Assembly: GCF_030845195.1 (NCBI RefSeq)
Contig: NZ_CP132543.1
Span: 2,621,501-2,685,500 of the forward strand
Source: Sanyastnella coralliicola
Lineage (GTDB): Bacteria > Bacteroidota > Bacteroidia > Flavobacteriales_D > Sanyastnellaceae
DNA: 64,000 nucleotides
Reading direction: 5' to 3'
The position numbers were made by a program, and so were the translations under genes. The notes beneath the pieces are model-generated. The model worked only from the letters and a program-made list of their open reading frames with translations, did not search any database and was not told the origin of the DNA. This document shows, piece after piece, positions 1 to 64,000 of the stretch (position 1 is its first letter; the number at the start of each line of letters is the position of its first letter).

Positions 1-104
1 AGATAACCCCAAGGAAATATAGGTATGTGTGCATAAAAAAAGGCAGTAGAATGTAGCACAAAGCAGTAATGCTATGCTAAATATCGGGTATTAATTGTTG
101 GAAT

Positions 105-317
105 TCAAGCAGATACTACCTTAACCTCCATTCCGTCGAATTCTACAACATCTCCATTGACGAGTTTTCGACGTTTGCGAAGTTCAAGCTCACCATTGAC
201 AAATACCAACTCATCTTCCACTACCATTTTGGCAATGCCTCCGCTTGGAACCCACTGAAGCAGTTTAAGTAAGCGAATAAGTTCGATGTAATCTTGCGTG
301 AGTGTAAACTCTTCCAT
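105..317 (-). CDS. S4-domain RNA-binding protein (YbcJ-like)
   Basis: A 70-residue protein that is essentially one S4 RNA-binding domain. The core reads as a glycine turn (PSGGIAK), a VNGE segment, a basic RKRRK stretch and a final VEFDGMEVKV strand. Free-standing S4 proteins of this size are thought to bind structured RNA or ribosomal particles. No catalytic domain is attached, so it is not a pseudouridine synthase. Its ATG overlaps the stop codon of the upstream E1 gene by one base (TAATG), so the two genes are probably translationally coupled. The family call is confident; the cellular role is not known from sequence. Confidence 0.85.
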   Translation of the reverse strand: MEEFTLTQDYIELIRLLKLLQWVPSGGIAKMVVEDELVFVNGELELRKRRKLVNGDVVEFDGMEVKVVSA

Positions 318-2737
318 TATCGAAGTGCTGGGAACGAAGCAGGGTCTGATTCTGACATCATACCGTAAACCGCCTCAACGATGTCATCAACACTTGGTTT
401 CGAGAAGTAATCACCGTCTGTTCCGTAAGCCGGAAGGTGTGGCTTCGCTGCAAGTGTTTGTGGTTGGCTGTCTAGGTGGAAGTATGCTCCTTGTACATTC
501 AAGACTTGATCCATCATGTACGCACTTGCCCCACCAGGAACATCCTCATCTACAAAGAGCACCTTATTGGTTTTTTCAATCGATGCTGCGCAAACGTGAT
601 CCTTATCAAATGGCAAGAGTGTTTGCACATCTACCAACTCAACATCAATCCCAAGTTCAGCAAGTTCTTTCGCAGCTTGCTCACAAAGATTGAATGTCGA
701 ACCGTATGAAATAATCGTCAGGTCACTTCCTTCTTTCACTACCTCAGGTGTTCCGAGTGGAACAGTAAACTCACCAAGGTTCGTTGGTAGTGCTTCTTTC
801 GAGCGGTAACCATTCAAACATTCTACCACAAGTGCTGGCTCATCAGCTTTGAGCAGTGTATTGTACATACCTGCAGCTTGTGTCATATTTCGTGGCACAC
901 AAACATTGATTCCTCGCACACTATGAATGATCGCTCCCATAGGCGATCCACTATGCCAAATTCCTTCCAAACGGTGCCCACGTGTGCGGATGATGAGTGG
1001 CGCTTTTTGTCCTCCGTAAGTACGGTATTGAACAGTGGCCAAATCATCGCGCATGATCTGTAACGCATAGTAGAGGTAATCGAGGTACTGAATTTCCGCG
1101 ATCGGACGTAAACCACGCATGGCCATTCCGATACCTTGACCTAGGATTGTAGCCTCACGAATTCCGGTGTCGCTCACGCGAAGCTCACCGAACTGTTCCT
1201 GCATCCCTTCCATGGCCTGGTTCACTCCACCAATCTTTCCAGTGTCTTCTCCGAAGGTGAGCACCTCTGGATACATCTCAAAGATCTTCTCGAAGTTCTT
1301 GCGAAGAACAATACGTCCATCTACCATTTCTGGATCTGAACCGAATTCAGCTGGAACGATATCGATGTTCTCTACTTGCTGCTCTGAACGAGAGTACAAA
1401 CGCGCTGAGTAGCGATCATTCATCGTCGCCATCACAGCGTCGTACCACTGAATCATCTGCTGACGCGCAGGAGTATCTTCACCGCGAGTGAGTCGAAGGG
1501 TCTTGCGAATCGCCTCCAACATCTCCTTGCGAATAGGGTCCATCACTTTGCCTAAGTCATCGGCAAGTTTTTGGACGAATACTTTATTGCTGCTTGATTC
1601 GGCTACTTGGCCAATCAAGTTGACTGCTTCTTGAACTTGTCCATCAACGCTAGCGCGGAACGCAGCCCAAGCTGCTTTTTGTTCCTGACGAACTTGCTTC
1701 TTCGCTACTTTGCGAATTTCATCTAATTCATCCTGCGTAGACAAACCACTTTCAACGATGAAGTTTCCGAACTGACGGATACAGTCGAACTCTTCTGCCC
1801 ACTCGAGGCGTTCTTTCGTCTTGTAACGTTCGTGTGAACCGGAAGTTGAGTGACCTTGTGGCTGTGTCACCTCCTCTACGTGAATCAATACAGGAATCTG
1901 TTGTTCACGACAGAAGGCCACTGCCTCTTCGTAAGTTGCCATCAACTCAGGGTAATTCCACCCTTTGACACGGAAAATGCGAATTCCATTGCCTTCGTCA
2001 CCTTCCGCCTTCGCGAAACCGCTGAGGGCTTCACTGATGCTTTCCTTTACTGTCTGGTATTTCTTAGGCACAGAGATTCCGTAACCATCATCCCAAACGC
2101 TCATAGCCATTGGGACTTGAAGTACGGCAGCTGCGTTCATGGTTTCCCAGAACAAACCTTCACTCGTACTCGCATCGCCGATGGTTCCGAAAGCAACTTC
2201 ATTTCCTTTCTCAGTGAACTGCGTCATGCCGTGCAACGCATCGTTGTGACGGTAGATCTTGCTCGCTTGAGCTAGACCAAGCAAACGTGGCATCTGACCT
2301 GCCGTTGGAGAGATATCTGCGGAGCTATTGTATTGCTCCATCAGATTCTTCCAGTTCCCGTGCTCGTCAAGACTACGCGTAGCGAAGTGACCTCCCATTT
2401 GACGTCCACCCGAAGTAGGTTCAGCATCAACATCTGGGTGCGCGTACAGTGCGGCGAAGTACTCTTGCACATTCAATTCGCCTAGGGCCATCATAAAGGT
2501 CTGATCACGGTAGTAACCCGAGCGAAAATCACCTTTACGAAACTGACGTGCCATAGCTAACTGCGCCACCTCTTTCCCGTCTCCGAAGATCCCGAACTTG
2601 GCTTTTCCTGTTAGAACCTCTTTTCGTCCTAGCAATGAAGCTTCACGACTGATACACGCGATGCGGTAATCAGCAATAACTTGTTCTTTAATCTCTTCTT
2701 GGGTAAGTGCAGGTGCAGTAAGTGTGTCCTTCGACAT
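317..2737 (-). CDS. Fused 2-oxoacid dehydrogenase E1 component, alpha plus beta
   Basis: 806 residues combining both E1 subunits in one chain. The N-terminal alpha half carries the thiamine-diphosphate motif GDASTSEG near residue 187, followed by the WDDGYGISVP segment. The beta half starts near residue 465 with FGEDTGKIGG and contains the IREATILGQGIG and VDVQTLLPFD segments typical of transketolase-like beta subunits. It would decarboxylate a 2-oxoacid, branched-chain or pyruvate, and pass the acyl group to a lipoyl E2. No E2 gene is in the window; a dihydrolipoyl dehydrogenase lies 15 kb away. Fused E1 proteins are common in Bacteroidota. Substrate cannot be decided from sequence alone. 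A TACTTTTG promoter motif lies just upstream. Confidence 0.92.
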   Translation of the reverse strand: MSKDTLTAPALTQEEIKEQVIADYRIACISREASLLGRKEVLTGKAKFGIFGDGKEVAQLAMARQFRKGDFRSGYYRDQTFMMALGELNVQEYFAALYAHPDVDAEPTSGGRQMGGHFATRSLDEHGNWKNLMEQYNSSADISPTAGQMPRLLGLAQASKIYRHNDALHGMTQFTEKGNEVAFGTIGDASTSEGLFWETMNAAAVLQVPMAMSVWDDGYGISVPKKYQTVKESISEALSGFAKAEGDEGNGIRIFRVKGWNYPELMATYEEAVAFCREQQIPVLIHVEEVTQPQGHSTSGSHERYKTKERLEWAEEFDCIRQFGNFIVESGLSTQDELDEIRKVAKKQVRQEQKAAWAAFRASVDGQVQEAVNLIGQVAESSSNKVFVQKLADDLGKVMDPIRKEMLEAIRKTLRLTRGEDTPARQQMIQWYDAVMATMNDRYSARLYSRSEQQVENIDIVPAEFGSDPEMVDGRIVLRKNFEKIFEMYPEVLTFGEDTGKIGGVNQAMEGMQEQFGELRVSDTGIREATILGQGIGMAMRGLRPIAEIQYLDYLYYALQIMRDDLATVQYRTYGGQKAPLIIRTRGHRLEGIWHSGSPMGAIIHSVRGINVCVPRNMTQAAGMYNTLLKADEPALVVECLNGYRSKEALPTNLGEFTVPLGTPEVVKEGSDLTIISYGSTFNLCEQAAKELAELGIDVELVDVQTLLPFDKDHVCAASIEKTNKVLFVDEDVPGGASAYMMDQVLNVQGAYFHLDSQPQTLAAKPHLPAYGTDGDYFSKPSVDDIVEAVYGMMSESDPASFPALR
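1648..1660 (+). repeat. Iterated 13-mer CGCTANCGCGGAA, copy 1
   Basis: Central N is G. It lies antisense within the E1 gene, whose frame reads F-R-A-S-V across it, different from the A-x-A-E frame used by most copies. Confidence 0.8.
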
Positions 2738-2771
2738 ATAAGACGGTTTTTAGCTCCCAGATAATGGGATG

Positions 2772-2779
2772 CAAAAGTA
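2772..2779 (-). promoter_or_regulatory. Candidate -7 promoter element of the E1-S4 operon
   Basis: TACTTTTG on the minus strand fits the Bacteroidota TAnnTTTG element and lies 34 bases before the E1 start codon, giving a leader of roughly 28 bases. A TTG lies upstream, but closer than the usual spacing. Confidence 0.55.
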
Positions 2780-2827
2780 CGCCGAATTGAGCAAAAAAGG
2801 AAACGAAACCGGCTTCTGATAGGCAGA

Positions 2828-3748
2828 CTAAACAGACTTTAACAGCGCGATCTCGCGTGCAAGTTGTGCTCCAACTTCTGCATTGTGAAGCACTAAAGCC
2901 ACATTGGATTCCAAGCTTTTTCCAGAGGTATGTTGCTTCACTCGAGAAAGCAAGAACGGGGTAAGGGCCTTTCCTTTAACACCTTGCTTTTCCGCTTCCG
3001 CGATAGCGAGTTGAATCGCCTCTTCAATCACCGCATGATCCATTGAATGCTCTTCTGGAATTGGATTCGCCACCAACACACCACCTTTCAAATCGAGGTC
3101 CCACTTAGTGGTAATAAACTTCGCGAGCTCGCTGTATGATTCACATCGGTATTCAACCTGACTTCCACTTTGACGACTGTAAAAAGCCGGGAAATCGCCT
3201 GTCTTAAATCCAACTACGGGAACACCCAAAGTCTCCAAATATTCTAGGGTTGCCGGAATATCGAGAATGGCCTTTGCTCCGGCACTAACCACAGCCACAT
3301 TGGTCTGCCCGAGTTCTGTTAGGTCAGCTGAAACATCCCATGACAGTTCGGCTCCGCGATGAACGCCGCCAATCCCTCCGGTCACGAAGACATTGATGCC
3401 AGCCATTTCCGCAATGATCATCGTAGCAGCAACCGTCGTTGCTCCATGCTTCTCTTTGCTCACCGCCCAAGCCAGGTCACGTCGACTCAACTTCATCACA
3501 CCGGCGCTACGGGTTAACTTCAGTACATCATCATTGGTCAAGCCGACTTTGATCTTACCGTCAAGCACGGCAATGGTAGCTGGAATCGCTCCATTATCTC
3601 GGATGGCCTGCTCCACCCTTCTCGCCGTATCCACATTCTGAGGGAAAGGCATACCGTGTGCGATAATTGTGCTCTCTAGAGCCACCACCGGACGACCTTC
3701 ACTCAGCGCCTGAGCAACCTCCTCGTTGATTTCCAACTTTGTTGACAT
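2828..3748 (-). CDS. psuG: Pseudouridine-5'-phosphate glycosidase
   Basis: 306 residues, full length for PsuG. Family signatures visible are VALESTIIAHGMPFPQN near the N-terminus, PATIAVLDGKIKVGL, the GGIGGVHRGAE loop, the ILDIPATLEYLETLGVPV segment and ANPIPEEHSM. The enzyme reversibly splits pseudouridine 5'-phosphate into uracil and ribose 5-phosphate, normally in pseudouridine salvage. Its usual partner, the PfkB-type kinase PsuK, is not adjacent, so here it stands alone. The start is the ATG of MSTKLEINEEV. A CACCTTTG element lies about 22 bases upstream. The gene also carries one copy of the iterated 13-mer, encoding AIAE. Confidence 0.95.
   Translation of the reverse strand: MSTKLEINEEVAQALSEGRPVVALESTIIAHGMPFPQNVDTARRVEQAIRDNGAIPATIAVLDGKIKVGLTNDDVLKLTRSAGVMKLSRRDLAWAVSKEKHGATTVAATMIIAEMAGINVFVTGGIGGVHRGAELSWDVSADLTELGQTNVAVVSAGAKAILDIPATLEYLETLGVPVVGFKTGDFPAFYSRQSGSQVEYRCESYSELAKFITTKWDLDLKGGVLVANPIPEEHSMDHAVIEEAIQLAIAEAEKQGVKGKALTPFLLSRVKQHTSGKSLESNVALVLHNAEVGAQLAREIALLKSV
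2996..3008 (-). repeat. Iterated 13-mer CGCTANCGCGGAA, copy 2
   Basis: Central N is T. It lies in psuG in the frame reading A-I-A-E. Confidence 0.8.
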
Positions 3749-3770
3749 AAATTAGTAATGCTTGACGGAA

Positions 3771-3778
3771 CAAAGGTG
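3771..3778 (-). promoter_or_regulatory. Candidate -7 promoter element of psuG
   Basis: CACCTTTG on the minus strand differs from TAnnTTTG at one position and lies 22 bases before the psuG ATG in the divergent gap with the DUF922 gene. Confidence 0.4.
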
Positions 3779-3800
3779 AGAATTAAGCGTTGATATAAAC

Positions 3801-4334
3801 ATGAACTGGCTCGGAATACTTCTACTAATTATTGCATTGCCTGCATCTGAGCGCCAAGGAGATGAACTCAATTGGGAGAAAGACCGACGTCTTTCCTGGG
3901 AAGATTTCAGAACGCGTACAGGTCCTTCGCAACTCTACAAAGCATTCTCTTATACAGGCATGCGCTACGTCGTGGACGCTCCCGACGGTAGGAATATTTC
4001 TATTGAAGTCACGCCCTACTTTGTTCACTCAAAATCGTGGGTGCATCACCGTCACAAAATTGACCGACTCCTAGCTCACGAGCAAGGTCACTTTGACCTG
4101 ACCGCCATTTATGCATTCAAACTCGATTCCATTCTCGAAGAATACGAAGTGGGTATCGGAGAATTCATGGAAAACCGAATGATTGGCCGCGTGGAGTTCC
4201 TTTTTGATAGCGTATACGCAGAGCTACAGGTCATGCAAGACCGCTACGACGCCGAGACGAATCACAGTATTATTGAGGGAAAACAAGAAGAATGGGAGGC
4301 GTACATCGCCGACCAGATTGAGGCATTGCCTTAG
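3801..4334 (+). CDS. DUF922 family secreted protein, putative metal-dependent hydrolase
   Basis: 177 residues with a short hydrophobic N-terminal signal-like segment ([15 protein letters not shown]). The DUF922 pattern is recognisable: [13 protein letters not shown] near the start, then [28 protein letters not shown] in the middle. HEQGH is an HExxH-like zinc-binding motif. Members are annotated as putative peptidases, but I know of no substrate. The protein is probably exported to the envelope. The stop codon overlaps the convergent obg stop by three bases (TTAG), leaving no room for a terminator. Function beyond the motif is inference. Confidence 0.8.
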
Positions 4335-5335
4335 GATCCACCTTCCTCATTAAGCATCTTCCAGATCAAGTCTTTCAGCTGCTGAATTCCATGGCCTGCC
4401 ACGGCCGAAATAAAGATAGAAGGCACACCTTCAGGAAGCGTCTTCGCAATTTCCTCAGTAAGCTCTTCATCGAGCATATCGCTCTTCGTTACTGCCAGAA
4501 TTTTGCGTTTGAACATCAGCTCGTCGTTGTACTGCTTCAGTTCGTTCAACAAGACGTTGTATTCTTTTTCGATGTCGTCACTATCCGCAGGAACCATGAA
4601 CAACAACAACGCGTTACGTTCAATGTGACGCAAGAATCGGTGCCCAAGACCTTTCCCTTCGTGCGCTCCTTCAATAATCCCTGGGATATCTGCCATCACG
4701 AATGAACGGTGGTCACGGTATTGAACCATCCCCAAGTTTGGACGAATCGTTGTAAACGGATAGGATGCGATTTCAGGCTTAGCCGCAGACACCACTGAAA
4801 GCAAGGTTGATTTACCTGCATTCGGGAATCCTACGAGACCTACGTCTGCCAAAAGCTTTAGCTCAAGAATCTTCCATTCTTCCTTTCCAGGCTCACCTGG
4901 CTGAGCGTAACGTGGAGTCTGATTGGTTGACGACTTGAAGTGATCATTACCAAGACCACCTCGTCCTCCTGGAACGAGGATGTACTCTTCACCGTCTTCG
5001 GTAATCTCGTGTTGAACCTTACCGGTTTCAGCGTCTTTTGCAATCGTTCCGAGCGGAACTTCCAGGATTTCATCCTTTCCTTGGGCACCCGTTTTTAGGC
5101 CGCCAGAGCCGTACATTCCGGCTTCGGCAATTACGTGCTTTCGGTACTTTAAGTGAAGTAAAGTCCAGACATGACGTGAACCACGAATGATGACATGACC
5201 TCCTCGTCCGCCGTCTCCACCGTCAGGTCCACCTTTCGCTGTGCGCTTATCGCGGTGAAAGTGCGTTGATCCACCCCCACCTTTTCCAGATCGGCAGCAG
5301 ATCTTCACATAGTCTACGAAGTTCTCGCTCGCCAT
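4331..5335 (-). CDS. obg: GTPase Obg/CgtA
   Basis: 334 residues with the glycine-rich Obg fold at the N-terminus ([35 protein letters not shown]), followed by a G domain with G1 GFPNAGKST near residue 168, G3 [16 protein letters not shown] and the TKSD base-recognition motif. It is an essential GTPase linked to 50S ribosome assembly. The chain ends shortly after the G domain, as in the shorter Obg forms. It lies nine bases behind adk in the same direction, so the two probably share the adk promoter. Confidence 0.96.
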
Positions 5336-5344
5336 TTCTTAGGT

Positions 5345-5920
5345 TCAAGCAGTCTGATCGATCGCCTCGAACAAACGTTCAGAAATATCTTCAATGCTTC
5401 CTACACCGTTGATGCCGATGTATTTGTCTTGACCACGGTAAAAGTCAGCTACTGGCGCTGTTTCGCGGTTGTAGGTATCGATGCGGTTCTGAATGATTTT
5501 CGGATCAGCATCATCTACACGACCACTTGTTTCCGCGCGTAAGCGCAAACGATCACGAAGCTCATCTTCAGGAACTTCAAGCGCCAACATGCACGTAATC
5601 GAAGTATTGTGTTTTGAAAGGAAAGCAGAAAGCGCCTCAGCTTGTGCAGTGGTGCGTGGGAATCCGTCAAAGATGAATCCCTTTGGATCTTCGTGTTTCA
5701 ACACTTCCGACTCCAACATGGCAATCGTCACCTCATCCGGCACCAATGCGCCTTTATCCATGTAACTTTTAGCGAGTACTCCAAGCTCAGTTCCTCCTTT
5801 GATATTCGCACGGAAAATGTCTCCTGTACTCAAGTGTACAAGACCGTACTTTTCGATCAGGTTCAATGACTGTGTGCCTTTCCCTGCCCCTGGAGGGCCA
5901 AATAGAACTATGTTCAGCAT
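5345..5920 (-). CDS. adk: Adenylate kinase
   Basis: 191 residues. The P-loop GPPGAGKGTQ is at residues 8-17, followed by HLSTGDIFRANI, the AMP-binding GFIFDGFPRTTAQAEAL segment and the R-rich LID region (LRLRAETSGRVDDADP). The LID is short and lacks the zinc-binding cysteines of the long form. It interconverts ATP, ADP and AMP. The start is supported by the conserved N-terminal strand and by the TACCTTTG promoter 28 bases upstream. It leads a two-gene operon with obg. Confidence 0.97.
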   Translation of the reverse strand: MLNIVLFGPPGAGKGTQSLNLIEKYGLVHLSTGDIFRANIKGGTELGVLAKSYMDKGALVPDEVTIAMLESEVLKHEDPKGFIFDGFPRTTAQAEALSAFLSKHNTSITCMLALEVPEDELRDRLRLRAETSGRVDDADPKIIQNRIDTYNRETAPVADFYRGQDKYIGINGVGSIEDISERLFEAIDQTA

Positions 5921-5947
5921 GTTTCTGCGATTATCCGTTCAGACAGG

Positions 5948-5955
5948 CAAAGGTA
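5948..5955 (-). promoter_or_regulatory. Candidate -7 promoter element of adk-obg
   Basis: TACCTTTG on the minus strand is an exact TAnnTTTG match 28 bases before the adk ATG, predicting a leader of about 20-25 bases. No clear -33 TTG is present. Confidence 0.6.
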
Positions 5956-6024
5956 ATACATTGCTTTCTTCTCGTCTAGAATTTGCCTGATTGTGGGTAT
6001 GAAACTAATCAACATCAGTTTTTC

Positions 6025-6040
6025 TTCGCCAACGGCGGAA
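6025..6040. repeat. Imperfect palindrome related to the iterated 13-mer
   Basis: TTCGCCAACGGCGGAA between the amylase stop and the adk promoter has the same TTC...GGAA edges and a GCC/GGC stem around AAC. It resembles the iterated 13-mer in shape but not exactly in sequence. Confidence 0.35.
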
Positions 6041-6050
6041 TCGGTCGCTC

Positions 6051-9000
6051 TTAATCCGGACAATCCGTTCCGAAGTTCGAAAGGAAGAGCAAGAGATCGG
6101 CTGCGTTGATGAGCAAATCGTAGTTCAAATCGGCCGGACAACTTGGGTCAGGAACACACAACTGCTGCTCCGCATCCCAAATAGTGAACGGGCCACAGAA
6201 GTCGTAACCATAAACACATGACCCGTCATCTTGAGAAGCCATTTCGTTGTAGTTCACAGCTGCCGCATCCATACATCCTTCGAAGATGCATGAACCATCA
6301 TCAAAACTTGCGCTCGGATCGTAGTTAATGGCCGCCGCGTAGATACAACCGGCAGTTCCTTCACATCCAGAACATGCCACACAGCTAGAGAAACAATGCA
6401 ACGGAATGCTTTCTTCCAATCCAGAAGTTGTAAACCAGCGTTGATATCCGTTGAAGCCATCAGGCACACCACAATCTAGCGGTACGGCCTCAGCCTGACT
6501 CCAATCTGTTCCGTTAACATACTTGTACTCGATGTAAGTACCCGCAGGGAAGGTCGTCGTGTAGGTATAAATCTCGTTCCCTTGATTAACCATGAGAATG
6601 GAAGTTGGATCCCAACCTTGCCAGTTACCTGCTAGGTGCAGTCCTTCTGGCAAGACACTCGTCTCACTCATATCAACTTGGAAGGTGACATTGTAGACAC
6701 ATGAACCGTCGTCTTCATTGGCGTTCTCATTGTAATTCGCCGCTCCAGGATCGATACATCCAGGGACAATGATCACCGCACAAGCCTCACACTCTCCGAA
6801 GCAAACAATATCAATCGACACATCAGACTCTGGAACTGTAAACCCTCGGTTGTCATTGACGGCACATTCAGCTGGAATCGACTCATCCGCACCCCAAGCA
6901 TTTCCGTTGATGAATTTGTATTCAATCACGGCTGTAGGTACCATGGAAACAGTGTAGCTCCAAGTGCCGTCTCCGTTATCAACCATTGGGTCAGCATCTG
7001 GAACCCAGAACTGGAAGTTTCCAGCAAGGTGAACACCTTCTGGTGCTACGGTTTGTTGCGACATATCAACATTAAAAGTGACATTGACAGCGGGCAGAAG
7101 ACAAGCATCACATGCTTCAAAGCAGTGCAATGGAATAGACTCTGAATTTGCTCCGGTTATCCAAGCGCGGTTGTAGCCACCGAAACCATCAGAAGCACCA
7201 CAATCAGAAGGAACGACTTCCTCATTCCCCCAGGCATTGCCATTGATGTATTTGTATTCCAGTGTTTGACCGGCTCCAATTTCTATAGTTAGCTCCCATG
7301 TGCCATCTCCGTTGTCGGTCATTAAAGAAGCAGAAGGGTCCCACCCTTGGAAGTTCCCGGCGACGTGAACGCCTGCGCCATCCACAACCTGTTCAGACAT
7401 ATCGACTGACATCGTCAGGTTATATAAACAGGAACCATCGTCTCCGTCAGCTGCAGGATCGTAGTTATTGGCATTAGGGTCAGTACATCCCGGCGCAGCG
7501 AATAGCGGTGCATTGCCGTCGGTATCTGGAGTCGCTAGTGGCTGGTCTGTGTAGATGTGATATTCACCTGGTTGAAAGAAGAAAGCGGCGTTCAAGTCGT
7601 TCACTTCGAACGAGTTTCCGGTGAAGTAATCATACCATGTACCTCCATGAGGGAAACCTGGAACCATGCTGAATCCGAATACGTCGAAGTTCCCTACAAC
7701 CACCGCATCCATGTTGTCATTGTAGAGGTGCATTCTCTTTCCACTCCCCCCTAGATCAGTGTTGAAGTTGTACGTAGAGAAGGTGTCATGATTCTTCTTG
7801 AGGTTATTCAATGCACGCACAACTTTGAATAATTCGAGTCGAGCCGGATCATCGAGGTAATTCCAGTAGGATGGTTTCTCCCCTGTTCGGCATGATGAAT
7901 TCAAGGTACCATCACCACAGTCTTCAATGCTCACATCGTAGCCGTACTCACCCCATTGCCAAATCATCTTTGGCCCAGGCATGGTGAGCAAAAAGGTGAA
8001 GGCCATTTCCATTCGTTGAAGAGCGGTATTGAGGTCTTTCACATCGTAACCACCATTGGCGTTTCCATAGTTCAGGTTCTTGAACATGAGACGGTCATGG
8101 TCATGGCTCTCCATGTAGGTCACAAGATTAGGCCAGTTCCATCCACGGTTGGTCCAAGCTCCCCAATTGAGGTCTCCTCCATAGCCCATCACGGCTTCGC
8201 CAAAACTATCGTTCATGTCACCCCAGAACATGAAGCCGTTGTTGGCTAGTACGGTCTCTTCACTGTTATCTGCGAAGTGCTCAAGAATCACATACGTTCC
8301 AGGGTGTTCTCCCCAAATATGTGCACCATATTCATTCAGAATATCTACTCTTCCTTGATCGTAAGCGTTCCACGCGCCTACATCTTGTCCGGTGTTGTTT
8401 TGGGTTAATCCTTTTGAAAGATCAATTCGGTAGCCATCGACGTGGTATTCTTCGATCCAGTAGCTGAAGATTCGTTTCCACAGATCTTTCACTAGCGTGG
8501 AACTGTGATCGAAATCATAGCCAACATTGAATGGGTGGGTGGCGATGGTATTGTGCCAAGGATTTTCCGCCGTAGGCGCCCAAAAACCCTGACTATCATC
8601 ATAGTACATGCGAACCAAACTACTCAAGCCAAAACTGTGGTTTGGAACGATATCCATGATCACTGCAATGCCTCGTTGGTGGCACTCGTCAATCACTCTC
8701 TTTAGCTGGGTTTCCGAACCGTAGTATTTGTCTGGTGCAAAGTAGGAGCCCGGGTTATATCCCCAGCTAAGGTTTCCGTCGAACTCTTGCACAGGCATTA
8801 ATTCAACTGCTGTAATCCCCAAATTCTCTAGATAATCAAGACGATCCAATACGTCTTGGTAGTTCTGACCATCATCCCAATCGCGAATGAGCAACTCGTA
8901 GATCACCAAACGATCTTGCGGTGGTCTTTGGTAGCCCTGATCATTCCAAACGTACTCTTCCGGAGAAGTCTCAAATACACTCACTGGCCAATCTGTCTGA

Positions 9001-9407
9001 CCCCAAGGGTATTCAATCATATCTGGGTAGGTAGCATCCGGAATGAAACCGTCATTCCATGGATCAAGAATCAACGTCGCATAGGGATCTGAAACCGCGA
9101 GTACATCATCAATAAGGTATTGATAGCGGTACTGAACCCCAGGTTGAAGTCCTGTCAATTCAATCCACCACTTCGTACCATCGTTGGATACATTCAAGAG
9201 GTAGTTATCGTCGACTTGCCAATTGGTCATATCACCAATTAAGTGCACCGTTGATTTGTTCGGAGCATGCAGCTGTAAGACAACGCGTGTAGGATCGAGG
9301 ACATTAATTCCATCGATCACACCACCGGGTGAGTCTTGAATAACAGGAGTTTGGGCGCTTGTAGAAAGCACCAAGAGAAGCGAGATGATCAGTGTAAAGA
9401 GTCGCAT
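6051..9407 (-). CDS. Secreted GH13 alpha-amylase-like protein with CBM-like repeats and dockerin-like C-terminus
   Basis: 1118 residues from MRLFTLIISLLLVLSTSAQ, which is a clean signal peptide; an ATG nine codons upstream would spoil it. After an N-terminal CBM48/E-set-like domain comes a GH13 barrel with DGYRIDLSKG (nucleophile Asp), VILEHF (acid/base Glu) and ESHDHDR (third acid). From about residue 665 to 1010 there are three repeats of about 110-130 residues of the form VTFxVDMS...GVHLAGNFQxW...EYKFINGNAW, resembling starch-binding modules. Cysteine-containing NYDPxAxxDDGSC repeats follow, and the chain ends in a dockerin-like CPADLNYDLLINAADLL motif. No T9SS sorting domain is seen. It probably acts on alpha-glucans outside the cell. 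Confidence 0.88.
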   Translation of the reverse strand: MRLFTLIISLLLVLSTSAQTPVIQDSPGGVIDGINVLDPTRVVLQLHAPNKSTVHLIGDMTNWQVDDNYLLNVSNDGTKWWIELTGLQPGVQYRYQYLIDDVLAVSDPYATLILDPWNDGFIPDATYPDMIEYPWGQTDWPVSVFETSPEEYVWNDQGYQRPPQDRLVIYELLIRDWDDGQNYQDVLDRLDYLENLGITAVELMPVQEFDGNLSWGYNPGSYFAPDKYYGSETQLKRVIDECHQRGIAVIMDIVPNHSFGLSSLVRMYYDDSQGFWAPTAENPWHNTIATHPFNVGYDFDHSSTLVKDLWKRIFSYWIEEYHVDGYRIDLSKGLTQNNTGQDVGAWNAYDQGRVDILNEYGAHIWGEHPGTYVILEHFADNSEETVLANNGFMFWGDMNDSFGEAVMGYGGDLNWGAWTNRGWNWPNLVTYMESHDHDRLMFKNLNYGNANGGYDVKDLNTALQRMEMAFTFLLTMPGPKMIWQWGEYGYDVSIEDCGDGTLNSSCRTGEKPSYWNYLDDPARLELFKVVRALNNLKKNHDTFSTYNFNTDLGGSGKRMHLYNDNMDAVVVGNFDVFGFSMVPGFPHGGTWYDYFTGNSFEVNDLNAAFFFQPGEYHIYTDQPLATPDTDGNAPLFAAPGCTDPNANNYDPAADGDDGSCLYNLTMSVDMSEQVVDGAGVHVAGNFQGWDPSASLMTDNGDGTWELTIEIGAGQTLEYKYINGNAWGNEEVVPSDCGASDGFGGYNRAWITGANSESIPLHCFEACDACLLPAVNVTFNVDMSQQTVAPEGVHLAGNFQFWVPDADPMVDNGDGTWSYTVSMVPTAVIEYKFINGNAWGADESIPAECAVNDNRGFTVPESDVSIDIVCFGECEACAVIIVPGCIDPGAANYNENANEDDGSCVYNVTFQVDMSETSVLPEGLHLAGNWQGWDPTSILMVNQGNEIYTYTTTFPAGTYIEYKYVNGTDWSQAEAVPLDCGVPDGFNGYQRWFTTSGLEESIPLHCFSSCVACSGCEGTAGCIYAAAINYDPSASFDDGSCIFEGCMDAAAVNYNEMASQDDGSCVYGYDFCGPFTIWDAEQQLCVPDPSCPADLNYDLLINAADLLLFLSNFGTDCPD

Positions 9408-9447
9408 GTTTTCGGTTGGGTTAGATCGGGGCATTTACGATCTACTT

Positions 9448-9472
9448 AAAGGTCAGCGAAATGCTGGCCTTT
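9448..9472 (-). terminator. Hairpin between the TDGT-repeat gene and the amylase gene
   Basis: Ten-base arms AAAGGTCAGC / GCTGGCCTTT around a GAAAT loop, with one G-T wobble. It lies downstream of the 9520 gene on the minus strand and is followed by a short T-containing run. It may be a weak terminator or attenuator before the amylase gene. Confidence 0.45.
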
Positions 9473-9519
9473 GAGCAGCCACAAAACCTACGTGTACAAT
9501 TTACACTAAATATTCTTTT

Positions 9520-12500
9520 CTAGTCGATTACAGAAATGTGCTTTGTGGTCAATCCCTCAAGCACCATCAAATAAATTCCTGCTCGAAGTACAGACAGATC
9601 AATGCTCTGACCGCTGCTAACATTGCCTCTCCAGCATTCTCTTCCAAGCATATCAACCAGCACTAGAGCTTTTGGCGCAGAGCTATTGAACTCAATGTAC
9701 ACTTCGTTCTGAGCCGGGTTAGGATATATCTTCCAACTAAGTCCTCCAAGTTCTTTCACTGAATCAACAAACTCCACATCAATCTCTTCTTCATAGGTAC
9801 AACCGTTCCCGTCAGTAACCCACACGGTGTACGTACCTCCAGCCAATCCTTCAAAGATTCCCGTGCTGTTGGTATTGGCTCCACCATCAATGCTGTAGAG
9901 GTAGGTTCCATCTCCCCCTTCGGCGCTAGCCTGAATACTACCATTCGTAGTACCATCGTCACCTGAAGAACTCAAGTCCAAATCCATCGGATCAGGTTCA
10001 GGCACATCAATCACTTCAGAAATCTCACAACCGTAATCATCCAAGAAATACACTTCTAGGTCTCCTGCTTCCAGTCCCAGGAATTCACCAAGTGATTGGT
10101 AATTCGTTCCATCGATGGAATAGGTCACCTCTCCTAGGATACTCGTTGCTGAGACAACAATGGCGGCATCGTCACTTCCAAAACAAGTCGAAGGAATGAT
10201 CGTCTCGATCTCGATTTCCGGTGCATACACCTCTTGAGACTGCGTCAAGGAAGTCGAACATTGTCCGTTCGAAGCGGTGAGCGTAATTTCGTACACCCCC
10301 GTTTCTTCATAGTTGTGCGAAGGAAATTGCGATTCCGCGCTAGCGTCATCACCAAACTCCCATAACCACTCTGTATTATCATTAAACCCAGTGGTCTGGT
10401 TATCTGGGGAATAACTTGAAGACAAACACAACGGCTCATCAGGACCGAAGAAAGAAACCACCGGAGTTTCATTGACCATCACCGTTAAGTTGAGCGTCGA
10501 TTGACACCCTTGATCGGTGTTCATCGTGAGCTCTACAGAAATCTCTCCTGCTTGACTAAACAGCTTGGTGACTGATTCTCCTTCGAGTGTTGTCTCGTCA
10601 CTGAAATTCCATTCGTAGGTATCAATATTCCCTTCGGCGCTAGCCACATCAACGGCAAACTCACCTTCATCACCCACACAGAATTCAAGTTGTGGCGCAT
10701 TGATCTCAGCAATCAGACATCGCTGGTCCACTCGGAAAAGCTCTAAATCTGCACCTTTCGCATAAGCTTGGAAATACAAGTGATCGCCAAACTCAATGTA
10801 CTCGCGCGGGAAGCTACTTGAGTTCCCCTCATTGATATCATCGACCATGACTGTGCCTTCGGGAGTTCCGTCAGTCTTCCACAATTCGAATCCATGGATA
10901 CCATCATTCGCTGTGAAGTAGACCTTATCAGCGGCAGTAAAGAAGTTGTGCGGCGACGCTGAACCGTATGGATTAATCTCGAGCAATAGCTGCGAGCCTT
11001 CGGCCGTACCGTCTGAAATGAACAATTCATAATCACCGATCTCAGTAGCCCCACCAAAGATGAGTTGGCCGTTGATTTCAGCAATGGTTGGTCTACCATC
11101 GAAAATATCGAATACACCGCTGGCTTCACCTTCAAGAATATCTGTGACCATGCTTGTGCCGATCGCCGTTCCATCAGTTCTCCAAATCTCTGTTCCATTT
11201 GCGCCGTTATTCGCTGTGAAGTACATCACCCCATCATAAGGCAGGAGGTTTAAGATGTTTGGACTATCAGAACCTGGAGCGATGCTTTGTACCAATCCGC
11301 TTCCTTCACTGGTTCCGTCAGAGAAGTAAAGCTCGCGACCTACTGAGGTATTGAACACCGTGTAGAGCACAAGATCTTGGTAGCCTTCGAGCAAGAACGC
11401 CCCCCAGTTGTTGCCGCTCAGGTTATGGTACTGAACGAATTCTGTTCCTTCGCTGGTACCGTCAGACTTGTACAATCCCCATTCTGAAGACGTACCATAC
11501 TGCTCACCGAAGAACCATAGCTGGTCATTGGCGCTGAAGAATTTCTCTGGGGAGATGTCGTAAGTACCAAAGTCATAAACCTTGACTGTACCTTCTTCAG
11601 TGCCATCTGTTTTCCAGAGGTCATCACCTGAACCAAAATCATCGGTATCACGCGCAGAAAAGTAGGCTTCGCCATTGTGCACTTCAATGTTAGCGATGTT
11701 GTCGTTTCCTGACCACGCATCGAAAAGAGGAACTGCTGTTCCATTTGCATCGTCGAGCACCATCAAGCGTTTCTCGCCTTCAAAAGTAGAGTCAAAGATG
11801 AGTTTGTCGTTGACTGTTCTGATTCGGAAGAAGGTTCCTCCGCTTGGTCCTTCATTCACATCTTGGTACAAGAAAGTACCTTCAGGTGTGCCATCAGATC
11901 GCCAGAGTTCTTGGCCAAAATCGTTTCCTTCTGCATTAAAGAATAGGTATCCGTCGAAGATGGTCATCTCTCGAATTCTGCTCCAGTATTCTCCTCTCAG
12001 ACTTGTCAAAGCGCTCGTATTCTCAGGCGTACCGTCAGTCACGTATAGTTGGAAGTTTTCACTTCCTTCCTTGGCCTTCCAGATGATATTCTCACCGAGT
12101 TGTTCTAAGAATGACACGTTCAAACTGCCTTCCTCCGGATTCACATTGATCAGCATTTCGGTGCCTTCCTCCGTTCCATCAGAAACCCATAACTCATATC
12201 CGAAATCATCAGCGGCACCGAAGTAGAGTTTGCCATCAATCTCCTTAAAGTTGAATGGGAAGCTCCCCTCATCACCTGGGTTCAGATCCCATTCGTTCAG
12301 CTCTAAGGTCTCTCCATCGACCACCCAGAGCTCATTTCCATTGTCAGGGCCTTCTGCTCTGAAATACAGGTCTCCATTGAAAACGTGAAGGTGATCCGCT
12401 TCATCGTCGTCGTTGTCAGGGTAGATATTGTAGACTACTTCCGTTCCTTCTGTTGTACCATCAGACTTCCATACTAGGTAGCCTTCGTCATCATCTTCTG

Positions 12501-13509
12501 CTACGAAGTACACTTCTCCGTTGAATGAAACGAGGTCAGATACGTTTGGCTGCCAAGCATCTATGAAGCTTAGCTGTGTGGTTCCTTCTGCTGTCCCATC
12601 CGTAACCCATAAGTTTCTTCCGTCTGTGGACTGGGCAGAGAAATAGAGCAATCCATCATGAATCAAGAACGAATTCGGTACGGCTGAAGACGACCCTGGA
12701 TTGACGTTATCTACTTCGTTGGTTCCTTCTGTGGTTCCGTCAGTCTTCCACAGTTCATTTCCAATGTTTGAGTTCCAGCAAGTGAAATACACCTCATCAT
12801 TGTACACGAAGTAGTTCGTTGGACCGGAACCGCTTGAACCTGACTCAATATCCTTGACCAAAACCGTTCCGTCAACCGTACCATCGGTTTTGTATAGCTC
12901 TTGGCCCGTGTTATTTGCCAACATGCTCAAGTACAAGGTTTCGTTATGAACGAAGCCATTGGCGAACCCTACGTTTTCATCTTCATCGAATGCCTTAAAG
13001 AATTGCGTACCCTCTGGTGTTCCATCGGTTGTCCAGATCGCACCATTCGGGTGTTCATCTGTTCGAGTGGTGAAATAGCCAAGGCCGTTCAATTCAAAGA
13101 CTTTTGAAGCACCTCCATTTTCACCACCTAAAAAGAAATCACCGAGCAAGATAGTTCCTTGTGGTGTGCCATCTGTAAAGTATAATTCCTCCCCAGTCCC
13201 AGTGCCTTGTGCTCGGAAGAACACACCAAAAGAGGTGGCCGAAAAGTCCTCTGGATCAGACCATCCATTTCCGATGAGAATATCGAGAAGAATCTGTGTT
13301 CCCTCTTCTGTTCCATCGGTCACCCATGGCTCCCTTCCTCCGTCAGCGGACCAACCTGAATAGATATACAAGTCGTTCCACTTCACGCCCGGATCAGGAT
13401 CATGCGAAGACGATGTGGCTGTGGTATTGATGTTCTTAACAAGCTCTACTTCCTGCGCTTGAGCGTAGAAAGAGACCAAGAGAGTACAGAGGATAGCTAA
13501 GCGTTTCAT
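9520..13509 (-). CDS. Large T9SS-secreted protein with TDGTxxGT repeats and PKD domains
   Basis: 1329 residues with an N-terminal signal peptide (MKRLAILCTLLVSFYAQAQ). Residues about 50-930 contain around 17 repeats built on LW(K/V)TDGTxEGT, spaced about 50 residues and probably forming beta-propellers. PKD-like domains follow (YEWNFSDETTLEGES; EWLWEFGDDASAESQFPSHNY), then SprB-like segments with SIDGTNYQSLGEF and a YSIDGGANTNSTGIFEGL unit. The last 75 residues are a type A T9SS sorting domain (WKIYPNPAQNEVYIEF...GIYLMVLEG). It should be moved across the outer membrane and anchored or released there. The ligand or role is unknown; adhesion or gliding is plausible only by analogy. Confidence 0.9.
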   Translation of the reverse strand: MKRLAILCTLLVSFYAQAQEVELVKNINTTATSSSHDPDPGVKWNDLYIYSGWSADGGREPWVTDGTEEGTQILLDILIGNGWSDPEDFSATSFGVFFRAQGTGTGEELYFTDGTPQGTILLGDFFLGGENGGASKVFELNGLGYFTTRTDEHPNGAIWTTDGTPEGTQFFKAFDEDENVGFANGFVHNETLYLSMLANNTGQELYKTDGTVDGTVLVKDIESGSSGSGPTNYFVYNDEVYFTCWNSNIGNELWKTDGTTEGTNEVDNVNPGSSSAVPNSFLIHDGLLYFSAQSTDGRNLWVTDGTAEGTTQLSFIDAWQPNVSDLVSFNGEVYFVAEDDDEGYLVWKSDGTTEGTEVVYNIYPDNDDDEADHLHVFNGDLYFRAEGPDNGNELWVVDGETLELNEWDLNPGDEGSFPFNFKEIDGKLYFGAADDFGYELWVSDGTEEGTEMLINVNPEEGSLNVSFLEQLGENIIWKAKEGSENFQLYVTDGTPENTSALTSLRGEYWSRIREMTIFDGYLFFNAEGNDFGQELWRSDGTPEGTFLYQDVNEGPSGGTFFRIRTVNDKLIFDSTFEGEKRLMVLDDANGTAVPLFDAWSGNDNIANIEVHNGEAYFSARDTDDFGSGDDLWKTDGTEEGTVKVYDFGTYDISPEKFFSANDQLWFFGEQYGTSSEWGLYKSDGTSEGTEFVQYHNLSGNNWGAFLLEGYQDLVLYTVFNTSVGRELYFSDGTSEGSGLVQSIAPGSDSPNILNLLPYDGVMYFTANNGANGTEIWRTDGTAIGTSMVTDILEGEASGVFDIFDGRPTIAEINGQLIFGGATEIGDYELFISDGTAEGSQLLLEINPYGSASPHNFFTAADKVYFTANDGIHGFELWKTDGTPEGTVMVDDINEGNSSSFPREYIEFGDHLYFQAYAKGADLELFRVDQRCLIAEINAPQLEFCVGDEGEFAVDVASAEGNIDTYEWNFSDETTLEGESVTKLFSQAGEISVELTMNTDQGCQSTLNLTVMVNETPVVSFFGPDEPLCLSSSYSPDNQTTGFNDNTEWLWEFGDDASAESQFPSHNYEETGVYEITLTASNGQCSTSLTQSQEVYAPEIEIETIIPSTCFGSDDAAIVVSATSILGEVTYSIDGTNYQSLGEFLGLEAGDLEVYFLDDYGCEISEVIDVPEPDPMDLDLSSSGDDGTTNGSIQASAEGGDGTYLYSIDGGANTNSTGIFEGLAGGTYTVWVTDGNGCTYEEEIDVEFVDSVKELGGLSWKIYPNPAQNEVYIEFNSSAPKALVLVDMLGRECWRGNVSSGQSIDLSVLRAGIYLMVLEGLTTKHISVID
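10333..10345 (-). repeat. Iterated 13-mer CGCTANCGCGGAA, copy 3
   Basis: Central N is G. It lies in the TDGT-repeat gene, in the frame reading A-S-A-E. Two neighbouring ASAE codon runs at about 9921 and 10633 use GCC instead of GCG and so fall outside the strict motif. Confidence 0.75.
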
Positions 13510-13564
13510 TCTCCCAAGTTACACCTGAAAAAGGAGTCTGCAATGACGCTTTTGTGCTAACCTT

Positions 13565-14266
13565 TTAATCCTCGTAAGGATCCATCAACCCCGCTGGTTG
13601 GTACTCTTGCTTTTTCCAGAATTGCCCCAAATTGACGCTGCCCTCATATTCTTGAGAATAAACCACGGTTGGTTTCGGGTCTTCATCATTGTACCACGCC
13701 GCGAATGACTTCGGGTAATAGGTGACAACGATACGCAATTTGGTTTTAAACTCGCCAGTAAAGACGGGTGCTGTGAACTCCCAGAAATGATCTTTCGGGA
13801 GCCATAAAGTGTGGTAGCTATTCCCGCACCAACTTGAAGGCAGGTATTCGATATCTGCCCATTGCCCTTTGTCATTGATGGCTTGAATTTTCATTTCCAG
13901 CCGACTGTCTTGGGCAGCGAAGGTTATGGTATCGTCTGAGCAGTTATAGAGATATACTTTCATTCCTTTTGACAAATCGTAGAAGCTGCATTCCTCCGTT
14001 TGATCTATCAATATACCCACTCCTGGTTCGGGTAGCTCAGACTCATCGATTTTGTGGAAATCATTCCCAGAGCCTCCCCATCCTCCAAGGCCGTCATATT
14101 TCATATCCCTTGGTGATGAGGCATAGAAATGCCCACGAAACAAATAGTCGATATTCAAAGGTTCGGTTACGTTCGGAGACTCTACCGAAGGAGGAATCGA
14201 AGGGTGTTGACCATGAACTGATAAGACTAAGAGTAGACAGGCACCAAAAATTGAGAGTGTACGCAT
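13565..14266 (-). CDS. Secreted protein of unknown function
   Basis: 233 residues with a signal peptide (MRTLSIFGACLLLVLSVHGQ). The mature part is rich in aromatic residues and contains GLGGWGGSGNDFHKIDE, a central MKVYLYNCSDDTITFAAQDSRLEMKIQA segment that looks like a beta-sandwich strand pair, and a YLPSSWCGNSYHTLWLPKDHFWEFTAP stretch. I do not recognise a family. There is no T9SS sorting domain, so it may stay in the periplasm. It lies 55 bases upstream of the TDGT-repeat gene in the same direction. Confidence 0.8.
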   Translation of the reverse strand: MRTLSIFGACLLLVLSVHGQHPSIPPSVESPNVTEPLNIDYLFRGHFYASSPRDMKYDGLGGWGGSGNDFHKIDESELPEPGVGILIDQTEECSFYDLSKGMKVYLYNCSDDTITFAAQDSRLEMKIQAINDKGQWADIEYLPSSWCGNSYHTLWLPKDHFWEFTAPVFTGEFKTKLRIVVTYYPKSFAAWYNDEDPKPTVVYSQEYEGSVNLGQFWKKQEYQPAGLMDPYED

Positions 14267-14338
14267 GATGTGTAGTTTGGTGATACAATTACAACGCTGT
14301 ACACTGGATGCGTATTACAAGTTCATTCCATAAAAAAA

Positions 14339-14356
14339 GGGAGCTCGAAAGCTCCC
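14339..14356 (-). terminator. Rho-independent terminator
   Basis: Perfect seven-base arms GGGAGCT / AGCTCCC with a CGAA loop. On the minus strand the hairpin is followed by a run of seven T (seen as A on the plus strand at 14332-14338). It closes the two-gene unit of the T9SS gene at 14712 and the lipoprotein at 14361. Confidence 0.85.
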
Positions 14357-14360
14357 TTCT

Positions 14361-14705
14361 TTACATTTTCTCAACTGCGTTTAAGATGACCAGCATCCCT
14401 CTGCCGCAATCATTTGGATGCGGCATCCGGGTAGATTGAAATTTGAATTTCAATCGTGTCCCAGGTTTGCTCAGTTTCTTATCCAGTTCTGCCGGATTGA
14501 GGAGTGCCGATTCTCCTTCTGCTTCATCGAGCTTTATGAGAATCTCACATCCATCTGCAGCGTAGTCATCGATTACTGTGCCTGTTGCCCAGCCGTCAAG
14601 TGACTCTTCTGAAGACGGTGTACCTGCACCGGCCATTTCTTCTTGTTGTTTGCATGCTGTCATAGAGAGCATGGCAATGATCGTAAGGATAAAAAGTTTA
14701 CGCAT
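14361..14705 (-). CDS. Small lipoprotein of unknown function
   Basis: 114 residues. The N-terminus MRKLFILTIIAMLSMTACKQQ is a lipoprotein signal with the lipobox cysteine at residue 18. The mature part has a TGTVIDDYAADGCEILIKLDEAEG segment and a LKFKFQSTRMPHPNDCGRGM segment with two cysteines, suggesting a small beta-rich domain, possibly OB-like. The gene starts six bases after the stop of the T9SS gene upstream and is followed directly by a terminator, so the two form an operon. No function is assigned. Confidence 0.8.
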   Translation of the reverse strand: MRKLFILTIIAMLSMTACKQQEEMAGAGTPSSEESLDGWATGTVIDDYAADGCEILIKLDEAEGESALLNPAELDKKLSKPGTRLKFKFQSTRMPHPNDCGRGMLVILNAVEKM

Positions 14706-14711
14706 GGTGAT

Positions 14712-16526
14712 CTAGTTGATCTGAACTTTCTTCACCTCTTGGTATTTGCCGTTTCCGAAACGTACCATGTACATTCCAGGAGCAAGTCCGTCTACATTCA
14801 AGCTACGCTGGAAACCTGCGTTCGCTGGCGTAAGCACATCATGAGAAACGATTGCTCCACGGATATCAAAGAGATCAAGTACAATCTCTTCGCTATTCGG
14901 AAGATTCGACGCCTTCACCTGTAGAGTAGAAGGATCGCTCAGGTAAACTTGAGTATCAATATCTGAACCAGAAAGGTCGTTGATGTCTGTACTTCCGTCT
15001 AGATCGAAAGAGAAGATACGTGTGCGACGGCTACCATTCTGAAGGTACTCACCAGTAAACCAGAAGCGGCTTCCGTAAACTGACATGTGCGCGTAATCAC
15101 CGTAACGGTTACCTCCTGACTGGAATCCTGAACCATCGATAATTACTTGCTCTTCGTAAGTCATTTGACCGAGTGGGTCATCAGCCATACGCCCTGTAAA
15201 ACGAAGTCCTGGGAATTCGTTTGGACCACTGATTGAGTAAGCCATACCGATGTTCCCTTGGTTATCCATAGCGATACTTGCCATGAAGCGGCTTTCATCA
15301 TCGTCTGGAGCAAAAGTTCCTTCTTGGTATAGGTACCAGTTACCATCATCGTTGTCACGAAGCTCGTACCAACGAATACCCGCTTGTAGGCCACCGAGGT
15401 CAACAACGTGGCAAAGAACCATCGTGTTGTATCCAACCCAACGACGGTATTGTGCACGGTAGTAGAAGATCATCGCTACAGCATCCAAACGCTGGTTTGT
15501 GTTTGGCTGCTCGATATCGTTCCAAGGACCAGTGAATACACAATCGTAAGCTGACGTTTCAATTTCCGAAACTACCTGAATCGTAGAGTTGTTTGGGTTA
15601 TCCCAATCGATGTCCATTTCGATTACCTTGATGTGGTCATCAGAAACACCGCTCCATGCGTCATCGGCAAGCGTGAACATGTAGTTTGGTGTTCCTAGTG
15701 GTGGTAGATCACCGTCTGCATCTGCAGGAAGTGGGCTACGGAAACCACCGTTTGGTACGTTCGGGAAGTTCATGTCGATCATCCCAGCTGAAGGGTCACC
15801 TGCCAACATCTTGTCACGTTCGAAAGCTACTGCGTTGTCTACAAAAGCGTTTGCTGTCATGTAGTAGGCATCAGACCAAACAGAGTATTTCGGGTAATCA
15901 GGGAATTGAGCCAAGTTGAACTCGTATCCGTAGAATTCTCCTTCTGGATCTGGAGTCTGTGAAATAGCGATTAGGATTCCGTTCGACTTGAACTGAGAGA
16001 TGAACCAACGGTCAGCGAACTCATCGTACATCACGATTGGATCACCTAGGTTTTCTTCTCCTGGCCAAAGGTTGTTCAAGTTAAGAGACGACATCACCGG
16101 CGTTCCCTCAAGGTTGTATGCGCGGTATGACGTGTTTACTGCTTGAACGAAGTGGTTTGGACCTGCAGCACCTGTTGGATCTGGTGGGAAACCACCACCC
16201 ATTCCAGGCTTGTTTACCCATGAAGTCGCTCCTGAACGTGTTCCGTATACCGTCTGACGAACTGGATCTCCATTTTGAGGAAGGGCATTTTCTTGATCGA
16301 TTTCAGCTTCCCATGCTTTACGCTCTGGCGCTTTAATCGGAGCCGCGATAGGCTCGTTCTTGTGTTGTTCCGCTAGGTCTTTTAGCGCTGGGATCTCCCA
16401 GAACTTCACACATTGTGTGTAGCGTACTTCCTCTGCGATTGGCATGCTATCCTGAGCATTCGCGGTAGAAACGAATACACAAGCACACACTAGAAGGATC
16501 AACTTACTGCGTAGTTGTTTTGACAT
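14712..16526 (-). CDS. T9SS-secreted protein, probable beta-propeller
   Basis: 604 residues from MSKQLRSKLILLVCACVFVSTANAQ, a good signal peptide; the in-frame ATG 20 codons upstream would add a basic non-signal extension. A glycine/proline-rich GGGFPPDPTGAAGPNHFVQ segment near residue 110 is followed by repeated blade-like strands (DPIVMYDEFADRWFISQF; SPDPEGEFYGYEF-like). The last 75 residues resemble a T9SS sorting domain (VYLSDPSTLQVKA...GLAPGMYMVRFGNG), with the usual YPNP box replaced by YLSDP. Substrate and role are unknown. It heads an operon with the small lipoprotein at 14361. Confidence 0.8.
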   Translation of the reverse strand: MSKQLRSKLILLVCACVFVSTANAQDSMPIAEEVRYTQCVKFWEIPALKDLAEQHKNEPIAAPIKAPERKAWEAEIDQENALPQNGDPVRQTVYGTRSGATSWVNKPGMGGGFPPDPTGAAGPNHFVQAVNTSYRAYNLEGTPVMSSLNLNNLWPGEENLGDPIVMYDEFADRWFISQFKSNGILIAISQTPDPEGEFYGYEFNLAQFPDYPKYSVWSDAYYMTANAFVDNAVAFERDKMLAGDPSAGMIDMNFPNVPNGGFRSPLPADADGDLPPLGTPNYMFTLADDAWSGVSDDHIKVIEMDIDWDNPNNSTIQVVSEIETSAYDCVFTGPWNDIEQPNTNQRLDAVAMIFYYRAQYRRWVGYNTMVLCHVVDLGGLQAGIRWYELRDNDDGNWYLYQEGTFAPDDDESRFMASIAMDNQGNIGMAYSISGPNEFPGLRFTGRMADDPLGQMTYEEQVIIDGSGFQSGGNRYGDYAHMSVYGSRFWFTGEYLQNGSRRTRIFSFDLDGSTDINDLSGSDIDTQVYLSDPSTLQVKASNLPNSEEIVLDLFDIRGAIVSHDVLTPANAGFQRSLNVDGLAPGMYMVRFGNGKYQEVKKVQIN

Positions 16527-16647
16527 TGTTCTTACAGGTTTCTTAAAGATTCTATTTCGAGTTGGTGAATATACAAGTATCCTCACGCCTGCCCTATCGC
16601 GACTGGTGAAAAGGATTAAGAAACCTTTCTTGAAAATTGGACTTTCA

Positions 16648-17559
16648 CTAAAGCTTTCCGAGCAGTTGCATTACACCTTCAGCTAAAACATCTGCTGCTG
16701 CAGGATGTTCCCGGAACCATAGCTCCGGCTCAATCAGCTCCAACTCTCCCAAGGCTAGCTCGCCTTGGTTGTCTTTGATCATGTCTACACGAGCGTACAT
16801 CGGGGCGAGTTCACACGCCGCAACAGCAGCCTCTGCAAACGCAATCTCTTCGGCGCTAGCCTGATGATGATGCACACTACCCCCAAAATCATCTTGCACA
16901 CGGAAATCACCTGCCTTGGCAATCTTTCGAATGGCGTGAGTGTATTGACCATTCATAACCATCAAACTAAGCTCACCTTCTTTCTCGATGTTGTATTGGA
17001 AAGGCTGAAGCATCATGTCTTCTTGCGCCAATAATTCACGATAGATCGTTTCGTGTTCAGCAATATTGGAGGCACTCAATTTATAAGTGTGCCGAGCCGC
17101 TCCAGAAATTGTTGGCTTTAACACCCATTGCTCTCCACCAACATTTGAACACCATTCATTCAAACTGCCGTAGCTACTGGCATTCTTTGACTGGCGGAAA
17201 TCACTGGTCACAATACGCACACCAGCTTTCTCGAGATCAGCCATGTAGTGTTTATCAATGTTCCAAAGGATTTGCTCCTTGGCGTTAACGAAGGTCGTTT
17301 GCTCACCCGCCGAATCAATCCATTGCTTGAATTCCGGAAAACGGTGAAAGTAATCCCAAGTCGTTCTGAAAATGGCCACTTTGGTCTGCCCCCAATCCGT
17401 GGCAGGATCTGCCCAGTCTTTCTTTTGAACGCTGAGTCCTTTCCGCTCCAGTGCCTCCATTACCAATCGATCTTCTAACAAGACTTGATCGATATACCAG
17501 TCAGTTTTCTCAGGCTGCACATACTGCGCTTCGGTCAAAATGGTCACGTCTACCTTCAT
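16648..17559 (-). CDS. ATP-grasp domain protein, glutathione-synthetase-like
   Basis: 303 residues. The pre-ATP-grasp half contains IFRTTWDYFHRFPEF and NIDKHYMADLEKAGV. The ATP-grasp part shows the lysine strand WVLKPTISGAARHTY, LLAQEDMMLQPFQ and the metal-binding ELALGELELIEPELWFR motif near residue 275. This layout matches the family that includes the cycloserine ligase DcsG and glutathione-synthetase-like proteins of Bacteroidota. These join a carboxylate to an amino or thiol group using ATP, but no substrate can be named here. It is transcribed alone, divergent from lpdA. Confidence 0.82.
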   Translation of the reverse strand: MKVDVTILTEAQYVQPEKTDWYIDQVLLEDRLVMEALERKGLSVQKKDWADPATDWGQTKVAIFRTTWDYFHRFPEFKQWIDSAGEQTTFVNAKEQILWNIDKHYMADLEKAGVRIVTSDFRQSKNASSYGSLNEWCSNVGGEQWVLKPTISGAARHTYKLSASNIAEHETIYRELLAQEDMMLQPFQYNIEKEGELSLMVMNGQYTHAIRKIAKAGDFRVQDDFGGSVHHHQASAEEIAFAEAAVAACELAPMYARVDMIKDNQGELALGELELIEPELWFREHPAAADVLAEGVMQLLGKL

Positions 17560-17662
17560 ATCTCAAAGAACGAAAGCGTGCGTCAAACTTGCAATAGCGA
17601 CGAATAACTAGATGAAAATTAACTGAAGACCATACGATGTTCATTCATAGCGTTTCACTTCC

Positions 17663-17670
17663 TACCTTTG
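17663..17670 (+). promoter_or_regulatory. Candidate -7 promoter element of lpdA
   Basis: TACCTTTG is an exact TAnnTTTG match 31 bases before the lpdA ATG, giving a leader of about 25 bases. Confidence 0.6.
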
Positions 17671-17700
17671 TGGCCGTTTCAATTTCGAACAACCACGCAT

Positions 17701-19089
17701 ATGAAATACGACGTTATAGTATTAGGAAGCGGACCTGGCGGTTATGTTGCTGCCATTCGTGCTTCACAACTAGGTCACAAAGTAGCGATCATCGAACGTG
17801 AATCTCTTGGAGGAATCTGTTTGAACTGGGGATGTATCCCAACCAAAGCGTTACTGAAGAGTGCCCAAGTATTCGACTATATCAATCATGCAGCAGATTA
17901 CGGTATCAAAGTAGCCGGACAAGAAGTTCAGTTTGGCGATATGGTGAAGCGTAGTCGCGGTGTAGCTGACGGCATGAGCAAAGGAATCCAGTTCTTGATG
18001 AAGAAGAATAAGATCGACGTGATCATGGGTACTGGAAAGCTCAAGGCTGGGAAGAAGATCGACGTAACTGACGATAAAGGAGCAGTAGCTGAATACAGTG
18101 CTGACCATATCATCATCGCTACAGGTGCACGTTCACGTGTTCTTCCAAATCTACCTCAAGACGGAAAGAAAATCATCGGTTACCGCGAAGCTATGACCAT
18201 GGCGAAGCAGCCGAAATCAATGGTTGTTGTTGGTTCAGGTGCCATCGGAGTGGAGTTCGCGAACTTCTACAACACGATTGGAACTGAAGTGACCATCGTT
18301 GAATACATGCCAAACATTGTTCCTGTTGAAGATCAGGAAGTGAGCAAGCAGCTTGAGCGTTCGTTCAAGAAGCAAGGCATCACCATCAAGACCAATGCAG
18401 AAGTAACTTCAGTTGACACGAAGGGTAGCGGATGCAAGGTTACGGTGAAGACGAAGAAAGGAGAAGAAGTGATTGAAGCTGATGTTGTCTTGAGTGCGGT
18501 TGGTGTTGTTTCAAACATCGAGAATATCGGACTTGAAGATGTTGGTATCGCTACTGACAAAGGCAAAATCATGGTGAACGATTTCTACCAGACAAACATC
18601 CCTGGCTACTACGCTATTGGTGATTGTGTTCCTGGTCCGGCTTTGGCACACGTCGCTAGCGCGGAAGGAATTATCTGTGTAGAGAAAATCTCTGGAATGA
18701 ACGTGGAAGGTCTTGATTACGAAAACATCCCAGGTTGTACTTACTGTGCTCCTGAGGTGGCTTCTGTAGGAATGACTGAGCAACAGGCGAAAGACAAGGG
18801 CATCGACATTAAAGTTGGTAAGTTCCCGTTCTCAGCATCAGGTAAAGCGAGCGCTGCCGGACATAAAGACGGTTTTGTAAAACTGATCTTTGATGCGAAA
18901 TACGGAGAGCTCCTTGGTGGTCACATGATCGGAGCTGGTGTCACAGAGATGATTGCAGAAATCGTTGCCGTGCGCAAGCTTGAAACTACAGGTCATGAGT
19001 TGATCAAAACAGTTCACCCTCACCCAACAATGAGTGAAGCGGTAATGGAAGCAGCTGCTGCTGCTTATGACGAAGTGATCCACATCTAA
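17701..19089 (+). CDS. lpdA: Dihydrolipoyl dehydrogenase (E3)
   Basis: 462 residues from MKYDVIVLGSGPGG; an in-frame upstream ATG would overlap the promoter motif and add eleven unrelated residues. The FAD-binding GSGPGG motif, the redox disulfide pair Cys40/Cys45 in GGICLNWGC, the NAD-binding GSGAIGVEFA segment, the YAIGDC FAD motif and the C-terminal HPHPTMSE motif with the catalytic His are all present. It reoxidises dihydrolipoamide for 2-oxoacid dehydrogenase complexes and glycine cleavage. It likely serves the fused E1 at the left end, although the E2 gene lies elsewhere. A strong terminator follows. Confidence 0.96.
   Translation: MKYDVIVLGSGPGGYVAAIRASQLGHKVAIIERESLGGICLNWGCIPTKALLKSAQVFDYINHAADYGIKVAGQEVQFGDMVKRSRGVADGMSKGIQFLMKKNKIDVIMGTGKLKAGKKIDVTDDKGAVAEYSADHIIIATGARSRVLPNLPQDGKKIIGYREAMTMAKQPKSMVVVGSGAIGVEFANFYNTIGTEVTIVEYMPNIVPVEDQEVSKQLERSFKKQGITIKTNAEVTSVDTKGSGCKVTVKTKKGEEVIEADVVLSAVGVVSNIENIGLEDVGIATDKGKIMVNDFYQTNIPGYYAIGDCVPGPALAHVASAEGIICVEKISGMNVEGLDYENIPGCTYCAPEVASVGMTEQQAKDKGIDIKVGKFPFSASGKASAAGHKDGFVKLIFDAKYGELLGGHMIGAGVTEMIAEIVAVRKLETTGHELIKTVHPHPTMSEAVMEAAAAAYDEVIHI
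18654..18666 (+). repeat. Iterated 13-mer CGCTANCGCGGAA, copy 4
   Basis: Central N is G. It lies in lpdA in the frame reading A-S-A-E. Confidence 0.8.
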
Positions 19090-19110
19090 TTGATGTTGAT
19101 ATAAAATGAG

Positions 19111-19136
19111 AAAAGGAGGGCCTTTGCCCTCCTTTT
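19111..19136. terminator. Bidirectional rho-independent terminator
   Basis: Eleven-base perfect arms AAAAGGAGGGC / GCCCTCCTTTT with a CTTT loop, and T-rich edges on both strands. It sits between the convergent lpdA and the adhesin-like gene at 19156 and can serve both. Confidence 0.88.
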
Positions 19137-19155
19137 TGTTGCCCGATAATCTCGA

Positions 19156-22100
19156 TCAATTGCAGGTTCCTCCGAAGCCTGCCAACAATCCTAACAAGTC
19201 AGAGGCATTGATTACACCATCCCCTGTCACATCACCAGGGCAGGTATCGGAAGATTCAAAGATGCATGAGCCATCGTCTATCCTGGCCACAGGATCATAA
19301 TTGATAGCGTCTGGGTAGATGCATCCCGGCTGAGGGAGTGTATCGAAATCATCGGCTACTAGCGGGTTTGTTATCGTGAAATAGAGCTCAGCTCCATCGT
19401 TTACATCGTCGTCGTCGGTATCAGGATCATTCGGATCAGATCCGATTTCATCTACCTCTTCTCCATCAGAAACCAGGTCGCCGTCAGAATCAGGGTTTTC
19501 CGGATCAGTACCGTACTCCTCTTCTTCTTCGTAATCAGTCAGACCGTCTCCATCGGTATCCACCTCACTAGGAGTTCCAGGTACGTCTACTGAGAGCGTA
19601 TCTACACAGCCGATGGTGTCAGTAACGAGCACTTCGTACAAAGTCGGAGTGAGCCCTGAAACATCCTGAGTCGTGTCTCCATTTGACCATAGGTAAGTAT
19701 ACCCAGGAACACCACCTTCTACATCAATGTCGATGGCTCCGTTCAGTCCGTTCGTTGACTCGGTCACAGAGATCGTATCCACGACTAGCTCGTCTGGAGA
19801 TCCAATGACTGTGGTTGTTTCGTACCAACATCCGTTGGCGTCCGTCACACCAGTGAAGTAGCTACCACGACATAGATTCGTCACGTTGTATGGCTCTCCA
19901 TCAATGTGCGTACCTCCGTCGAAGCTGTAGAGGTATGGCGCTTTTCCTGCTACTCCGCTGATTTCAGCAGTTCCATCACAACTGTAGAAACAGCTTGCAG
20001 GTGTTGTGTTTTGGACGAGACCTAACACGCCATACCCTATGACTTGGACATCAATAGTATTCGTACAACCACTTTTGTCTTTGACTGTCACTTGATGAAT
20101 CCCCGGCGATAGGTTTTGGAAAGTGTTGGCCGCACCAAACGCTCCTCCATTGATGGCGAAGGTATACGGTGCTCCGTTTGCTCCATTCGGAGTGACAGTG
20201 ATTGTGCCATCGTTATCACCATTACATGTCTCTTCAGTACTTACACCCTGATTGTTCCATGGAAGGATGTTCTTCACCGTCACATTTACCGGATCACTCT
20301 CACATCCAAGGGTACACTTCACTCGTATCTGGTAATCACCCGGAGTTGCATCCGCCAGCGAGAGTGAGTTGCCACCCATCGGGAAATATGTCAAGCCGTT
20401 GTTGGTCGAGTACATGTAAGGCCCACCTTGTCCACCAGAGGCATTGATCGTGATTGATGGAATGTCTTCCGGACAGTCATTATTGGTTACTACAGCTGTA
20501 GCGATAACTGGAGGCATTCCGGTGATTACGAAGCTACCTTCGCGTGTACAACCGGCAGCATCCACAATGGAATATTCATATAGTCCTGCTACTAGGTTAT
20601 TGAAATGATGAACGGTCTTCGCCCCTGCCATGGTAATGTTGTTTGGGAATTGCAGCGGGCCATCTAAAAAGAAGCCTTGCAATTGAATTGTCACCACGTA
20701 TCCAGGCGTTCCAAATTCAACACCAATTTCTGCTGCCCCATCGGCATAACCGAAACAAGTTGATGGCTCGAGGTCTATGTACTCCTTCAGGCCTCGGTTC
20801 AGAATAACCACTTGAGTAGTCACCACACAACCTTGGGCATCTATGATCTTCAGTTCGTAGGTTCCGTCTTGAAGTCCGTTATAATTTCCGGCTCCAAGCG
20901 CTCCGTTGTGTCCAATGAATTGGCTGAACGATCCATTCGCTTCGCGTCGCAATTCAGATGTAAATGGAGCCACACCCCCGGAAATCACTGAGTTGATTTG
21001 GCCATTATTCCCGCAAGTAGTATTCACTCCCGTTGCGTTCACTTGCAAGTTCGTATTCCAGAAAGTACACTCTCCCGTAGAAAGATCACACCATCCAGTC
21101 ATACATGGATCTTCATGCACACATTGCTTGTATTCGTAGAAGTAGTAGGCCTCTGCTGCGCATTCCCCAGAAAGGACAACACTCTCGGCATATCCTGTTT
21201 CGGTCGATTGAAAATCTGTCTCCACAGTTGAGTACAGATGTAAGAACTGACCATCAACAATGACGTACATCCCTACCAATTCATAACACGGATCTGGAGT
21301 TGGAGCTACCAACAGATCAAGCCAGATCGGCACGTAAGTACACTCTCCTGTTTCGTCATCACAATCATCGTAGGTACAAGGGTCACCATCATCACAACTT
21401 TTCGGAACGAAGATGTGCACTACTGTCCAGTCACACACATCACCTTCGTCATTTTCGGTCACGCCAAAGCTCACGACGTTACTGTCTTCAGGTCCTGGTT
21501 GGTAATCTAGACCTACGGTAGAGCTCCCTCCGATGAATACACCATTGGCTGAAACTTGCACGCCAAGGTACTCGAGGCATGCCCCTGGTACTGAAGGTGT
21601 TTCCAGGGCATCTTGCCAAACTGGAGTATGCTGACAAACGCCCTGCTCATTGCAGAAATCGATGGTACACGGATCTCCGTCATCACAGTTCTGCGCGAAA
21701 ACATGGGTGACAATCCAGTCACAAGGGAATATCTCCTCGTTGACCCCAGACGTAATTACATTGATATCAGTTGGTTGAGCTTGGTAACCCGCAGGCACCG
21801 TTGAGAATTCTTGTTGGTAAATTCCATTCACTACTACCTCAACACCCACATATTCGTAGCACTCACCTGGAGATTCAGGCTGCACCAACTCGAAGGTGAA
21901 AATTGGTTCATGAACGCATTCCCCAGTCTCCGGATCACAATAATCGACCGTGCATGGATCCCCGTCTGAACAATTGATCGCGGTGAAAACGTAGTTCACC
22001 TCAATCACAACACCATCGGCATTAATCACTTGCGTAACCAACTGATAGTCGAAGCCTTCAGGAATAGTCGTTGTTGACACGTGCGGACAGTAAGTACCCG

Positions 22101-22725
22101 TCTCTGCGTGGTAAATGGCTACCCCGGCATAGTCATAACAAGGAAAAGGTGAGTCTTGCGGAGTCGCAAAAGCAAATCCCCAGTATTCTTGAATAAGCGT
22201 ACATGGATCGTACTCTTCAGCTTCAACCCCGAGATTATCAATCAAAACCAACGGCACGTCACCCACCGGATCTTCAATCACAAAACCCCAAGGATTGAGC
22301 AAAAGATTCGGGTCTGGAACCACAATTTGAATCGGCCCATCAAATGGCGCATCCAGCGGAATGACATCCAATTCTTGTGGCTGCGGATTGAACGAAATAA
22401 ACTTCAATACAGCCCCTTGATCAGCCCCTCCTGGAGAGTTCAAATCAAATTGAATCACAAAGGGTGCGTTTGGAAGATTGAACGGACTTGCTGTCACATC
22501 CAATGGCCCGTAAAGTGCTTCTGTAATTGCGAATTGTCCATTACCCTCATAAGCAAGAGCACAATCGGCACCATTCACTGCAACAGATTGGAAGTTGTTA
22601 TTTCCAGCTGCACTGCCCGAATTATACATCGGCGGGTTTCCTTGGCAGTTATTATAATCGTCAATGATTTGACCATTTACACTAAGAATGAACAGGGTGC
22701 TTAGGATAGATAGTAAAACTCGCAT
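19156..22725 (-). CDS. Very large secreted adhesin-like protein with SprB-like and thrombospondin type 3-like repeats
   Basis: 1189 residues with a signal peptide ([18 protein letters not shown]). From about residue 170 to 560 there are at least five cysteine-rich repeats of the form C(D/S)DGDPCTxDxC...TGEC. Residues about 560-1000 hold SprB-like repeats ([37 protein letters not shown]). Near residue 1070 comes an acidic thrombospondin type 3-like calcium-binding stretch ([20 protein letters not shown]). The chain ends in a NYDPxAxxDDGSC unit and a dockerin-like [17 protein letters not shown] motif. No T9SS sorting domain is visible. A surface or matrix role is likely, but its partner is unknown. 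Confidence 0.85.
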
Positions 22726-22882
22726 GGTAATAGGTTTTTACGGTTCGGCAATTCAAACATCAGAACTATATCTCGCTCAAATTCAGACCAATGAGGATTC
22801 GGTCAAACCCAACTAGGATTTGGCTGACCTTCGTGCGTTGATGGAATTGAATTGGGTATTATCTTCGAAGAGACTTTATCCT

Positions 22883-23611
22883 ATGTGCCGAATTCTTCTT
22901 GTACTTAGCCTTATGCTTTCTTTCGCTAGCGCGGAAGCTCAGTTCACCCGTTACAGCAAGGGAACTCGGAACAACATGACCCTGATTGGAGTGCCTTTAG
23001 CACTCAGTGGTCAGCTCACACAAGGCAGAGTGACCCCATTAACGATGGAGGAAATAGCGAAGCTCAGAGAACGAGAGTTCAATCGCTTCGATCGATGGTC
23101 AATCCACCCCATCAACTACAACGCTGATAAAATCTCAGACTTCTTTGTTCTAACGAGTTTGGCGCTGCCAGCTGCCGCCATCCCAGCCATGAATACTGAC
23201 CAGGCTGTCAATGGAATGCACTTGTATCTACAAGCCGCCATGGCGAACTACTTTCTGATGACCTTCACTAAAGGACTAGCCCATCGTCCAAGACCTTATG
23301 TATTTGAAGGAAGCACCCCAAGTGACATTCTAACTGATCGAGAAGCAACCATTAGCTTCTACAGCGGACATACCAGCACTGCTTCCACGTTCTCATTTCT
23401 GGCCGCTTCATTGATTCAACAATACAGCGGTTCACGAACAATTAGAACCTTAGGCTGGGTAACAGCGATAGCTGTTCCAGCCGTGGTTGGTTATCTACGA
23501 ATGCGTGCTGGGAAACACTGGTACACCGATGTACTGGTGGGCTATGCTTCTGGTGCGATGATTGGAATGGGTATCCCCCTACTTCATAGCAACGACCGAA
23601 AGTTGAGATAA
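22883..23611 (+). CDS. PAP2 family phosphatase, exported
   Basis: 242 residues from MCRILLVLSLMLSFASAEAQ, a signal peptide; an upstream ATG (22820) adds a non-hydrophobic leader. The three PAP2 motifs are visible: KGLAHRPRPYVF, YSGHTSTAST and RMRAGKHWYTDVLVG, which supply the phosphate-binding Lys/Arg and two catalytic His. Such enzymes remove phosphate from lipid or isoprenoid phosphates in the periplasm. The substrate here is unknown. The signal-peptide codons contain one copy of the iterated 13-mer. Confidence 0.87.
   Translation: MCRILLVLSLMLSFASAEAQFTRYSKGTRNNMTLIGVPLALSGQLTQGRVTPLTMEEIAKLREREFNRFDRWSIHPINYNADKISDFFVLTSLALPAAAIPAMNTDQAVNGMHLYLQAAMANYFLMTFTKGLAHRPRPYVFEGSTPSDILTDREATISFYSGHTSTASTFSFLAASLIQQYSGSRTIRTLGWVTAIAVPAVVGYLRMRAGKHWYTDVLVGYASGAMIGMGIPLLHSNDRKLR
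22924..22936 (+). repeat. Iterated 13-mer CGCTANCGCGGAA, copy 5
   Basis: Central N is G. It sits in the signal-peptide region of the PAP2 gene and is preceded by TT, giving the full TTCGCTAGCGCGGAA form. Confidence 0.8.
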
Positions 23612-23612
23612 T

Positions 23613-24395
23613 TCAACTCTTTTTAGCCAAGGCCGCTTCTAGCGCTTTCAAACGAGACTCCATATCATACGAGTCCAATCCACTATGTAGGTGTCTACTA
23701 ACATTTTTAGTAATGACAGATTCAACTCTCCATGCCTGCTTGATGAGTTTCTGATCTACGATGCGAACCACCTGGTTTTCCGCATATGAATTCAATCGCC
23801 ACTCACGAATACGGTGTCGAAGCACGCGGAAACAACCGATATCCTTTTCCGTCTGTATAAGGAAGGCCGCACGCCCTTCGTGATTAAGAACATCGTCTAA
23901 GTCAATGGAAGAAGCGATGGCGATTTCACCCTGACCCAAGACACCAGGTGCATCATCTGCGCCGAACTCAAGAGCTATGTACGAACGTCCTTTTGATAGC
24001 GGAAGACAGAGCGCCGGTAGGGACCCGAGAAAACGCGGGACATCAGCAGATTTCAATAAATCTTCTCTCTCGCCGATCGAAATGAATGGGATTTGCAATA
24101 GATCTGTCACATCACGCGAAGGAAGCAGGTTATTGGCACCAAATTGCTGCAGATCATCGCGGAAAATATCGAAGCGATACAGGTCGTTTACCGTTAATTC
24201 CTTGGTCAATAGGTCATCAATGGAGATCCCGAAGTGATTCGCTATTTCCATGATGGCAGGAATCTTGGGTTCAGCCCTTCCCTCCTCGTACGCCCCGATA
24301 GAAGCTCGCTTCACGTTAATAATATTAGCAAACTGCTCTTGACTCAGTCCTTTTACCGATCTAATCTTCTTTATATTCCTACCAATGTGCGACAT
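23613..24395 (-). CDS. XRE-type transcriptional regulator with C-terminal sensor-like domain
   Basis: 260 residues. Residues 6-62 are a Cro/CI helix-turn-helix (IRSVKGLSQEQFANIINVKRASIGAYEEGRAEP). The rest resembles the S24/LexA-like C-terminal domains common in Bacteroidota XRE proteins (RSYIALEFGADDAPGVLGQGEIAIA), but I cannot place a catalytic Ser/Lys pair. The short end (ESRLKALEAAL) could be a coiled coil. The gene diverges from the YbjN-PspA-flotillin-AAA operon, and the palindrome TTGTCATTGACAA lies between the two starts. It is a reasonable candidate regulator of itself and that operon, by position only. Confidence 0.85.
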   Translation of the reverse strand: MSHIGRNIKKIRSVKGLSQEQFANIINVKRASIGAYEEGRAEPKIPAIMEIANHFGISIDDLLTKELTVNDLYRFDIFRDDLQQFGANNLLPSRDVTDLLQIPFISIGEREDLLKSADVPRFLGSLPALCLPLSKGRSYIALEFGADDAPGVLGQGEIAIASSIDLDDVLNHEGRAAFLIQTEKDIGCFRVLRHRIREWRLNSYAENQVVRIVDQKLIKQAWRVESVITKNVSRHLHSGLDSYDMESRLKALEAALAKKS

Positions 24396-24411
24396 AAGCG
24401 TGCTAATTATT

Positions 24412-24424
24412 TTGTCATTGACAA
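24412..24424. promoter_or_regulatory. Candidate operator TTGTCATTGACAA
   Basis: Perfect inverted repeat with six-base arms TTGTCA / TGACAA around one base. It is 17 bases upstream of the XRE start and overlaps the TTG that would be the -33 box of the opposite promoter, a position suited to repression of both genes. Confidence 0.5.
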
Positions 24425-24441
24425 GTTTTTTAGTACTTTAG
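24418..24441 (+). promoter_or_regulatory. Candidate promoter of the YbjN-PspA-flotillin-AAA operon
   Basis: TTG at 24418-24420 and TACTTTAG at 24434-24441, one base off TAnnTTTG, form a possible promoter. The leader would be about 95 bases before the YbjN-like start. Confidence 0.4.
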
Positions 24442-24542
24442 TGGTGTAAATCTAATATTTTCATCACACATACTAACGGATGCTAAAATTAATTTACGAA
24501 ATTTCAATCCAATAACTGTTGAACCAAAACACATTTACCTCA

Positions 24543-24938
24543 ATGTCAGACCATTTCGACAAGATCAAAGAGTACATCTCGGAGTTAAACTATTCCATCG
24601 TTACGGAAGACCATGCCTCTGGAATATTCATGATCGAAAACGAGAACTACGGTGTGAAGAATGTAGTGCTGTGTGTAGCAGATCCTATTCTCATCATCGA
24701 GCAATTCTTGTTCGAACTTAATGACCCGAATGAGTACATCTTGAAAGATCTACTCATGAAGAACCGTGATATCGTACACGGAGCATTCTGTCTGGATAGC
24801 ACAGGTGAGAAAGTAATCTTCAGAGACACCCTTCAAGTATCTACCCTAGACTTGAATGAACTTGAAAGCACTTTGAACTCGCTTGCCTTACTCCTCACAG
24901 AGTACTCTGACCAACTCATTGAATACGCAAAACATTAA
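24543..24938 (+). CDS. YbjN/type III chaperone-like small protein
   Basis: 131 residues from MSDHFDKIKEYI; a TTG-type start eight codons upstream is possible. Acidic and soluble, with an alpha-beta layout (GIFMIENENYGVKNVVLCVADPILIIEQFLFEL, then GAFCLDSTGEKVIFRDTLQV and a C-terminal helix). This fits the YbjN / type III secretion chaperone-like fold; comparable small proteins sit next to PspA homologues elsewhere, such as YjfI with YjfJ in E. coli. It starts the five-gene operon and ends 11 bases before the PspA gene. An adaptor role towards PspA or the ATPase is inference. Confidence 0.72.
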   Translation: MSDHFDKIKEYISELNYSIVTEDHASGIFMIENENYGVKNVVLCVADPILIIEQFLFELNDPNEYILKDLLMKNRDIVHGAFCLDSTGEKVIFRDTLQVSTLDLNELESTLNSLALLLTEYSDQLIEYAKH

Positions 24939-24949
24939 AACCCGTACCC

Positions 24950-25684
24950 ATGAATATTTTTCGTCGCCTATTTAAGATCGGAAAAGCGGAAGCCCACTCA
25001 GCGGTTGATAAGCTGGAGGATCCGATCAAAATGACAGAACAAGGGATCCGCGACCTGAAAGAAGACCTCGACAAAGCCGTTCAGGCCTTGGCCGAAGTAA
25101 AAGCGCTAGCTATTCGCGCTCGTAACGACGTTGAAAGCGAAACAGAAAAAGCGAAAGACTACGAGAACAAAGCCATGATGCTACTTCAACAAGCGCAGAA
25201 AGGTGAACTCGATCCTGCTGAAGCTGATCGCCTTGCGACTAACGCCTTGGTAAAGAAAGAAGAGTGCGTAGCTCAAGTAGCACGCGCAAAACAAGACCAA
25301 GAGAAGTTTGAGAATCACGCGAACACGATGGACTCAAACATCAAGCGCCTCAAGAGCCAGATCTCTCACTATGAGAACGAACTCAAAACGCTGAAAGCAC
25401 GCGTGAAGGTCTCTTCAGCTACAAAGAACATTAACAAACAAATGGCCGATATCGATTCATCGAGCACAGTGTCAATGCTGGAGCGAATGAAAGAGAAGGT
25501 GGCTCAAGAAGAAGCCCTAGCTGAAAGCTATGGTGAACTCGCCAAAGAGTCACGCTCGATTGATGATGAAATCGACAAGGCTCTTGAAGGTGCGTCTGAA
25601 GCTCAAGCCTCTGAAGCACTGGAAGCACTTAAAAAGAAAATGGGACTCGAAGGCGGTGACACCGGTGAGTCTACTGAATCATAA
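24950..25684 (+). CDS. PspA/IM30 (Vipp1) family protein
   Basis: 244 residues. The N-terminal amphipathic helix (MNIFRRLFKIGKAEAHSAVDKLEDP) and the following long heptad-rich helices (about residues 27-190) are the PspA/IM30 pattern, with the family signature DPIKMTEQGIRDLKEDLDKAV. PspA and Vipp1 are established members of the ESCRT-III superfamily that polymerise on membranes and protect or reshape them. It lies eight bases before the OB-fold membrane protein gene. The acidic C-terminal tail (GLEGGDTGESTES) is not part of the conserved core. Confidence 0.92.
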   Translation: MNIFRRLFKIGKAEAHSAVDKLEDPIKMTEQGIRDLKEDLDKAVQALAEVKALAIRARNDVESETEKAKDYENKAMMLLQQAQKGELDPAEADRLATNALVKKEECVAQVARAKQDQEKFENHANTMDSNIKRLKSQISHYENELKTLKARVKVSSATKNINKQMADIDSSSTVSMLERMKEKVAQEEALAESYGELAKESRSIDDEIDKALEGASEAQASEALEALKKKMGLEGGDTGESTES

Positions 25685-25692
25685 TTCAACCA

Positions 25693-26328
25693 ATGCTCGA
25701 ATTCTTTAACACGGTATTTAGTCCTGCGAACGTCATTTCATCTGGCCTCCTGATGCTGGTTGTGGTCTACTGGATCACAGTTATGCTCGGAGCCGTTGAC
25801 CTAGACTTCCTTGACTTCGACATCGACATAGATGGAGACGTTGATATGGATGCCGATGTAGACCAAGGTGGTCTACTCTGGCTGAACCACATATTGACCT
25901 TCTTCAATCTGGGTAAGATCCCATTCATGGTGTGGCTAAGTTTCTTGTCACTTCCGTTATGGCTCTTGCATGTCAATGCCAACAACCTCCTCGGAATCGA
26001 GTCTTTTCTTTTTGGGTTGATCACCTTCCTCCCTGCACTGATTGTAGGATTGTTCATTGCCAAATTTGCCACTTGGCCCTTCGTTGGCCTCTTCAATAAG
26101 CTTGAAGAAGGAACCAAAGAAAAAGTCATCCTCGGTAAAGTAGGAACGGTGATTATTAACGCCACGCATGATTCCCGCGGTCAAGCGGAAGTTGAATCAG
26201 CTGGCAGCTATCTCATGCTCTACATCGTGACCAGAAAAGGTGTAGAGGTGAAGAAAGGTGACAAAGTGCTTTTCATCCAAGAGATCGAAGGCACCGACGA
26301 TTACCTGATCGAACCCTATTTTGATTAA
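25693..26328 (+). CDS. OB-fold membrane protein (YqiJ/NfeD-like)
   Basis: 211 residues. One transmembrane segment (about residues 13-35), then an unusually aspartate-rich loop (residues 36-57, 11 Asp), two or three more hydrophobic segments (about 62-135) and a soluble C-terminal OB-like domain (EKVILGKVGTVIINATHDSRGQAEV...VKKGDKVLFIQE). This is the layout of YqiJ and NfeD-type proteins, which pair genetically with flotillins. It precedes the flotillin gene by 19 bases. A role in assembling or anchoring the flotillin scaffold is inferred from that pairing. Confidence 0.85.
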   Translation: MLEFFNTVFSPANVISSGLLMLVVVYWITVMLGAVDLDFLDFDIDIDGDVDMDADVDQGGLLWLNHILTFFNLGKIPFMVWLSFLSLPLWLLHVNANNLLGIESFLFGLITFLPALIVGLFIAKFATWPFVGLFNKLEEGTKEKVILGKVGTVIINATHDSRGQAEVESAGSYLMLYIVTRKGVEVKKGDKVLFIQEIEGTDDYLIEPYFD

Positions 26329-26347
26329 CTAAACCTATTATTTGAAC

Positions 26348-28513
26348 ATGGAATTTTTCCAAAACTCCCTCTTCACAGGGTTGATAATTGGGGTATTTAT
26401 AATTTTCGGTATAATATTCCTTGCCAGCCGTTTATATAAGAAGACAAAACAAGGACAGGCCCTTGTCCGCACAGGAATTGGTGGAATTAAGGTGTCATTT
26501 AACGGCCTCACTGTCATTCCGGTTTTCCAACGACTGGAAGTAATGGACATCTCTCTAAAGACCATTATGATTCACCGTCATGGAAACGAAGGATTGATCT
26601 GCCAGGACAACATGCGTGCAGACATCAAGGTGACTTTCTTCGTTCGTGTGAACGAAAAAATCGAAGACGTAAAGAAAGTAGCTCAGTCAGTGGGTTGTGT
26701 TCGCGCTTCGAGCAAAGAGGCCCTCGAACAACTTTTTGACGCCAAGTTCTCGGAAGCCCTGAAGACGGTCGGTAAGAAGTTCAACTTTGTGGATCTCTAC
26801 AATCAACGTGATGAGTTCCGCAAAGAAATTGTTAACCTTATTGGAACTGACTTAAATGGGTACGTCCTAGATGACTGTGCGATTGACTACCTCGAGCAGA
26901 CACCGCTTTCAGCTCTTGATGAGAACAACATTCTCGATTCAGAGGGTATCAAGAAGATTCGCGAGCTCACAGCGAACCAGAAGATCAAGGCGAACCACAT
27001 TCTTCGCGACAAAGAGAAAACGATCAAGCAACAAGACGTTGAAGCGCGTGAGGCGATTCTAGAAATGGAACGTCAGCTCGCTGAAACAGAAGAACGCCAG
27101 AATCGTGAAGTACAATCGATCAAGGCCCGCGAAGGCGCAGAGATCTTGAAGGTTCAAGAAGAAGAGCGTTTGAAGGCTGAAAAGGCACGAATTCAAACCG
27201 AAGAAGAGCTACAAGTAGCAGAAGAAAACAAGCTACGCCAGATTGTAGTGGCAGCTAAGAATAAGGAACGTACTGACGCGGTTGAAACAGAACGCGTAGA
27301 GAAAGATCGTCTACTTGAAGTCAACGAACGTGAACGCGTAGTGACACTTGCACAGATTGATAAAGAGAAATCGATTGAAATTGAACGCAAGAACATTCAA
27401 GAAGTGATTCGTGAACGCGTGGCCATCCAGAAGAGTGTGGTCGACGAAGAAGAGCGTATCAAGGATACTCGTGCATTCGCTGAGGCTGATCGTATGAAGA
27501 AAGTAGCAGTGACCAAATCTGAAGAAGAGGCGGAAGCTGAACTAGTGAAGGCGATCAAGTCTGCGGAAGCACAGAAACAAGCGGCAGAACACAAAGCACG
27601 TCAATTACTCATCGAAGCGGAGGCTGAGCAAGCAAGTGCTGCGCAACGCGCTGAAGCCATCAAAACATTGGCTGAAGCAGATGCTGCGAAGCACGCAGCT
27701 CAAGGTATTGCCGAAGCTCAAGTTATGGAAGCCAAGGCTGACGCCCGCGAGAAGCAAGGTGAAGCTGAAGCATCTGTTCTAGAAGCACAAGCTCTCGCTG
27801 AAGCAAAAGGAATCGAAGCGAAATCAAATGCGCAGGCAGAAGCTGATCTGAAGATTGGTGAGGCCTCTGCAGAAGTAGACCGCAAACGCGGATTCGCAGA
27901 AGCTGAAGTGATTCAAAAGATCGCGGAAGCCGATAAAGAGAAAGGACTCGCAGAAGCACTGGTTGCTGGTGAGAAGTACACAGTCGACGCTCAAGGTATC
28001 GAGGCGAAAGCCGAAGCCATGAAGAAGCTCGATGGTGTCGGGAAAGAACACGAAGAGTTCAAGCTACGTCTCGAGAAAGACAAAGAAGTGGAATTGGCAA
28101 GCATCAATATCCAAGCAGAAATTGCCGAAGCGCAAGCTGAAGTATTGGGTACAGCCCTTGAAAATGCCAAGATTGATATCGTCGGTGGTGAAAACGTATT
28201 CTTCGATAAGATCGTTGGAGCTATCTCAAACGGGAAAGCCACAGACCGTTTGGTAGACAATTCGAATGTCTTGAGTGATGTACGGCGTCAACTGCTCGGT
28301 TCTGGAGATGAAGATGGCTTCATCGCCAACCTGAAAGAAATGGCTATTGCCGGAGGAATCTCTGCTGAAGGAATCCGCGACCTGAGTGTTGCTGCCTTGA
28401 TTGCACAACTGATCATGCGCGAATCGGACCCAAATAAGCAGTCGCTCCTAGAAGCCCTTCTTGGAAGAGCCAATGACCTTGGTTTGGCAAACAAGTCGTT
28501 AGGAGACCTTTAA
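26348..28513 (+). CDS. Flotillin family protein (YqiK-like)
   Basis: 721 residues from the ATG of MEFFQNSLF; a TTG two codons earlier is less likely. An N-terminal membrane segment (TGLIIGVFIIFGIIFLASRLY) leads into a band-7/SPFH domain (about 30-200; GGIKVSFNGLTVIPVFQRLEVMDISLKTI). Residues about 225-600 are a very long coiled coil rich in Ala, Glu and Lys. The C-terminus returns to a flotillin-type region (IDIVGGENVFFDKIVGAISNGKATDRLVDN). Flotillins form oligomeric cages or scaffolds at membranes. It is the fourth gene of the operon. Confidence 0.93.
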   Translation: MEFFQNSLFTGLIIGVFIIFGIIFLASRLYKKTKQGQALVRTGIGGIKVSFNGLTVIPVFQRLEVMDISLKTIMIHRHGNEGLICQDNMRADIKVTFFVRVNEKIEDVKKVAQSVGCVRASSKEALEQLFDAKFSEALKTVGKKFNFVDLYNQRDEFRKEIVNLIGTDLNGYVLDDCAIDYLEQTPLSALDENNILDSEGIKKIRELTANQKIKANHILRDKEKTIKQQDVEAREAILEMERQLAETEERQNREVQSIKAREGAEILKVQEEERLKAEKARIQTEEELQVAEENKLRQIVVAAKNKERTDAVETERVEKDRLLEVNERERVVTLAQIDKEKSIEIERKNIQEVIRERVAIQKSVVDEEERIKDTRAFAEADRMKKVAVTKSEEEAEAELVKAIKSAEAQKQAAEHKARQLLIEAEAEQASAAQRAEAIKTLAEADAAKHAAQGIAEAQVMEAKADAREKQGEAEASVLEAQALAEAKGIEAKSNAQAEADLKIGEASAEVDRKRGFAEAEVIQKIAEADKEKGLAEALVAGEKYTVDAQGIEAKAEAMKKLDGVGKEHEEFKLRLEKDKEVELASINIQAEIAEAQAEVLGTALENAKIDIVGGENVFFDKIVGAISNGKATDRLVDNSNVLSDVRRQLLGSGDEDGFIANLKEMAIAGGISAEGIRDLSVAALIAQLIMRESDPNKQSLLEALLGRANDLGLANKSLGDL

Positions 28514-28531
28514 TTTTGTCCCTACCTCTCA

Positions 28532-31500
28532 ATGGCTGAAAACCAAGAACAAAAAGACATACAGCTCGAACAAGGCACCTATGAGATCCTGAGGAATCGA
28601 CTCCTCGAACGAAGTGACTTCCTGAATCAACGGCTTGCGGCGCTCAATGAAGAACGCCGTAAGACCTTCGGGACCATCGCACGAGAGTTGATCACCACTG
28701 AACGGATTACCACAGCCAACAACTGTGTAGCCCGTGATTTGGCTCCCATCGGTACCGAACGATTCATCTTCGGGTACAACGTGCACATCGGATTGCGCGG
28801 CAGCATTTCATCGACCGATGTTTTCGCTTGCTTCGATTACGATCCGGCATCACATACCTTCAGTGAAAATACCTCAGGTGTACTCAGAGATGAACAGTTC
28901 GAAGCTGACTTTCAGAATCTCTATAAATACTATAGAGATGCGCGATTCTTGAAGTTCCTTGAGCTCGGCCCTTTCCTTTATGCCGCCTTTCAAATTGGAA
29001 AGAGTGTCGACGACATCAAGGTCTTCAAATGGCGCATCAATGGAGATCAACTGAAGTATGAGAATTCACGTAGCGAACATGAATTCGTCTTGCCTGAACA
29101 ACATGCATTCCGCTGGGAACAGGCAACGCGTGACATGCATCGCAAAGGTGTTCACCCGCACATCAGCATCAACGACAAAGTATTCGTTGAAACGATCGGT
29201 GGAGACCTGACCATCAAAGTTGAAGACAACACAGACACTGGTAAAGGGATCTTCTCTGAACCAGTGACTGAGGTAGACCAAACGCTCGATGACGCTGAAG
29301 TATACTTCGCGCAAGTTGGGGTGGTGACAATCTTGAAGATTCGTCCTTACCGTGAAGAGCAGTTCCGCTACATCGTCTTCAATGAAAAAATACAAGAAGC
29401 CGTGCGCATCGACGCACTGGAAGATAGCTGTGTGCTGCTTCCAGAAGATCAAGGACTGATCTATGCGCGGGGCTACTACAACCAAACTGGGGAATACAAA
29501 TCGTTCGACCATGGGCTGCAAAACATGGCCTTCGAACGTCGCATCGACGCGCCTAACGGTGAAGATTACCTCTACGTTTTCTACAACAAGATTACGGGTA
29601 CATACATCTTGTTGTCGTACAACATCATTGAACAAACCGTTCAAACACCGATCATCTGCAATGGATTCTCATTGTTTGAGTCGGGAGAGAATGCTGTGTT
29701 CAAGACAGATGAAGAGGCAAAGAAACACCACGCCATCCAGTTGTGGTCTACCCCATTCCACTCTCCTAACGTGATTATCGAAAAGGAGAACCAACAAAAC
29801 TACCTCTACAAAATCGGGAACAAGGAGGTCGTGAAGGCCATGGCAGAAGCTACGGAACTCATCAAGATCTCACGCAAGGAAGACTCTTACGCCAACTTGT
29901 ACCTCGACATTGTAAAGCGATCTACAGACATCATTGACTCTTACCATTGGCTCGACAACAACGAGATTCCAGATCTCTTAGAGCCTCTCGGTAATATTCG
30001 AGATACGGCACAGCAAGCCATCGACGAATTCGAGAAGGTAATTCGCATACGCAAGGCCACTGCCGAACAAACGGAAGACACGCTATTCCGCGCTAGCGAA
30101 GTCATTAAACGCGCGAAATACGCCCGTGAAAATGAGATTCGCCCGTACATCGAATTGCTCAATGAATTACGATCGCTGAAAGGTGAAGTGATTACGCTCA
30201 AAGATCTCCGTTACGCTGACATCGAACGTATTGAAGGCAGCGAGAAAGAGATTCAAGAGGTGCAGCAGCAAGTTTCTGACACTACCGTGGAATTCTTGCT
30301 TCGTGATGACGCCCTGGAACCTTATGAAAAAGAGGTAACGCGTATTGAGAAAGCGTTAAACGCTGTAGAAAAAGTGGTCGAGATCAACGCCCTCGAAAAA
30401 GAGACGCGCGGATTCGCACACCAACTTGAGCTGTTGATCGATGTGGTATCGAATCTGAAGATTGAAGACGCCACCAAAACAGGGGCAATCCTGGAACAGA
30501 TTACGGCGACTTACGCGAAATTCAACTCGCTGATTAGTGAGATAACGAAGAAGCGTAAGCAGTATCAACGAACGGAGGGCGAAGCAGTATTCAAGGCTCA
30601 GCTAATGCTGATTGAGCAGACGCTTTCAAGCTATGTTGAGCTCGCTGAAACGCCTGAAGCCTGCAATGACTACCTGAACAAACTGTTAATTCAGGTTGAA
30701 GAATTGGATGCGCGCTTCTCAGACTTTGAAGATTTCCGTGAGGAGATTGATGAGAAGCGAAACAACATTCAACAGGCATTTGAGTCACGCCGTTTGGTCT
30801 TACTGGAAGAGATCAATAAGAAGACTGCCGCACTGCAGCGATCTGGAAATCGCATTGTGAATAGCATTGTTTCACGCGTTGAGCAGATCGAAAACAACAG
30901 CGATATCCATGCATTTTATGCGGGGGATGTCATGGTAGAAAAGCTACGTCAAGTCATTGAGGATCTCATGGAATTGGGTGACTCGGTGAAGGCTGATGAG
31001 CTTCAAAGTAAGCTCAAGCGCACGAAGGAAGATGCACTGCGTCAGCTGCGTGACAAGAAAGAACTCTTTGCGAATGGAAGCGATGCCATCATGTTTGGAA
31101 AGCACGCGTTCAATGTGAACCGTCAGAACCTAGACTTGACATTGATTCCTCGTGAAGACACGCTTTACTACCACTTAACTGGAACAAACTTCTTCCACCC
31201 GGCTGGAGAGGAATTGCAACAGTATACTTCGCTCTTTGATCAAAGTTTGGTGAGTGAAAACTCAGACGTTTACCGAGCTGAATTCCTCGCTTATCAGCTG
31301 ATCAATGAACTGCGCGAACGCAACGCAGTGCTGAGTGAATGGCTAGCTGTTCCTCAAGAAGAGCTAATGACGGTGATTCACGAAATGATGCGTCAACGTC
31401 CGGGAGAAGGATACATCAAAGGGGTCCATGATCACGACGCTTTGCGCATCACCCTGGCCATGATTGATCTTGACCACCGCGTCAAGAGCCTTCGTTTCAC

Positions 31501-33442
31501 AGGCCTCGAACGCGTCCTAGGACAACTCGCTTGGCACTTTGCCTTTTCGAAAGAACTACGCGCTCGTTACACCCAAGAAGCGACCTCGTTCCGGAATGCT
31601 CGCAAGTTCTTCGCGAACCCGCCGATTGACCATCAAATCACCTCGGCAGCAACTGAAGCCATTGGTGAGTTCCTAGAAGGAACCATTGATTTAAGCCAGA
31701 TTGAATCCGTTGATCACTCGCAGCTTGCTATGCGTATTGAACAGGCGCTTTGGTTCGCTAACGCGGAAAACACGGGGATGGAAGTGAGTAAAGAAGGAGC
31801 CTCCTTCGCTGAATCATTCCAGCAATACTTGAAAGGGAAGCGTAGTCTCGGTCAATTTGAAACCCTTATCCAGTCGTACAAGGAACGTCCGATTGACGGC
31901 TTTAATAAGACTTTTGACTGGCTCCTTGCCTTTGGAGAAGGGGAAGACACCCACTTGCTCTTTGAAGCCGCTTTCGTGGTCTTCGCCAAGTCAAGCTCAC
32001 GGGAGATTTCCTGGGAGCAAAGCAAGGTTCCTACCCTTTCAGAGGGGGTTGAATTGAAAGGGAATCACCCTGTGACTTCTTCTTATGCATCAGGAATGAG
32101 CCTGGCCACCTTCGAGCAGAAGCTTCATCACTTCATGAGTGATCAAGTGCCGGCATTTAATGCGCTGCAGCAATTAAAACGCGAGAAGCTTGATGACGAA
32201 CGCCATGCACTGAAGATTGATGAATTCAAGCCACGGGTGATGTCGTCGTTTGTCCGAAACAGACTAATTGACGAGAGCTACCTCCCACTGATTGGAGACA
32301 ACCTCGCCAAGCAGATTGGAACCGCTGGAGACAACAAGCGAACAGACCTGATGGGACTCTTGCTTCTGATCTCCCCTCCGGGATATGGTAAGACGACCTT
32401 GATGGAGTACATCGCTTCCCAGCTTGGGTTGGTATTTGTGAAAATCAATGGTCCGTCCATTGGTCATCGAATCACATCGATTGATCCTGCAGAAGCGACC
32501 AATTCCGCTTCGCGTGACGAGTTGAACAAACTCAACCTCGCATTGGAAATGGGCGACAACGTCATGCTCTACCTAGATGATATTCAGCACTGCAACCCTG
32601 AGTTCCTCCAGAAATTCATTTCGCTTTGTGATGCACAGCGTAAGATTGAAGGGGTATTCAGAGGCCGTTCAAAGACCTACGACTTGAAAGGCCGTAAGGT
32701 GGCTGTGGTGATGGCTGGAAACCCTTACACCGAGAGCGGTGAGAAGTTTAAGATTCCAGACATGTTGGCGAACCGTGCTGACATCTACAACCTAGGTGAT
32801 ATCATCGGCTCTAACTCCAACGCTTTCAAAGACAGCTACATCGAAAACTCATTGACGAGTAATTCAATCATGAACCGTCTAGCGACGAAGAGCCTAGGAG
32901 ATGTGCGCAAGATGATTCGCCTCGCGGAGAGTGGTGAAATGACCGATGAGTTTGAGGCTCAACATACACCAGAAGAAATCGAGGAATACGTAACCACCTT
33001 GAAAAAGATGTTCCGCATTCGCGATGTCGTGCTGAAGGTGAATATGGAATACATCTACTCTGCGAGTCAGGCAGATGAATTCCGCACCGAGCCTCCGTTT
33101 AAGATGCAAGGTTCGTATCGTAACATGAACCGAATGGTAGAGAAAGTGCTGCCTTTCATGAACGATGATGAACTGGAGAACGTAATCATGACGCACTATG
33201 AAAACGAATCTCAAACGCTGACGACAGGCACCGAATGGAACTTCCTAAAGTTCAAAAGCATGGCCTTCACGCTCACTGCGGAAGAAGAACAACGTCGTGC
33301 AGCGATCTTAGAAGTGTTCAACAGGAACCAACGATTGAAAGGAGCCGGCGGCAATCAACTCGTTCCAGTACTTGAACAATTGGAACACCTGATTTCTGGA
33401 ATCAAAGGAATCGGCGACGCGATCCGCAACGGACAAGACTAA
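28532..33442 (+). CDS. Very large AAA+ ATPase (DUF3686/DNA-repair-ATPase-like)
   Basis: 1636 residues. The N-terminal 450 residues match the DUF3686-type region often labelled 'ATPase involved in DNA repair', with beta-rich segments. Residues about 480-870 are predicted coiled coil. The AAA+ module is near the C-terminus: Walker A ISPPGYGKTTL around residue 1280, Walker B VMLYLDDIQHCNP around 1345, sensor 1 VVMAGNPYTESG, and LANRADIYNLGD as a likely arginine region. The MoxR-like character suggests a protein-remodelling motor. A DNA-repair role is a database label and is not shown by this context, which is a membrane operon. It starts 18 bases after the flotillin stop. Confidence 0.85.
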   Translation: MAENQEQKDIQLEQGTYEILRNRLLERSDFLNQRLAALNEERRKTFGTIARELITTERITTANNCVARDLAPIGTERFIFGYNVHIGLRGSISSTDVFACFDYDPASHTFSENTSGVLRDEQFEADFQNLYKYYRDARFLKFLELGPFLYAAFQIGKSVDDIKVFKWRINGDQLKYENSRSEHEFVLPEQHAFRWEQATRDMHRKGVHPHISINDKVFVETIGGDLTIKVEDNTDTGKGIFSEPVTEVDQTLDDAEVYFAQVGVVTILKIRPYREEQFRYIVFNEKIQEAVRIDALEDSCVLLPEDQGLIYARGYYNQTGEYKSFDHGLQNMAFERRIDAPNGEDYLYVFYNKITGTYILLSYNIIEQTVQTPIICNGFSLFESGENAVFKTDEEAKKHHAIQLWSTPFHSPNVIIEKENQQNYLYKIGNKEVVKAMAEATELIKISRKEDSYANLYLDIVKRSTDIIDSYHWLDNNEIPDLLEPLGNIRDTAQQAIDEFEKVIRIRKATAEQTEDTLFRASEVIKRAKYARENEIRPYIELLNELRSLKGEVITLKDLRYADIERIEGSEKEIQEVQQQVSDTTVEFLLRDDALEPYEKEVTRIEKALNAVEKVVEINALEKETRGFAHQLELLIDVVSNLKIEDATKTGAILEQITATYAKFNSLISEITKKRKQYQRTEGEAVFKAQLMLIEQTLSSYVELAETPEACNDYLNKLLIQVEELDARFSDFEDFREEIDEKRNNIQQAFESRRLVLLEEINKKTAALQRSGNRIVNSIVSRVEQIENNSDIHAFYAGDVMVEKLRQVIEDLMELGDSVKADELQSKLKRTKEDALRQLRDKKELFANGSDAIMFGKHAFNVNRQNLDLTLIPREDTLYYHLTGTNFFHPAGEELQQYTSLFDQSLVSENSDVYRAEFLAYQLINELRERNAVLSEWLAVPQEELMTVIHEMMRQRPGEGYIKGVHDHDALRITLAMIDLDHRVKSLRFTGLERVLGQLAWHFAFSKELRARYTQEATSFRNARKFFANPPIDHQITSAATEAIGEFLEGTIDLSQIESVDHSQLAMRIEQALWFANAENTGMEVSKEGASFAESFQQYLKGKRSLGQFETLIQSYKERPIDGFNKTFDWLLAFGEGEDTHLLFEAAFVVFAKSSSREISWEQSKVPTLSEGVELKGNHPVTSSYASGMSLATFEQKLHHFMSDQVPAFNALQQLKREKLDDERHALKIDEFKPRVMSSFVRNRLIDESYLPLIGDNLAKQIGTAGDNKRTDLMGLLLLISPPGYGKTTLMEYIASQLGLVFVKINGPSIGHRITSIDPAEATNSASRDELNKLNLALEMGDNVMLYLDDIQHCNPEFLQKFISLCDAQRKIEGVFRGRSKTYDLKGRKVAVVMAGNPYTESGEKFKIPDMLANRADIYNLGDIIGSNSNAFKDSYIENSLTSNSIMNRLATKSLGDVRKMIRLAESGEMTDEFEAQHTPEEIEEYVTTLKKMFRIRDVVLKVNMEYIYSASQADEFRTEPPFKMQGSYRNMNRMVEKVLPFMNDDELENVIMTHYENESQTLTTGTEWNFLKFKSMAFTLTAEEEQRRAAILEVFNRNQRLKGAGGNQLVPVLEQLEHLISGIKGIGDAIRNGQD
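30086..30098 (-). repeat. Iterated 13-mer CGCTANCGCGGAA, copy 6
   Basis: Central N is G. It lies in the AAA+ ATPase gene in the frame reading F-R-A-S-E, so the same DNA word encodes a different peptide from copies 2-5. Confidence 0.8.
31756..31768 (+). repeat. Iterated 13-mer CGCTANCGCGGAA, copy 7
   Basis: Central N is A. It lies in the AAA+ ATPase gene in the frame reading A-N-A-E, with TT upstream. Confidence 0.8.
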
Positions 33443-33474
33443 TATAACAGGCAGATTTTGTGTATTTTAGATAC

Positions 33475-34935
33475 ATGAAATTTGCCTTTTCCTGTCTACT
33501 CGTACTGGCGAGCCTGTGCTCTATTGGGCAGACTTCCGACTTCATTTATATCGGTGATACAGAAACCAACAACCTTCGTCGCTGCGATTCAGATGGATCG
33601 AATATGGAGGTGCTCTTCGCCATCAATTCCATTCGCGAAGTAGACGTCGATCCAGCGAACGACAAAGTCTATTTTATTGATGCTGATATAGATAAGATTC
33701 AGATGTATGACATCATCACCGAGCAAATCTCAGACGTGTCTCCTTATGTGAATGGCGTCAACTCGATGTACATCGACCACAAAACTCAGGTCATCTATTT
33801 CACCTCTTCTGTTGAAGACAACCTCTATTCGGTGAATGCAGATGGAAGCAACTATCAGGTCTTAGAAGAACTTGACTTCAAGCCCACGAGCATCGAATAT
33901 GACCCTTGTTCGGGTCGAGTTTTCTATACTGACTACGACGAAGGTAGAATCCTCAGTATGCTGCCTGATGGCTCAGACCACCAAGTTCATCTAGAAGGTC
34001 TTTCACAACCCAAGGAAATTGAAATTGACCATGTTCACCGAACGCTGTACTTCACACAAACCAACATGGGGTTTATCTTCGAATGTGACCTCAACACATG
34101 GGAGTACGATGAATACATCGCGCTTTCAGGAATCAGCTGGGCAAGCATGGAGATTGACGATGTGAATGACCTATTCTACTATCTAGAATATGATACCGAT
34201 CAACTTTGGGTGATGGACATGGCCACTATGGAAAGCACTTTGCTCAGTGATGAATTTTCGGTTCCATCACACATCGGTATCGCCTCTTGTCAACCACAAT
34301 GTGGAATGCGCGAAGCCTTCTATTGTGGTGAACTTCCTTACCAATTCAATGATCAAGAACTCACAGAAAGTGGCATCTACACTTTCTTACATCCTTTAGA
34401 AACGGGATGTGACTCCTTGGAAATCCTTGACCTGAATTACTCTACCCCTCTCGCTTCAGGATTACAGGCAGAATATTTCATCACCACGAACGATGACCTA
34501 ACGCTCAGCGTTGATGTTACATGGACGAACGTTCTCTGGTCAACTGGTGAAGAAGGAATGTCTATTGAGCTTTCAGGAGAGGAACTAGGGGCAGGCACGC
34601 ATTACTTCACCGTCTGGGGAGAATCGCTGGCTATGGGATGCCAAGTTGCAAGTGAATTCATTGTGATTGTAGACGAAGGCGTAAATGTTTTTGAAGTTGA
34701 AAACGAAGTGCATCTGAGTTTGTTCCCGAACCCGAACGTACCTGGAAACAGAATCAACATTCAATTATCACAAGAAATTGAGTACATCACATTGACCAAC
34801 CTCACCGGTCAGTTCATTCTACGCTCGAATACCCAAAGCTTTTATCTCCCTGAAGACTTAGCCAAAGGTCTATACCTCGTGCATGTTTACGTTCAAGATG
34901 GAGAAGTGAACAGCTTGAAGCTGCTCATTCAATAA
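33475..34935 (+). CDS. T9SS-secreted YWTD-like beta-propeller protein
   Basis: 486 residues from MKFAFSCLLVLASLCSIGQ, a signal peptide. About six blade repeats of the LDL-receptor YWTD type are visible (NDKVYFIDADIDKIQMYD; QVIYFTSSVEDNLYSV; GRVFYTDYDEGRILSM; RTLYFTQTNMGFIFEC) over residues 20-270. A cysteine-containing region follows, and the last 80 residues are a T9SS sorting domain (HLSLFPNPNVPGNRINI...GLYLVHVYV). Probably a binding protein on the surface. It lies 32 bases behind the ATPase gene, so it may be partly cotranscribed, although TATTTTAG just upstream may be its own promoter element. Confidence 0.85.
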   Translation: MKFAFSCLLVLASLCSIGQTSDFIYIGDTETNNLRRCDSDGSNMEVLFAINSIREVDVDPANDKVYFIDADIDKIQMYDIITEQISDVSPYVNGVNSMYIDHKTQVIYFTSSVEDNLYSVNADGSNYQVLEELDFKPTSIEYDPCSGRVFYTDYDEGRILSMLPDGSDHQVHLEGLSQPKEIEIDHVHRTLYFTQTNMGFIFECDLNTWEYDEYIALSGISWASMEIDDVNDLFYYLEYDTDQLWVMDMATMESTLLSDEFSVPSHIGIASCQPQCGMREAFYCGELPYQFNDQELTESGIYTFLHPLETGCDSLEILDLNYSTPLASGLQAEYFITTNDDLTLSVDVTWTNVLWSTGEEGMSIELSGEELGAGTHYFTVWGESLAMGCQVASEFIVIVDEGVNVFEVENEVHLSLFPNPNVPGNRINIQLSQEIEYITLTNLTGQFILRSNTQSFYLPEDLAKGLYLVHVYVQDGEVNSLKLLIQ

Positions 34936-34938
34936 GAT

Positions 34939-36012
34939 CTATTTCCCCGCTTTCTCCAAGTTACGCTCAATAGCATGTCCTGGGCGGCTCCACTTGATGC
35001 GTTTCTCTGGATTGTCGTTGTTGCGGTAAGCCTCATTGATTTCTGGTTGCTCTCCTTTTGAGTAGGGCTTCATTGGCTTAATACCGAGAAGATTGAACAG
35101 CTCCATATCCTTATTTACATCAGGATTAGGGGTTGTCAATAGCTTATCACCAGCGAAAATCGAACCTGCGCCCACAAGGAAACACAGCGCTTGACCTTCA
35201 TCGCTCATTTCTGTACGTCCTGCTGAAAGACGAACCACAGAAGTTGGAAGTACAATACGCGTCACAGCAATCATGCGAACCATTTCCCAGATGCTCACCG
35301 TCTCTTGATCTTCAAGTGGAGTTCCTTCCACGGCTACAAGTGCATTGATCGGCACACTCTCTGGTGGTGTATCCATTGCGCTGTATGTGGCGAGCATTCC
35401 GCAACGGTCATCATCGCTTTCACCCATACCGATGATACCTCCAGAGCACACCGTCATCCCCGCTTTGCGAGCGTTATCGATGGTCTCCAAACGATCTTCG
35501 TATCCGCGAGTAGAGATGATCTCTTTGTAGTACTCTTCAGAGCTATCTAGGTTGTGATTGTATGCGTACAAGCCGGCATCTTTCAGACGCTTAGCTTGCT
35601 TCTCAGTCAACATCCCGAGCGTAGCACAGACTTCGAGTCCGGTTTCGTTCACCGTACGAACCATCTCCAATACGTGATCGAAATCAGCGTCGTCTTTCAC
35701 GTTTCTCCAAGCTGCACCAAGGCACAGACGTGAAGAACCAGAAGACTTAGCACGCAGTGCTTGCGCTTTCACGTGATCCAAACCAAGCAGATCTTCGTTG
35801 TCTACTCCCGTGTGGTAACGTGCCGCTTGCGGACAGTAACCACAATCCTCAGGACATCCACCTGTTTTGATGGATAGCAGGGTTGAAACCTGTACCTCAT
35901 CAATGGCGTGATGCTCACGATGAACAGTAGATGCTTTATGGATCAGCTCGATCAAGGGAAGATCGTAGAGCTCTTTGATCTCTTCACGAGACCATACGCG
36001 CGCTTCTTTCAT
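34939..36012 (-). CDS. bioB: Biotin synthase
   Basis: 357 residues, full length. The radical SAM motif GGCPEDCGYC places cysteines at 53, 57 and 60. Further signatures are RLCLGAAWRNVKDDADF, YAYNHNLDSSEEYYKEI, CSGGIIGMGES and the arginine-containing VRLSAGRTEMS. It inserts sulfur into dethiobiotin using [4Fe-4S] and [2Fe-2S] clusters. It follows the cysteine desulfurase gene by 56 bases in the same direction, a sensible sulfur source. No BirA-like operator is obvious upstream. Confidence 0.97.
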   Translation of the reverse strand: MKEARVWSREEIKELYDLPLIELIHKASTVHREHHAIDEVQVSTLLSIKTGGCPEDCGYCPQAARYHTGVDNEDLLGLDHVKAQALRAKSSGSSRLCLGAAWRNVKDDADFDHVLEMVRTVNETGLEVCATLGMLTEKQAKRLKDAGLYAYNHNLDSSEEYYKEIISTRGYEDRLETIDNARKAGMTVCSGGIIGMGESDDDRCGMLATYSAMDTPPESVPINALVAVEGTPLEDQETVSIWEMVRMIAVTRIVLPTSVVRLSAGRTEMSDEGQALCFLVGAGSIFAGDKLLTTPNPDVNKDMELFNLLGIKPMKPYSKGEQPEINEAYRNNDNPEKRIKWSRPGHAIERNLEKAGK

Positions 36013-36068
36013 AGACCGCGAATTTCTATCAAATGGGGTTAGTAAAAAAGAAAAAGTACCGCTAGGAA

Positions 36069-37250
36069 TTAGCTCCCGTGCGTTACCTTCTCTGTTTCAG
36101 TCTGTTTCACTCCCAACACTTTACCAACAGCCGCAAGAGCGTGGTCAATGTCAGCCTTCTCAGTGAAGCGACTGAAGGAGAAGCGAATGCTCGCTCTTCC
36201 TGGTTCCATGGCATTGATTCCTTCCAACACGTGTGACCCTTTCGCCGCACCTGAAGAACAAGCACTTCCTCCAGAAGCAGCCACCCCTTCAAGATCAAGC
36301 AAGAAGAGCAACATACCTCCATTTGGGTTTGGTGGGAAGTTCACATTCAAGACGGTGTAGAGGCTATTCTCATTCACGCAATCGCCATTGAACTTGACAT
36401 CTGGAATCATCTTTTGCAATGAGTCCTTCATGTACATCTTTAATCCCAACACGTGATTGCGGTGACCTTCTACGTCTTCGTAAGCCAACTCAAGCGCCTT
36501 GGCTAGACCTACAATACCATAGATATTCTCTGTTCCACCACGCAATGAACGCTCTTGTCCACCTCCGATGATCATAGAGTTGATCTTCAGATTCTTATTG
36601 ACGTACAAGAAGCCTGTTCCCTTTGGTCCGTGGAACTTGTGAGCAGCGCACGTGATGAAATCAATATCGAGTGCTTGAAGATCGAATGGGATATGTCCCA
36701 TGGTCTGCACGGTATCGCTATGGAACAGTGCTCCATTTGCACGACACAAATCACTCACTTGTTGTAACGGCAAGACATTCGCGATCTCATTGTTCGCGTG
36801 CATCAAGGTTACCAATGTTTTATCTGGTGTATCTAGCAACTCTGCGAGGTGTGCTAGATCAACATGACCGTTTTCAGTAAGGCGTACTAAGCTCAGACGA
36901 ATCTTTCCTTCATCTGCTAAACGCTCTGCAGTTTTAATCACTGCACTGTGCTCGATGGCACTAGTAATGATGTGTGTGCACCCTAGATCAAAAATGGAAG
37001 CCTTCAGTGCGAGGTTATCCGCCTCGGTTCCGCCTGAAGTGAAACAGATCTCTGCCGGATTGCAATTAAGCATCTTCGAGATCTTACGACGCGACGTTTC
37101 AATCGCGGTCTTCACTTTTCGTCCGAAACTATGTGACGAAGAAGGGTTTCCGAAATGATTTTGAAGATAGGGGATCATTGCCTCTACCACCTGGGGATCG
37201 ATCGGTGTTGTTGCCGCGTTATCCAGGTAGACGTTCTTCATTTCTTTCAT
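36069..37250 (-). CDS. Cysteine desulfurase (NifS/IscS type)
   Basis: 393 residues. The N-terminal YLDNAATTPIDPQV, the PLP lysine in CAAHKFHGPKG (around residue 206) and the catalytic cysteine in GGSACSSGAAKGSHVL (around residue 330) are present. The HSDTVQTMGHIPFDL segment fits the family. It converts cysteine to alanine and delivers sulfur for Fe-S clusters and thiolation. Start overlaps the glmM stop by four bases (ATGA). The start could instead be three codons downstream. It sits between glmM and bioB, giving bioB a local sulfur donor. Confidence 0.95.
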   Translation of the reverse strand: MKEMKNVYLDNAATTPIDPQVVEAMIPYLQNHFGNPSSSHSFGRKVKTAIETSRRKISKMLNCNPAEICFTSGGTEADNLALKASIFDLGCTHIITSAIEHSAVIKTAERLADEGKIRLSLVRLTENGHVDLAHLAELLDTPDKTLVTLMHANNEIANVLPLQQVSDLCRANGALFHSDTVQTMGHIPFDLQALDIDFITCAAHKFHGPKGTGFLYVNKNLKINSMIIGGGQERSLRGGTENIYGIVGLAKALELAYEDVEGHRNHVLGLKMYMKDSLQKMIPDVKFNGDCVNENSLYTVLNVNFPPNPNGGMLLFLLDLEGVAASGGSACSSGAAKGSHVLEGINAMEPGRASIRFSFSRFTEKADIDHALAAVGKVLGVKQTETEKVTHGS

Positions 37251-38638
37251 CAGCCTGCTATTTCTTTCAGTTCTCCCATGAAGCGCTCAGCCAAGGCCGC
37301 AGCAGCTTCAGTTGTCGTGCTTTCAGAGTAGATACGAATGATCGGCTCTGTGTTCGACTTACGCAAATGTACCCACTCATTTTCGAAATCGATCTTGACA
37401 CCATCGATGGTATTGATCTCTTCGTGCTGATATTTCTCAGCGATCGTGGCTAAGATGCCGTCAACATCCATCCCCTGTTCGAGTTGGATCTTGTTCTTAG
37501 ACATAGCGTAGTTTGGATACGAGGCACGCATTTCAGCAGCGCTCATTCCACTTTTCGCCAGGTGCGTTAGGAACAACCCTATACCCACCAGCGCGTCGCG
37601 ACCGTAGTGAGAAGCTGGGTAGATTACTCCCCCATTTCCTTCTCCACCGATCACGGCGTTGTTTGCTTTCATTTTATTGACAACGTTCACCTCTCCTACT
37701 GCAGCAGCTTCGTAGCTCCCACCGTTTTTGTTCGTGACGTCGCGAAGTGCTCTTGTTGAAGACAGGTTACTCACGGTATTCCCTGGAGTGTGCTTCAACA
37801 CGTGATCAGCCACTGCCACCAAGGTGTACTCTTCACCAAACATGCTTCCATCTTCACAAACCATAGCGAGACGATCCACATCTGGGTCAACCACAATTCC
37901 TAGGTCAGCACCTTTCTCTTGAATCATTCCAGCAATCGCTGTTAAATGCTCAGGAAGCGGCTCAGGATTGTGCGGGAATTGACCGTTTGGTTCACAGTAC
38001 AATTCATAAACCTCACTCACACCTAACGCTTTCAGCAAGGCAGGAACAAAGATTCCTCCTGATGAATTCACGCAATCACAAGCAATCTTAAAGTTGGCAT
38101 TGCGGATGGCATCCACATCTACCAATTCAAGGTCTTTTACTGCCTGGATGTGCTTCTCAAGCCAAGTATCGTTCGTTTCGTAGTTCCCGAGATCATCGAC
38201 TTCCGCGAAAGCGTAAGCATCATTATCAGCAATAGCAAGTACACGCGCACCATCATCACCAGAAATGAACTCTCCTTTTCCATTCAGAAGTTTGAGTGCA
38301 TTCCATTGCTTTGGATTGTGGCTAGCTGTGAGGATAATACCTGCATCTGCTCCTTCAGCAGGAACAGCCAGTTCCACCGTTGGTGTAGTGCTCAATCCGA
38401 GATCAATCACATCAACTCCCATTCCTTGAAGGGTTCCAGAGACGAGATTACGAACCATCGGACCACTGATTCGCGCGTCACGGCCGATCACCATGCGCAC
38501 CTTATCCTTGCCTGTGGTCTCTTTAATGAAAGTGGCAAAGGCAGCGGTGAACTTCACTACATCGAGCGGAGTTAGACCTGTACCCGGGGCACCTCCAATG
38601 GTTCCTCGTATTCCTGAAATTGATTTGATCAATGTCAT
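37250..38638 (-). CDS. glmM: Phosphoglucosamine mutase
   Basis: 462 residues. The phosphoserine loop TASHNP places Ser at 106, the Mg loop is VVDPDVDRL, and the sugar-binding EGNGGVIYPASHYGRDAL and phosphate-binding RKSNTEPIIRIYSES segments are present. It interconverts glucosamine 6- and 1-phosphate for peptidoglycan and LPS. The Bacteroidota TACATTTG element with a TTG 18 bases further upstream precedes it, and it leads the glmM-cysteine desulfurase-bioB unit. The family also contains phosphomannomutases; the length and motifs favour GlmM. Confidence 0.9.
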   Translation of the reverse strand: MTLIKSISGIRGTIGGAPGTGLTPLDVVKFTAAFATFIKETTGKDKVRMVIGRDARISGPMVRNLVSGTLQGMGVDVIDLGLSTTPTVELAVPAEGADAGIILTASHNPKQWNALKLLNGKGEFISGDDGARVLAIADNDAYAFAEVDDLGNYETNDTWLEKHIQAVKDLELVDVDAIRNANFKIACDCVNSSGGIFVPALLKALGVSEVYELYCEPNGQFPHNPEPLPEHLTAIAGMIQEKGADLGIVVDPDVDRLAMVCEDGSMFGEEYTLVAVADHVLKHTPGNTVSNLSSTRALRDVTNKNGGSYEAAAVGEVNVVNKMKANNAVIGGEGNGGVIYPASHYGRDALVGIGLFLTHLAKSGMSAAEMRASYPNYAMSKNKIQLEQGMDVDGILATIAEKYQHEEINTIDGVKIDFENEWVHLRKSNTEPIIRIYSESTTTEAAAALAERFMGELKEIAG

Positions 38639-38656
38639 AGTTGTCGATTTTCAATG

Positions 38657-38664
38657 CAAATGTA
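38657..38664 (-). promoter_or_regulatory. Candidate -7 promoter element of the glmM operon
   Basis: TACATTTG on the minus strand is an exact TAnnTTTG match. TTG lies at 38683-38685 with an 18-base gap, close to ideal for the Bacteroidota housekeeping sigma factor. Confidence 0.65.
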
Positions 38665-38836
38665 TTGTTTCCGCAGGGCTGACAAGGCGAAACAGGTCAG
38701 GAGTTATTCACCGAAAATTCAGTAGATGCTTGTATTTCTTACTACCCGTTGGAAACGGAAGAATCGCTTGATTTTGTCAATATAGTTTAGGGAGCCAAGG
38801 CCTTTCAGATGTACTTTTACCACAAGACCACTACAC

Positions 38837-41353
38837 ATGAGAATTCTATCCTTTCTGTCACTCGTCATCTTTCTTGTTGCATGCACCCCTCAGCAAGATC
38901 AATCGAACACCACTGCTGATAAACTTTCAGAGAAGGCGCGTCCGAACGATCATGTGATGATGCAGCGAAGCTATCCTGACCTCACTCCTGACGTCAAGGC
39001 TATGCAACGTGTGGCTGAACGCGCTATCGCGGAATCGCATAGCAAATCCGTTGATCACCCATGGCAGGTGGAAGGTCCGACAAACATCGGCGGACGTATC
39101 AATACACTCGCTATTGACCCGAATGACGAATTGACCATGTACGCAGGTAGCTGTACTGGAGGAGTATTCAAAACCAGCAATGGCGGCGATTCATGGGATC
39201 CGATCGGAGACGATTTTCAGTTCCTACCTATTGGTCACATTGTCATCAACCCGAACAACTCTGATGATATCCTCGTGGGAACAGGTGACCCGCAGCTGAG
39301 TGGATTGCCACACATTGGAAACGGAGTCTACCGTTCATTCGATGGAGGTGATACTTGGACGAACATCGGACTAGAAGATATGGGAGTCATCTCCAAAGTG
39401 GGCTTCCACCCTGAAGACGATCAGACGCTCTTCGCCTGCGCGATGGGTGTGCCTTTCGCTCCAGGTCCAGACAGAGGTTTCTACCGCACGACAGATGGTG
39501 GAATGACGTGGACTCAACAGCTCTTCCTCGCGGAAAATGCCGGAATCACTGATTTCAAAATGAACCCTGAAAACCCAGATGTAATTTACGCTGCAGGTTG
39601 GAATCGTATCCGAAACAATCAAGAGTCGATTATCACCGGTGAACAAAGCCGTATCCACCGTTCAACCGATGGTGGTGATACGTGGGTTCAACTAGTGAAC
39701 GGACTCCCAATGGGTGACCAATGCCGTATTGGATTAGAGATGTCTCAAAACGACCCAAATACTCTGTGGGCATTGGTTGTTGGTACTGATTACGGAGTAC
39801 AAGGAATCTACAAAACCACGGATGGCGGAGACAGTTGGGTAAACCTCTACCAAGGCGGACTCGAAGGTGCACTTGGAGGATTCGGTTGGTACTTTGGTAA
39901 GATCCGTGTAAATCCATTTGACGAGAACGAGATCACCATTCTCGGTGTGGATATGTGGACGACCTACAACAACTGTCAAACATGGGAAATGTCAACTCCA
40001 CCATGGTGGGAGTACGATGTGCATGCTGACAAGCACGACCTCATTTACCTCAACCCAGATACGATGTGGCTGGCAACTGACGGTGGGATTTACCGAACAG
40101 GCACACACTTCATTTTCTGGGACGATGCAGATGACATCCCGAATACGCAGTTCTACCGCATTGCTTTGAACCCTCATAACCCTGGTGTATACACGGGTGG
40201 GGCGCAAGACAATGGAACCACTTCAGGAAACCTCAGCACCATTGATGAATGGACACGTGATTACGGTGGCGATGGTTTCCAGACGATTTATGATCCGGTC
40301 ATTGACGGCATCAAGTACATGGAAACTCAGAACGGAAATATCGTTGTGAGTGAGTTTGGCAACATCTTCGGACTGACCTTCGGACTTGACGAAGACGATC
40401 GTCGTAACTGGGACATGCCGTACATCATGAGTCACTTTGACAACGAACGACTGTACACAGGTACAGAGAAAGCGTATTGGATGAACGGCGCACCATATGA
40501 TGTGTGGGAGCCAATCAGCCAAGACCTCACAGATGGGAACATCTTTGGCTCGAACTTCCACACGATTTCTACCATTGGTGAAGCACAGACGGATGAAAGT
40601 AGAATCATGGTTGGAACAAGTGACGCCAACGTATGGCTGGGAACAGCAGGTGGAAACAGTTTCGTTTGGCAGCCTGTAACCGGTGACCTTCCAGAGCGCT
40701 ACGTGACGAATGTCAAGAGCAGTCCTGAAACAGAAGAACGCTGGTGGATCTCTCACAGCGGTTACAAAGACAACGATCAAACCGCTCACCTCCACCGCAC
40801 AGATGACAATGGGGCGAACTGGATTGATGTAACAGGAGATTTACCTGAACAACCGGTGAATCACATCGAAGTATTGAACGACAGTATTCTCTTTATCGCG
40901 ACTGATTACGGTGTATACCACACAGTGAATAGCGGAGACAACTGGGTACGAATTGGAAACAACATGCCGGCGATTCCGGTCTTTGACCTTGAGATTGATA
41001 CGACAGCACATACGCTTGTCGCTGGAACATTTGCTCGCGGTATTTGGACCTTCCCTATCGACTCATTGTTCACGTGGCCTGAACCAGAGGTGGAAGATGA
41101 TCCAATCAACATTGATGAAGAGTTACTAACACAACAATTCATCTATCCTAACCCTGCTTCTGACCAACTTCGCCTTGTTGGTTATGAAGGTTTCACATTT
41201 GAAGTATACGACCTTCGCGGTCAACTCGTTCTATCTAAAGGAAGGCTGACAAATAGCGCTCAACTCGACGTTAGTCAGCTGAAAAGCGGAAAATATGTCA
41301 TAGTCTTCACCAAGGATCAAACGAAGATGACAGAAAGCTTCATCAAACGATGA
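38837..41353 (+). CDS. Lipobox-bearing, T9SS-type sialidase-like repeat protein
   Basis: 838 residues. The N-terminus MRILSFLSLVIFLVACTPQQ is a lipoprotein signal with Cys16. From about residue 75 to 720 repeated BNR/VPS10-like beta-propeller units occur (GGVFKTSNGGDSWDPIG; GVYRSFDGGDTWTNIG; GFYRTTDGGMTWTQQ; GIYKTTDGGDSWVNL; GVYHTVNSGDNWVRI). The last 75 residues are a type A T9SS sorting domain (QFIYPNPASDQLRLVG...GKYVIVFTK). Having both a lipobox and a sorting domain is unusual. Its substrate is unknown, and glycan hydrolysis is not shown by any catalytic set I can see. Confidence 0.85.
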   Translation: MRILSFLSLVIFLVACTPQQDQSNTTADKLSEKARPNDHVMMQRSYPDLTPDVKAMQRVAERAIAESHSKSVDHPWQVEGPTNIGGRINTLAIDPNDELTMYAGSCTGGVFKTSNGGDSWDPIGDDFQFLPIGHIVINPNNSDDILVGTGDPQLSGLPHIGNGVYRSFDGGDTWTNIGLEDMGVISKVGFHPEDDQTLFACAMGVPFAPGPDRGFYRTTDGGMTWTQQLFLAENAGITDFKMNPENPDVIYAAGWNRIRNNQESIITGEQSRIHRSTDGGDTWVQLVNGLPMGDQCRIGLEMSQNDPNTLWALVVGTDYGVQGIYKTTDGGDSWVNLYQGGLEGALGGFGWYFGKIRVNPFDENEITILGVDMWTTYNNCQTWEMSTPPWWEYDVHADKHDLIYLNPDTMWLATDGGIYRTGTHFIFWDDADDIPNTQFYRIALNPHNPGVYTGGAQDNGTTSGNLSTIDEWTRDYGGDGFQTIYDPVIDGIKYMETQNGNIVVSEFGNIFGLTFGLDEDDRRNWDMPYIMSHFDNERLYTGTEKAYWMNGAPYDVWEPISQDLTDGNIFGSNFHTISTIGEAQTDESRIMVGTSDANVWLGTAGGNSFVWQPVTGDLPERYVTNVKSSPETEERWWISHSGYKDNDQTAHLHRTDDNGANWIDVTGDLPEQPVNHIEVLNDSILFIATDYGVYHTVNSGDNWVRIGNNMPAIPVFDLEIDTTAHTLVAGTFARGIWTFPIDSLFTWPEPEVEDDPINIDEELLTQQFIYPNPASDQLRLVGYEGFTFEVYDLRGQLVLSKGRLTNSAQLDVSQLKSGKYVIVFTKDQTKMTESFIKR
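39022..39034 (+). repeat. Iterated 13-mer CGCTANCGCGGAA, copy 8
   Basis: Central N is T. It lies in the sialidase-like gene in the frame reading A-I-A-E. Confidence 0.8.
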
Positions 41354-41507
41354 TGTGGCAAGAAGATTGTGAATAACCTATTTGGATGTCTGTACTGACG
41401 GGATACTCGGCGGGAATTGACATGTGAAAAAGAATCCGAGCCTTTTGGCCGGAAACGGTTTCTTAAAACATAGCTTTATAAGAAGCCTAAACAGGACGAT
41501 CCAAAAT

Positions 41508-42920
41508 ATGAGCGAAGAATGGAATTATCAGGGCGAGGATGAGCGGAAGTTGCTCGTAGCACGCTACGAGAAAATGATCGCTGATGACGAGTCCTACTTT
41601 TTCGATATCGACCAGTTCGAATCGATTATAGAATACTATCTAGAGCGCAATCGCATTAAGCAGGCACAGCACGTCTTGAAATATGCGGCGCAGCTCTTCC
41701 CAGATAGTACCGTACTTCTCCTGCGCGAAGCTCAATTACTTGCGAGCACTGGCAAACTCAGCCGTGCCGTACCACGCCTCAAGAATTTGTTGCGTTTTGA
41801 GCCGAACAACGAAGAAGTGTTGATGACCCTGGCTTCGGTCTACTCGCAACTGCGCGAGCATCGTCAAGCCATTGAATACCTCCAAACAGCATTGAAGACA
41901 GCCGATAAAGAACTCAAAGATGAGATCTGGATCGAGCTTGCCTTGGAATACGAAAACCTAGAGCGTTGGGATAAAGCCATTGAGACCCTCACTGAGGCCA
42001 TCGGTGCAAATCCTGAAAACGAAACCGCGCTTTATGAAATCGCCTACTGCTTCGATATGGCGAACAAAACCGAAGCAGGAATCGCGTACTTCAATAAATT
42101 CATCGATTACTTCCCTTACAGTTTCCCCGCTTGGTACAACCTTGGGAACATGCTGCAAAAGGAAGAAAAGCTCGAAGAATCTATCCACGCGTATGACTAT
42201 TGCTTGGTCATTCAAGAAGACTTTACGCCTGGTATTCTGAACAAAGCAAATGCTCTTGTTAAGTTGGAGCGATACGAAGATGCTATCAAGGAATACAAAC
42301 TCCTTGTTGGTCTCGAACCACTGCATGCGTCTTCACTCTGCTTCATCGGAGAGTGCTACGAGCGCCTCGAGCAATATGAAGAAGCCGAAAAGTACTACCG
42401 TCAATCTCTCGAAGTGGATGATGAGTTTGCAGATGCATGGGTAGGACTCGGTGTCATCATGGACCTTCAAGACATGTCGGATGCTGCATTGAAGTTTTTT
42501 GAGCGCGCACTTAAGATTGAACCCGACAATATTGATTTCCAATTACTCATTGGAGCTTCGATGCGCAAACTCGGTATGCACTCCGAGGCAGCCGCCATCT
42601 ACGAGAACATCATTCGATTGGAATCAACCAATGTGGATGCATGGTTAGATCATTCAGATAACCGTTTCCGAATGGGCGACCATACTGGAGCACTGGAACT
42701 TATCCGTGAAGGTGTCACATTGATCCATGATTCAATCGAACTCGAGTACCGCGAAGTCGCATATTTGTATCGTCATGGTAAGAGAAAGGAAGCTTACGGA
42801 CGTTTAGAAGAATTATTGACGAGGGATTTCGAAAATTCCCAATCTTTGCTGGAATATTTACCAGAGATAGAGAATGACCCAGTAGTGGTACAACTATTGG
42901 ATCTATATAAGCCAGACTAA
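41508..42920 (+). CDS. TPR-repeat protein
   Basis: 470 residues from MSEEWNYQGEDERK; an upstream in-frame start adds 28 residues unlike a TPR. At least nine 34-residue TPR units are visible from about residue 45 to 420 (for example RQAIEYLQTALKTADKEL, WDKAIETLTEAIGANPENETALYE, YEEAEKYYRQSLEVDDEFADAWVGLG). It has no signal peptide and is cytoplasmic. It begins an operon with the ComA-like, rhodanese, DUF368 and aroE genes. Its partner protein is unknown. Confidence 0.88.
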   Translation: MSEEWNYQGEDERKLLVARYEKMIADDESYFFDIDQFESIIEYYLERNRIKQAQHVLKYAAQLFPDSTVLLLREAQLLASTGKLSRAVPRLKNLLRFEPNNEEVLMTLASVYSQLREHRQAIEYLQTALKTADKELKDEIWIELALEYENLERWDKAIETLTEAIGANPENETALYEIAYCFDMANKTEAGIAYFNKFIDYFPYSFPAWYNLGNMLQKEEKLEESIHAYDYCLVIQEDFTPGILNKANALVKLERYEDAIKEYKLLVGLEPLHASSLCFIGECYERLEQYEEAEKYYRQSLEVDDEFADAWVGLGVIMDLQDMSDAALKFFERALKIEPDNIDFQLLIGASMRKLGMHSEAAAIYENIIRLESTNVDAWLDHSDNRFRMGDHTGALELIREGVTLIHDSIELEYREVAYLYRHGKRKEAYGRLEELLTRDFENSQSLLEYLPEIENDPVVVQLLDLYKPD

Positions 42921-42922
42921 AA

Positions 42923-43771
42923 ATGAACTACGACTTACCTTTTCTACCCGAGCGTCCAGCTAAGCCACGCCAGAAAGGTGTGAACATGATCATGGACAAA
43001 GGCCTCAGCATCAGAGAAGCTGAAGACCTCGTAAGCCGATCAGGACATTTGATTGACCTACTGAAACTTGGTTTCGGTACATCAATCGTTACCCCAGACC
43101 TCGAGCGCAAGATTGAATTCTACCGCAGCAACGATATCGATGTATACGTTGGTGGTACGCTATTCGAAGCGTTCTACATCCGCGGAATGCTGGATGAGTT
43201 TGTTGAATACGTAAAGCGTATTGGTGCAAACACTGTTGAGGTTTCTGATGGTAGCATGGTAATCCCGCACAAGCAAAAGTGCCAGGTGATCAACCAACTT
43301 TCAAAAGACTTTAAAGTACTTTCTGAAGTAGGATCTAAAGAAGAAGGCATCTTGATTTCACCTAAGAAGTGGATTCAAATGATGCGCGACGAATTGGACG
43401 CTGGTTCTTGGAAAGTGATCGCTGAAGCGCGAGAAAGCGGTACGGTAGGTATCTACCGTCCGAACGGAACAGCGCACACGATTCTTATCAATAAGATCCT
43501 TTCAAAGGTCGATGGTGATGACATCCTATGGGAAGCGCCGAAAAAAGCGCAACAAGTATGGTTCATCAAATACATGGGACCTAACGTAAACCTTGGAAAC
43601 ATCGCGCCTAGCGATGTAATTTCTCTGGAATGCTTACGTTTGGGGCTTCGAGGTGATACCTTCTTCGAATTCCTTCCAGCGGATGTCGCTGAAGGAAAGC
43701 GTCAGGAGAACCCGAAACCTGCAAAGAAAAAAGCGGCTCCGGCCAAAGAGAAAGAGACCAAGGAAGAATGA
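42923..43771 (+). CDS. Phosphosulfolactate synthase (ComA)-like protein
   Basis: 282 residues. The barrel fold of the ComA family is recognisable (KGLSIREAEDLVSRSGHLIDLLKLGFGTS; DVYVGGTLFEAFYIRG; RIGANTVEVSDGSMVIPHKQK; VLSEVGSKEEG; NLGNIAPSDVISLECLRLGLRGDTF). ComA adds sulfite to phosphoenolpyruvate in coenzyme M synthesis in archaea; plant HSA32 is a distant relative without proven activity. Bacteroidota have no coenzyme M, so the real reaction may be the same step feeding sulfonates, or something else. A Lys/Ala/Glu tail of about 20 residues is extra. The gene overlaps the rhodanese gene by four bases. Confidence 0.8.
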   Translation: MNYDLPFLPERPAKPRQKGVNMIMDKGLSIREAEDLVSRSGHLIDLLKLGFGTSIVTPDLERKIEFYRSNDIDVYVGGTLFEAFYIRGMLDEFVEYVKRIGANTVEVSDGSMVIPHKQKCQVINQLSKDFKVLSEVGSKEEGILISPKKWIQMMRDELDAGSWKVIAEARESGTVGIYRPNGTAHTILINKILSKVDGDDILWEAPKKAQQVWFIKYMGPNVNLGNIAPSDVISLECLRLGLRGDTFFEFLPADVAEGKRQENPKPAKKKAAPAKEKETKEE

Positions 43772-44085
43772 AAGAGATCAGCGTTTCCGAACTAAAAGCA
43801 ATGCGTGACAAAAACGAAGATCACCAGTTGATCGACGTTCGCGAAATCCACGAAATTGAGATCTGTACCATCAACGGTACACACATCCCAATGGGTGAGA
43901 TCATGGCACGCAATGAAGAGGTCCGAAAGGATATCCCTGTAGTCATCCATTGCCGCTCTGGACAGCGTTCTAGTGCCGTGGTGAATGCCTTGGAAGCGAA
44001 CTTCGGATTTACCAATCTGCACAACCTAACAGGAGGAATTCTGGCTTGGGCCTCTCAGATCGACACAACGCTCGAACAATACTGA
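43768..44085 (+). CDS. Rhodanese-like domain protein
   Basis: 105 residues, a single rhodanese domain. The active-site loop HCRSGQRSSAVV has the catalytic cysteine at 62, and the LIDVREIHEIEICTINGTHIPMGEI entry is typical. Such enzymes carry persulfide sulfur. Its position directly behind the ComA-like gene, with a four-base overlap, suggests a link with sulfur handling. Single-domain rhodaneses also act in thiolation and detoxification, so the substrate remains open. Confidence 0.92.
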   Translation: MKEISVSELKAMRDKNEDHQLIDVREIHEIEICTINGTHIPMGEIMARNEEVRKDIPVVIHCRSGQRSSAVVNALEANFGFTNLHNLTGGILAWASQIDTTLEQY

Positions 44086-44086
44086 T

Positions 44087-45007
44087 TTGAAAGCACGAAA
44101 AACGGCTGACTACCTCCTCCTTTCCCTTCGCGGATTGGCCATGGGGGCAGCTGATGTCGTACCTGGAGTTTCTGGTGGTACCATCGCCTTTATCTCTGGT
44201 ATTTACGAAGAGCTGCTCGGTACCATTAGTGGGATCAAGCCTTCCCTTCTTAAAGTATTGCGCACAGAAGGCTTCAAAGCATTCTGGAAAGCCGGAAACT
44301 TTAGTTTCCTCCTAGCTATTGGCGTAGGAGTGATTACTGCGATTGCCAGTCTCGCTCACCTTATTTCTTGGCTTCTCGAAAATGAACCCATCAAGCTGTG
44401 GGCTTTCTTCTTCGGATTGGTCCTTGCCTCAGTCTTCTTCATTGGAAGACAAGTGAACGCGTGGAACGCTAAGTCAATCGTGTCTTTCATTGCCGGTGCA
44501 GCCATTGCTTGGTACATCACATCTCTGCCACCAATGGGACAGAGTGATTCCATGCTCTTCCTCTTCTTCAGTGGAATGATTGGGATCTGCGCCATGATAC
44601 TTCCGGGAATCTCTGGAAGCTTTATCTTATTGATTCTTGGTTCTTACACTGCGGTGATTACGGCAGTCAAGGAATTTGACATCCCCAAAATGGGCGTTTT
44701 TGGAGCTGGATGTGTGGTTGGGATCCTCTCATTCTCACATTTGTTAAATTGGATGTACAAAAAGCATCATGATTTAACGGTCGCGCTCCTGACGGGCTTC
44801 CTGTTAGGTTCGCTTCAGAAACTATGGCCATGGCAGCAAAAAGCGGAGCTTCTTTACACCCACAGCGATGGAAAAGAAGATTGGCTAATGTCAAACGTCA
44901 TGCCTGGCGCGTTTGAAGGAGAAGCTCAAATTGGAGCGGTAGCGGTGTGTTTCATCATCGGCTTCGCGATCATCTTTATTATGGAACGAATTGCGACAAA
45001 AAAATGA
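44087..45007 (+). CDS. DUF368 membrane protein, putative polyprenyl-phosphate transporter
   Basis: 306 residues beginning at a TTG codon one base after the rhodanese stop; the LRGLAMGAADVVPGVSGGT signature lies so close to this start that an ATG further downstream would cut the first helix. About eight transmembrane segments are visible. DUF368 proteins have been shown to act as flippases that return undecaprenyl phosphate across the inner membrane. Sequence here supports the family, not the lipid. It overlaps aroE by four bases (ATGA). Confidence 0.88.
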   Translation: MKARKTADYLLLSLRGLAMGAADVVPGVSGGTIAFISGIYEELLGTISGIKPSLLKVLRTEGFKAFWKAGNFSFLLAIGVGVITAIASLAHLISWLLENEPIKLWAFFFGLVLASVFFIGRQVNAWNAKSIVSFIAGAAIAWYITSLPPMGQSDSMLFLFFSGMIGICAMILPGISGSFILLILGSYTAVITAVKEFDIPKMGVFGAGCVVGILSFSHLLNWMYKKHHDLTVALLTGFLLGSLQKLWPWQQKAELLYTHSDGKEDWLMSNVMPGAFEGEAQIGAVAVCFIIGFAIIFIMERIATKK

Positions 45008-45756
45008 GGAAGTTTGGCTTGATAGGTTACCCATTAGGGCATTCGTGGTCTAAAGATTACTGGACAGAGTTCTTTCAAAAAGAACAACTGAAAGACCATG
45101 ACTACCTCCATTTCGAATTGCCCACGATTGATTACCTCCCTGAAATTCTGCGTGAAAACAAAGACTTGGTAGGACTCAATGTGACCATTCCATATAAAGT
45201 ATCTGTACTCGAGTACTGTGATATGCTATCGCCTGCGGCGGAAGCCATTGGAGCAGTAAACACTCTCTGGCGCACAGAAAAAGGTCTCATTGGATACAAC
45301 ACCGATGCCAGCGGTTTTCGAAAGAGCATTCGCCCCTTCCTCCAGCCTAAACACGAGCACGCCTTGGTGTTTGGAACAGGCGGTTCCGCGCTAGCGATTG
45401 CATACGTATTGAAAAACATTGGAATCAATGTACACTTCGTATCTCGCATGCCGTTAGGACAAGGAAAACTGGCCTATAAAGGCATCAATGAAGCGGTGAT
45501 GAATTCATGCAAATTGATTGTGAATTGCACACCTCTGGGCATGGCTCCGAAATCTGAGCGATGTCCTGATATCCCATACCACCTCATCACTCCTGAGCAC
45601 TTGGTGGTAGACTTAATCTACAATCCGGTCAAGACGCTCTTCCTTCAAAAAGCAGAGGAACAAGGAGCGACTATTCTGAATGGCAAAGACATGCTTCACT
45701 TTCAAGCCCAAAGCAGCTGGAATTGCTGGAATGGTGAGGAAGTATTCTGGAAGTAA
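45004..45756 (+). CDS. aroE: Shikimate dehydrogenase
   Basis: 250 residues from MRKFGLIGYPLGHSWSKDYW, the substrate-binding N-terminus. NVTIPYK holds the catalytic lysine, GAVNT is present, the NADP-binding GTGGSALAIAYVL segment follows, and NCTPLGM and DLIYNP complete the set. It reduces 3-dehydroshikimate in aromatic amino-acid synthesis. It is the last gene of the TPR-ComA-rhodanese-DUF368-aroE operon. Confidence 0.96.
   Translation: MRKFGLIGYPLGHSWSKDYWTEFFQKEQLKDHDYLHFELPTIDYLPEILRENKDLVGLNVTIPYKVSVLEYCDMLSPAAEAIGAVNTLWRTEKGLIGYNTDASGFRKSIRPFLQPKHEHALVFGTGGSALAIAYVLKNIGINVHFVSRMPLGQGKLAYKGINEAVMNSCKLIVNCTPLGMAPKSERCPDIPYHLITPEHLVVDLIYNPVKTLFLQKAEEQGATILNGKDMLHFQAQSSWNCWNGEEVFWK
45384..45396 (-). 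repeat. Iterated 13-mer CGCTANCGCGGAA, copy 9
   Basis: Central N is G. It lies in the aroE NADP-binding loop in the third frame, reading S-A-L-A. Confidence 0.8.
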
Positions 45757-46137
45757 TTAGCGCTTCACCTTATTGAATAATCGAATGGATTGACGCTCTT
45801 GCGCGGCAAGGAATACATATCCCGACATCGGCAGGGCCATCAGTCCAACGCTGATAATCGAATACGTTCCTGACCCCACTTCGATACCTCGATAGATCAA
45901 GAAATATCCAAGCACCGCTGTCAATACTAAGGCTGTAATCAAAGTTACCAGTGTCCGAGTTGGACTCGTCACTGCCTTCATGTCATTGACATCTACCATT
46001 TCAGTGTGCTGGCAATTCTTGCATTGTTTTTCTTGTGTTCTTCCCTTCGCCATTTCCAGGTCTAAACGAGAAGTTTGAAACGAACGGAAGTAATTGTGTT
46101 CTCCACAGTTCGTACATCTGTAGCGTAGTCGTAGCAT
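45757..46137 (-). CDS. Small zinc-ribbon membrane protein
   Basis: 126 residues from the ATG of MLRLRYRCTNCG; a GTG eight codons upstream is possible but adds little. CxxC pairs CTNCG and CKNCQ form a zinc ribbon in the first 45 residues, followed by two hydrophobic transmembrane segments (TLVTLITALVLTAVLGYFLIY; YSIISVGLMALPMSGYVFLA). No family assigned. It converges directly on aroE with no gap and diverges from the beta-mannosidase gene. Confidence 0.75.
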   Translation of the reverse strand: MLRLRYRCTNCGEHNYFRSFQTSRLDLEMAKGRTQEKQCKNCQHTEMVDVNDMKAVTSPTRTLVTLITALVLTAVLGYFLIYRGIEVGSGTYSIISVGLMALPMSGYVFLAAQERQSIRLFNKVKR

Positions 46138-46203
46138 GACCTGAAAATCACGATTTTTCACGAAGCCTGCAAGGGTTGATGTATTTTAGCCTCAACCGAA
46201 ACC

Positions 46204-48711
46204 ATGGATATGAAGTTTTTCGCTGCATCTGTATTGACCTTTCTACTGTGCCTGAGTCTGAATTCTCTTCGAGCGCAGACCATTCAAATGCCTTTTGAAA
46301 CCGAATGGGACTTTACTGATGCCGCAGATGAACATTGGCGTCAAGCTACTGTCCCAGGCTATGTTCATACCGACCTGCGTAATTACAACCTTATTCCTGA
46401 GCCCTATTATGCCGATAATGAAAATCGCGTGCAATGGGTCTCGAACAAATCATGGTGGTACCGAACCGTACCCTTCATCTTAAGCGATGACATTCTTGCC
46501 AAAGACCACGTTGAACTCACGTTTCGAGGCATCGACACCTTTGCAGAGATCTGGTACAACGGCGAGAAAATGCTCGACGTTAATAACGCTCACCGCTCTT
46601 GGACCATCGACTTAAAACAGGGATATGTAGACTACAACAACGTCATCGAGATTCGTTTTCGGTCTCCTCTGAAAGAAGGACAAGCGCTGATGGAAGCGCA
46701 GGATCATCCATTGCCAGGTGAAGCCATTCGCGCAGTGGCACGTAAGCCTCAATTCCACTACGGTTGGGACTGGGGTCCAAAGCTCACCTCTTCAGGGATC
46801 TCTGGAGCTATTGATCTACGCGCTTGGAGCGGAGTTACCCTAGACGACGTTACCTTCTCTACCCTTTCGGCAAACCGAGATAGTGCCGTGCTTGAAGTGA
46901 AGTGCTTTGTGCGATCTGATCATTCAGGCACCATAAACATCACAGGCAGCATGAGCGCGCTGGTGACCGCGGCCAATCCCTTCAAGTTCTCCGGGGATAT
47001 TCAACCTGGAGAGAATGTCATTACTGAACAGATTGTAGTCAAACGTCCGCAGCTTTGGTGGACGGCCGATAAGGGTGATCAACCCATCTATGATGTCACG
47101 GTGAAGGTTACTGGTGAGGTGAACGGACAAGCGCTACGCGAATTCGTAAAAACGAAGTTAGGTATTCGCACCATTGAACTCGACACTTCTCCTTTGGAAA
47201 ATGGAAGCAGGTTCCGATTCCTGTTGAACGGAGAACCGGTCTTCATGAAAGGGGCGAATTACATTCCTCAAGACCTCTTTGACACGCGTGTCTCTGAATA
47301 CGATTACCGTGAATTGCTGATTGATGCGCAGGCCGCTAACATGAATATGCTGCGTGTTTGGGGCGGCGGGATCTACGAACGCGACCTCTTCTATGACCTC
47401 TGTGACTCGCTTGGAATCATGGTTTGGCAAGACTTCATGTTTGCTTGTGCGATGTATCCTGGTGACGAAGAATACGCTGAAAACGTGCGCATCGAAGCCC
47501 AGGAACAGGTACAACGCTTATCGAGTCACCCTTGCATCGCCTTGTGGTGTGGGAACAACGAAAATGCTGAAGGATGGGCTCGTTGGGGCTGGCAAGAAGG
47601 CCTTTCAAAAAAGGAGAAGAAACGCATTGAAGAAAGCTACGCTCGCATCTTCGATGACGTACTACCATCGGCGGTAAGTGCTACTACCAATGTTCCATAC
47701 TGGGCTTCCTCCCCTATGCTCGGACGAGGTGATGACCGTCATCAATTCGAAGGCGATGCGCATTACTGGGGAGTATGGCATGATGCTGAACCCTTCGAAG
47801 TCTTCGAAGAAAAGGTTCCGCGCTTCATGAGTGAATTCGGGTTTCAGAGTTTCCCTGATGAGTTTACGTTGCGGACTGGGGTTCCAGAGAGTGAATGGGA
47901 TACTACTTCCGTTGTGCTCAAAGTGCATGAAAAGCATCCGCGTGGATTTAAGTTGATTGATGAATACATGCTCCGTGAGTACAATCAAGCAGCAGATTTC
48001 CGTGAGTGGATTTACAAGAGTCAGTTGGTACAGCGTAACGGTATGATTAAAGGTATTCATGCGCATCGCGCTAACGCGGAATGTGGCGGGAGCCTCTATT
48101 GGCAATTGAACGATTGCTGGCCGGTAGCAAGCTGGAGCAGCATTGATTACCGCGGCCGTTGGAAGGCGCTCCATTACCACGCTGAACAAGCCTTCGCTCC
48201 ACAGACCATGTGGTTAAACGAAGACGATAAAGGAATCTACCTCACCATCATTAACGATACACGAGACGCCTTTGCCGTTCCTGGAAGCGTGACTGTATTG
48301 AACGCATCGGGCGAGGCCATTCGTAAAAGCAGCATTGAGCAGTTCAAAGCGACTTCCGGAATTACGCGCGTTGATCTCAACACCCGTTCCGCCGACGGCG
48401 AGATTTATATGATTGAATGGAACGATGGCGGCCAAACTCGCAGAGACGTTTTCTTCCCGAACAGAATGAAGACCTACGATCTTCCAGAAACACGCATCAT
48501 CACTGAAGTCACTTCACGTGATCAAATCGTTTGGGAAATCAAACTACGCAGCGAATCACTTGCAGTCGATGTCCAAATCAATATCATGGAGGAAGGAAAA
48601 CTGAGTGACAACTACATCACGCTTCTCCCAGGAGAAACGAAGGTCATCACTTTCACCGCTGAACGCAGACTACGTCAAACTCCAACGGTCAATACTCAAT
48701 ACGTTCGTTAG
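46204..48711 (+). CDS. Beta-mannosidase (GH2 family), exported
   Basis: 835 residues, or 833 from the second ATG. A signal peptide (KFFAASVLTFLLCLSLNSLRAQ) is followed by a jelly-roll sugar-binding domain, an immunoglobulin-like domain, and the GH2 barrel. The acid/base glutamate is in WCGNNENAEGW and the nucleophile glutamate in MSEFGFQSFPDEF. AECGGSLYWQLNDCWP is the characteristic GH2 mannosidase segment. It removes terminal beta-mannose. No SusC/SusD pair is nearby, so this is not a classical polysaccharide utilisation locus. Convergent stop overlap with the PD40 gene. Confidence 0.93.
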   Translation: MDMKFFAASVLTFLLCLSLNSLRAQTIQMPFETEWDFTDAADEHWRQATVPGYVHTDLRNYNLIPEPYYADNENRVQWVSNKSWWYRTVPFILSDDILAKDHVELTFRGIDTFAEIWYNGEKMLDVNNAHRSWTIDLKQGYVDYNNVIEIRFRSPLKEGQALMEAQDHPLPGEAIRAVARKPQFHYGWDWGPKLTSSGISGAIDLRAWSGVTLDDVTFSTLSANRDSAVLEVKCFVRSDHSGTINITGSMSALVTAANPFKFSGDIQPGENVITEQIVVKRPQLWWTADKGDQPIYDVTVKVTGEVNGQALREFVKTKLGIRTIELDTSPLENGSRFRFLLNGEPVFMKGANYIPQDLFDTRVSEYDYRELLIDAQAANMNMLRVWGGGIYERDLFYDLCDSLGIMVWQDFMFACAMYPGDEEYAENVRIEAQEQVQRLSSHPCIALWCGNNENAEGWARWGWQEGLSKKEKKRIEESYARIFDDVLPSAVSATTNVPYWASSPMLGRGDDRHQFEGDAHYWGVWHDAEPFEVFEEKVPRFMSEFGFQSFPDEFTLRTGVPESEWDTTSVVLKVHEKHPRGFKLIDEYMLREYNQAADFREWIYKSQLVQRNGMIKGIHAHRANAECGGSLYWQLNDCWPVASWSSIDYRGRWKALHYHAEQAFAPQTMWLNEDDKGIYLTIINDTRDAFAVPGSVTVLNASGEAIRKSSIEQFKATSGITRVDLNTRSADGEIYMIEWNDGGQTRRDVFFPNRMKTYDLPETRIITEVTSRDQIVWEIKLRSESLAVDVQINIMEEGKLSDNYITLLPGETKVITFTAERRLRQTPTVNTQYVR
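48069..48081 (+). repeat. Iterated 13-mer CGCTANCGCGGAA, copy 10
   Basis: Central N is A. It lies in the beta-mannosidase gene in the frame reading A-N-A-E. Confidence 0.8.
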
Positions 48712-50333
48712 AGTTTGACCGTCTCTTTCATTACGGTCTCACCCAACTCGTTCAAGATCATTTCAAAACTGATCTGACCACTTGATTTACGAGACGAAAT
48801 GATGGCCTTATAGCGCACGCCACCTGGTAGATTGACACGCACTCTTCCAAGCTTGTCTGTCTTTTCGCTGGCGATGACACGATCTCCGTTTTCCAACATG
48901 AAATCTACCTGCGCACCTTTGAGGTTGTTCCCTTGGCTGTCTTGTACAGTCAAGATCATCGTCCCGTAATTGCTTGCAGAGTAGCCTTCGCTAATCAAAC
49001 GGTATTTCGACACATCGATCTCGTAAATGTCACGCTCACCAAGTGCATCATCGTATTCAGCAGCAATGTACATGGTCTTGCTATCACGCGTCAAAGAGAA
49101 GGTACTCTCTTCGTTCACCGTGTTAATCGGAAATCCGAGGTTCACAGGAATCGACCATTGACCATTTACGAACTCAGTTCGGAAGATATCGTAGCTACCC
49201 ATCGTCTGGTGACCGTTACTAGCGAAGTAAAGGGTCTTACCACTTGGGTGAATGAAGACAAATTTCTCGTCGAGCTCAGTGTTAATCACCTCACCCAAGT
49301 TTTTCGGCTTGCCCCATCCTTGACCGCTCTTTTTCGCTACATAGATGTCTCCTTGCCCTTGTCCTTCTGGACGTTCAGAAATGAAGTACAAGGTCTCGCC
49401 ATCAGCAGTAATCGATACCGAACTCTCGAAGTAAGAGGTATTCACCGGACGGTCCATTTTCTCAGGAGCACGCCATGAGTCTTCGTGTTTGTCGTAACCC
49501 GAAACGAAGATATCTCCCGCACTGTTCTGATTGTTTCGGTATACGAACATGCTTGTTCCATCAGGAGAAATAGAAAGCACCGCATCGTAGGTTGGTGTAT
49601 TCACTTCGCCGCTTACGCCTTCCGCGTCTATCCAAACGCCATCTTCTCCTTGCTTGGTGTAGTAAACGTCTTCGTAGAATTTGTAGTCACCTCCTTCATC
49701 GATTTCTCCACCTACGGCGTTAGAACGACGAGAAGTAAAGAAGAGCTTGTCTCCTTTCGCTGTTACGGAAGGGGCATATTCATCGAAACGCGAGTTGACT
49801 TCGGGTCCCATATTCTCAATGGACACCTGATGTGGTCTCGCCATGAGTTCTTTCGCGTATTTACATTGAGCGATAAAACGACGTGCCTCTTCCACATCAA
49901 ACGTGTTCTTATTCCCATTCTCATCAAGGAACTTCTGGAAGCGATCAATTGCTAGGTCGAGCTCTGCCAAACGATGGTGAATTTTCCCGTAGAAGAAGTC
50001 AACATTATCGTTCACCTTTGGGTCAATCTCTACCGCTTTATCAAGGTACTTGATTGCGAGATCATAACGCTTCAATTCATAGTGACAGCGCGCTGTCCAG
50101 TATTGTGCTGAGCTGTTATCAGGCTCTGCTTGAAGGATTTCACGATAAATGGTCAACGCACCGCGCATGTTGCGCTCATTGAACTCGTGTTTTGCCGCTA
50201 GCATTTTAGCAGGCAGGGCACCTTTCTCGAAAAATCCGGTATCATTTGTATCAGCTTCAAGCACTTCATAAGCTTGTGCTTGGAACGAAACCATCGCCAA
50301 TGCAAGGATGGGTAGGAGCAGCTTCAGATTCAT
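48708..50333 (-). CDS. TPR and PD40 (WD40-like) repeat envelope protein
   Basis: 541 residues with a signal peptide (MNLKLLLPILALAMVSFQAQA). Residues about 40-140 contain TPR units (AKHEFNERNMRGALTIYREI; CHYELKRYDLAIKYLDKAVEIDP). Residues about 180-440 are PD40 blades (YAPSVTAKGDKLFFTSRR; AVLSISPDGTSMFVYRN; SSVSITADGETLYFISERPEGQG; EKFVFIHPSGKTLYFASNG). A C-terminal carboxypeptidase-regulatory-like strand region follows. Related TPR/PD40 proteins with an added OmpA domain belong to T9SS or gliding machinery (PorE-like), but this one has no OmpA domain. A periplasmic envelope role is likely. Confidence 0.82.
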   Translation of the reverse strand: MNLKLLLPILALAMVSFQAQAYEVLEADTNDTGFFEKGALPAKMLAAKHEFNERNMRGALTIYREILQAEPDNSSAQYWTARCHYELKRYDLAIKYLDKAVEIDPKVNDNVDFFYGKIHHRLAELDLAIDRFQKFLDENGNKNTFDVEEARRFIAQCKYAKELMARPHQVSIENMGPEVNSRFDEYAPSVTAKGDKLFFTSRRSNAVGGEIDEGGDYKFYEDVYYTKQGEDGVWIDAEGVSGEVNTPTYDAVLSISPDGTSMFVYRNNQNSAGDIFVSGYDKHEDSWRAPEKMDRPVNTSYFESSVSITADGETLYFISERPEGQGQGDIYVAKKSGQGWGKPKNLGEVINTELDEKFVFIHPSGKTLYFASNGHQTMGSYDIFRTEFVNGQWSIPVNLGFPINTVNEESTFSLTRDSKTMYIAAEYDDALGERDIYEIDVSKYRLISEGYSASNYGTMILTVQDSQGNNLKGAQVDFMLENGDRVIASEKTDKLGRVRVNLPGGVRYKAIISSRKSSGQISFEMILNELGETVMKETVKL

Positions 50334-50354
50334 TCAGTTTGTCTGTTTGTTCTT

Positions 50355-50362
50355 CAAATTTA
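50355..50362 (-). promoter_or_regulatory. Candidate -7 promoter element of the TPR/PD40 gene
   Basis: TAAATTTG on the minus strand is an exact TAnnTTTG match 22 bases before the ATG. Confidence 0.55.
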
Positions 50363-50372
50363 GAAAAGTCTT

Positions 50373-50387
50373 TCTGCTATCGCAGGA
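50373..50387 (+). repeat. Covariant relative of the iterated 13-mer
   Basis: TCTGCTATCGCAGGA keeps the TANC centre and the downstream GGAA edge, but the stem pair next to GC is T-A instead of C-G. A similar TGCTAACGCAGGAA lies in mnmD at 52848-52861. Confidence 0.45.
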
Positions 50388-50389
50388 AC

Positions 50390-50415
50390 GCCTTTCTTCA
50401 CTAACGTGGAAAGGC
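50390..50415. promoter_or_regulatory. Extended hairpin with TAAC loop in the PD40/murQ gap
   Basis: GCCTTTC / GAAAGGC arms, a TT bulge, CAC / GTG inner pairs and a TAAC loop. The inner part CACTAACGTGGAA is a covariant form of the iterated 13-mer. It sits between divergent promoters and could be an operator or an RNA hairpin. Confidence 0.5.
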
Positions 50416-50482
50416 TTGAATAGTTATACATTCTTCACCTTTTGTGTATGCAAATGAAAGACCAAACTCAGGGCATTCATCG

Positions 50483-50490
50483 TACCTTTG
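50483..50490 (+). promoter_or_regulatory. Candidate -7 promoter element of murQ
   Basis: TACCTTTG is an exact match ending only six bases before the murQ ATG, so the transcript should have almost no leader. Confidence 0.6.
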
Positions 50491-50496
50491 TATTCA

Positions 50497-51312
50497 ATGG
50501 AAAAGAAGCTTCCTCATACGGAACGACAGAGCCACTATGATCACCTCGAACAAATGTCGGTGAGTGAGTTGCTGACGTCAATCAATAAAGAAGACCGTTC
50601 GGTGCCCGAAACCGTTGCAGGTGTCATCCCGAAGATTTCCACATTGGTAGAAATCATTGGTGATAAGATGAAGCAAGGCGGTAGACTATTCTACCTCGGC
50701 GCAGGAACCAGCGGACGACTCGGCATCGTAGATGCGAGTGAATGTCCGCCAACCTTCGGAGTAGACCAAGGCAGAGTTGTTGGTTTGATTGCCGGTGGAG
50801 ACAGTGCCATTCGAAAGGCCGTTGAGTTTGCGGAAGATGATCCGGAGGGAGGTTGGAACGATCTGTGCTCTCATAACGTAAATGAGAACGATGTGGTGAT
50901 TGGAATTGCAGCCAGTGGACGCACTCCATATGTAATTGGGGCCCTGAAACGTTGCCGAGAGAACAACATTGTCACAGGTTGTATTACATGCAACGAAGGA
51001 AGTGAATTAGCAGCCGTAGCTGATCACCCTATTGAAGCGGTAACTGGACCTGAGTTTGTCACCGGAAGCACACGCATGAAAGCAGGAACAGCGCAAAAGC
51101 TGATCCTCAATATGATTTCCACAGCAGTCATGATCCAGCTCGGACATGTCAAGGGAAATCGCATGGTAGACATGCAATTGGCAAACAATAAACTGTTAGA
51201 CCGAGGCACACGTATGATCGTAGAAGCCTTGGGCGTTCCCGCCGATACGGCGAGAAAATTATTAGAAGAAACAGGCAGTGTGCGCGCTGCTATTGAAAAA
51301 GGCAAAGAGTAA
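50497..51312 (+). CDS. murQ: N-acetylmuramic acid 6-phosphate etherase
   Basis: 271 residues from the ATG of MEKKLPHTERQ; a TTG three codons upstream overlaps the promoter. The SIS-fold signatures FYLGAGTSGRLGIVDASECPPTFG and VIGIAASGRTPYVIGAL, and the TGSTRMKAGTAQKLILNM motif, are present. The enzyme cleaves the lactyl ether of MurNAc 6-phosphate during peptidoglycan recycling. No murein transporter or NagA is adjacent. It is followed two bases later by a gene of unknown function beginning with GTG. Confidence 0.95.
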   Translation: MEKKLPHTERQSHYDHLEQMSVSELLTSINKEDRSVPETVAGVIPKISTLVEIIGDKMKQGGRLFYLGAGTSGRLGIVDASECPPTFGVDQGRVVGLIAGGDSAIRKAVEFAEDDPEGGWNDLCSHNVNENDVVIGIAASGRTPYVIGALKRCRENNIVTGCITCNEGSELAAVADHPIEAVTGPEFVTGSTRMKAGTAQKLILNMISTAVMIQLGHVKGNRMVDMQLANNKLLDRGTRMIVEALGVPADTARKLLEETGSVRAAIEKGKE

Positions 51313-51313
51313 G

Positions 51314-51895
51314 GTGCATAACATCGAACCATATTACAATTGGCGGAACCTCTACATTTCAAGCGAGGATCCTAGCTCTCCATTTTTTCAGAAGGAGTAC
51401 AGCGAATTGTATTATTCAGACAAAATCTACGACCATTACATCCACCCGCAGTGGGATAGTTTTGGTTCGCAGACCTTGTTCCTGAAGGTCATCTTTGCAG
51501 AATACAGCGAGGGTTATGCGATCATTGAAATGATCGGGGAATGGAATGATTGTCTGTACAACGACATCATGTTGCTAAAGCGTAATCTGATTGAAGGCAT
51601 GATGGACTCAGGTATTTCGAAGTTCATTATCCTCGGAGAAAACGTCTTGAATTTTCACCCCTCAGATGACTTGTACTACGAAGAGTGGTTCGAAGAAGTA
51701 GAAGATCAAGAAGGTTGGATCGCCTTGCTGAATTTCCGTGATCACGTCTTAGAAGATTTCCAAGAAGCCAACGTTGATTCGTACTTCGTTCTCGGTGGAA
51801 AACTGAATGAGCTCAAATGGCGCACGCAAATGCCAATGCAGTTATTCAGCCAAGTGAATGATCAAGTAATGAAGCGCTTAGGGCCTGTGCTCTAA
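51314..51895 (+). CDS. Conserved-looking protein of unknown function, coupled to murQ
   Basis: 193 residues starting at a GTG one base after the murQ stop codon; the longer reading would overlap murQ by 35 bases. It is acidic and rich in aromatic residues (HNIEPYYNWRNLYISSEDP; WFEEVEDQEGWIALLNFRDH). It has no signal peptide or membrane segment. I do not recognise a family. The close spacing suggests translational coupling to murQ. It converges with the Nudix gene, overlapping by four bases. Confidence 0.72.
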   Translation: MHNIEPYYNWRNLYISSEDPSSPFFQKEYSELYYSDKIYDHYIHPQWDSFGSQTLFLKVIFAEYSEGYAIIEMIGEWNDCLYNDIMLLKRNLIEGMMDSGISKFIILGENVLNFHPSDDLYYEEWFEEVEDQEGWIALLNFRDHVLEDFQEANVDSYFVLGGKLNELKWRTQMPMQLFSQVNDQVMKRLGPVL

Positions 51896-52338
51896 TAGAT
51901 TTCTCGAAGTCGACGCACCACTTCAGCGTCAGTCTCGAAAGTCATATCCTCCGGTGTTAAGGTATTGATCGCTTGCCATCGGAAGCTCTCCTCACGCTCT
52001 TCATGACGTTGCCAATCATACTTTTTTCGCGCTAGGCGGAACGAGACTTCGTCTCTTAACTTGGCGAAGTAATAGACGCTAATGATTTGATCAGTTGGGC
52101 GAAATCGACTGGCAATAAAGAAGTCGGTCGTGTAGAAATGCTCGAGAACTTCGATCTCCTGCCCTAGCTCCTCTAGAGCTTCACGCTGGGCTGCTTCTAT
52201 CAGTCCTTCGCCGTATTCAAGTCCACCACCGGGAAACTTCGTAGAATCCTTTCCTCCTAGAATTTCATCAGAGAGTAAGATTTGACCCTCCTCCACAATC
52301 AAAAAGTAAACACGGACATTAAATCGATCGATCTTCAT
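51892..52338 (-). CDS. Nudix hydrolase
   Basis: 148 residues. The Nudix box reads GGGLEYGEGLIEAAQREALEELGQ at about residues 35-58, matching Gx5Ex7REUxEExGU. It hydrolyses a nucleoside diphosphate linked to another moiety; the substrate is not evident. It starts inside the mnmD stop (ATGA overlap) and is cotranscribed with it. Confidence 0.9.
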   Translation of the reverse strand: MKIDRFNVRVYFLIVEEGQILLSDEILGGKDSTKFPGGGLEYGEGLIEAAQREALEELGQEIEVLEHFYTTDFFIASRFRPTDQIISVYYFAKLRDEVSFRLARKKYDWQRHEEREESFRWQAINTLTPEDMTFETDAEVVRRLREIY

Positions 52339-52994
52339 TTTCTTCCTCGTAGCATGTGTCTTTTTCCTGGAGGTCCTTCGATACGCTCCATGTCATACCC
52401 AGCGCTAGCCAAGTCTCTACGTACTTGTCCTTTCGCGCAGTAGGACACGAATATGCCACCTTCATTTGTCGCTTCACACAATTGCTGAAACAAAGACAAA
52501 CGCCACATTTCAGGCTGCGCTCTCGGACCAAAGGCATCATAGTAAACGACATCAGCCACCCCATGTTCAAGTCTGGCGTCTTCGAGCTTCACTTCCCGCT
52601 TTGTGACAGAAAATTGCTCATCGATAGCAACCTCCTCTTCCCAAGAAGCTTCATGAAGTTTTTGAAAGAAGACCGCTTCCTCATCACCCTCAGCATAGCC
52701 CAAAGGAGCCACCTCATCAAAGGTGACTGGAAATGCTTCCAATCCGATATAGTGAATCTTGGCCCCGGCTTTCTTCGCTGCTTTCCACGAAAGAATGGCG
52801 TTTAACCCTGTTCCGAAACCGACTTCTAAAATGGTAAGCTCCTTTTTTTCTGCTAACGCAGGAACCAATCCCATTTGAATGAAGACATGTTCGGATTCTT
52901 GCCGTGCTCCATGTCGAGAATGGTAGGTTTCTTCCAGCTCTTCCACTTCCAATGTCTGGGAGCCGTCACCGGTTGTGATGATCTTTCGTTTCAC
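52335..52994 (-). CDS. mnmD: tRNA 5-methylaminomethyl-2-thiouridine methyltransferase, MnmD domain
   Basis: 219 residues starting at GTG (MKRKIITTGDGSQTLEVEELEETYHSRHGA). EVGFGTGLNAILSW is the SAM-binding loop, VVYYDAFGPRAQPEMW is the catalytic region, and GQVRRDLASAGY closes the domain. This is the methyltransferase half of MnmC without the MnmC1 FAD domain, common in Bacteroidota. It methylates the wobble uridine side chain in tRNA. Its upstream side runs directly into repeat island A; TATCTTCG may be its promoter element. Confidence 0.92.
   Translation of the reverse strand: MKRKIITTGDGSQTLEVEELEETYHSRHGARQESEHVFIQMGLVPALAEKKELTILEVGFGTGLNAILSWKAAKKAGAKIHYIGLEAFPVTFDEVAPLGYAEGDEEAVFFQKLHEASWEEEVAIDEQFSVTKREVKLEDARLEHGVADVVYYDAFGPRAQPEMWRLSLFQQLCEATNEGGIFVSYCAKGQVRRDLASAGYDMERIEGPPGKRHMLRGRK
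52848..52861 (+). repeat. Covariant relative of the iterated 13-mer in mnmD
   Basis: TGCTAACGCAGGAA has the TAAC centre and a T-A outer stem pair, like the copy at 50373. Confidence 0.4.
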
Positions 52995-53232
52995 CGCGCG
53001 AAGATAGGGAAACGGGGGACGGTAGACGGTAGACGGTGGACGGTGGACGGTGGACTGTGGACCGGAGAGAATTATAAATAATGAATTTGAATAGTGAATG
53101 GTGAATTGAAGGGGCGACCCAACAGTTCATTTTTCAGTATTCATTACTTATTAGTCATTATTCGAAGGGGTTATTGGTTATTGGTTATTGGTTTTTAGAA
53201 ACTCGTGCCTCAGATTATTCACCCCTAAAATC

Positions 53233-53312
53233 AGGCGCATAAATGCGCCGCTAAGGGACCAGAGGGCTGTCTTAAAGTCCTTTAGCGGTGCATTTATGCA
53301 CCTTTTTTTTTT
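53233..53312. repeat. Hairpin element copy A1
   Basis: Palindrome GGCGCATAAATGCGCC, arm GCTAAGGGAC, loop, arm GTCCTTTAGC, palindrome GGTGCATTTATGCACC, then a run of ten T. The left and right halves can also pair with each other over about 27 bases. Confidence 0.8.
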
Positions 53313-53432
53313 GCGGACCGTGGGCCGGAGAGATTAATAATTAATGAATCGTGATTTGTGAATTTTGAATTGACCCAGTTACTGGTTTTTGGTTTTTGGA
53401 AACTCGTGCCTCAGATTATTCACCCCTAAATC

Positions 53433-53522
53433 AGGCGCATAAATGCGCCGCTAAGGGACCATAGGGCTGCCTTAAAGTCCTTTAGCGGTGCACCTGTCCC
53501 GTTCTTCGGGATTTATGCACCT
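53433..53522. repeat. Hairpin element copy A2
   Basis: Same as A1, but the right palindrome is opened by an insert with its own stem TCCCG/CGGGA around TTCT. All later copies share this insert. Confidence 0.8.
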
Positions 53523-53587
53523 TTTTTCGTGGACGGTGAACGGTTGACGGTTGACGGTTGACGGAACTAACGCCTAAAGCCCAACGC

Positions 53588-54556
53588 CTAACGCCTATCA
53601 ACCCGAATAATCGGTCGAAACCCAACATCCGTTTGTGGTCCGTCATTCGGCATGGTGCTTTCACAGCGGACATCATATCCGGTAGATTTCCATCCGCCGC
53701 CGCAGGCGATGCCTTTTTCGGCGACCATTTCGGCGACGTTTCCGTTCATGTTGTACAGACCGAAATCATTCTTTGTAAATGAACTCACAGGAGCCGTGAG
53801 TTGATAAGCAGAAATGAAGCACTCTTGGTTCTTCTTTCCAATTTCTCCAAGCGTCGCACCCGGATGACCGAGCATTGGGCCAGGAACACTGGTCAACACC
53901 TCGTACTCTCCTGTTTCAGAATTGTAATGGATGTTTCCTGCGCCCAAGTATCTGAAGTTGGCCAAAAAACATCCCTTCGCATTGCGAAGGTATGGTCCAC
54001 CCCATGCGTAGGTAGCGAATTCATGTCCGCCTTTGGCAGCGGCTACCCATTCGTCTCTTGTTGGCAGGGTCACGGTATATTTAACTTGTCCATCTGCAAA
54101 AGCATTCAACGAATCTTGAAGCCATGCACAGTAAAGCTCTGCCCCTTCATGTGAGACATTCACCACAGGATAATCATTGTATGCCGGGTGATTGAAGTAA
54201 TACTCAACAAAGGGCTCGTTATACCCCATCGGCGTGCGCCATTGAAGTGAATCAACTTGAGCTAAGGCTAGCTTTTCAGTTTCACCAGCTCGCTTTAAAT
54301 CAGTCAAAAACTCACGGTACATGAAGTTGCTCACCTCCGTAGTAGCGCAATAAAAACCTTCCACCATGACCGTCCGGTTATGGGTACAGGTATCACAATC
54401 CATGACCATCGTATATGCCATCCCAGGGACGGCCGCAAAGTGATCATCAAAGTGTTTCGGGAAGCCAGGATTCTTCTTGAGGTCCAAGGTCATCCAACTC
54501 GATAGCAAAAGAATGGCAGGTAGCGCCAAGGCAACAGCGCGATACTTCAGTTTCAT
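53588..54556 (-). CDS. SUMF1/formylglycine-generating-like domain protein
   Basis: 322 residues with a hydrophobic N-terminus (YRAVALALPAILLLSSWM), an uncleaved anchor or signal peptide without a lipobox cysteine. The SUMF1 fold is visible from about residue 40 (MVEGFYCATTEVSNFMYREFL; YPVVNVSHEGAELYCAWL; LPTRDEWVAAAKGG; GLYNMNGNVAEMVAEKG; GGGWKSTG; VGFRPIIRV). I do not see the paired active-site cysteines of true formylglycine-generating enzymes, so a structural role is likelier. T9SS GldK/GldJ are SUMF1-like lipoproteins, but this one is shorter. Its stop codon lies within repeat island A; its upstream side is island B. Confidence 0.8.
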   Translation of the reverse strand: MKLKYRAVALALPAILLLSSWMTLDLKKNPGFPKHFDDHFAAVPGMAYTMVMDCDTCTHNRTVMVEGFYCATTEVSNFMYREFLTDLKRAGETEKLALAQVDSLQWRTPMGYNEPFVEYYFNHPAYNDYPVVNVSHEGAELYCAWLQDSLNAFADGQVKYTVTLPTRDEWVAAAKGGHEFATYAWGGPYLRNAKGCFLANFRYLGAGNIHYNSETGEYEVLTSVPGPMLGHPGATLGEIGKKNQECFISAYQLTAPVSSFTKNDFGLYNMNGNVAEMVAEKGIACGGGWKSTGYDVRCESTMPNDGPQTDVGFRPIIRVDRR

Positions 54557-55282
54557 TTTCCAGGATTTTACGGTTTCGAAGATAAGGATACACGGGGGGG
54601 GCGAAAAGTTACAAGGCGGATCACGGTGGACGGTGGACGGTGGACGGTGGACGGTGGACGGTGGACGGTGGACGGAAAGAATAATAATTAGTGATTAATG
54701 AATACTGAATTGTGAACTGAGCTCACTCTAAGCACCATTCATTATTAGTTGCTCTTAGTCGAGTCAATCATCCCTGAACACAGGCGCAAGATTGCGCCAA
54801 TTAATGCCGGGGACGGTGGACGGAAAGAATAATAATTAGTGATTAATGAATAGTGAATAATAGGAAGGGCTTCTTCCTAATTCATCATTTAGGTTTCATT
54901 GAATGTTCTTGTCCTTATTGGCAATAATCGAATCCGCTCCAGGTAGGGCAATCCTTCTAAGACCCTGGATATTTACCCTTAAAACCAGGCGCATAAATGC
55001 GCCGCTAAGGGACCAAAGTACTACCATAAAGTCCTTTAGCGGTGCACCTGTCCCGTCCTTCGGGATTCATGCACCAATTAATGCCGGTGACAGGGGATGG
55101 TGGACGGTGGACGGAATGAATAAAAATTAGTGATTAATGAATACTGAATAATAAAATGGGCTTCTTCTTGATTCATAATTCATGGGTGAACTCAATTCTG
55201 AATTCATTACTTACGATTCATTAATCACTATTCACCCCCGTCTACCGTCCACCGTCCACCGTCTACTGTCTACTGTCTACTT
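54557..55282. repeat. Repeat island B (no gene)
   Basis: Between the SUMF1-gene start and the TIGR02757 stop. It has a GACGGTG array (54623-54675), a truncated hairpin element (54781-54798), a second array, one full hairpin element (54987-55075), more GACGGTG units (55098-55114), and an inverted heptad array (55240-55281). The words TAGTGATTAATGAAT near 55129 and its reverse complement near 55215 form an inverted repeat. Confidence 0.85.
54987..55075. repeat. Hairpin element copy B1
   Basis: GGCGCATAAATGCGCC left palindrome, GCTAAGGGAC / GTCCTTTAGC arms and the insert-bearing right palindrome. A truncated relative at 54781-54798 keeps only GGCGCAAGATTGCGCC. Confidence 0.8.
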
Positions 55283-56074
55283 TCAGCCAAACACCCCCGT
55301 TCCGAACAACGCAAAATCATACTTCACCGGGTCTTCCGCGTCTAACGAGCGTAATACCTCCATAAGTTCTTCCACGGCTTTCCAGTCGTTCTGTTTGCGG
55401 GTGAGTAAGCTGAGTTCTCTGGCGACGTTTCCCGTGTGGACGTCTAGTGGGACGTATAACTGGGATGGGGAAATTTGATTCCAAATGCCGAGGTCAACTC
55501 CCTTTTCTTTGGAGCGGACCATCCAGCGGAGGTACATGTTGATGCGTTTGGCACTTGAGCCGCGTGTGGGGTCGGCTACGTGTTTAGTGGTTCTACCGGG
55601 GTGCTCGATGGAGAAGAATACCTTTTTGAATTCCGCGATAGCGAGACCCATCTGACCCTTGGAAGCAATGGCATTAGCAAAAACAGTTTCCAAGCCTCCG
55701 TGATGGCGGTAGATGTTTCGGAGCGAAGCGACAAAGAAGAGCAGATCAGTATCATTAAAGGTGCGATGGACGAAGCCTTGAAGGCGCTTCATGTCTTGAT
55801 CTTCGGCGTTCAAAATGAAGTCGTGGGGAGCTTGATCCATGCGCTCTACGATGCTGTGTGCGTTGTTGATGATGGTCTTGCGTTGCCCCCAAGCGATGGT
55901 AGCAGCGAGGAAGCCGCTAATCTCTTGGTCTTCCTTTTTTGTGAAGGACTGCGGAATCTGAATCGGATCGGAATCGATGAACTCTGGTGATTCGTACTTC
56001 AGCCATTGTGCATCGAGCCAATCTCCGAGCTCTTCACGTTTCGTTGGAAAACTTGTTGTTAAAAGACGTTTCAC
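55283..56074 (-). CDS. TIGR02757/DUF2400 family protein
   Basis: 263 residues. Family signatures seen are DSDPIQIPQSFTKKEDQEISGFLAATIAWGQRKTII, FVHRTFNDTDLLFFVASLR and PLDVHTGNVARELSLLTRKQNDW. Function is unknown; the helical pattern resembles HhH DNA-glycosylase-like folds, but I cannot name a catalytic residue. The stop codon immediately follows an inverted heptad array. One copy of the iterated 13-mer is inside. Confidence 0.85.
   Translation of the reverse strand: MKRLLTTSFPTKREELGDWLDAQWLKYESPEFIDSDPIQIPQSFTKKEDQEISGFLAATIAWGQRKTIINNAHSIVERMDQAPHDFILNAEDQDMKRLQGFVHRTFNDTDLLFFVASLRNIYRHHGGLETVFANAIASKGQMGLAIAEFKKVFFSIEHPGRTTKHVADPTRGSSAKRINMYLRWMVRSKEKGVDLGIWNQISPSQLYVPLDVHTGNVARELSLLTRKQNDWKAVEELMEVLRSLDAEDPVKYDFALFGTGVFG
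55631..55643 (-). repeat. Iterated 13-mer CGCTANCGCGGAA, copy 11
   Basis: Central N is T. It lies in the TIGR02757 gene in the frame reading A-I-A-E. Confidence 0.8.
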
Positions 56075-56110
56075 TTCTAATTTGGTCGCTTGCAGGAAGC
56101 AAAAATGCGC

Positions 56111-56118
56111 TAACTTTG
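56111..56118 (+). promoter_or_regulatory. Candidate -7 promoter element of the BatA-like gene
   Basis: TAACTTTG is an exact match ending seven bases before the BatA ATG, again leaving almost no leader. Confidence 0.6.
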
Positions 56119-56125
56119 ACGTTTA

Positions 56126-58180
56126 ATGAAATTCGCACATCCGGAAATACTCTGGGCACTCATCGCACTGGCCGTTCCAGTGATCGTCCACCTCTTCAAT
56201 TTTCGGAGATTCAAACGTGTTGAATTCTCTAACGTCGCATTCCTTAAAGAAGTTCAGCAAGAGACCAAGTCGCGTTCACGACTCAAACACCTCTTGATTC
56301 TTACTTCGCGTTTGTTGGCGATCCTCTTCCTTGTCTTTGCTTTTGCCCAACCCTTCATCCCCCTCGATGAAACAAGAACGGGAGCGACCACACGAAACGT
56401 TTCGATCTACATTGACAACAGTTTCAGTATGGATGCCTTGAGCGGTGAAGGAAGACTGCTTGATCTCGCCAAGGCGAAAGCAGGTGAAGTCATCAGTGCT
56501 TATCAGGCTACCGATCGATTCCAAATCATCACTAATGATCTGGAAGGTCGACATCAACGATTCCACAGCCAAGAAGACGTGTTAGACATGCTCGATGAAA
56601 TCACGGTTTCATCTGCAGTACGACCGTTGGGAGAAGTCATTCAACGTCAACAAGACCTGATCATGACCTCTGGTGCTGAAGACACCTATGGCGGGAATAT
56701 CTTCGTCTTCTCTGATCTTCAAGAGTCAACACACCGCTTCGATGGCTTTGTTCCAGACAGTGCCATCAACGTGCGTTTCGTTCCAGAATTTGCCACGAGA
56801 TCAGCCAATGTTTGGATTGATTCTATCTGGTTTGATACTCCAGTGCGTAGCTTGAACGAACCAGAAAAGCTGAACCTGCGCATCATGAACGATGCCGCTG
56901 AAGGACTAGATAATGTCCCGATGAAATTGGAAATCAATGGACAGCAAAAAGCCATTGGTAGCTTCAACGTACTACCCGGAACATTCACTGATACTTGTCT
57001 TTACTTCACATCGACTACCCCTGGGGTGAAGCACTGCAGACTTTCGATTCAAGATCACCCGATTAGCTACGACGACGATTGGCACTTTGGCTTCACCATC
57101 GCAGCCAAAGTAAAAGTGCTAGTGATCAAAGAGGCCAACGGTGGAGGTGAGTTCCGCAGCATCTTTGGGAATGACCCGTTCTACGATCTTGAAGTGAGTG
57201 ACCTGGGGAATGTCAACTACGGACGTATCCCTCTCTTCGATTTGGTGATCTTGGATGAGCCGAGTTCGATTGCTTCCGGGCTGACCCAAGAATTAGCGAG
57301 CTTCATCAATGATGGCGGAACCGTACTCTTCTTCCCGAAATCAAATGGTGAGAAGAATTCTTACAATGAACTGTTGCTCGCAGGTGGGGCGCCATCGATT
57401 AAGAGCCGCACTTCTATTCGATCAAAGGTTTCTGACATCAACCTATCACACCCTATTTACGCTGGGGTATTTGATCGCATTCCAGAAAACATTGACCTGC
57501 CACAAGTCACGAGTTACCTCGCCTTTAGCAGAGGTTCTCGTTCGGGTGAGCAACAACTCTTGACCCTCCAGAATGGTGACCCTTTCTTCTTCCGCGCTAG
57601 CGAAGGTGAAGGACAACTATTCGTTTCAGCAGTAGGCCTAAGTCAAGAAGAAAGCAACTTCTCGAAGCACGCCATTTTTGTACCAACCATCTTGAGGGTA
57701 GCGGAATTCGCTCGACCAAGTGGAGACATGGATCAGACCATTGGTGCAGACGCCGTTCTTACCTTAAGAAAGCTTCCGGTGACCGGTGACGCCTCGTTTA
57801 AGCTTCAGCGTGTGGGGAGCGAAGAAGGCTACATTCCAAGACACCGCTCTGTTCGTGGAGGGGTTGAGATCTTCCTAGGAGATCAGCAGGGAAGCGCAGG
57901 AAATTATGAACTCTTACTCGCAGACTCTGTCGTAAAAGCGATTGGTCTGAACTACTCACGCGATGAGTCTTCTTTGAGTGCCTACACCAAGGCCAATTGG
58001 GAGAACGAACTGGCGCTCGCTGGTTGGAATAAGAGTTCTGTTATTGAATCGTCTATTGATACGGTAAGCAACGCAGTGGAGCAACTTGATGAAGGCAAGG
58101 TCTTGTGGGACCTCTTCATTATGTTAGCCATTGCCATGCTAGTTATTGAATTGCTGCTCATTAAATTTTGGAAATCTTGA
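56126..58180 (+). CDS. BatA-like membrane protein
   Basis: 684 residues. The N-terminal BatA domain (FAHPEILWALIALAVPVIVHLFNFRR ... LLAILFLVFAFAQPFIP) has two transmembrane helices. A von Willebrand A-like domain follows, with the NVSIYIDNSFSMDA strand whose DxSxS motif reads DNSFS. Residues about 215-640 are periplasmic with no assigned domain, and a last helix is near the C-terminus (LFIMLAIAMLVIELLLI). Bat proteins are envelope proteins of uncertain role. Its stop overlaps the dihydroorotase-like ATG (TGATG), so the two are translationally coupled. Confidence 0.88.
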   Translation: MKFAHPEILWALIALAVPVIVHLFNFRRFKRVEFSNVAFLKEVQQETKSRSRLKHLLILTSRLLAILFLVFAFAQPFIPLDETRTGATTRNVSIYIDNSFSMDALSGEGRLLDLAKAKAGEVISAYQATDRFQIITNDLEGRHQRFHSQEDVLDMLDEITVSSAVRPLGEVIQRQQDLIMTSGAEDTYGGNIFVFSDLQESTHRFDGFVPDSAINVRFVPEFATRSANVWIDSIWFDTPVRSLNEPEKLNLRIMNDAAEGLDNVPMKLEINGQQKAIGSFNVLPGTFTDTCLYFTSTTPGVKHCRLSIQDHPISYDDDWHFGFTIAAKVKVLVIKEANGGGEFRSIFGNDPFYDLEVSDLGNVNYGRIPLFDLVILDEPSSIASGLTQELASFINDGGTVLFFPKSNGEKNSYNELLLAGGAPSIKSRTSIRSKVSDINLSHPIYAGVFDRIPENIDLPQVTSYLAFSRGSRSGEQQLLTLQNGDPFFFRASEGEGQLFVSAVGLSQEESNFSKHAIFVPTILRVAEFARPSGDMDQTIGADAVLTLRKLPVTGDASFKLQRVGSEEGYIPRHRSVRGGVEIFLGDQQGSAGNYELLLADSVVKAIGLNYSRDESSLSAYTKANWENELALAGWNKSSVIESSIDTVSNAVEQLDEGKVLWDLFIMLAIAMLVIELLLIKFWKS
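57590..57602 (-). repeat. Iterated 13-mer CGCTANCGCGGAA, copy 12
   Basis: Central N is G. It lies in the BatA-like gene in the frame reading F-R-A-S-E, as copy 6. Confidence 0.8.
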
Positions 58181-59430
58181 TGCGTTGGTTGATCAAATCG
58201 GCTACAATCGTTGACCCGAATTCGCCCCTACACGGGAAGAAAAGAGACATCCTTATTGAGAATGGAAAGATCTCCGATATCAAATCGAAGATCAGTGATA
58301 AGAAAGCCAAGGAGATCAGTTTCCCGAACCTTCATGTTTCACCAGGCTGGGTTGATACCCGTGCACACTTTGCCGATCCAGGTGAAGAGTACAAAGAAGG
58401 TCTGCAAAACGGACTTGACGCCGCAGCGGCTGGTGGATTCACCCACGTGGTATCCATGCCGGACACCACTCCGGTGGTTGATTCAAAAGGACAACTAGAA
58501 TACCTCCTTCGTCGTTCAGATGGCCATGCTACGCGACTTTGTCCGGCAGGAGCCCTCTCGCAAGGTTCCAAAGGAAAGCAGCTCGCTGAGCTCTATGATA
58601 TGCACTGCTCAGGTGCGGTGATGTTCACTGACGGACATTCAACCAAGCGCACGGAGCTAATGCGTCGAGCGCTTGAGTACACCAAAACATTCGGTGGTGT
58701 TGTAGCCAGTCTTCCGTACGATGAAGACCTCTCAGAGAAAGGCAACATGCACGAAGGTGTGACCAGCACCATGAATGGATTGAAAGCCATTCCAACCATG
58801 GCGGAGACCATCCGCATCATGCGTGATATCGAACTCCTCCGCTACACTGGCGGAAGACTTCACTTCATGCTTGTTTCTTCAGCAGAAGGAGTCAACTTGA
58901 TCAAACGCGCAAAGAAAGAAGGACTCGAAGTAACCTGCGGTGTATCTGTACATCACCTCATGCACACGGATGAAGACCTTGCAGACTTCAATTCAAACCT
59001 GAAGGTGAGTCCACCATTCCGTTCAAAGACAGATCGAAGCGCCTTGCTAAAGGCAGTGAACGACGGCACTGTGGATGTCATCTGTTCAGATCACCGTCCA
59101 GAAGATGTGGAGCACAAGAAATTGGAGTTCCCTCAAGCGAACTTTGGAATCGGTGCGATTGAAGATAGCTTCTCAGTAGCGATGACTGCTGGAGTATCTC
59201 CAGAACAATTCGTGGAGCGCACAGCACATGCTGGCCGCAAGCTGATCGGACTAGAAGCTGCCGCCATCCAAAAAGACGCGGAAGCAGACTTGACCTTGTT
59301 TGACCCGAGCTTGAAGCACGAGGTAAACAAAGACCATATCAGTCTAGCCTACAACAATCCTTATGTAGGTCAGGAATTGACAGGAAAAGTATTTGGAGTG
59401 ATCCGCGGTGAAGCGGCAGCCATTCGTTGA
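58180..59430 (+). CDS. Dihydroorotase-like amidohydrolase, probably catalytically inactive
   Basis: 416 residues from MRWLIKSATIVDP. Overall length and layout match class I dihydroorotase (VVSMPDTTPVVDS; GNMHEGVTSTMNG; PTMAETIRIMRDIELL; NLKVSPPFRSKTDRSALLKA; DVICSDHRPED). The metal site looks degraded: the usual HxHLR reads RAHFA (residues 61-65), the usual H before ED is PYDED (around 179), and the HVS histidine is LVS (231). Asp304 and His258/259 remain. It therefore resembles non-catalytic pyrC' proteins that support aspartate carbamoyltransferase, but no pyrB is here. Coupled to BatA. Confidence 0.85.
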   Translation: MRWLIKSATIVDPNSPLHGKKRDILIENGKISDIKSKISDKKAKEISFPNLHVSPGWVDTRAHFADPGEEYKEGLQNGLDAAAAGGFTHVVSMPDTTPVVDSKGQLEYLLRRSDGHATRLCPAGALSQGSKGKQLAELYDMHCSGAVMFTDGHSTKRTELMRRALEYTKTFGGVVASLPYDEDLSEKGNMHEGVTSTMNGLKAIPTMAETIRIMRDIELLRYTGGRLHFMLVSSAEGVNLIKRAKKEGLEVTCGVSVHHLMHTDEDLADFNSNLKVSPPFRSKTDRSALLKAVNDGTVDVICSDHRPEDVEHKKLEFPQANFGIGAIEDSFSVAMTAGVSPEQFVERTAHAGRKLIGLEAAAIQKDAEADLTLFDPSLKHEVNKDHISLAYNNPYVGQELTGKVFGVIRGEAAAIR

Positions 59431-59745
59431 TTAGGCCTGACCCTGAGGTCCTCCGAAGTTCATCGGCATCATCTGCTCTGGTCCCTTCGACTCAGCAATT
59501 GGTCCGTGCTGTGATTCGTACTTGCGTACGTTTTCAGCCAACGCTTTCATCAAACGCTTCGCGTGCTGCGGAGTGATGATCACACGAGACTTCACTTGTG
59601 CCTTCGGAACACCTGGCATCACGCGTACAAAGTCTACCACAAATTCTGATGGCGAGTGCGTGATCACGGCTAGGTTAGAGTAGATTCCCTGCGATACTTC
59701 TTCTGATAGCTCAATGTTGAGCTTGTTCTTCTTCGGTTGTTCCAT
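59431..59745 (-). CDS. DUF3467 family protein
   Basis: 104 residues. LNIELSEEVSQGIYSNLAVITHSPSEFVVDFVRVMPG and VKSRVIITPQHAKRLMKALAENVRKYE are the family pattern. It is small and soluble, of unknown function. Its stop directly follows the stop of the dihydroorotase-like gene (convergent). Confidence 0.9.
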   Translation of the reverse strand: MEQPKKNKLNIELSEEVSQGIYSNLAVITHSPSEFVVDFVRVMPGVPKAQVKSRVIITPQHAKRLMKALAENVRKYESQHGPIAESKGPEQMMPMNFGGPQGQA

Positions 59746-59795
59746 ATCACAAACTTACAACCCCCAATTTCAAATGCAATGCAATGATGGTTAAA

Positions 59796-60488
59796 TCAGA
59801 AGATTCCCTTCAAATCATCGAGGTGATGCAATTCATGGTGGATATCCACTTTCACCTCTTCTTTCTCTGGATTGTAGTAGATCCCTTTCCACCCCACATT
59901 CATGGCTCCGAGGACATCCGCCTCCAAATGGTCACCAATCATGGCGATGGGCTCCGTGTTCAATCCCGTTAACTCCTTGGCCTTATGAAAGGCAATCGGA
60001 TCAGGCTTCTTCACCCCGATTTGATCTGAGGTAATCACCTCATCGAAGTATGGCTTCAATCCACTTTTATCCATCTTGATGTGCTGTACCTCTTCGAATC
60101 CGTTGGTCAGAATATGCAAGATGTAATCTTTCGACTTCAGGTATTCCACGGCCTCAATCGCCCCCGGCATCAAGTGGGTGTTGTGCGGAGAGATGCGAAT
60201 GTACTCCTCCCCCAACTCAGCAGATTGTTCTTTGGTAATTCCTTGTTGCTCGAAAGCCCTGAAGAAACGGTTGTAACGTAAGTCGTGCTTAGTCATCTTG
60301 CCTACACGATACAAGGCCCATGAGCGCTCGTTCTCCGCTTCATAGATATCAATGAAGGTCGCTAATGATTCAATCCCCATTTCCTTGATTTTGTACTGCT
60401 CATACAACTGTTCAAGGGCTTGGCGAGAATTCGCTTCAAAGTCCCAAAGCGTATGATCTAAATCGAAGAAAATGTGTCGAATTTCCAT
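59796..60488 (-). CDS. HAD-family pyrimidine nucleotidase (YjjG type)
   Basis: 230 residues. Motif I FFDLDHTLWDF near the N-terminus, motif II HILTNGFEEVQ, motif III lysine in GVKKPDPIAFHKA and motif IV MIGDHLEADVLGAMNVGWKGI match YjjG-type noncanonical pyrimidine nucleotidases. It dephosphorylates pyrimidine nucleoside monophosphates. It is the last gene of the upp operon and starts inside the preceding stop (TAATG), a context that supports pyrimidine metabolism. Confidence 0.92.
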   Translation of the reverse strand: MEIRHIFFDLDHTLWDFEANSRQALEQLYEQYKIKEMGIESLATFIDIYEAENERSWALYRVGKMTKHDLRYNRFFRAFEQQGITKEQSAELGEEYIRISPHNTHLMPGAIEAVEYLKSKDYILHILTNGFEEVQHIKMDKSGLKPYFDEVITSDQIGVKKPDPIAFHKAKELTGLNTEPIAMIGDHLEADVLGAMNVGWKGIYYNPEKEEVKVDIHHELHHLDDLKGIF

Positions 60489-60925
60489 TAGAACAAGAGT
60501 TTAAATAGGGTGGCCAAACCACAGAATATGAAGGCCCAACAAGTGAACCCTAGGCATAACTTCAATCGAAGCATTGGTTCATTTCGATAGTACTTCACCG
60601 CCAGCAAGGTAGAAATCGGAACCGAGATAAAGGCGGAGAGTGCAATCAATCCAAAGAGTCCATACTTCGCCTTGATCGCGACAATTCTTCTTCGTGAAAC
60701 CGTCACTACCTTGGCTTCTTTGCGTCTTCCACGCTCACTCAGGTAAGCGAAGAGTCGATCTCCAAAGAACGCGACGAGGTAAACACCCATGGCTGCTCCA
60801 GAACTAGCAATCAAAAACGTTTCTAGGAAGCCTTTCCCGGCACCCAGAATCATGAGCCAAGGAAGGAAAAGGAACTTGACAATGGCTAACGCCCACCACC
60901 CAAGTAATTCCAGTATAAACTCCAT
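60488..60925 (-). CDS. Small integral membrane protein of unknown function
   Basis: 145 residues with about four transmembrane segments (LGWWALAIVKFLFLPWLMIL; FLIASSGAAMGVYLVAFF; YGLFGLIALSAFISVPIST; LCLGFTCWAFIFCGLATLF) and a basic cytoplasmic loop (SERGRRKEAKVVTVSRRR). Weakly like small multidrug export or DedA-type proteins, but not assigned. It sits between upp and the nucleotidase gene with TAATG overlaps on both sides. Confidence 0.8.
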   Translation of the reverse strand: MEFILELLGWWALAIVKFLFLPWLMILGAGKGFLETFLIASSGAAMGVYLVAFFGDRLFAYLSERGRRKEAKVVTVSRRRIVAIKAKYGLFGLIALSAFISVPISTLLAVKYYRNEPMLRLKLCLGFTCWAFIFCGLATLFKLLF

Positions 60926-61575
60926 TACATGTTTTTGCGTCCGTAGGCGAGATCACCCGCGTCACCAAGTCCAGGTACGATGTACGACTGAGCGGTCAAT
61001 TCGCTATCCACAGCTCCAGCCCAAATGGTAATATTCTCAGGCAATTGACTTTTGATGTGCGCGATTCCTTGATTGCTCGCTATCGCGGAAGCGATATGGA
61101 TATGCTTCGGAGTACCCTTCGCCTTCAAGGCTTGGTAAACACACTCCACAGAAGATCCTGTCGCAATCATCGGATCACACAAGATCACCGTACGATCATT
61201 AATCGAAGGCGAAGAAACATACTCCACCTCAATCTCAAAATCTCCTCCCTTATGTGAACGACGGTAAGCTGAAATGAATCCGTTGTCCGCCGCGTCGAAG
61301 TAATTCAAAAACCCCTGATGAAACGGCAACCCCGCACGCAGAATCGTAACCAACACCGGCTGCTCGCTAATCACGTGCATATCAGCCTCTCCCAAGGGAG
61401 TGATAATCTCCTTCTCCTCTACCGGAAAGGTCTTGCTAATCTCATAGGCCATCACTTCCGCAATGCGCTCCAAATTTCTACGAAATCGCATGCGATCTTT
61501 CTGAGTCTCCTGAGATCGAATCTCAGCGATAAAGGTGTTGAAGACTGAGTTTGTCTTACCGAGTTCACGAACCAT
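60925..61575 (-). CDS. upp: Uracil phosphoribosyltransferase
   Basis: 216 residues. The PRPP-binding loop is VILCDPMIATGSSVECV, with VTILRAGLPFHQGF and the uracil-binding YIVPGLGDAGDLAYG at the C-terminus. It makes UMP from uracil and PRPP in salvage. It heads a three-gene operon with a membrane protein and a pyrimidine nucleotidase. Upstream is repeat island C. Confidence 0.96.
   Translation of the reverse strand: MVRELGKTNSVFNTFIAEIRSQETQKDRMRFRRNLERIAEVMAYEISKTFPVEEKEIITPLGEADMHVISEQPVLVTILRAGLPFHQGFLNYFDAADNGFISAYRRSHKGGDFEIEVEYVSSPSINDRTVILCDPMIATGSSVECVYQALKAKGTPKHIHIASAIASNQGIAHIKSQLPENITIWAGAVDSELTAQSYIVPGLGDAGDLAYGRKNM
61078..61090 (+). repeat. Iterated 13-mer CGCTANCGCGGAA, copy 13
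   Basis: Central N is T. It lies in upp in the third frame, reading S-A-I-A on the coding strand. Confidence 0.8.
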
Positions 61576-61918
61576 GTAGCAAAGTTAGGCAAACGGGGTG
61601 GATCAGACGAGAGTCGAGGGTCGAGAGATAAAACGTGGACTGTGGACCGTGGACCGTGGACCGTGGACAGAATGAATAATGATTAATAAATAATGAATAC
61701 TGAATTGTAAACTGAGCTCCTCAATTCACCATTCATTATTCTTTGCTCCTGTTTGAGTCAATTATCTCTAATTACAGGCGCAAGATTGCGGAAGACGGTG
61801 GACGGTGGACGGGAGGAATAATGATTAATAAATAATGAATACTGAATTGTAAACTGGGCTCGGCCTATTCACGATTCATTACTCTTTGCTCTTTGTCGAG
61901 TCAATCATCCCTAAATAC

Positions 61919-62008
61919 AGGCGCAAGATTGCGCCGCTAAAGGACCCAAAGTAGGACAAATTGGTCCTTTAGCGGTGCACCTGTCCCGTTCTTCGGGATT
62001 TATGCACC
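61919..62008. repeat. Hairpin element copy C1
   Basis: Left palindrome is GGCGCAAGATTGCGCC, with both inner stem bases changed relative to copies A1, A2 and B1. Arms GCTAAAGGACC / GGTCCTTTAGC form a perfect 11-base stem. Confidence 0.8.
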
Positions 62009-62138
62009 AATTATCGCCGGGGACGGTGGACGGAATGAATAATGATTAATAAATAATGACTACTGAATAATAAACTGGGCTGCTCAATTCACAATTCATC
62101 ATTCTTTACTCCTGTTTGAGTCAATTATCCCTAATTAC

Positions 62139-62230
62139 AGGCGCAAGATTGCGCCGCTAAAGGACTGAGGGTAGGACAATATTGGTCCTTTAGCGGTGCA
62201 CCTGTCCCGTTCTTCGGGATTCATGCACCT
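62139..62230. repeat. Hairpin element copy C2
   Basis: Same left palindrome as C1; loop differs, with GACTGAGGGTAGGACAATA between the arms. Confidence 0.8.
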
Positions 62231-62368
62231 TTCAATGCCGGGGACGGTAGATGGTAGACGGAATAAACGCTGAATTACAAAATTAGCCCCCCCCAATTCA
62301 TAATTCATTAATAACTAATCATTATTTATTATTCTTTACTCCTATATGAGTCAATCATCTCTAAACAC

Positions 62369-62460
62369 AGGCGCAAGATTGCGCCGCTAAAGGACTGAGG
62401 GTCGGACAATATTGGTCCTTTAGCGGTGCACCTGTCCCGTTCTTCGGGATTCATGCACCT
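62369..62460. repeat. Hairpin element copy C3
   Basis: Nearly identical to C4 over the whole element, differing from C2 mainly at one loop base. Confidence 0.8.
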
Positions 62461-62613
62461 TTCAATGCCGGGGACGGTAGACGGTAGACGGTAGACGGTA
62501 GACGGAATAAACGCTGAATTACAAAATGAGACTACCCCCAATTCATAATTCATTAATAACTAATCATTATTTATTATTCATCACTCCTATATGAGTCAAT
62601 CATCCCTAAATAC

Positions 62614-62705
62614 AGGCGCAAGATTGCGCCGCTAAAGGACTGAGGGTCGGACAATATTGGTCCTTTAGCGGTGCACCTGTCCCGTTCTTCGGGATTCATG
62701 CACCT
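62614..62705. repeat. Hairpin element copy C4
   Basis: Last copy, about 100 bases before the stop of the deacetylase-family gene. Confidence 0.8.
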
Positions 62706-62808
62706 TTCAATGCCGGGGACGGTAGACGGTAGACGGAATAAACGCTGAACTACAAAATGAGACCACCCCAAATTCATAATTCATTATTTATTAATCATTA
62801 TTTATTAT

Positions 62809-64000
62809 TCAAAAGGACTGTGCCCCCGCCGCTACAGCAGTCTCATAAACACCCTTCCATCCTTCCCAACCCCACTTCTCACTCAAAGACTCATTGTGCC
62901 ATAGGATGCGGAATTGTCCGCTGACGGCTTTGACTTTTTGGGCGAGGGTTGTGATGACCTTTGACGCATCTTCTGGGGTGCGTTCTTGGTACATGTTGAG
63001 GGTGGCATCCATGACGGCGAATGGATGGAGTTCAAGGGCAGTGATCGATTCGTGTTCTAGATCGTAGAATGGGAAGCTTCGGCTGGTGGAGGCGCGGAAG
63101 CCTGGGAGTGAAGCGTAGCCCATGGTGTGGTCTTCCTTGATGCGGTTGGAGAGCAGACGTCGGTAGGTCTCCGGGAACTTGAGCATGAGGAAGTGTTGAC
63201 GCGAATGTTCAATGTCGCGACGTGAGATGGTGGCGAGTCTTCCGAGTTCTGTTTCGAAACGGTGGGTTTCGCGGTTACTCTGGTAGCCCGGATGAATTCC
63301 GATGGTGTAGTAATCTCCCAATCGACGTACCAATTGTTGGAGGTGACGACTCTTGTAAGAGACGCCTTTATCGTTCAAACCGTAATCGGCTAAGAGGAAG
63401 AAGTAGATCACATCCACCTTGTACTTCTGGTGAATCGCGTGGAGTTCATCATAGGTATCGAATGGGTCATGCTTTCGAAGGAAAATCGTGTTGAAACGGT
63501 CTTTTAGGTTCTGACTGTCTGTAGCTACTACATCCTTCGCGAAGCCTCCGAGGGTGCGCATCAAACCTTTGTAGCGGTAGGCGTAGGCAGAGTCGACGTC
63601 AATCGTGGTGGTGAATGAATACGGCGCCAGTTTCAATGACGACTGAAAGCCTGTATTCAGGATGTCTTTCAACTTCAACACCCATTCATCGATCAACGGA
63701 CGATCGAGGAATCCGTTCTTATGAGCAAAGCTTTCTTCTGCTTGGAATCTTCCGTGTTGATCCCCCTTGTATGGGAGGTACTCTTCGTAGCGTGAGGCCA
63801 GGAAGAACACCGCGCTGAATACATCAAAAGGAATCTCTCCTTGCGTTGGGAATAACGCGGGGAGGTCATCCCATGTGGTCATTTCGGGTTCGAATTCAGA
63901 AATGCCGCGTTGGTTGATGAATCCGCTTGGAGTGATTTGAAAACCAGCAACTGACGGGTCTTTGGAGTAATTAATCACGACTCCTTCGTGCGAACGCACA
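62809..64000 (-). CDS. Polysaccharide deacetylase family protein, 5' end outside the window
   Basis: At least 396 residues; the reading frame is open to the window edge, so the true start is not seen. Segments VFFLASRYEEYLPYKGDQHGRF, YSFTTTIDVDSAYAYRYKG, YTIGIHPGYQSNR and HFLMLKFPETYRRLLSNRIKEDHTMGYASLPGFRAS match the Bacteroidota polysaccharide-deacetylase-like proteins with an extra N-terminal domain. The DVDSAY and HPG motifs may be the metal site. Substrate unknown. The TGA stop lies in the AT-rich edge of repeat island C. Confidence 0.82.
   Translation of the reverse strand, partial: VRSHEGVVINYSKDPSVAGFQITPSGFINQRGISEFEPEMTTWDDLPALFPTQGEIPFDVFSAVFFLASRYEEYLPYKGDQHGRFQAEESFAHKNGFLDRPLIDEWVLKLKDILNTGFQSSLKLAPYSFTTTIDVDSAYAYRYKGLMRTLGGFAKDVVATDSQNLKDRFNTIFLRKHDPFDTYDELHAIHQKYKVDVIYFFLLADYGLNDKGVSYKSRHLQQLVRRLGDYYTIGIHPGYQSNRETHRFETELGRLATISRRDIEHSRQHFLMLKFPETYRRLLSNRIKEDHTMGYASLPGFRASTSRSFPFYDLEHESITALELHPFAVMDATLNMYQERTPEDASKVITTLAQKVKAVSGQFRILWHNESLSEKWGWEGWKGVYETAVAAGAQSF

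Follow-up and report, generated by a model that had tools for sequence, protein, structure and literature searches.

A covarying hairpin family scattered through the genes of Sanyastnella coralliicola, with other hairpin kinds in its place in related genomes

Results and Discussion

Two Hairpin Elements in a Divergent Intergenic Region

The window analyzed here, a stretch of 64,000 nucleotides, lies in the genome of Sanyastnella coralliicola (G000; 4,097,636 bases) and includes a divergent intergenic region of 163 bp (50334-50496). The left-hand gene (48708-50333, minus strand) encodes a protein of 541 aa with TPR plus PD40 repeats according to Pfam. The right-hand gene (50497-51312, plus strand) encodes a SIS-domain protein that, by Pfam (run from 50503; the ATG is at 50497), resembles MurNAc-6-P etherase, and we take it to be similar to MurQ. 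Two short sequences in the region, TAAATTTG at 50362-50355 on the minus strand and TACCTTTG at 50483-50490 on the plus strand, resemble the Bacteroidota -7 box TAnnTTTG.

A first-pass annotation had pointed to two related inverted repeats at 50373-50415. Both sequences are in place when the letters are re-read, but their starts lie 25 bases apart, not at the spacing of 22 bases first given. Element 1 (50374-50388) is a 4-bp member that reads CTGC-TATC-GCAG-GAA on the top strand, with CTGC at 50374-50377, then TATC, GCAG at 50382-50385, and GAA at 50386-50388. Throughout, members are assigned to the strand that carries the TTC tag, which for element 1 is the minus strand (TTC-CTGC-GATA-GCAG). 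Element 2 (50399-50411, minus strand) is a 3-bp member, CAC-TAAC-GTG-GAA, with CAC at 50399-50401, then TAAC, GTG at 50406-50408, and GAA at 50409-50411. The TANC loops initially described are present in both elements, but element 1 has a 4-bp stem followed by GAA rather than a 3-bp stem followed by GGAA. Likewise, the outer arms GCCTTTC (50390-50396) and GAAAGGC (50409-50415) do surround element 2, spanning 50390-50415, but they are not a general feature of the family, given that comparable arms were seen by eye at one of six other nongenic 3-bp copies. Two further sites had been listed as related forms. That at 52848-52861 is a true 4-bp member, CTGC-TAAC-GCAG-GAA at 52850-52864 (minus strand); that at 6025-6040 has, by eye, the loop AAC instead of TANC and falls outside the family.

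Both elements are identical in G001, a genome of the same genus that is ~92% identical to G000 where aligned. They lie within an identical run of 162 bp (50267-50428), the sixth longest such run in 90 kb aligned at 92.5%. In G002, the genome of a more distantly related member of the genus, nothing matching the intergenic sequence at 50334-50496 was seen by eye. Instead, GCGGTCTGCGGTCTG-like and GGCGGACGCGATAAATCGCGTCC repeats fill the intergenic region at the equivalent place in G002 (L078, ~1360-1900). That elements 1 and 2 lie so near each other is ordinary: four of 191 neighbor distances in the sample are below 100 bp, and ~5 are expected from the mean spacing.

Members in the Window and Throughout the Genome

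The family is defined by a stem of 3 bp (sometimes 4 bp), a TANC loop, and GAA at the foot of the stem; on the other, tagged strand this reads TTC-stem-GNTA-stem. The parent motif CGC-TANC-GCG-GAA (CGCTANCGCGGAA) occurs 770 times in the whole of G000, with 401 forward and 369 reverse copies, and a reversed-pattern control of the parent gives no match in this genome. Thirteen parent copies reside in the window, six on the plus strand (2996-3008, 10333-10345, 30086-30098, 45384-45396, 55631-55643, and 57590-57602) and seven on the minus strand (1648-1660, 18654-18666, 22924-22936, 31756-31768, 39022-39034, 48069-48081, and 61078-61090). Besides element 2, CAC stems are present at 8490-8502 and 30280-30292, both on the minus strand and both identical in G001. 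GGC stems are found on the plus strand at 9919-9931, 10633-10645, and 16849-16861; the last is identical in G001, and the first two are close enough together that their independence is uncertain. A rare GTC stem (32877-32889, minus strand) differs from G001 by one base, which breaks the stem there.

Within a G000 sample of 864 kb, comprising the window and 40 stretches of 20 kb, 222 of 233 members lie inside called ORFs and 11 outside. These genic and intergenic counts are approximate, since ORF calling simply took the longest ORF, with a minimum of 90 codons. A special role of the divergent promoter finds no support in this distribution. Most likely, elements 1 and 2 are two ordinary family members whose promoter position is incidental.

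No Rfam covariance model matched the window at its gathering score, and a tRNA scan led nowhere. Several other repeats were encountered. A nongenic CGC member of G000 (L096, 11479-11491) sits, by eye, between AAGCCC and GGGCTT arms and resembles a terminator hairpin whose loop contains the motif. The window segments 52995-55295 and 61618-62817 contain nests of 14-bp GACGGTGGACGGTG-type tandem repeats and AATAATGAATACTGAAT blocks, along with CCGCTAAAGGAC / GTCCTTTAGCGG palindromes, and parts of these nests match many places in G001. Diverged direct repeats with a spacing of ~140-145 bases or multiples thereof occupy 10831-13324. In addition, the 10-mer CACGAACCAC, which stands outside the hairpin family, has 53 copies in 16 of 41 G000 sample loci.

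Stems Vary in a Paired Manner

Near-variants of the parent in the window comprise one site with one mismatch and nine sites with two. Six of these nine are paired double changes, three to CAC/GTG (including 50399) and three to GGC/GCC. Genome-wide, the CAC/GTG double change is found 49 times in G000, element 2 being one of these copies, and 44 times in G001, whereas its single-change intermediates together number four and eight, respectively (a pattern that allows either base on either side matches 823 sites in G000 and 719 in G001). In the 864-kb sample, the three commonest two-change classes are all paired (GGC/GCC 18, CAC/GTG 10, CTC/GAG 7), and the corresponding single changes occur zero to two times each; CCC/GGG, with three copies, is tied with two unpaired two-change classes. 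The two commonest classes in 360 kb of G001 are also paired (CAC/GTG 6 and GGC/GCC 6). Two counts in this genome speak against pairing, namely a third class that is unpaired (A at position 1, C at position 10; three copies) and a single change to A at position 10 (four copies).

Sites were also picked solely by their closing pair, loop, and GAA. Among 244 such sites in 864 kb of G000, both outer positions are paired in 213, and three Markov-3 shuffles of the same sequence yield 2, 1, and 3 paired NNC stems and none with CGC, GGC, or CAC. When CGC/GCG is left out, 44 of 75 sites are paired, far above the shuffle mean of 9.5 (maximum 19 in 2000). The 4-bp class behaves in the same way in G000, with 18 of 62 anchors paired (shuffle mean 2.0, maximum 6 in 200), and in G001, with 8 of 25 paired (shuffle mean 0.7, maximum 5); none of seven anchors is paired in G002.

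These results strongly support the initial proposal that paired changes point to the importance of the inverted repeat as such, and the excess over shuffled sequence that this proposal called for is observed. We conclude with near certainty that the covarying hairpin family itself is real. Of the two forms originally considered, a hairpin or a symmetric protein site, the hairpin is favored over a site for a dimer on duplex DNA because single-change intermediates are so rare. Their ratios to double changes, 4 to 49 (G000) and 8 to 44 (G001), are not what would be produced by a dimer whose half-sites are read independently.

The same pattern bears on whether elements 1 and 2 are a symmetric transcription-factor site acting on both flanking promoters. 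Both lie upstream of the promoter-like TAAATTTG of the left-hand gene, and the 162 bp around them are identical between G000 and G001. However, covariation is unlike that of two independent half-sites, and only 11 of 233 sampled members are outside called ORFs. We consider regulation of this kind quite improbable.

Members Are Kept Between Two Species

The parent motif is present 667 times in G001, and the family is kept between the two species. Within the 90 kb aligned at 92.5%, from pieces longer than 800 bp and above 85% identity, 32 sites carry a 3-bp member in at least one of the two genomes. Of these, 27 are identical, namely 16 of 18 in sense orientation, 10 of 12 antisense, and one of two intergenic. 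Five of seven non-CGC sites, among them 50399, are identical as well. The five sites that differ do so by base substitutions and have no gaps. An overlapping comparison of 80.8 kb (pieces >800 bp) shows 24 of 27 CGC, GGC, or CAC sites to be identical, compared to 41% of random 13-mers, and motif columns are 98.3% identical versus 92.1% for the flanks.

Gene Context and Origin of the Copies

The 3-bp members in G000 include 142 in sense and 64 in antisense orientation relative to the gene. The raw sense excess approximately matches codon usage, because the summed ratios of observed parent copies over codon expectation are 1066 in sense (115 sites) and 966 in antisense (48 sites). The correction is crude, with per-frame ratios from 181 to 11,914, and the agreement of the two sums is accordingly rough. 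In 21 stretches, the motif has no polarity relative to GC skew (17 plus and 20 minus copies in positive-skew stretches, 25 plus and 26 minus in the others), which rules against a replication polarity.

The motif leaves its mark on the encoded proteins. Peptides of the form Ala-[Asn/Ser/Thr/Ile]-Ala-Glu reach 154 per Mb sampled in G000 and 106 in G001, the two genomes with the parent motif, versus 20 in G002. The parent explains 101 of the 133 such peptides sampled in G000 and 30 of the 38 in G001, but none of the nine in G002.

How copies arise was assessed by alignment to G002. Forty of 197 genic G000 sites can be aligned to the G002 sample, often at positions with other amino acids, and 36 of these 40 alignments are gap-free. 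In the reverse direction, 31 of 76 genic sites of the G002 hairpin described below can be aligned, 23 of them without gaps. Because 36 of 40 alignable sites are gapless, the motif looks as though it was made by substitution. Thus, in most alignable cases, the copies appear to have arisen by substitution rather than insertion, and the mostly gapless alignments rule against an inserted mini-element.

Related Genomes Carry Other Hairpins

The parent motif is nearly restricted to G000 and G001. It has one copy in G002 and zero to three in the other 37 of 40 genomes searched, and no other genome in a phylum sample of 395 (which includes G000 but not G001 or G002) has more than four. An over-represented 10-mer in G002 led instead to a hairpin of its own, which consists of CATC, a covarying 6-bp stem that begins with C-G, and a TTYH loop (mainly TTTT, TTCT, or TTTC). 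Of 115 sites anchored by CATCC, the loop, and the final G, 97 pair at all five free positions and form 34 distinct stems (shuffle mean 6.9, maximum 15 in 2000). Among the 103 sites with at most one nonpair, 97 are entirely Watson-Crick, two have a wobble, and four have another nonpair. There are 291 copies of the sequence CATCCNNCGCTTTTGCG in G002, none in either G000 or G001, and a single one across the other 37 genomes.

A flank/stem/loop scan of 14 further relatives revealed a third kind in G016, which belongs to another genus of the family. This hairpin has ATC, a 5-bp stem, a loop of GNNA or GTTYA, and an A-rich tail; ATCCNNCCGTTYAGGNNGAA is present 126 times in G016 and absent from the other 39 genomes. 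No comparable signal was found in 13 relatives sampled at 28-90 kb, samples in which weaker or other motifs could be missed, more so at 28-58 kb. G007 (L136, L185-L188) has seven hairpin copies with the one unvarying stem ACTCC and, given this lack of stem variation, was not counted as a bearer. A strong first-scan signal in G013 fell away after clustered copies were removed.

Applied to sampled genomes other than their own, the three hairpin definitions yield zero to six matches per genome. In their own genomes, the densities are 0.267 per kb in G000 (231 in 864 kb), 0.256 in G001 (92 in 360 kb), 0.248 in G002 (109 in 440 kb), and 0.250 in G016 (20 in 80 kb). These near-equal values of ~0.25 per kb rest on motif definitions tuned per genome, and for G002 and G016 the loop and tag were defined from the very samples in which copies were then counted. 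Related genomes therefore have, at similar sampled density, a hairpin with another tag, stem length, and loop in place of the family. As with the G000 family, most copies are genic: 24 of 109 are outside called ORFs in G002, whose sequence is 12% noncoding, and 3 of 20 in G016. Per 20 kb, the counts vary less than a Poisson distribution would predict in G001 (index 0.37, P 0.008) and in G002 (0.45, P 0.015), whereas G000 shows no such evenness (0.96, P 0.45); the index for G016 is 0.53 (P 0.34) from four stretches only. Spacing is not regular at short range, with 19 of 191 distances below 300 bp versus 14.4 expected.

Strand, Molecule, and Folding

All three kinds have the tag 5′ of the hairpin when read as TTC-CGC-GNTA-GCG, CATC-...-TTYH, and ATC-...-GNNA. 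Closed by a C-G pair, the loops GNTA and GNNA match the DNA tetraloop class cGNNAg, which is unusually stable. The predicted energies for 3-bp hairpins as DNA range from -0.9 to -2.7 kcal/mol. Specifically, the parent is predicted at -2.7 and -2.4 kcal/mol on its two strands and folds weakly, such that equally good folding is reached by 17 of 200 shuffles for the tagged strand and by 34 of 200 for the other. Given this weak predicted folding, a 3-bp hairpin would need a partner that holds it. The tagged strands of the longer stems fare better in the same calculation: -3.3 for the 4-bp element 1 (0 of 200 shuffles as good), -7.6 for the G002 kind (1 of 200), and -6.2 for the G016 kind (3 of 200). 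By these predictions, energy alone picks neither strand nor molecule.

We infer that the acting form is single-stranded DNA, since a 3-bp stem would hardly extrude from duplex DNA, almost no wobble pairs occur, and the copies use either strand of a gene. A hairpin acting as RNA, in mRNAs, would draw on the greater predicted stability of the parent as RNA (-4.0 versus -2.7 kcal/mol as DNA) and on the excess of sense members (142 versus 64). However, this excess is roughly covered by codon usage (1066 versus 966, a crude comparison), antisense copies are kept (10 of 12), and intermediates of the G-U type are nearly absent. Function in mRNA is, in our estimation, the least probable of the alternatives weighed here.

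Candidate Readers of the Hairpin

One candidate for a protein that reads single-stranded hairpins is the Y1_Tnp family, found in all four of the sampled genomes that bear hairpins and in four of the 12 that do not. Recognition by TnpA-REP proteins is strand-specific and involves a 5′ tetranucleotide along with a folded hairpin (PMC8266576). The hairpins might accordingly be recognition sites of a domesticated Y1 HUH protein (IS200/IS605 or TnpA-REP type), with the tag acting as the 5′ guide tetranucleotide. The architectures match in that a 5′ tag lies at the foot of a strand-specific single-stranded DNA hairpin whose loop is read specifically (PMC8266576, PMC6006769), and one described subclass, largely from Bacteroidetes, has atypical secondary structures at its flanks (PMC6006769). 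Other observations are more difficult to reconcile with this possibility. The Y1 proteins of G000, G001, and G002 share 20-28% identity over 81-133 residues and look nonorthologous. The 3.3-kb Y1 loci of both G000 and G001 lack any 3-bp TANC-GAA copy, and in the G002 locus the closest CATC hairpin lies at a distance of ~1.4 kb. Furthermore, the tags are TTC and CATC, not GTAG, and the copies look to be made by substitution rather than insertion. We therefore regard a Y1 reader as doubtful, though with an appreciable chance of being correct. The narrower case of an adjacent RAYT system was rejected, because the genes in G000, G001, and G002 are not flanked by cognate hairpins.

Genes for DNA uptake were also surveyed. 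ComEC was detected in 23 of the 24 genomes searched (a set to which G016 does not belong) and is thus not a discriminator. A T2SSE-type ATPase gives a strong match in G000 and G001, whereas G002 and G016 have none, and a type IV pilus would thus appear not to be needed by all bearers. Matches to this ATPase, of the PilB/GspE type, score above the cut-off in only three of 16 genomes (G000:C1:2200538-2201656, G001:C46:4744-5862, and G008:C77:3191-4303).

Comparison with Known Genome-Wide Signatures

Known signatures of this breadth either have fixed letters, as do uptake sequences, Chi, and HIP1, or are mostly intergenic hairpins, as are REPs. The uptake sequences of Neisseriaceae and Pasteurellaceae (DUS/USS) are like the family in having hundreds to thousands of copies, many genic and in both orientations (PMC3630211, PMC2346458), and in having species-specific variants, or dialects, within a bacterial family (PMC3630211). 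A reading-frame bias of one orientation has also been described for them (PMC2346458). However, DUS/USS are fixed sequences with one fixed core, whereas the stem of the family varies freely so long as it is paired, as the 49 CAC/GTG copies versus four singles and the 34 stems of G002 indicate. Of the pilus machinery associated with DUS/USS, the one family tested (T2SSE ATPase) is present in two of four hairpin bearers. Riemerella columbina is reported to prefer its own DNA, and its over-represented k-mers are listed as putative uptake sequences of unproven function (PMC7965970); that study makes an uptake preference in Flavobacteriaceae at least plausible.

REPs with their RAYT/TnpA-REP proteins share with the family a short unpaired tag beside a hairpin and strand specificity (PMC3733652, PMC8266576), as well as loop families that are often species-specific, and intragenic REP copies are known (PMC3733652). 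In contrast, REPs are 20-40 bp in length and mostly intergenic, with the tag GTAG or CGTC, and their intragenic copies are described as inserts (PMC3733652). The hairpins reported here are 13-20 nt and mostly intragenic (11 of 233 outside ORFs in G000), have the tag TTC or CATC, and look substitution-made. There is no adjacent transposase in G000, G001, or G002, nor is a RAYT gene flanked by cognate hairpins in these three genomes. Cod-2, one of the intragenic stem-loop repeat families known from other bacteria, is likewise a small repeat inside various coding sequences in different frames and has been likened to repeat elements of R. conorii genes (PMC2267715). Compensatory stems or species dialects are not seen in the accessible text of that paper, where the term "compensat" is absent (PMC2267715).

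HIP1 of cyanobacteria is also a highly iterated short palindrome, but it is one fixed 8-bp duplex palindrome tied to methyltransferases (PMC4390886), whereas the family keeps pairing and not sequence. The HIP1 palindrome GCGATCGC is a different motif from that of the family, whose stem is variable. Chi sites have a density similar to that of the family and are read on single strands. Chi is of fixed sequence and often polar along the replichore, although not all known Chi sites are equally polar, whereas the stem of the family varies and polarity is absent in 21 stretches. Uptake sequences, REPs, HIP1, and Chi each depart from the family in at least one defining feature tested. Searches of open-access PMC papers brought up no report recognizable as this pattern, and the accessible text of a survey of spaced motifs does not name Bacteroidetes (PMC5217627).

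A Possible Tag on Single-Stranded DNA

Our preferred, if tentative, interpretation is that the hairpins are folded single-strand tags used in DNA exchange or repair, a mechanism we consider plausible but somewhat less likely than not. A predicted protein would recognize the tag together with the folded hairpin on single-stranded DNA. With less assurance, the hairpin could mark single strands as self when they form during DNA uptake, recombination, or repair, in the manner of an uptake sequence or Chi. If DNA with the hairpin were preferred, the motif would accumulate at tolerant positions.

A related alternative is a Chi-like or HIP-like signal for chromosome maintenance, read on single strands at breaks or forks without uptake. 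The density of about one per 4 kb, the genome-wide scatter, and the strong conservation are what such a signal might produce. However, known Chi and HIP1 are fixed while the stem here varies, and there is no polarity relative to GC skew, making this a rather unlikely explanation. The hairpins could instead be a functionless mutational epiphenomenon, such as palindrome correction or biased repair. Template-switch repair is known to perfect palindromes, which counts in favor of this idea. For exceptional HIP sequences, a model of biased repair has been put forward (PMC4390886). However, an origin of this type leaves unexplained the fixed loop, the fixed unpaired tag, and the conservation of 27 of 32 sites, and we judge it improbable.

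Compensatory changes show that the sites of the family are held by their ability to fold, at ~0.25 per kb or about a thousand sites per genome when extrapolated from the samples, under a folding constraint strong enough to shape protein sequence, as in the A[NSTI]AE peptides. Applied more broadly, the proposed tag on single strands leads to a further possibility, of which we are less confident. The chromosomes of a family of Flavobacteriales may be marked, at about one site in every 4 kb, by words of folded single-stranded DNA, in lineage dialects that differ in tag, loop, and stem length, and a hairpin-reading protein could use these words to tell own from foreign single strands in DNA exchange. 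The finding predicts a hairpin-reading protein, and bacterial recognition of single-stranded self DNA becomes testable with short oligonucleotides. If the proposal is true, these bacteria would have an uptake or recombination signature that is based on structure and not on sequence.
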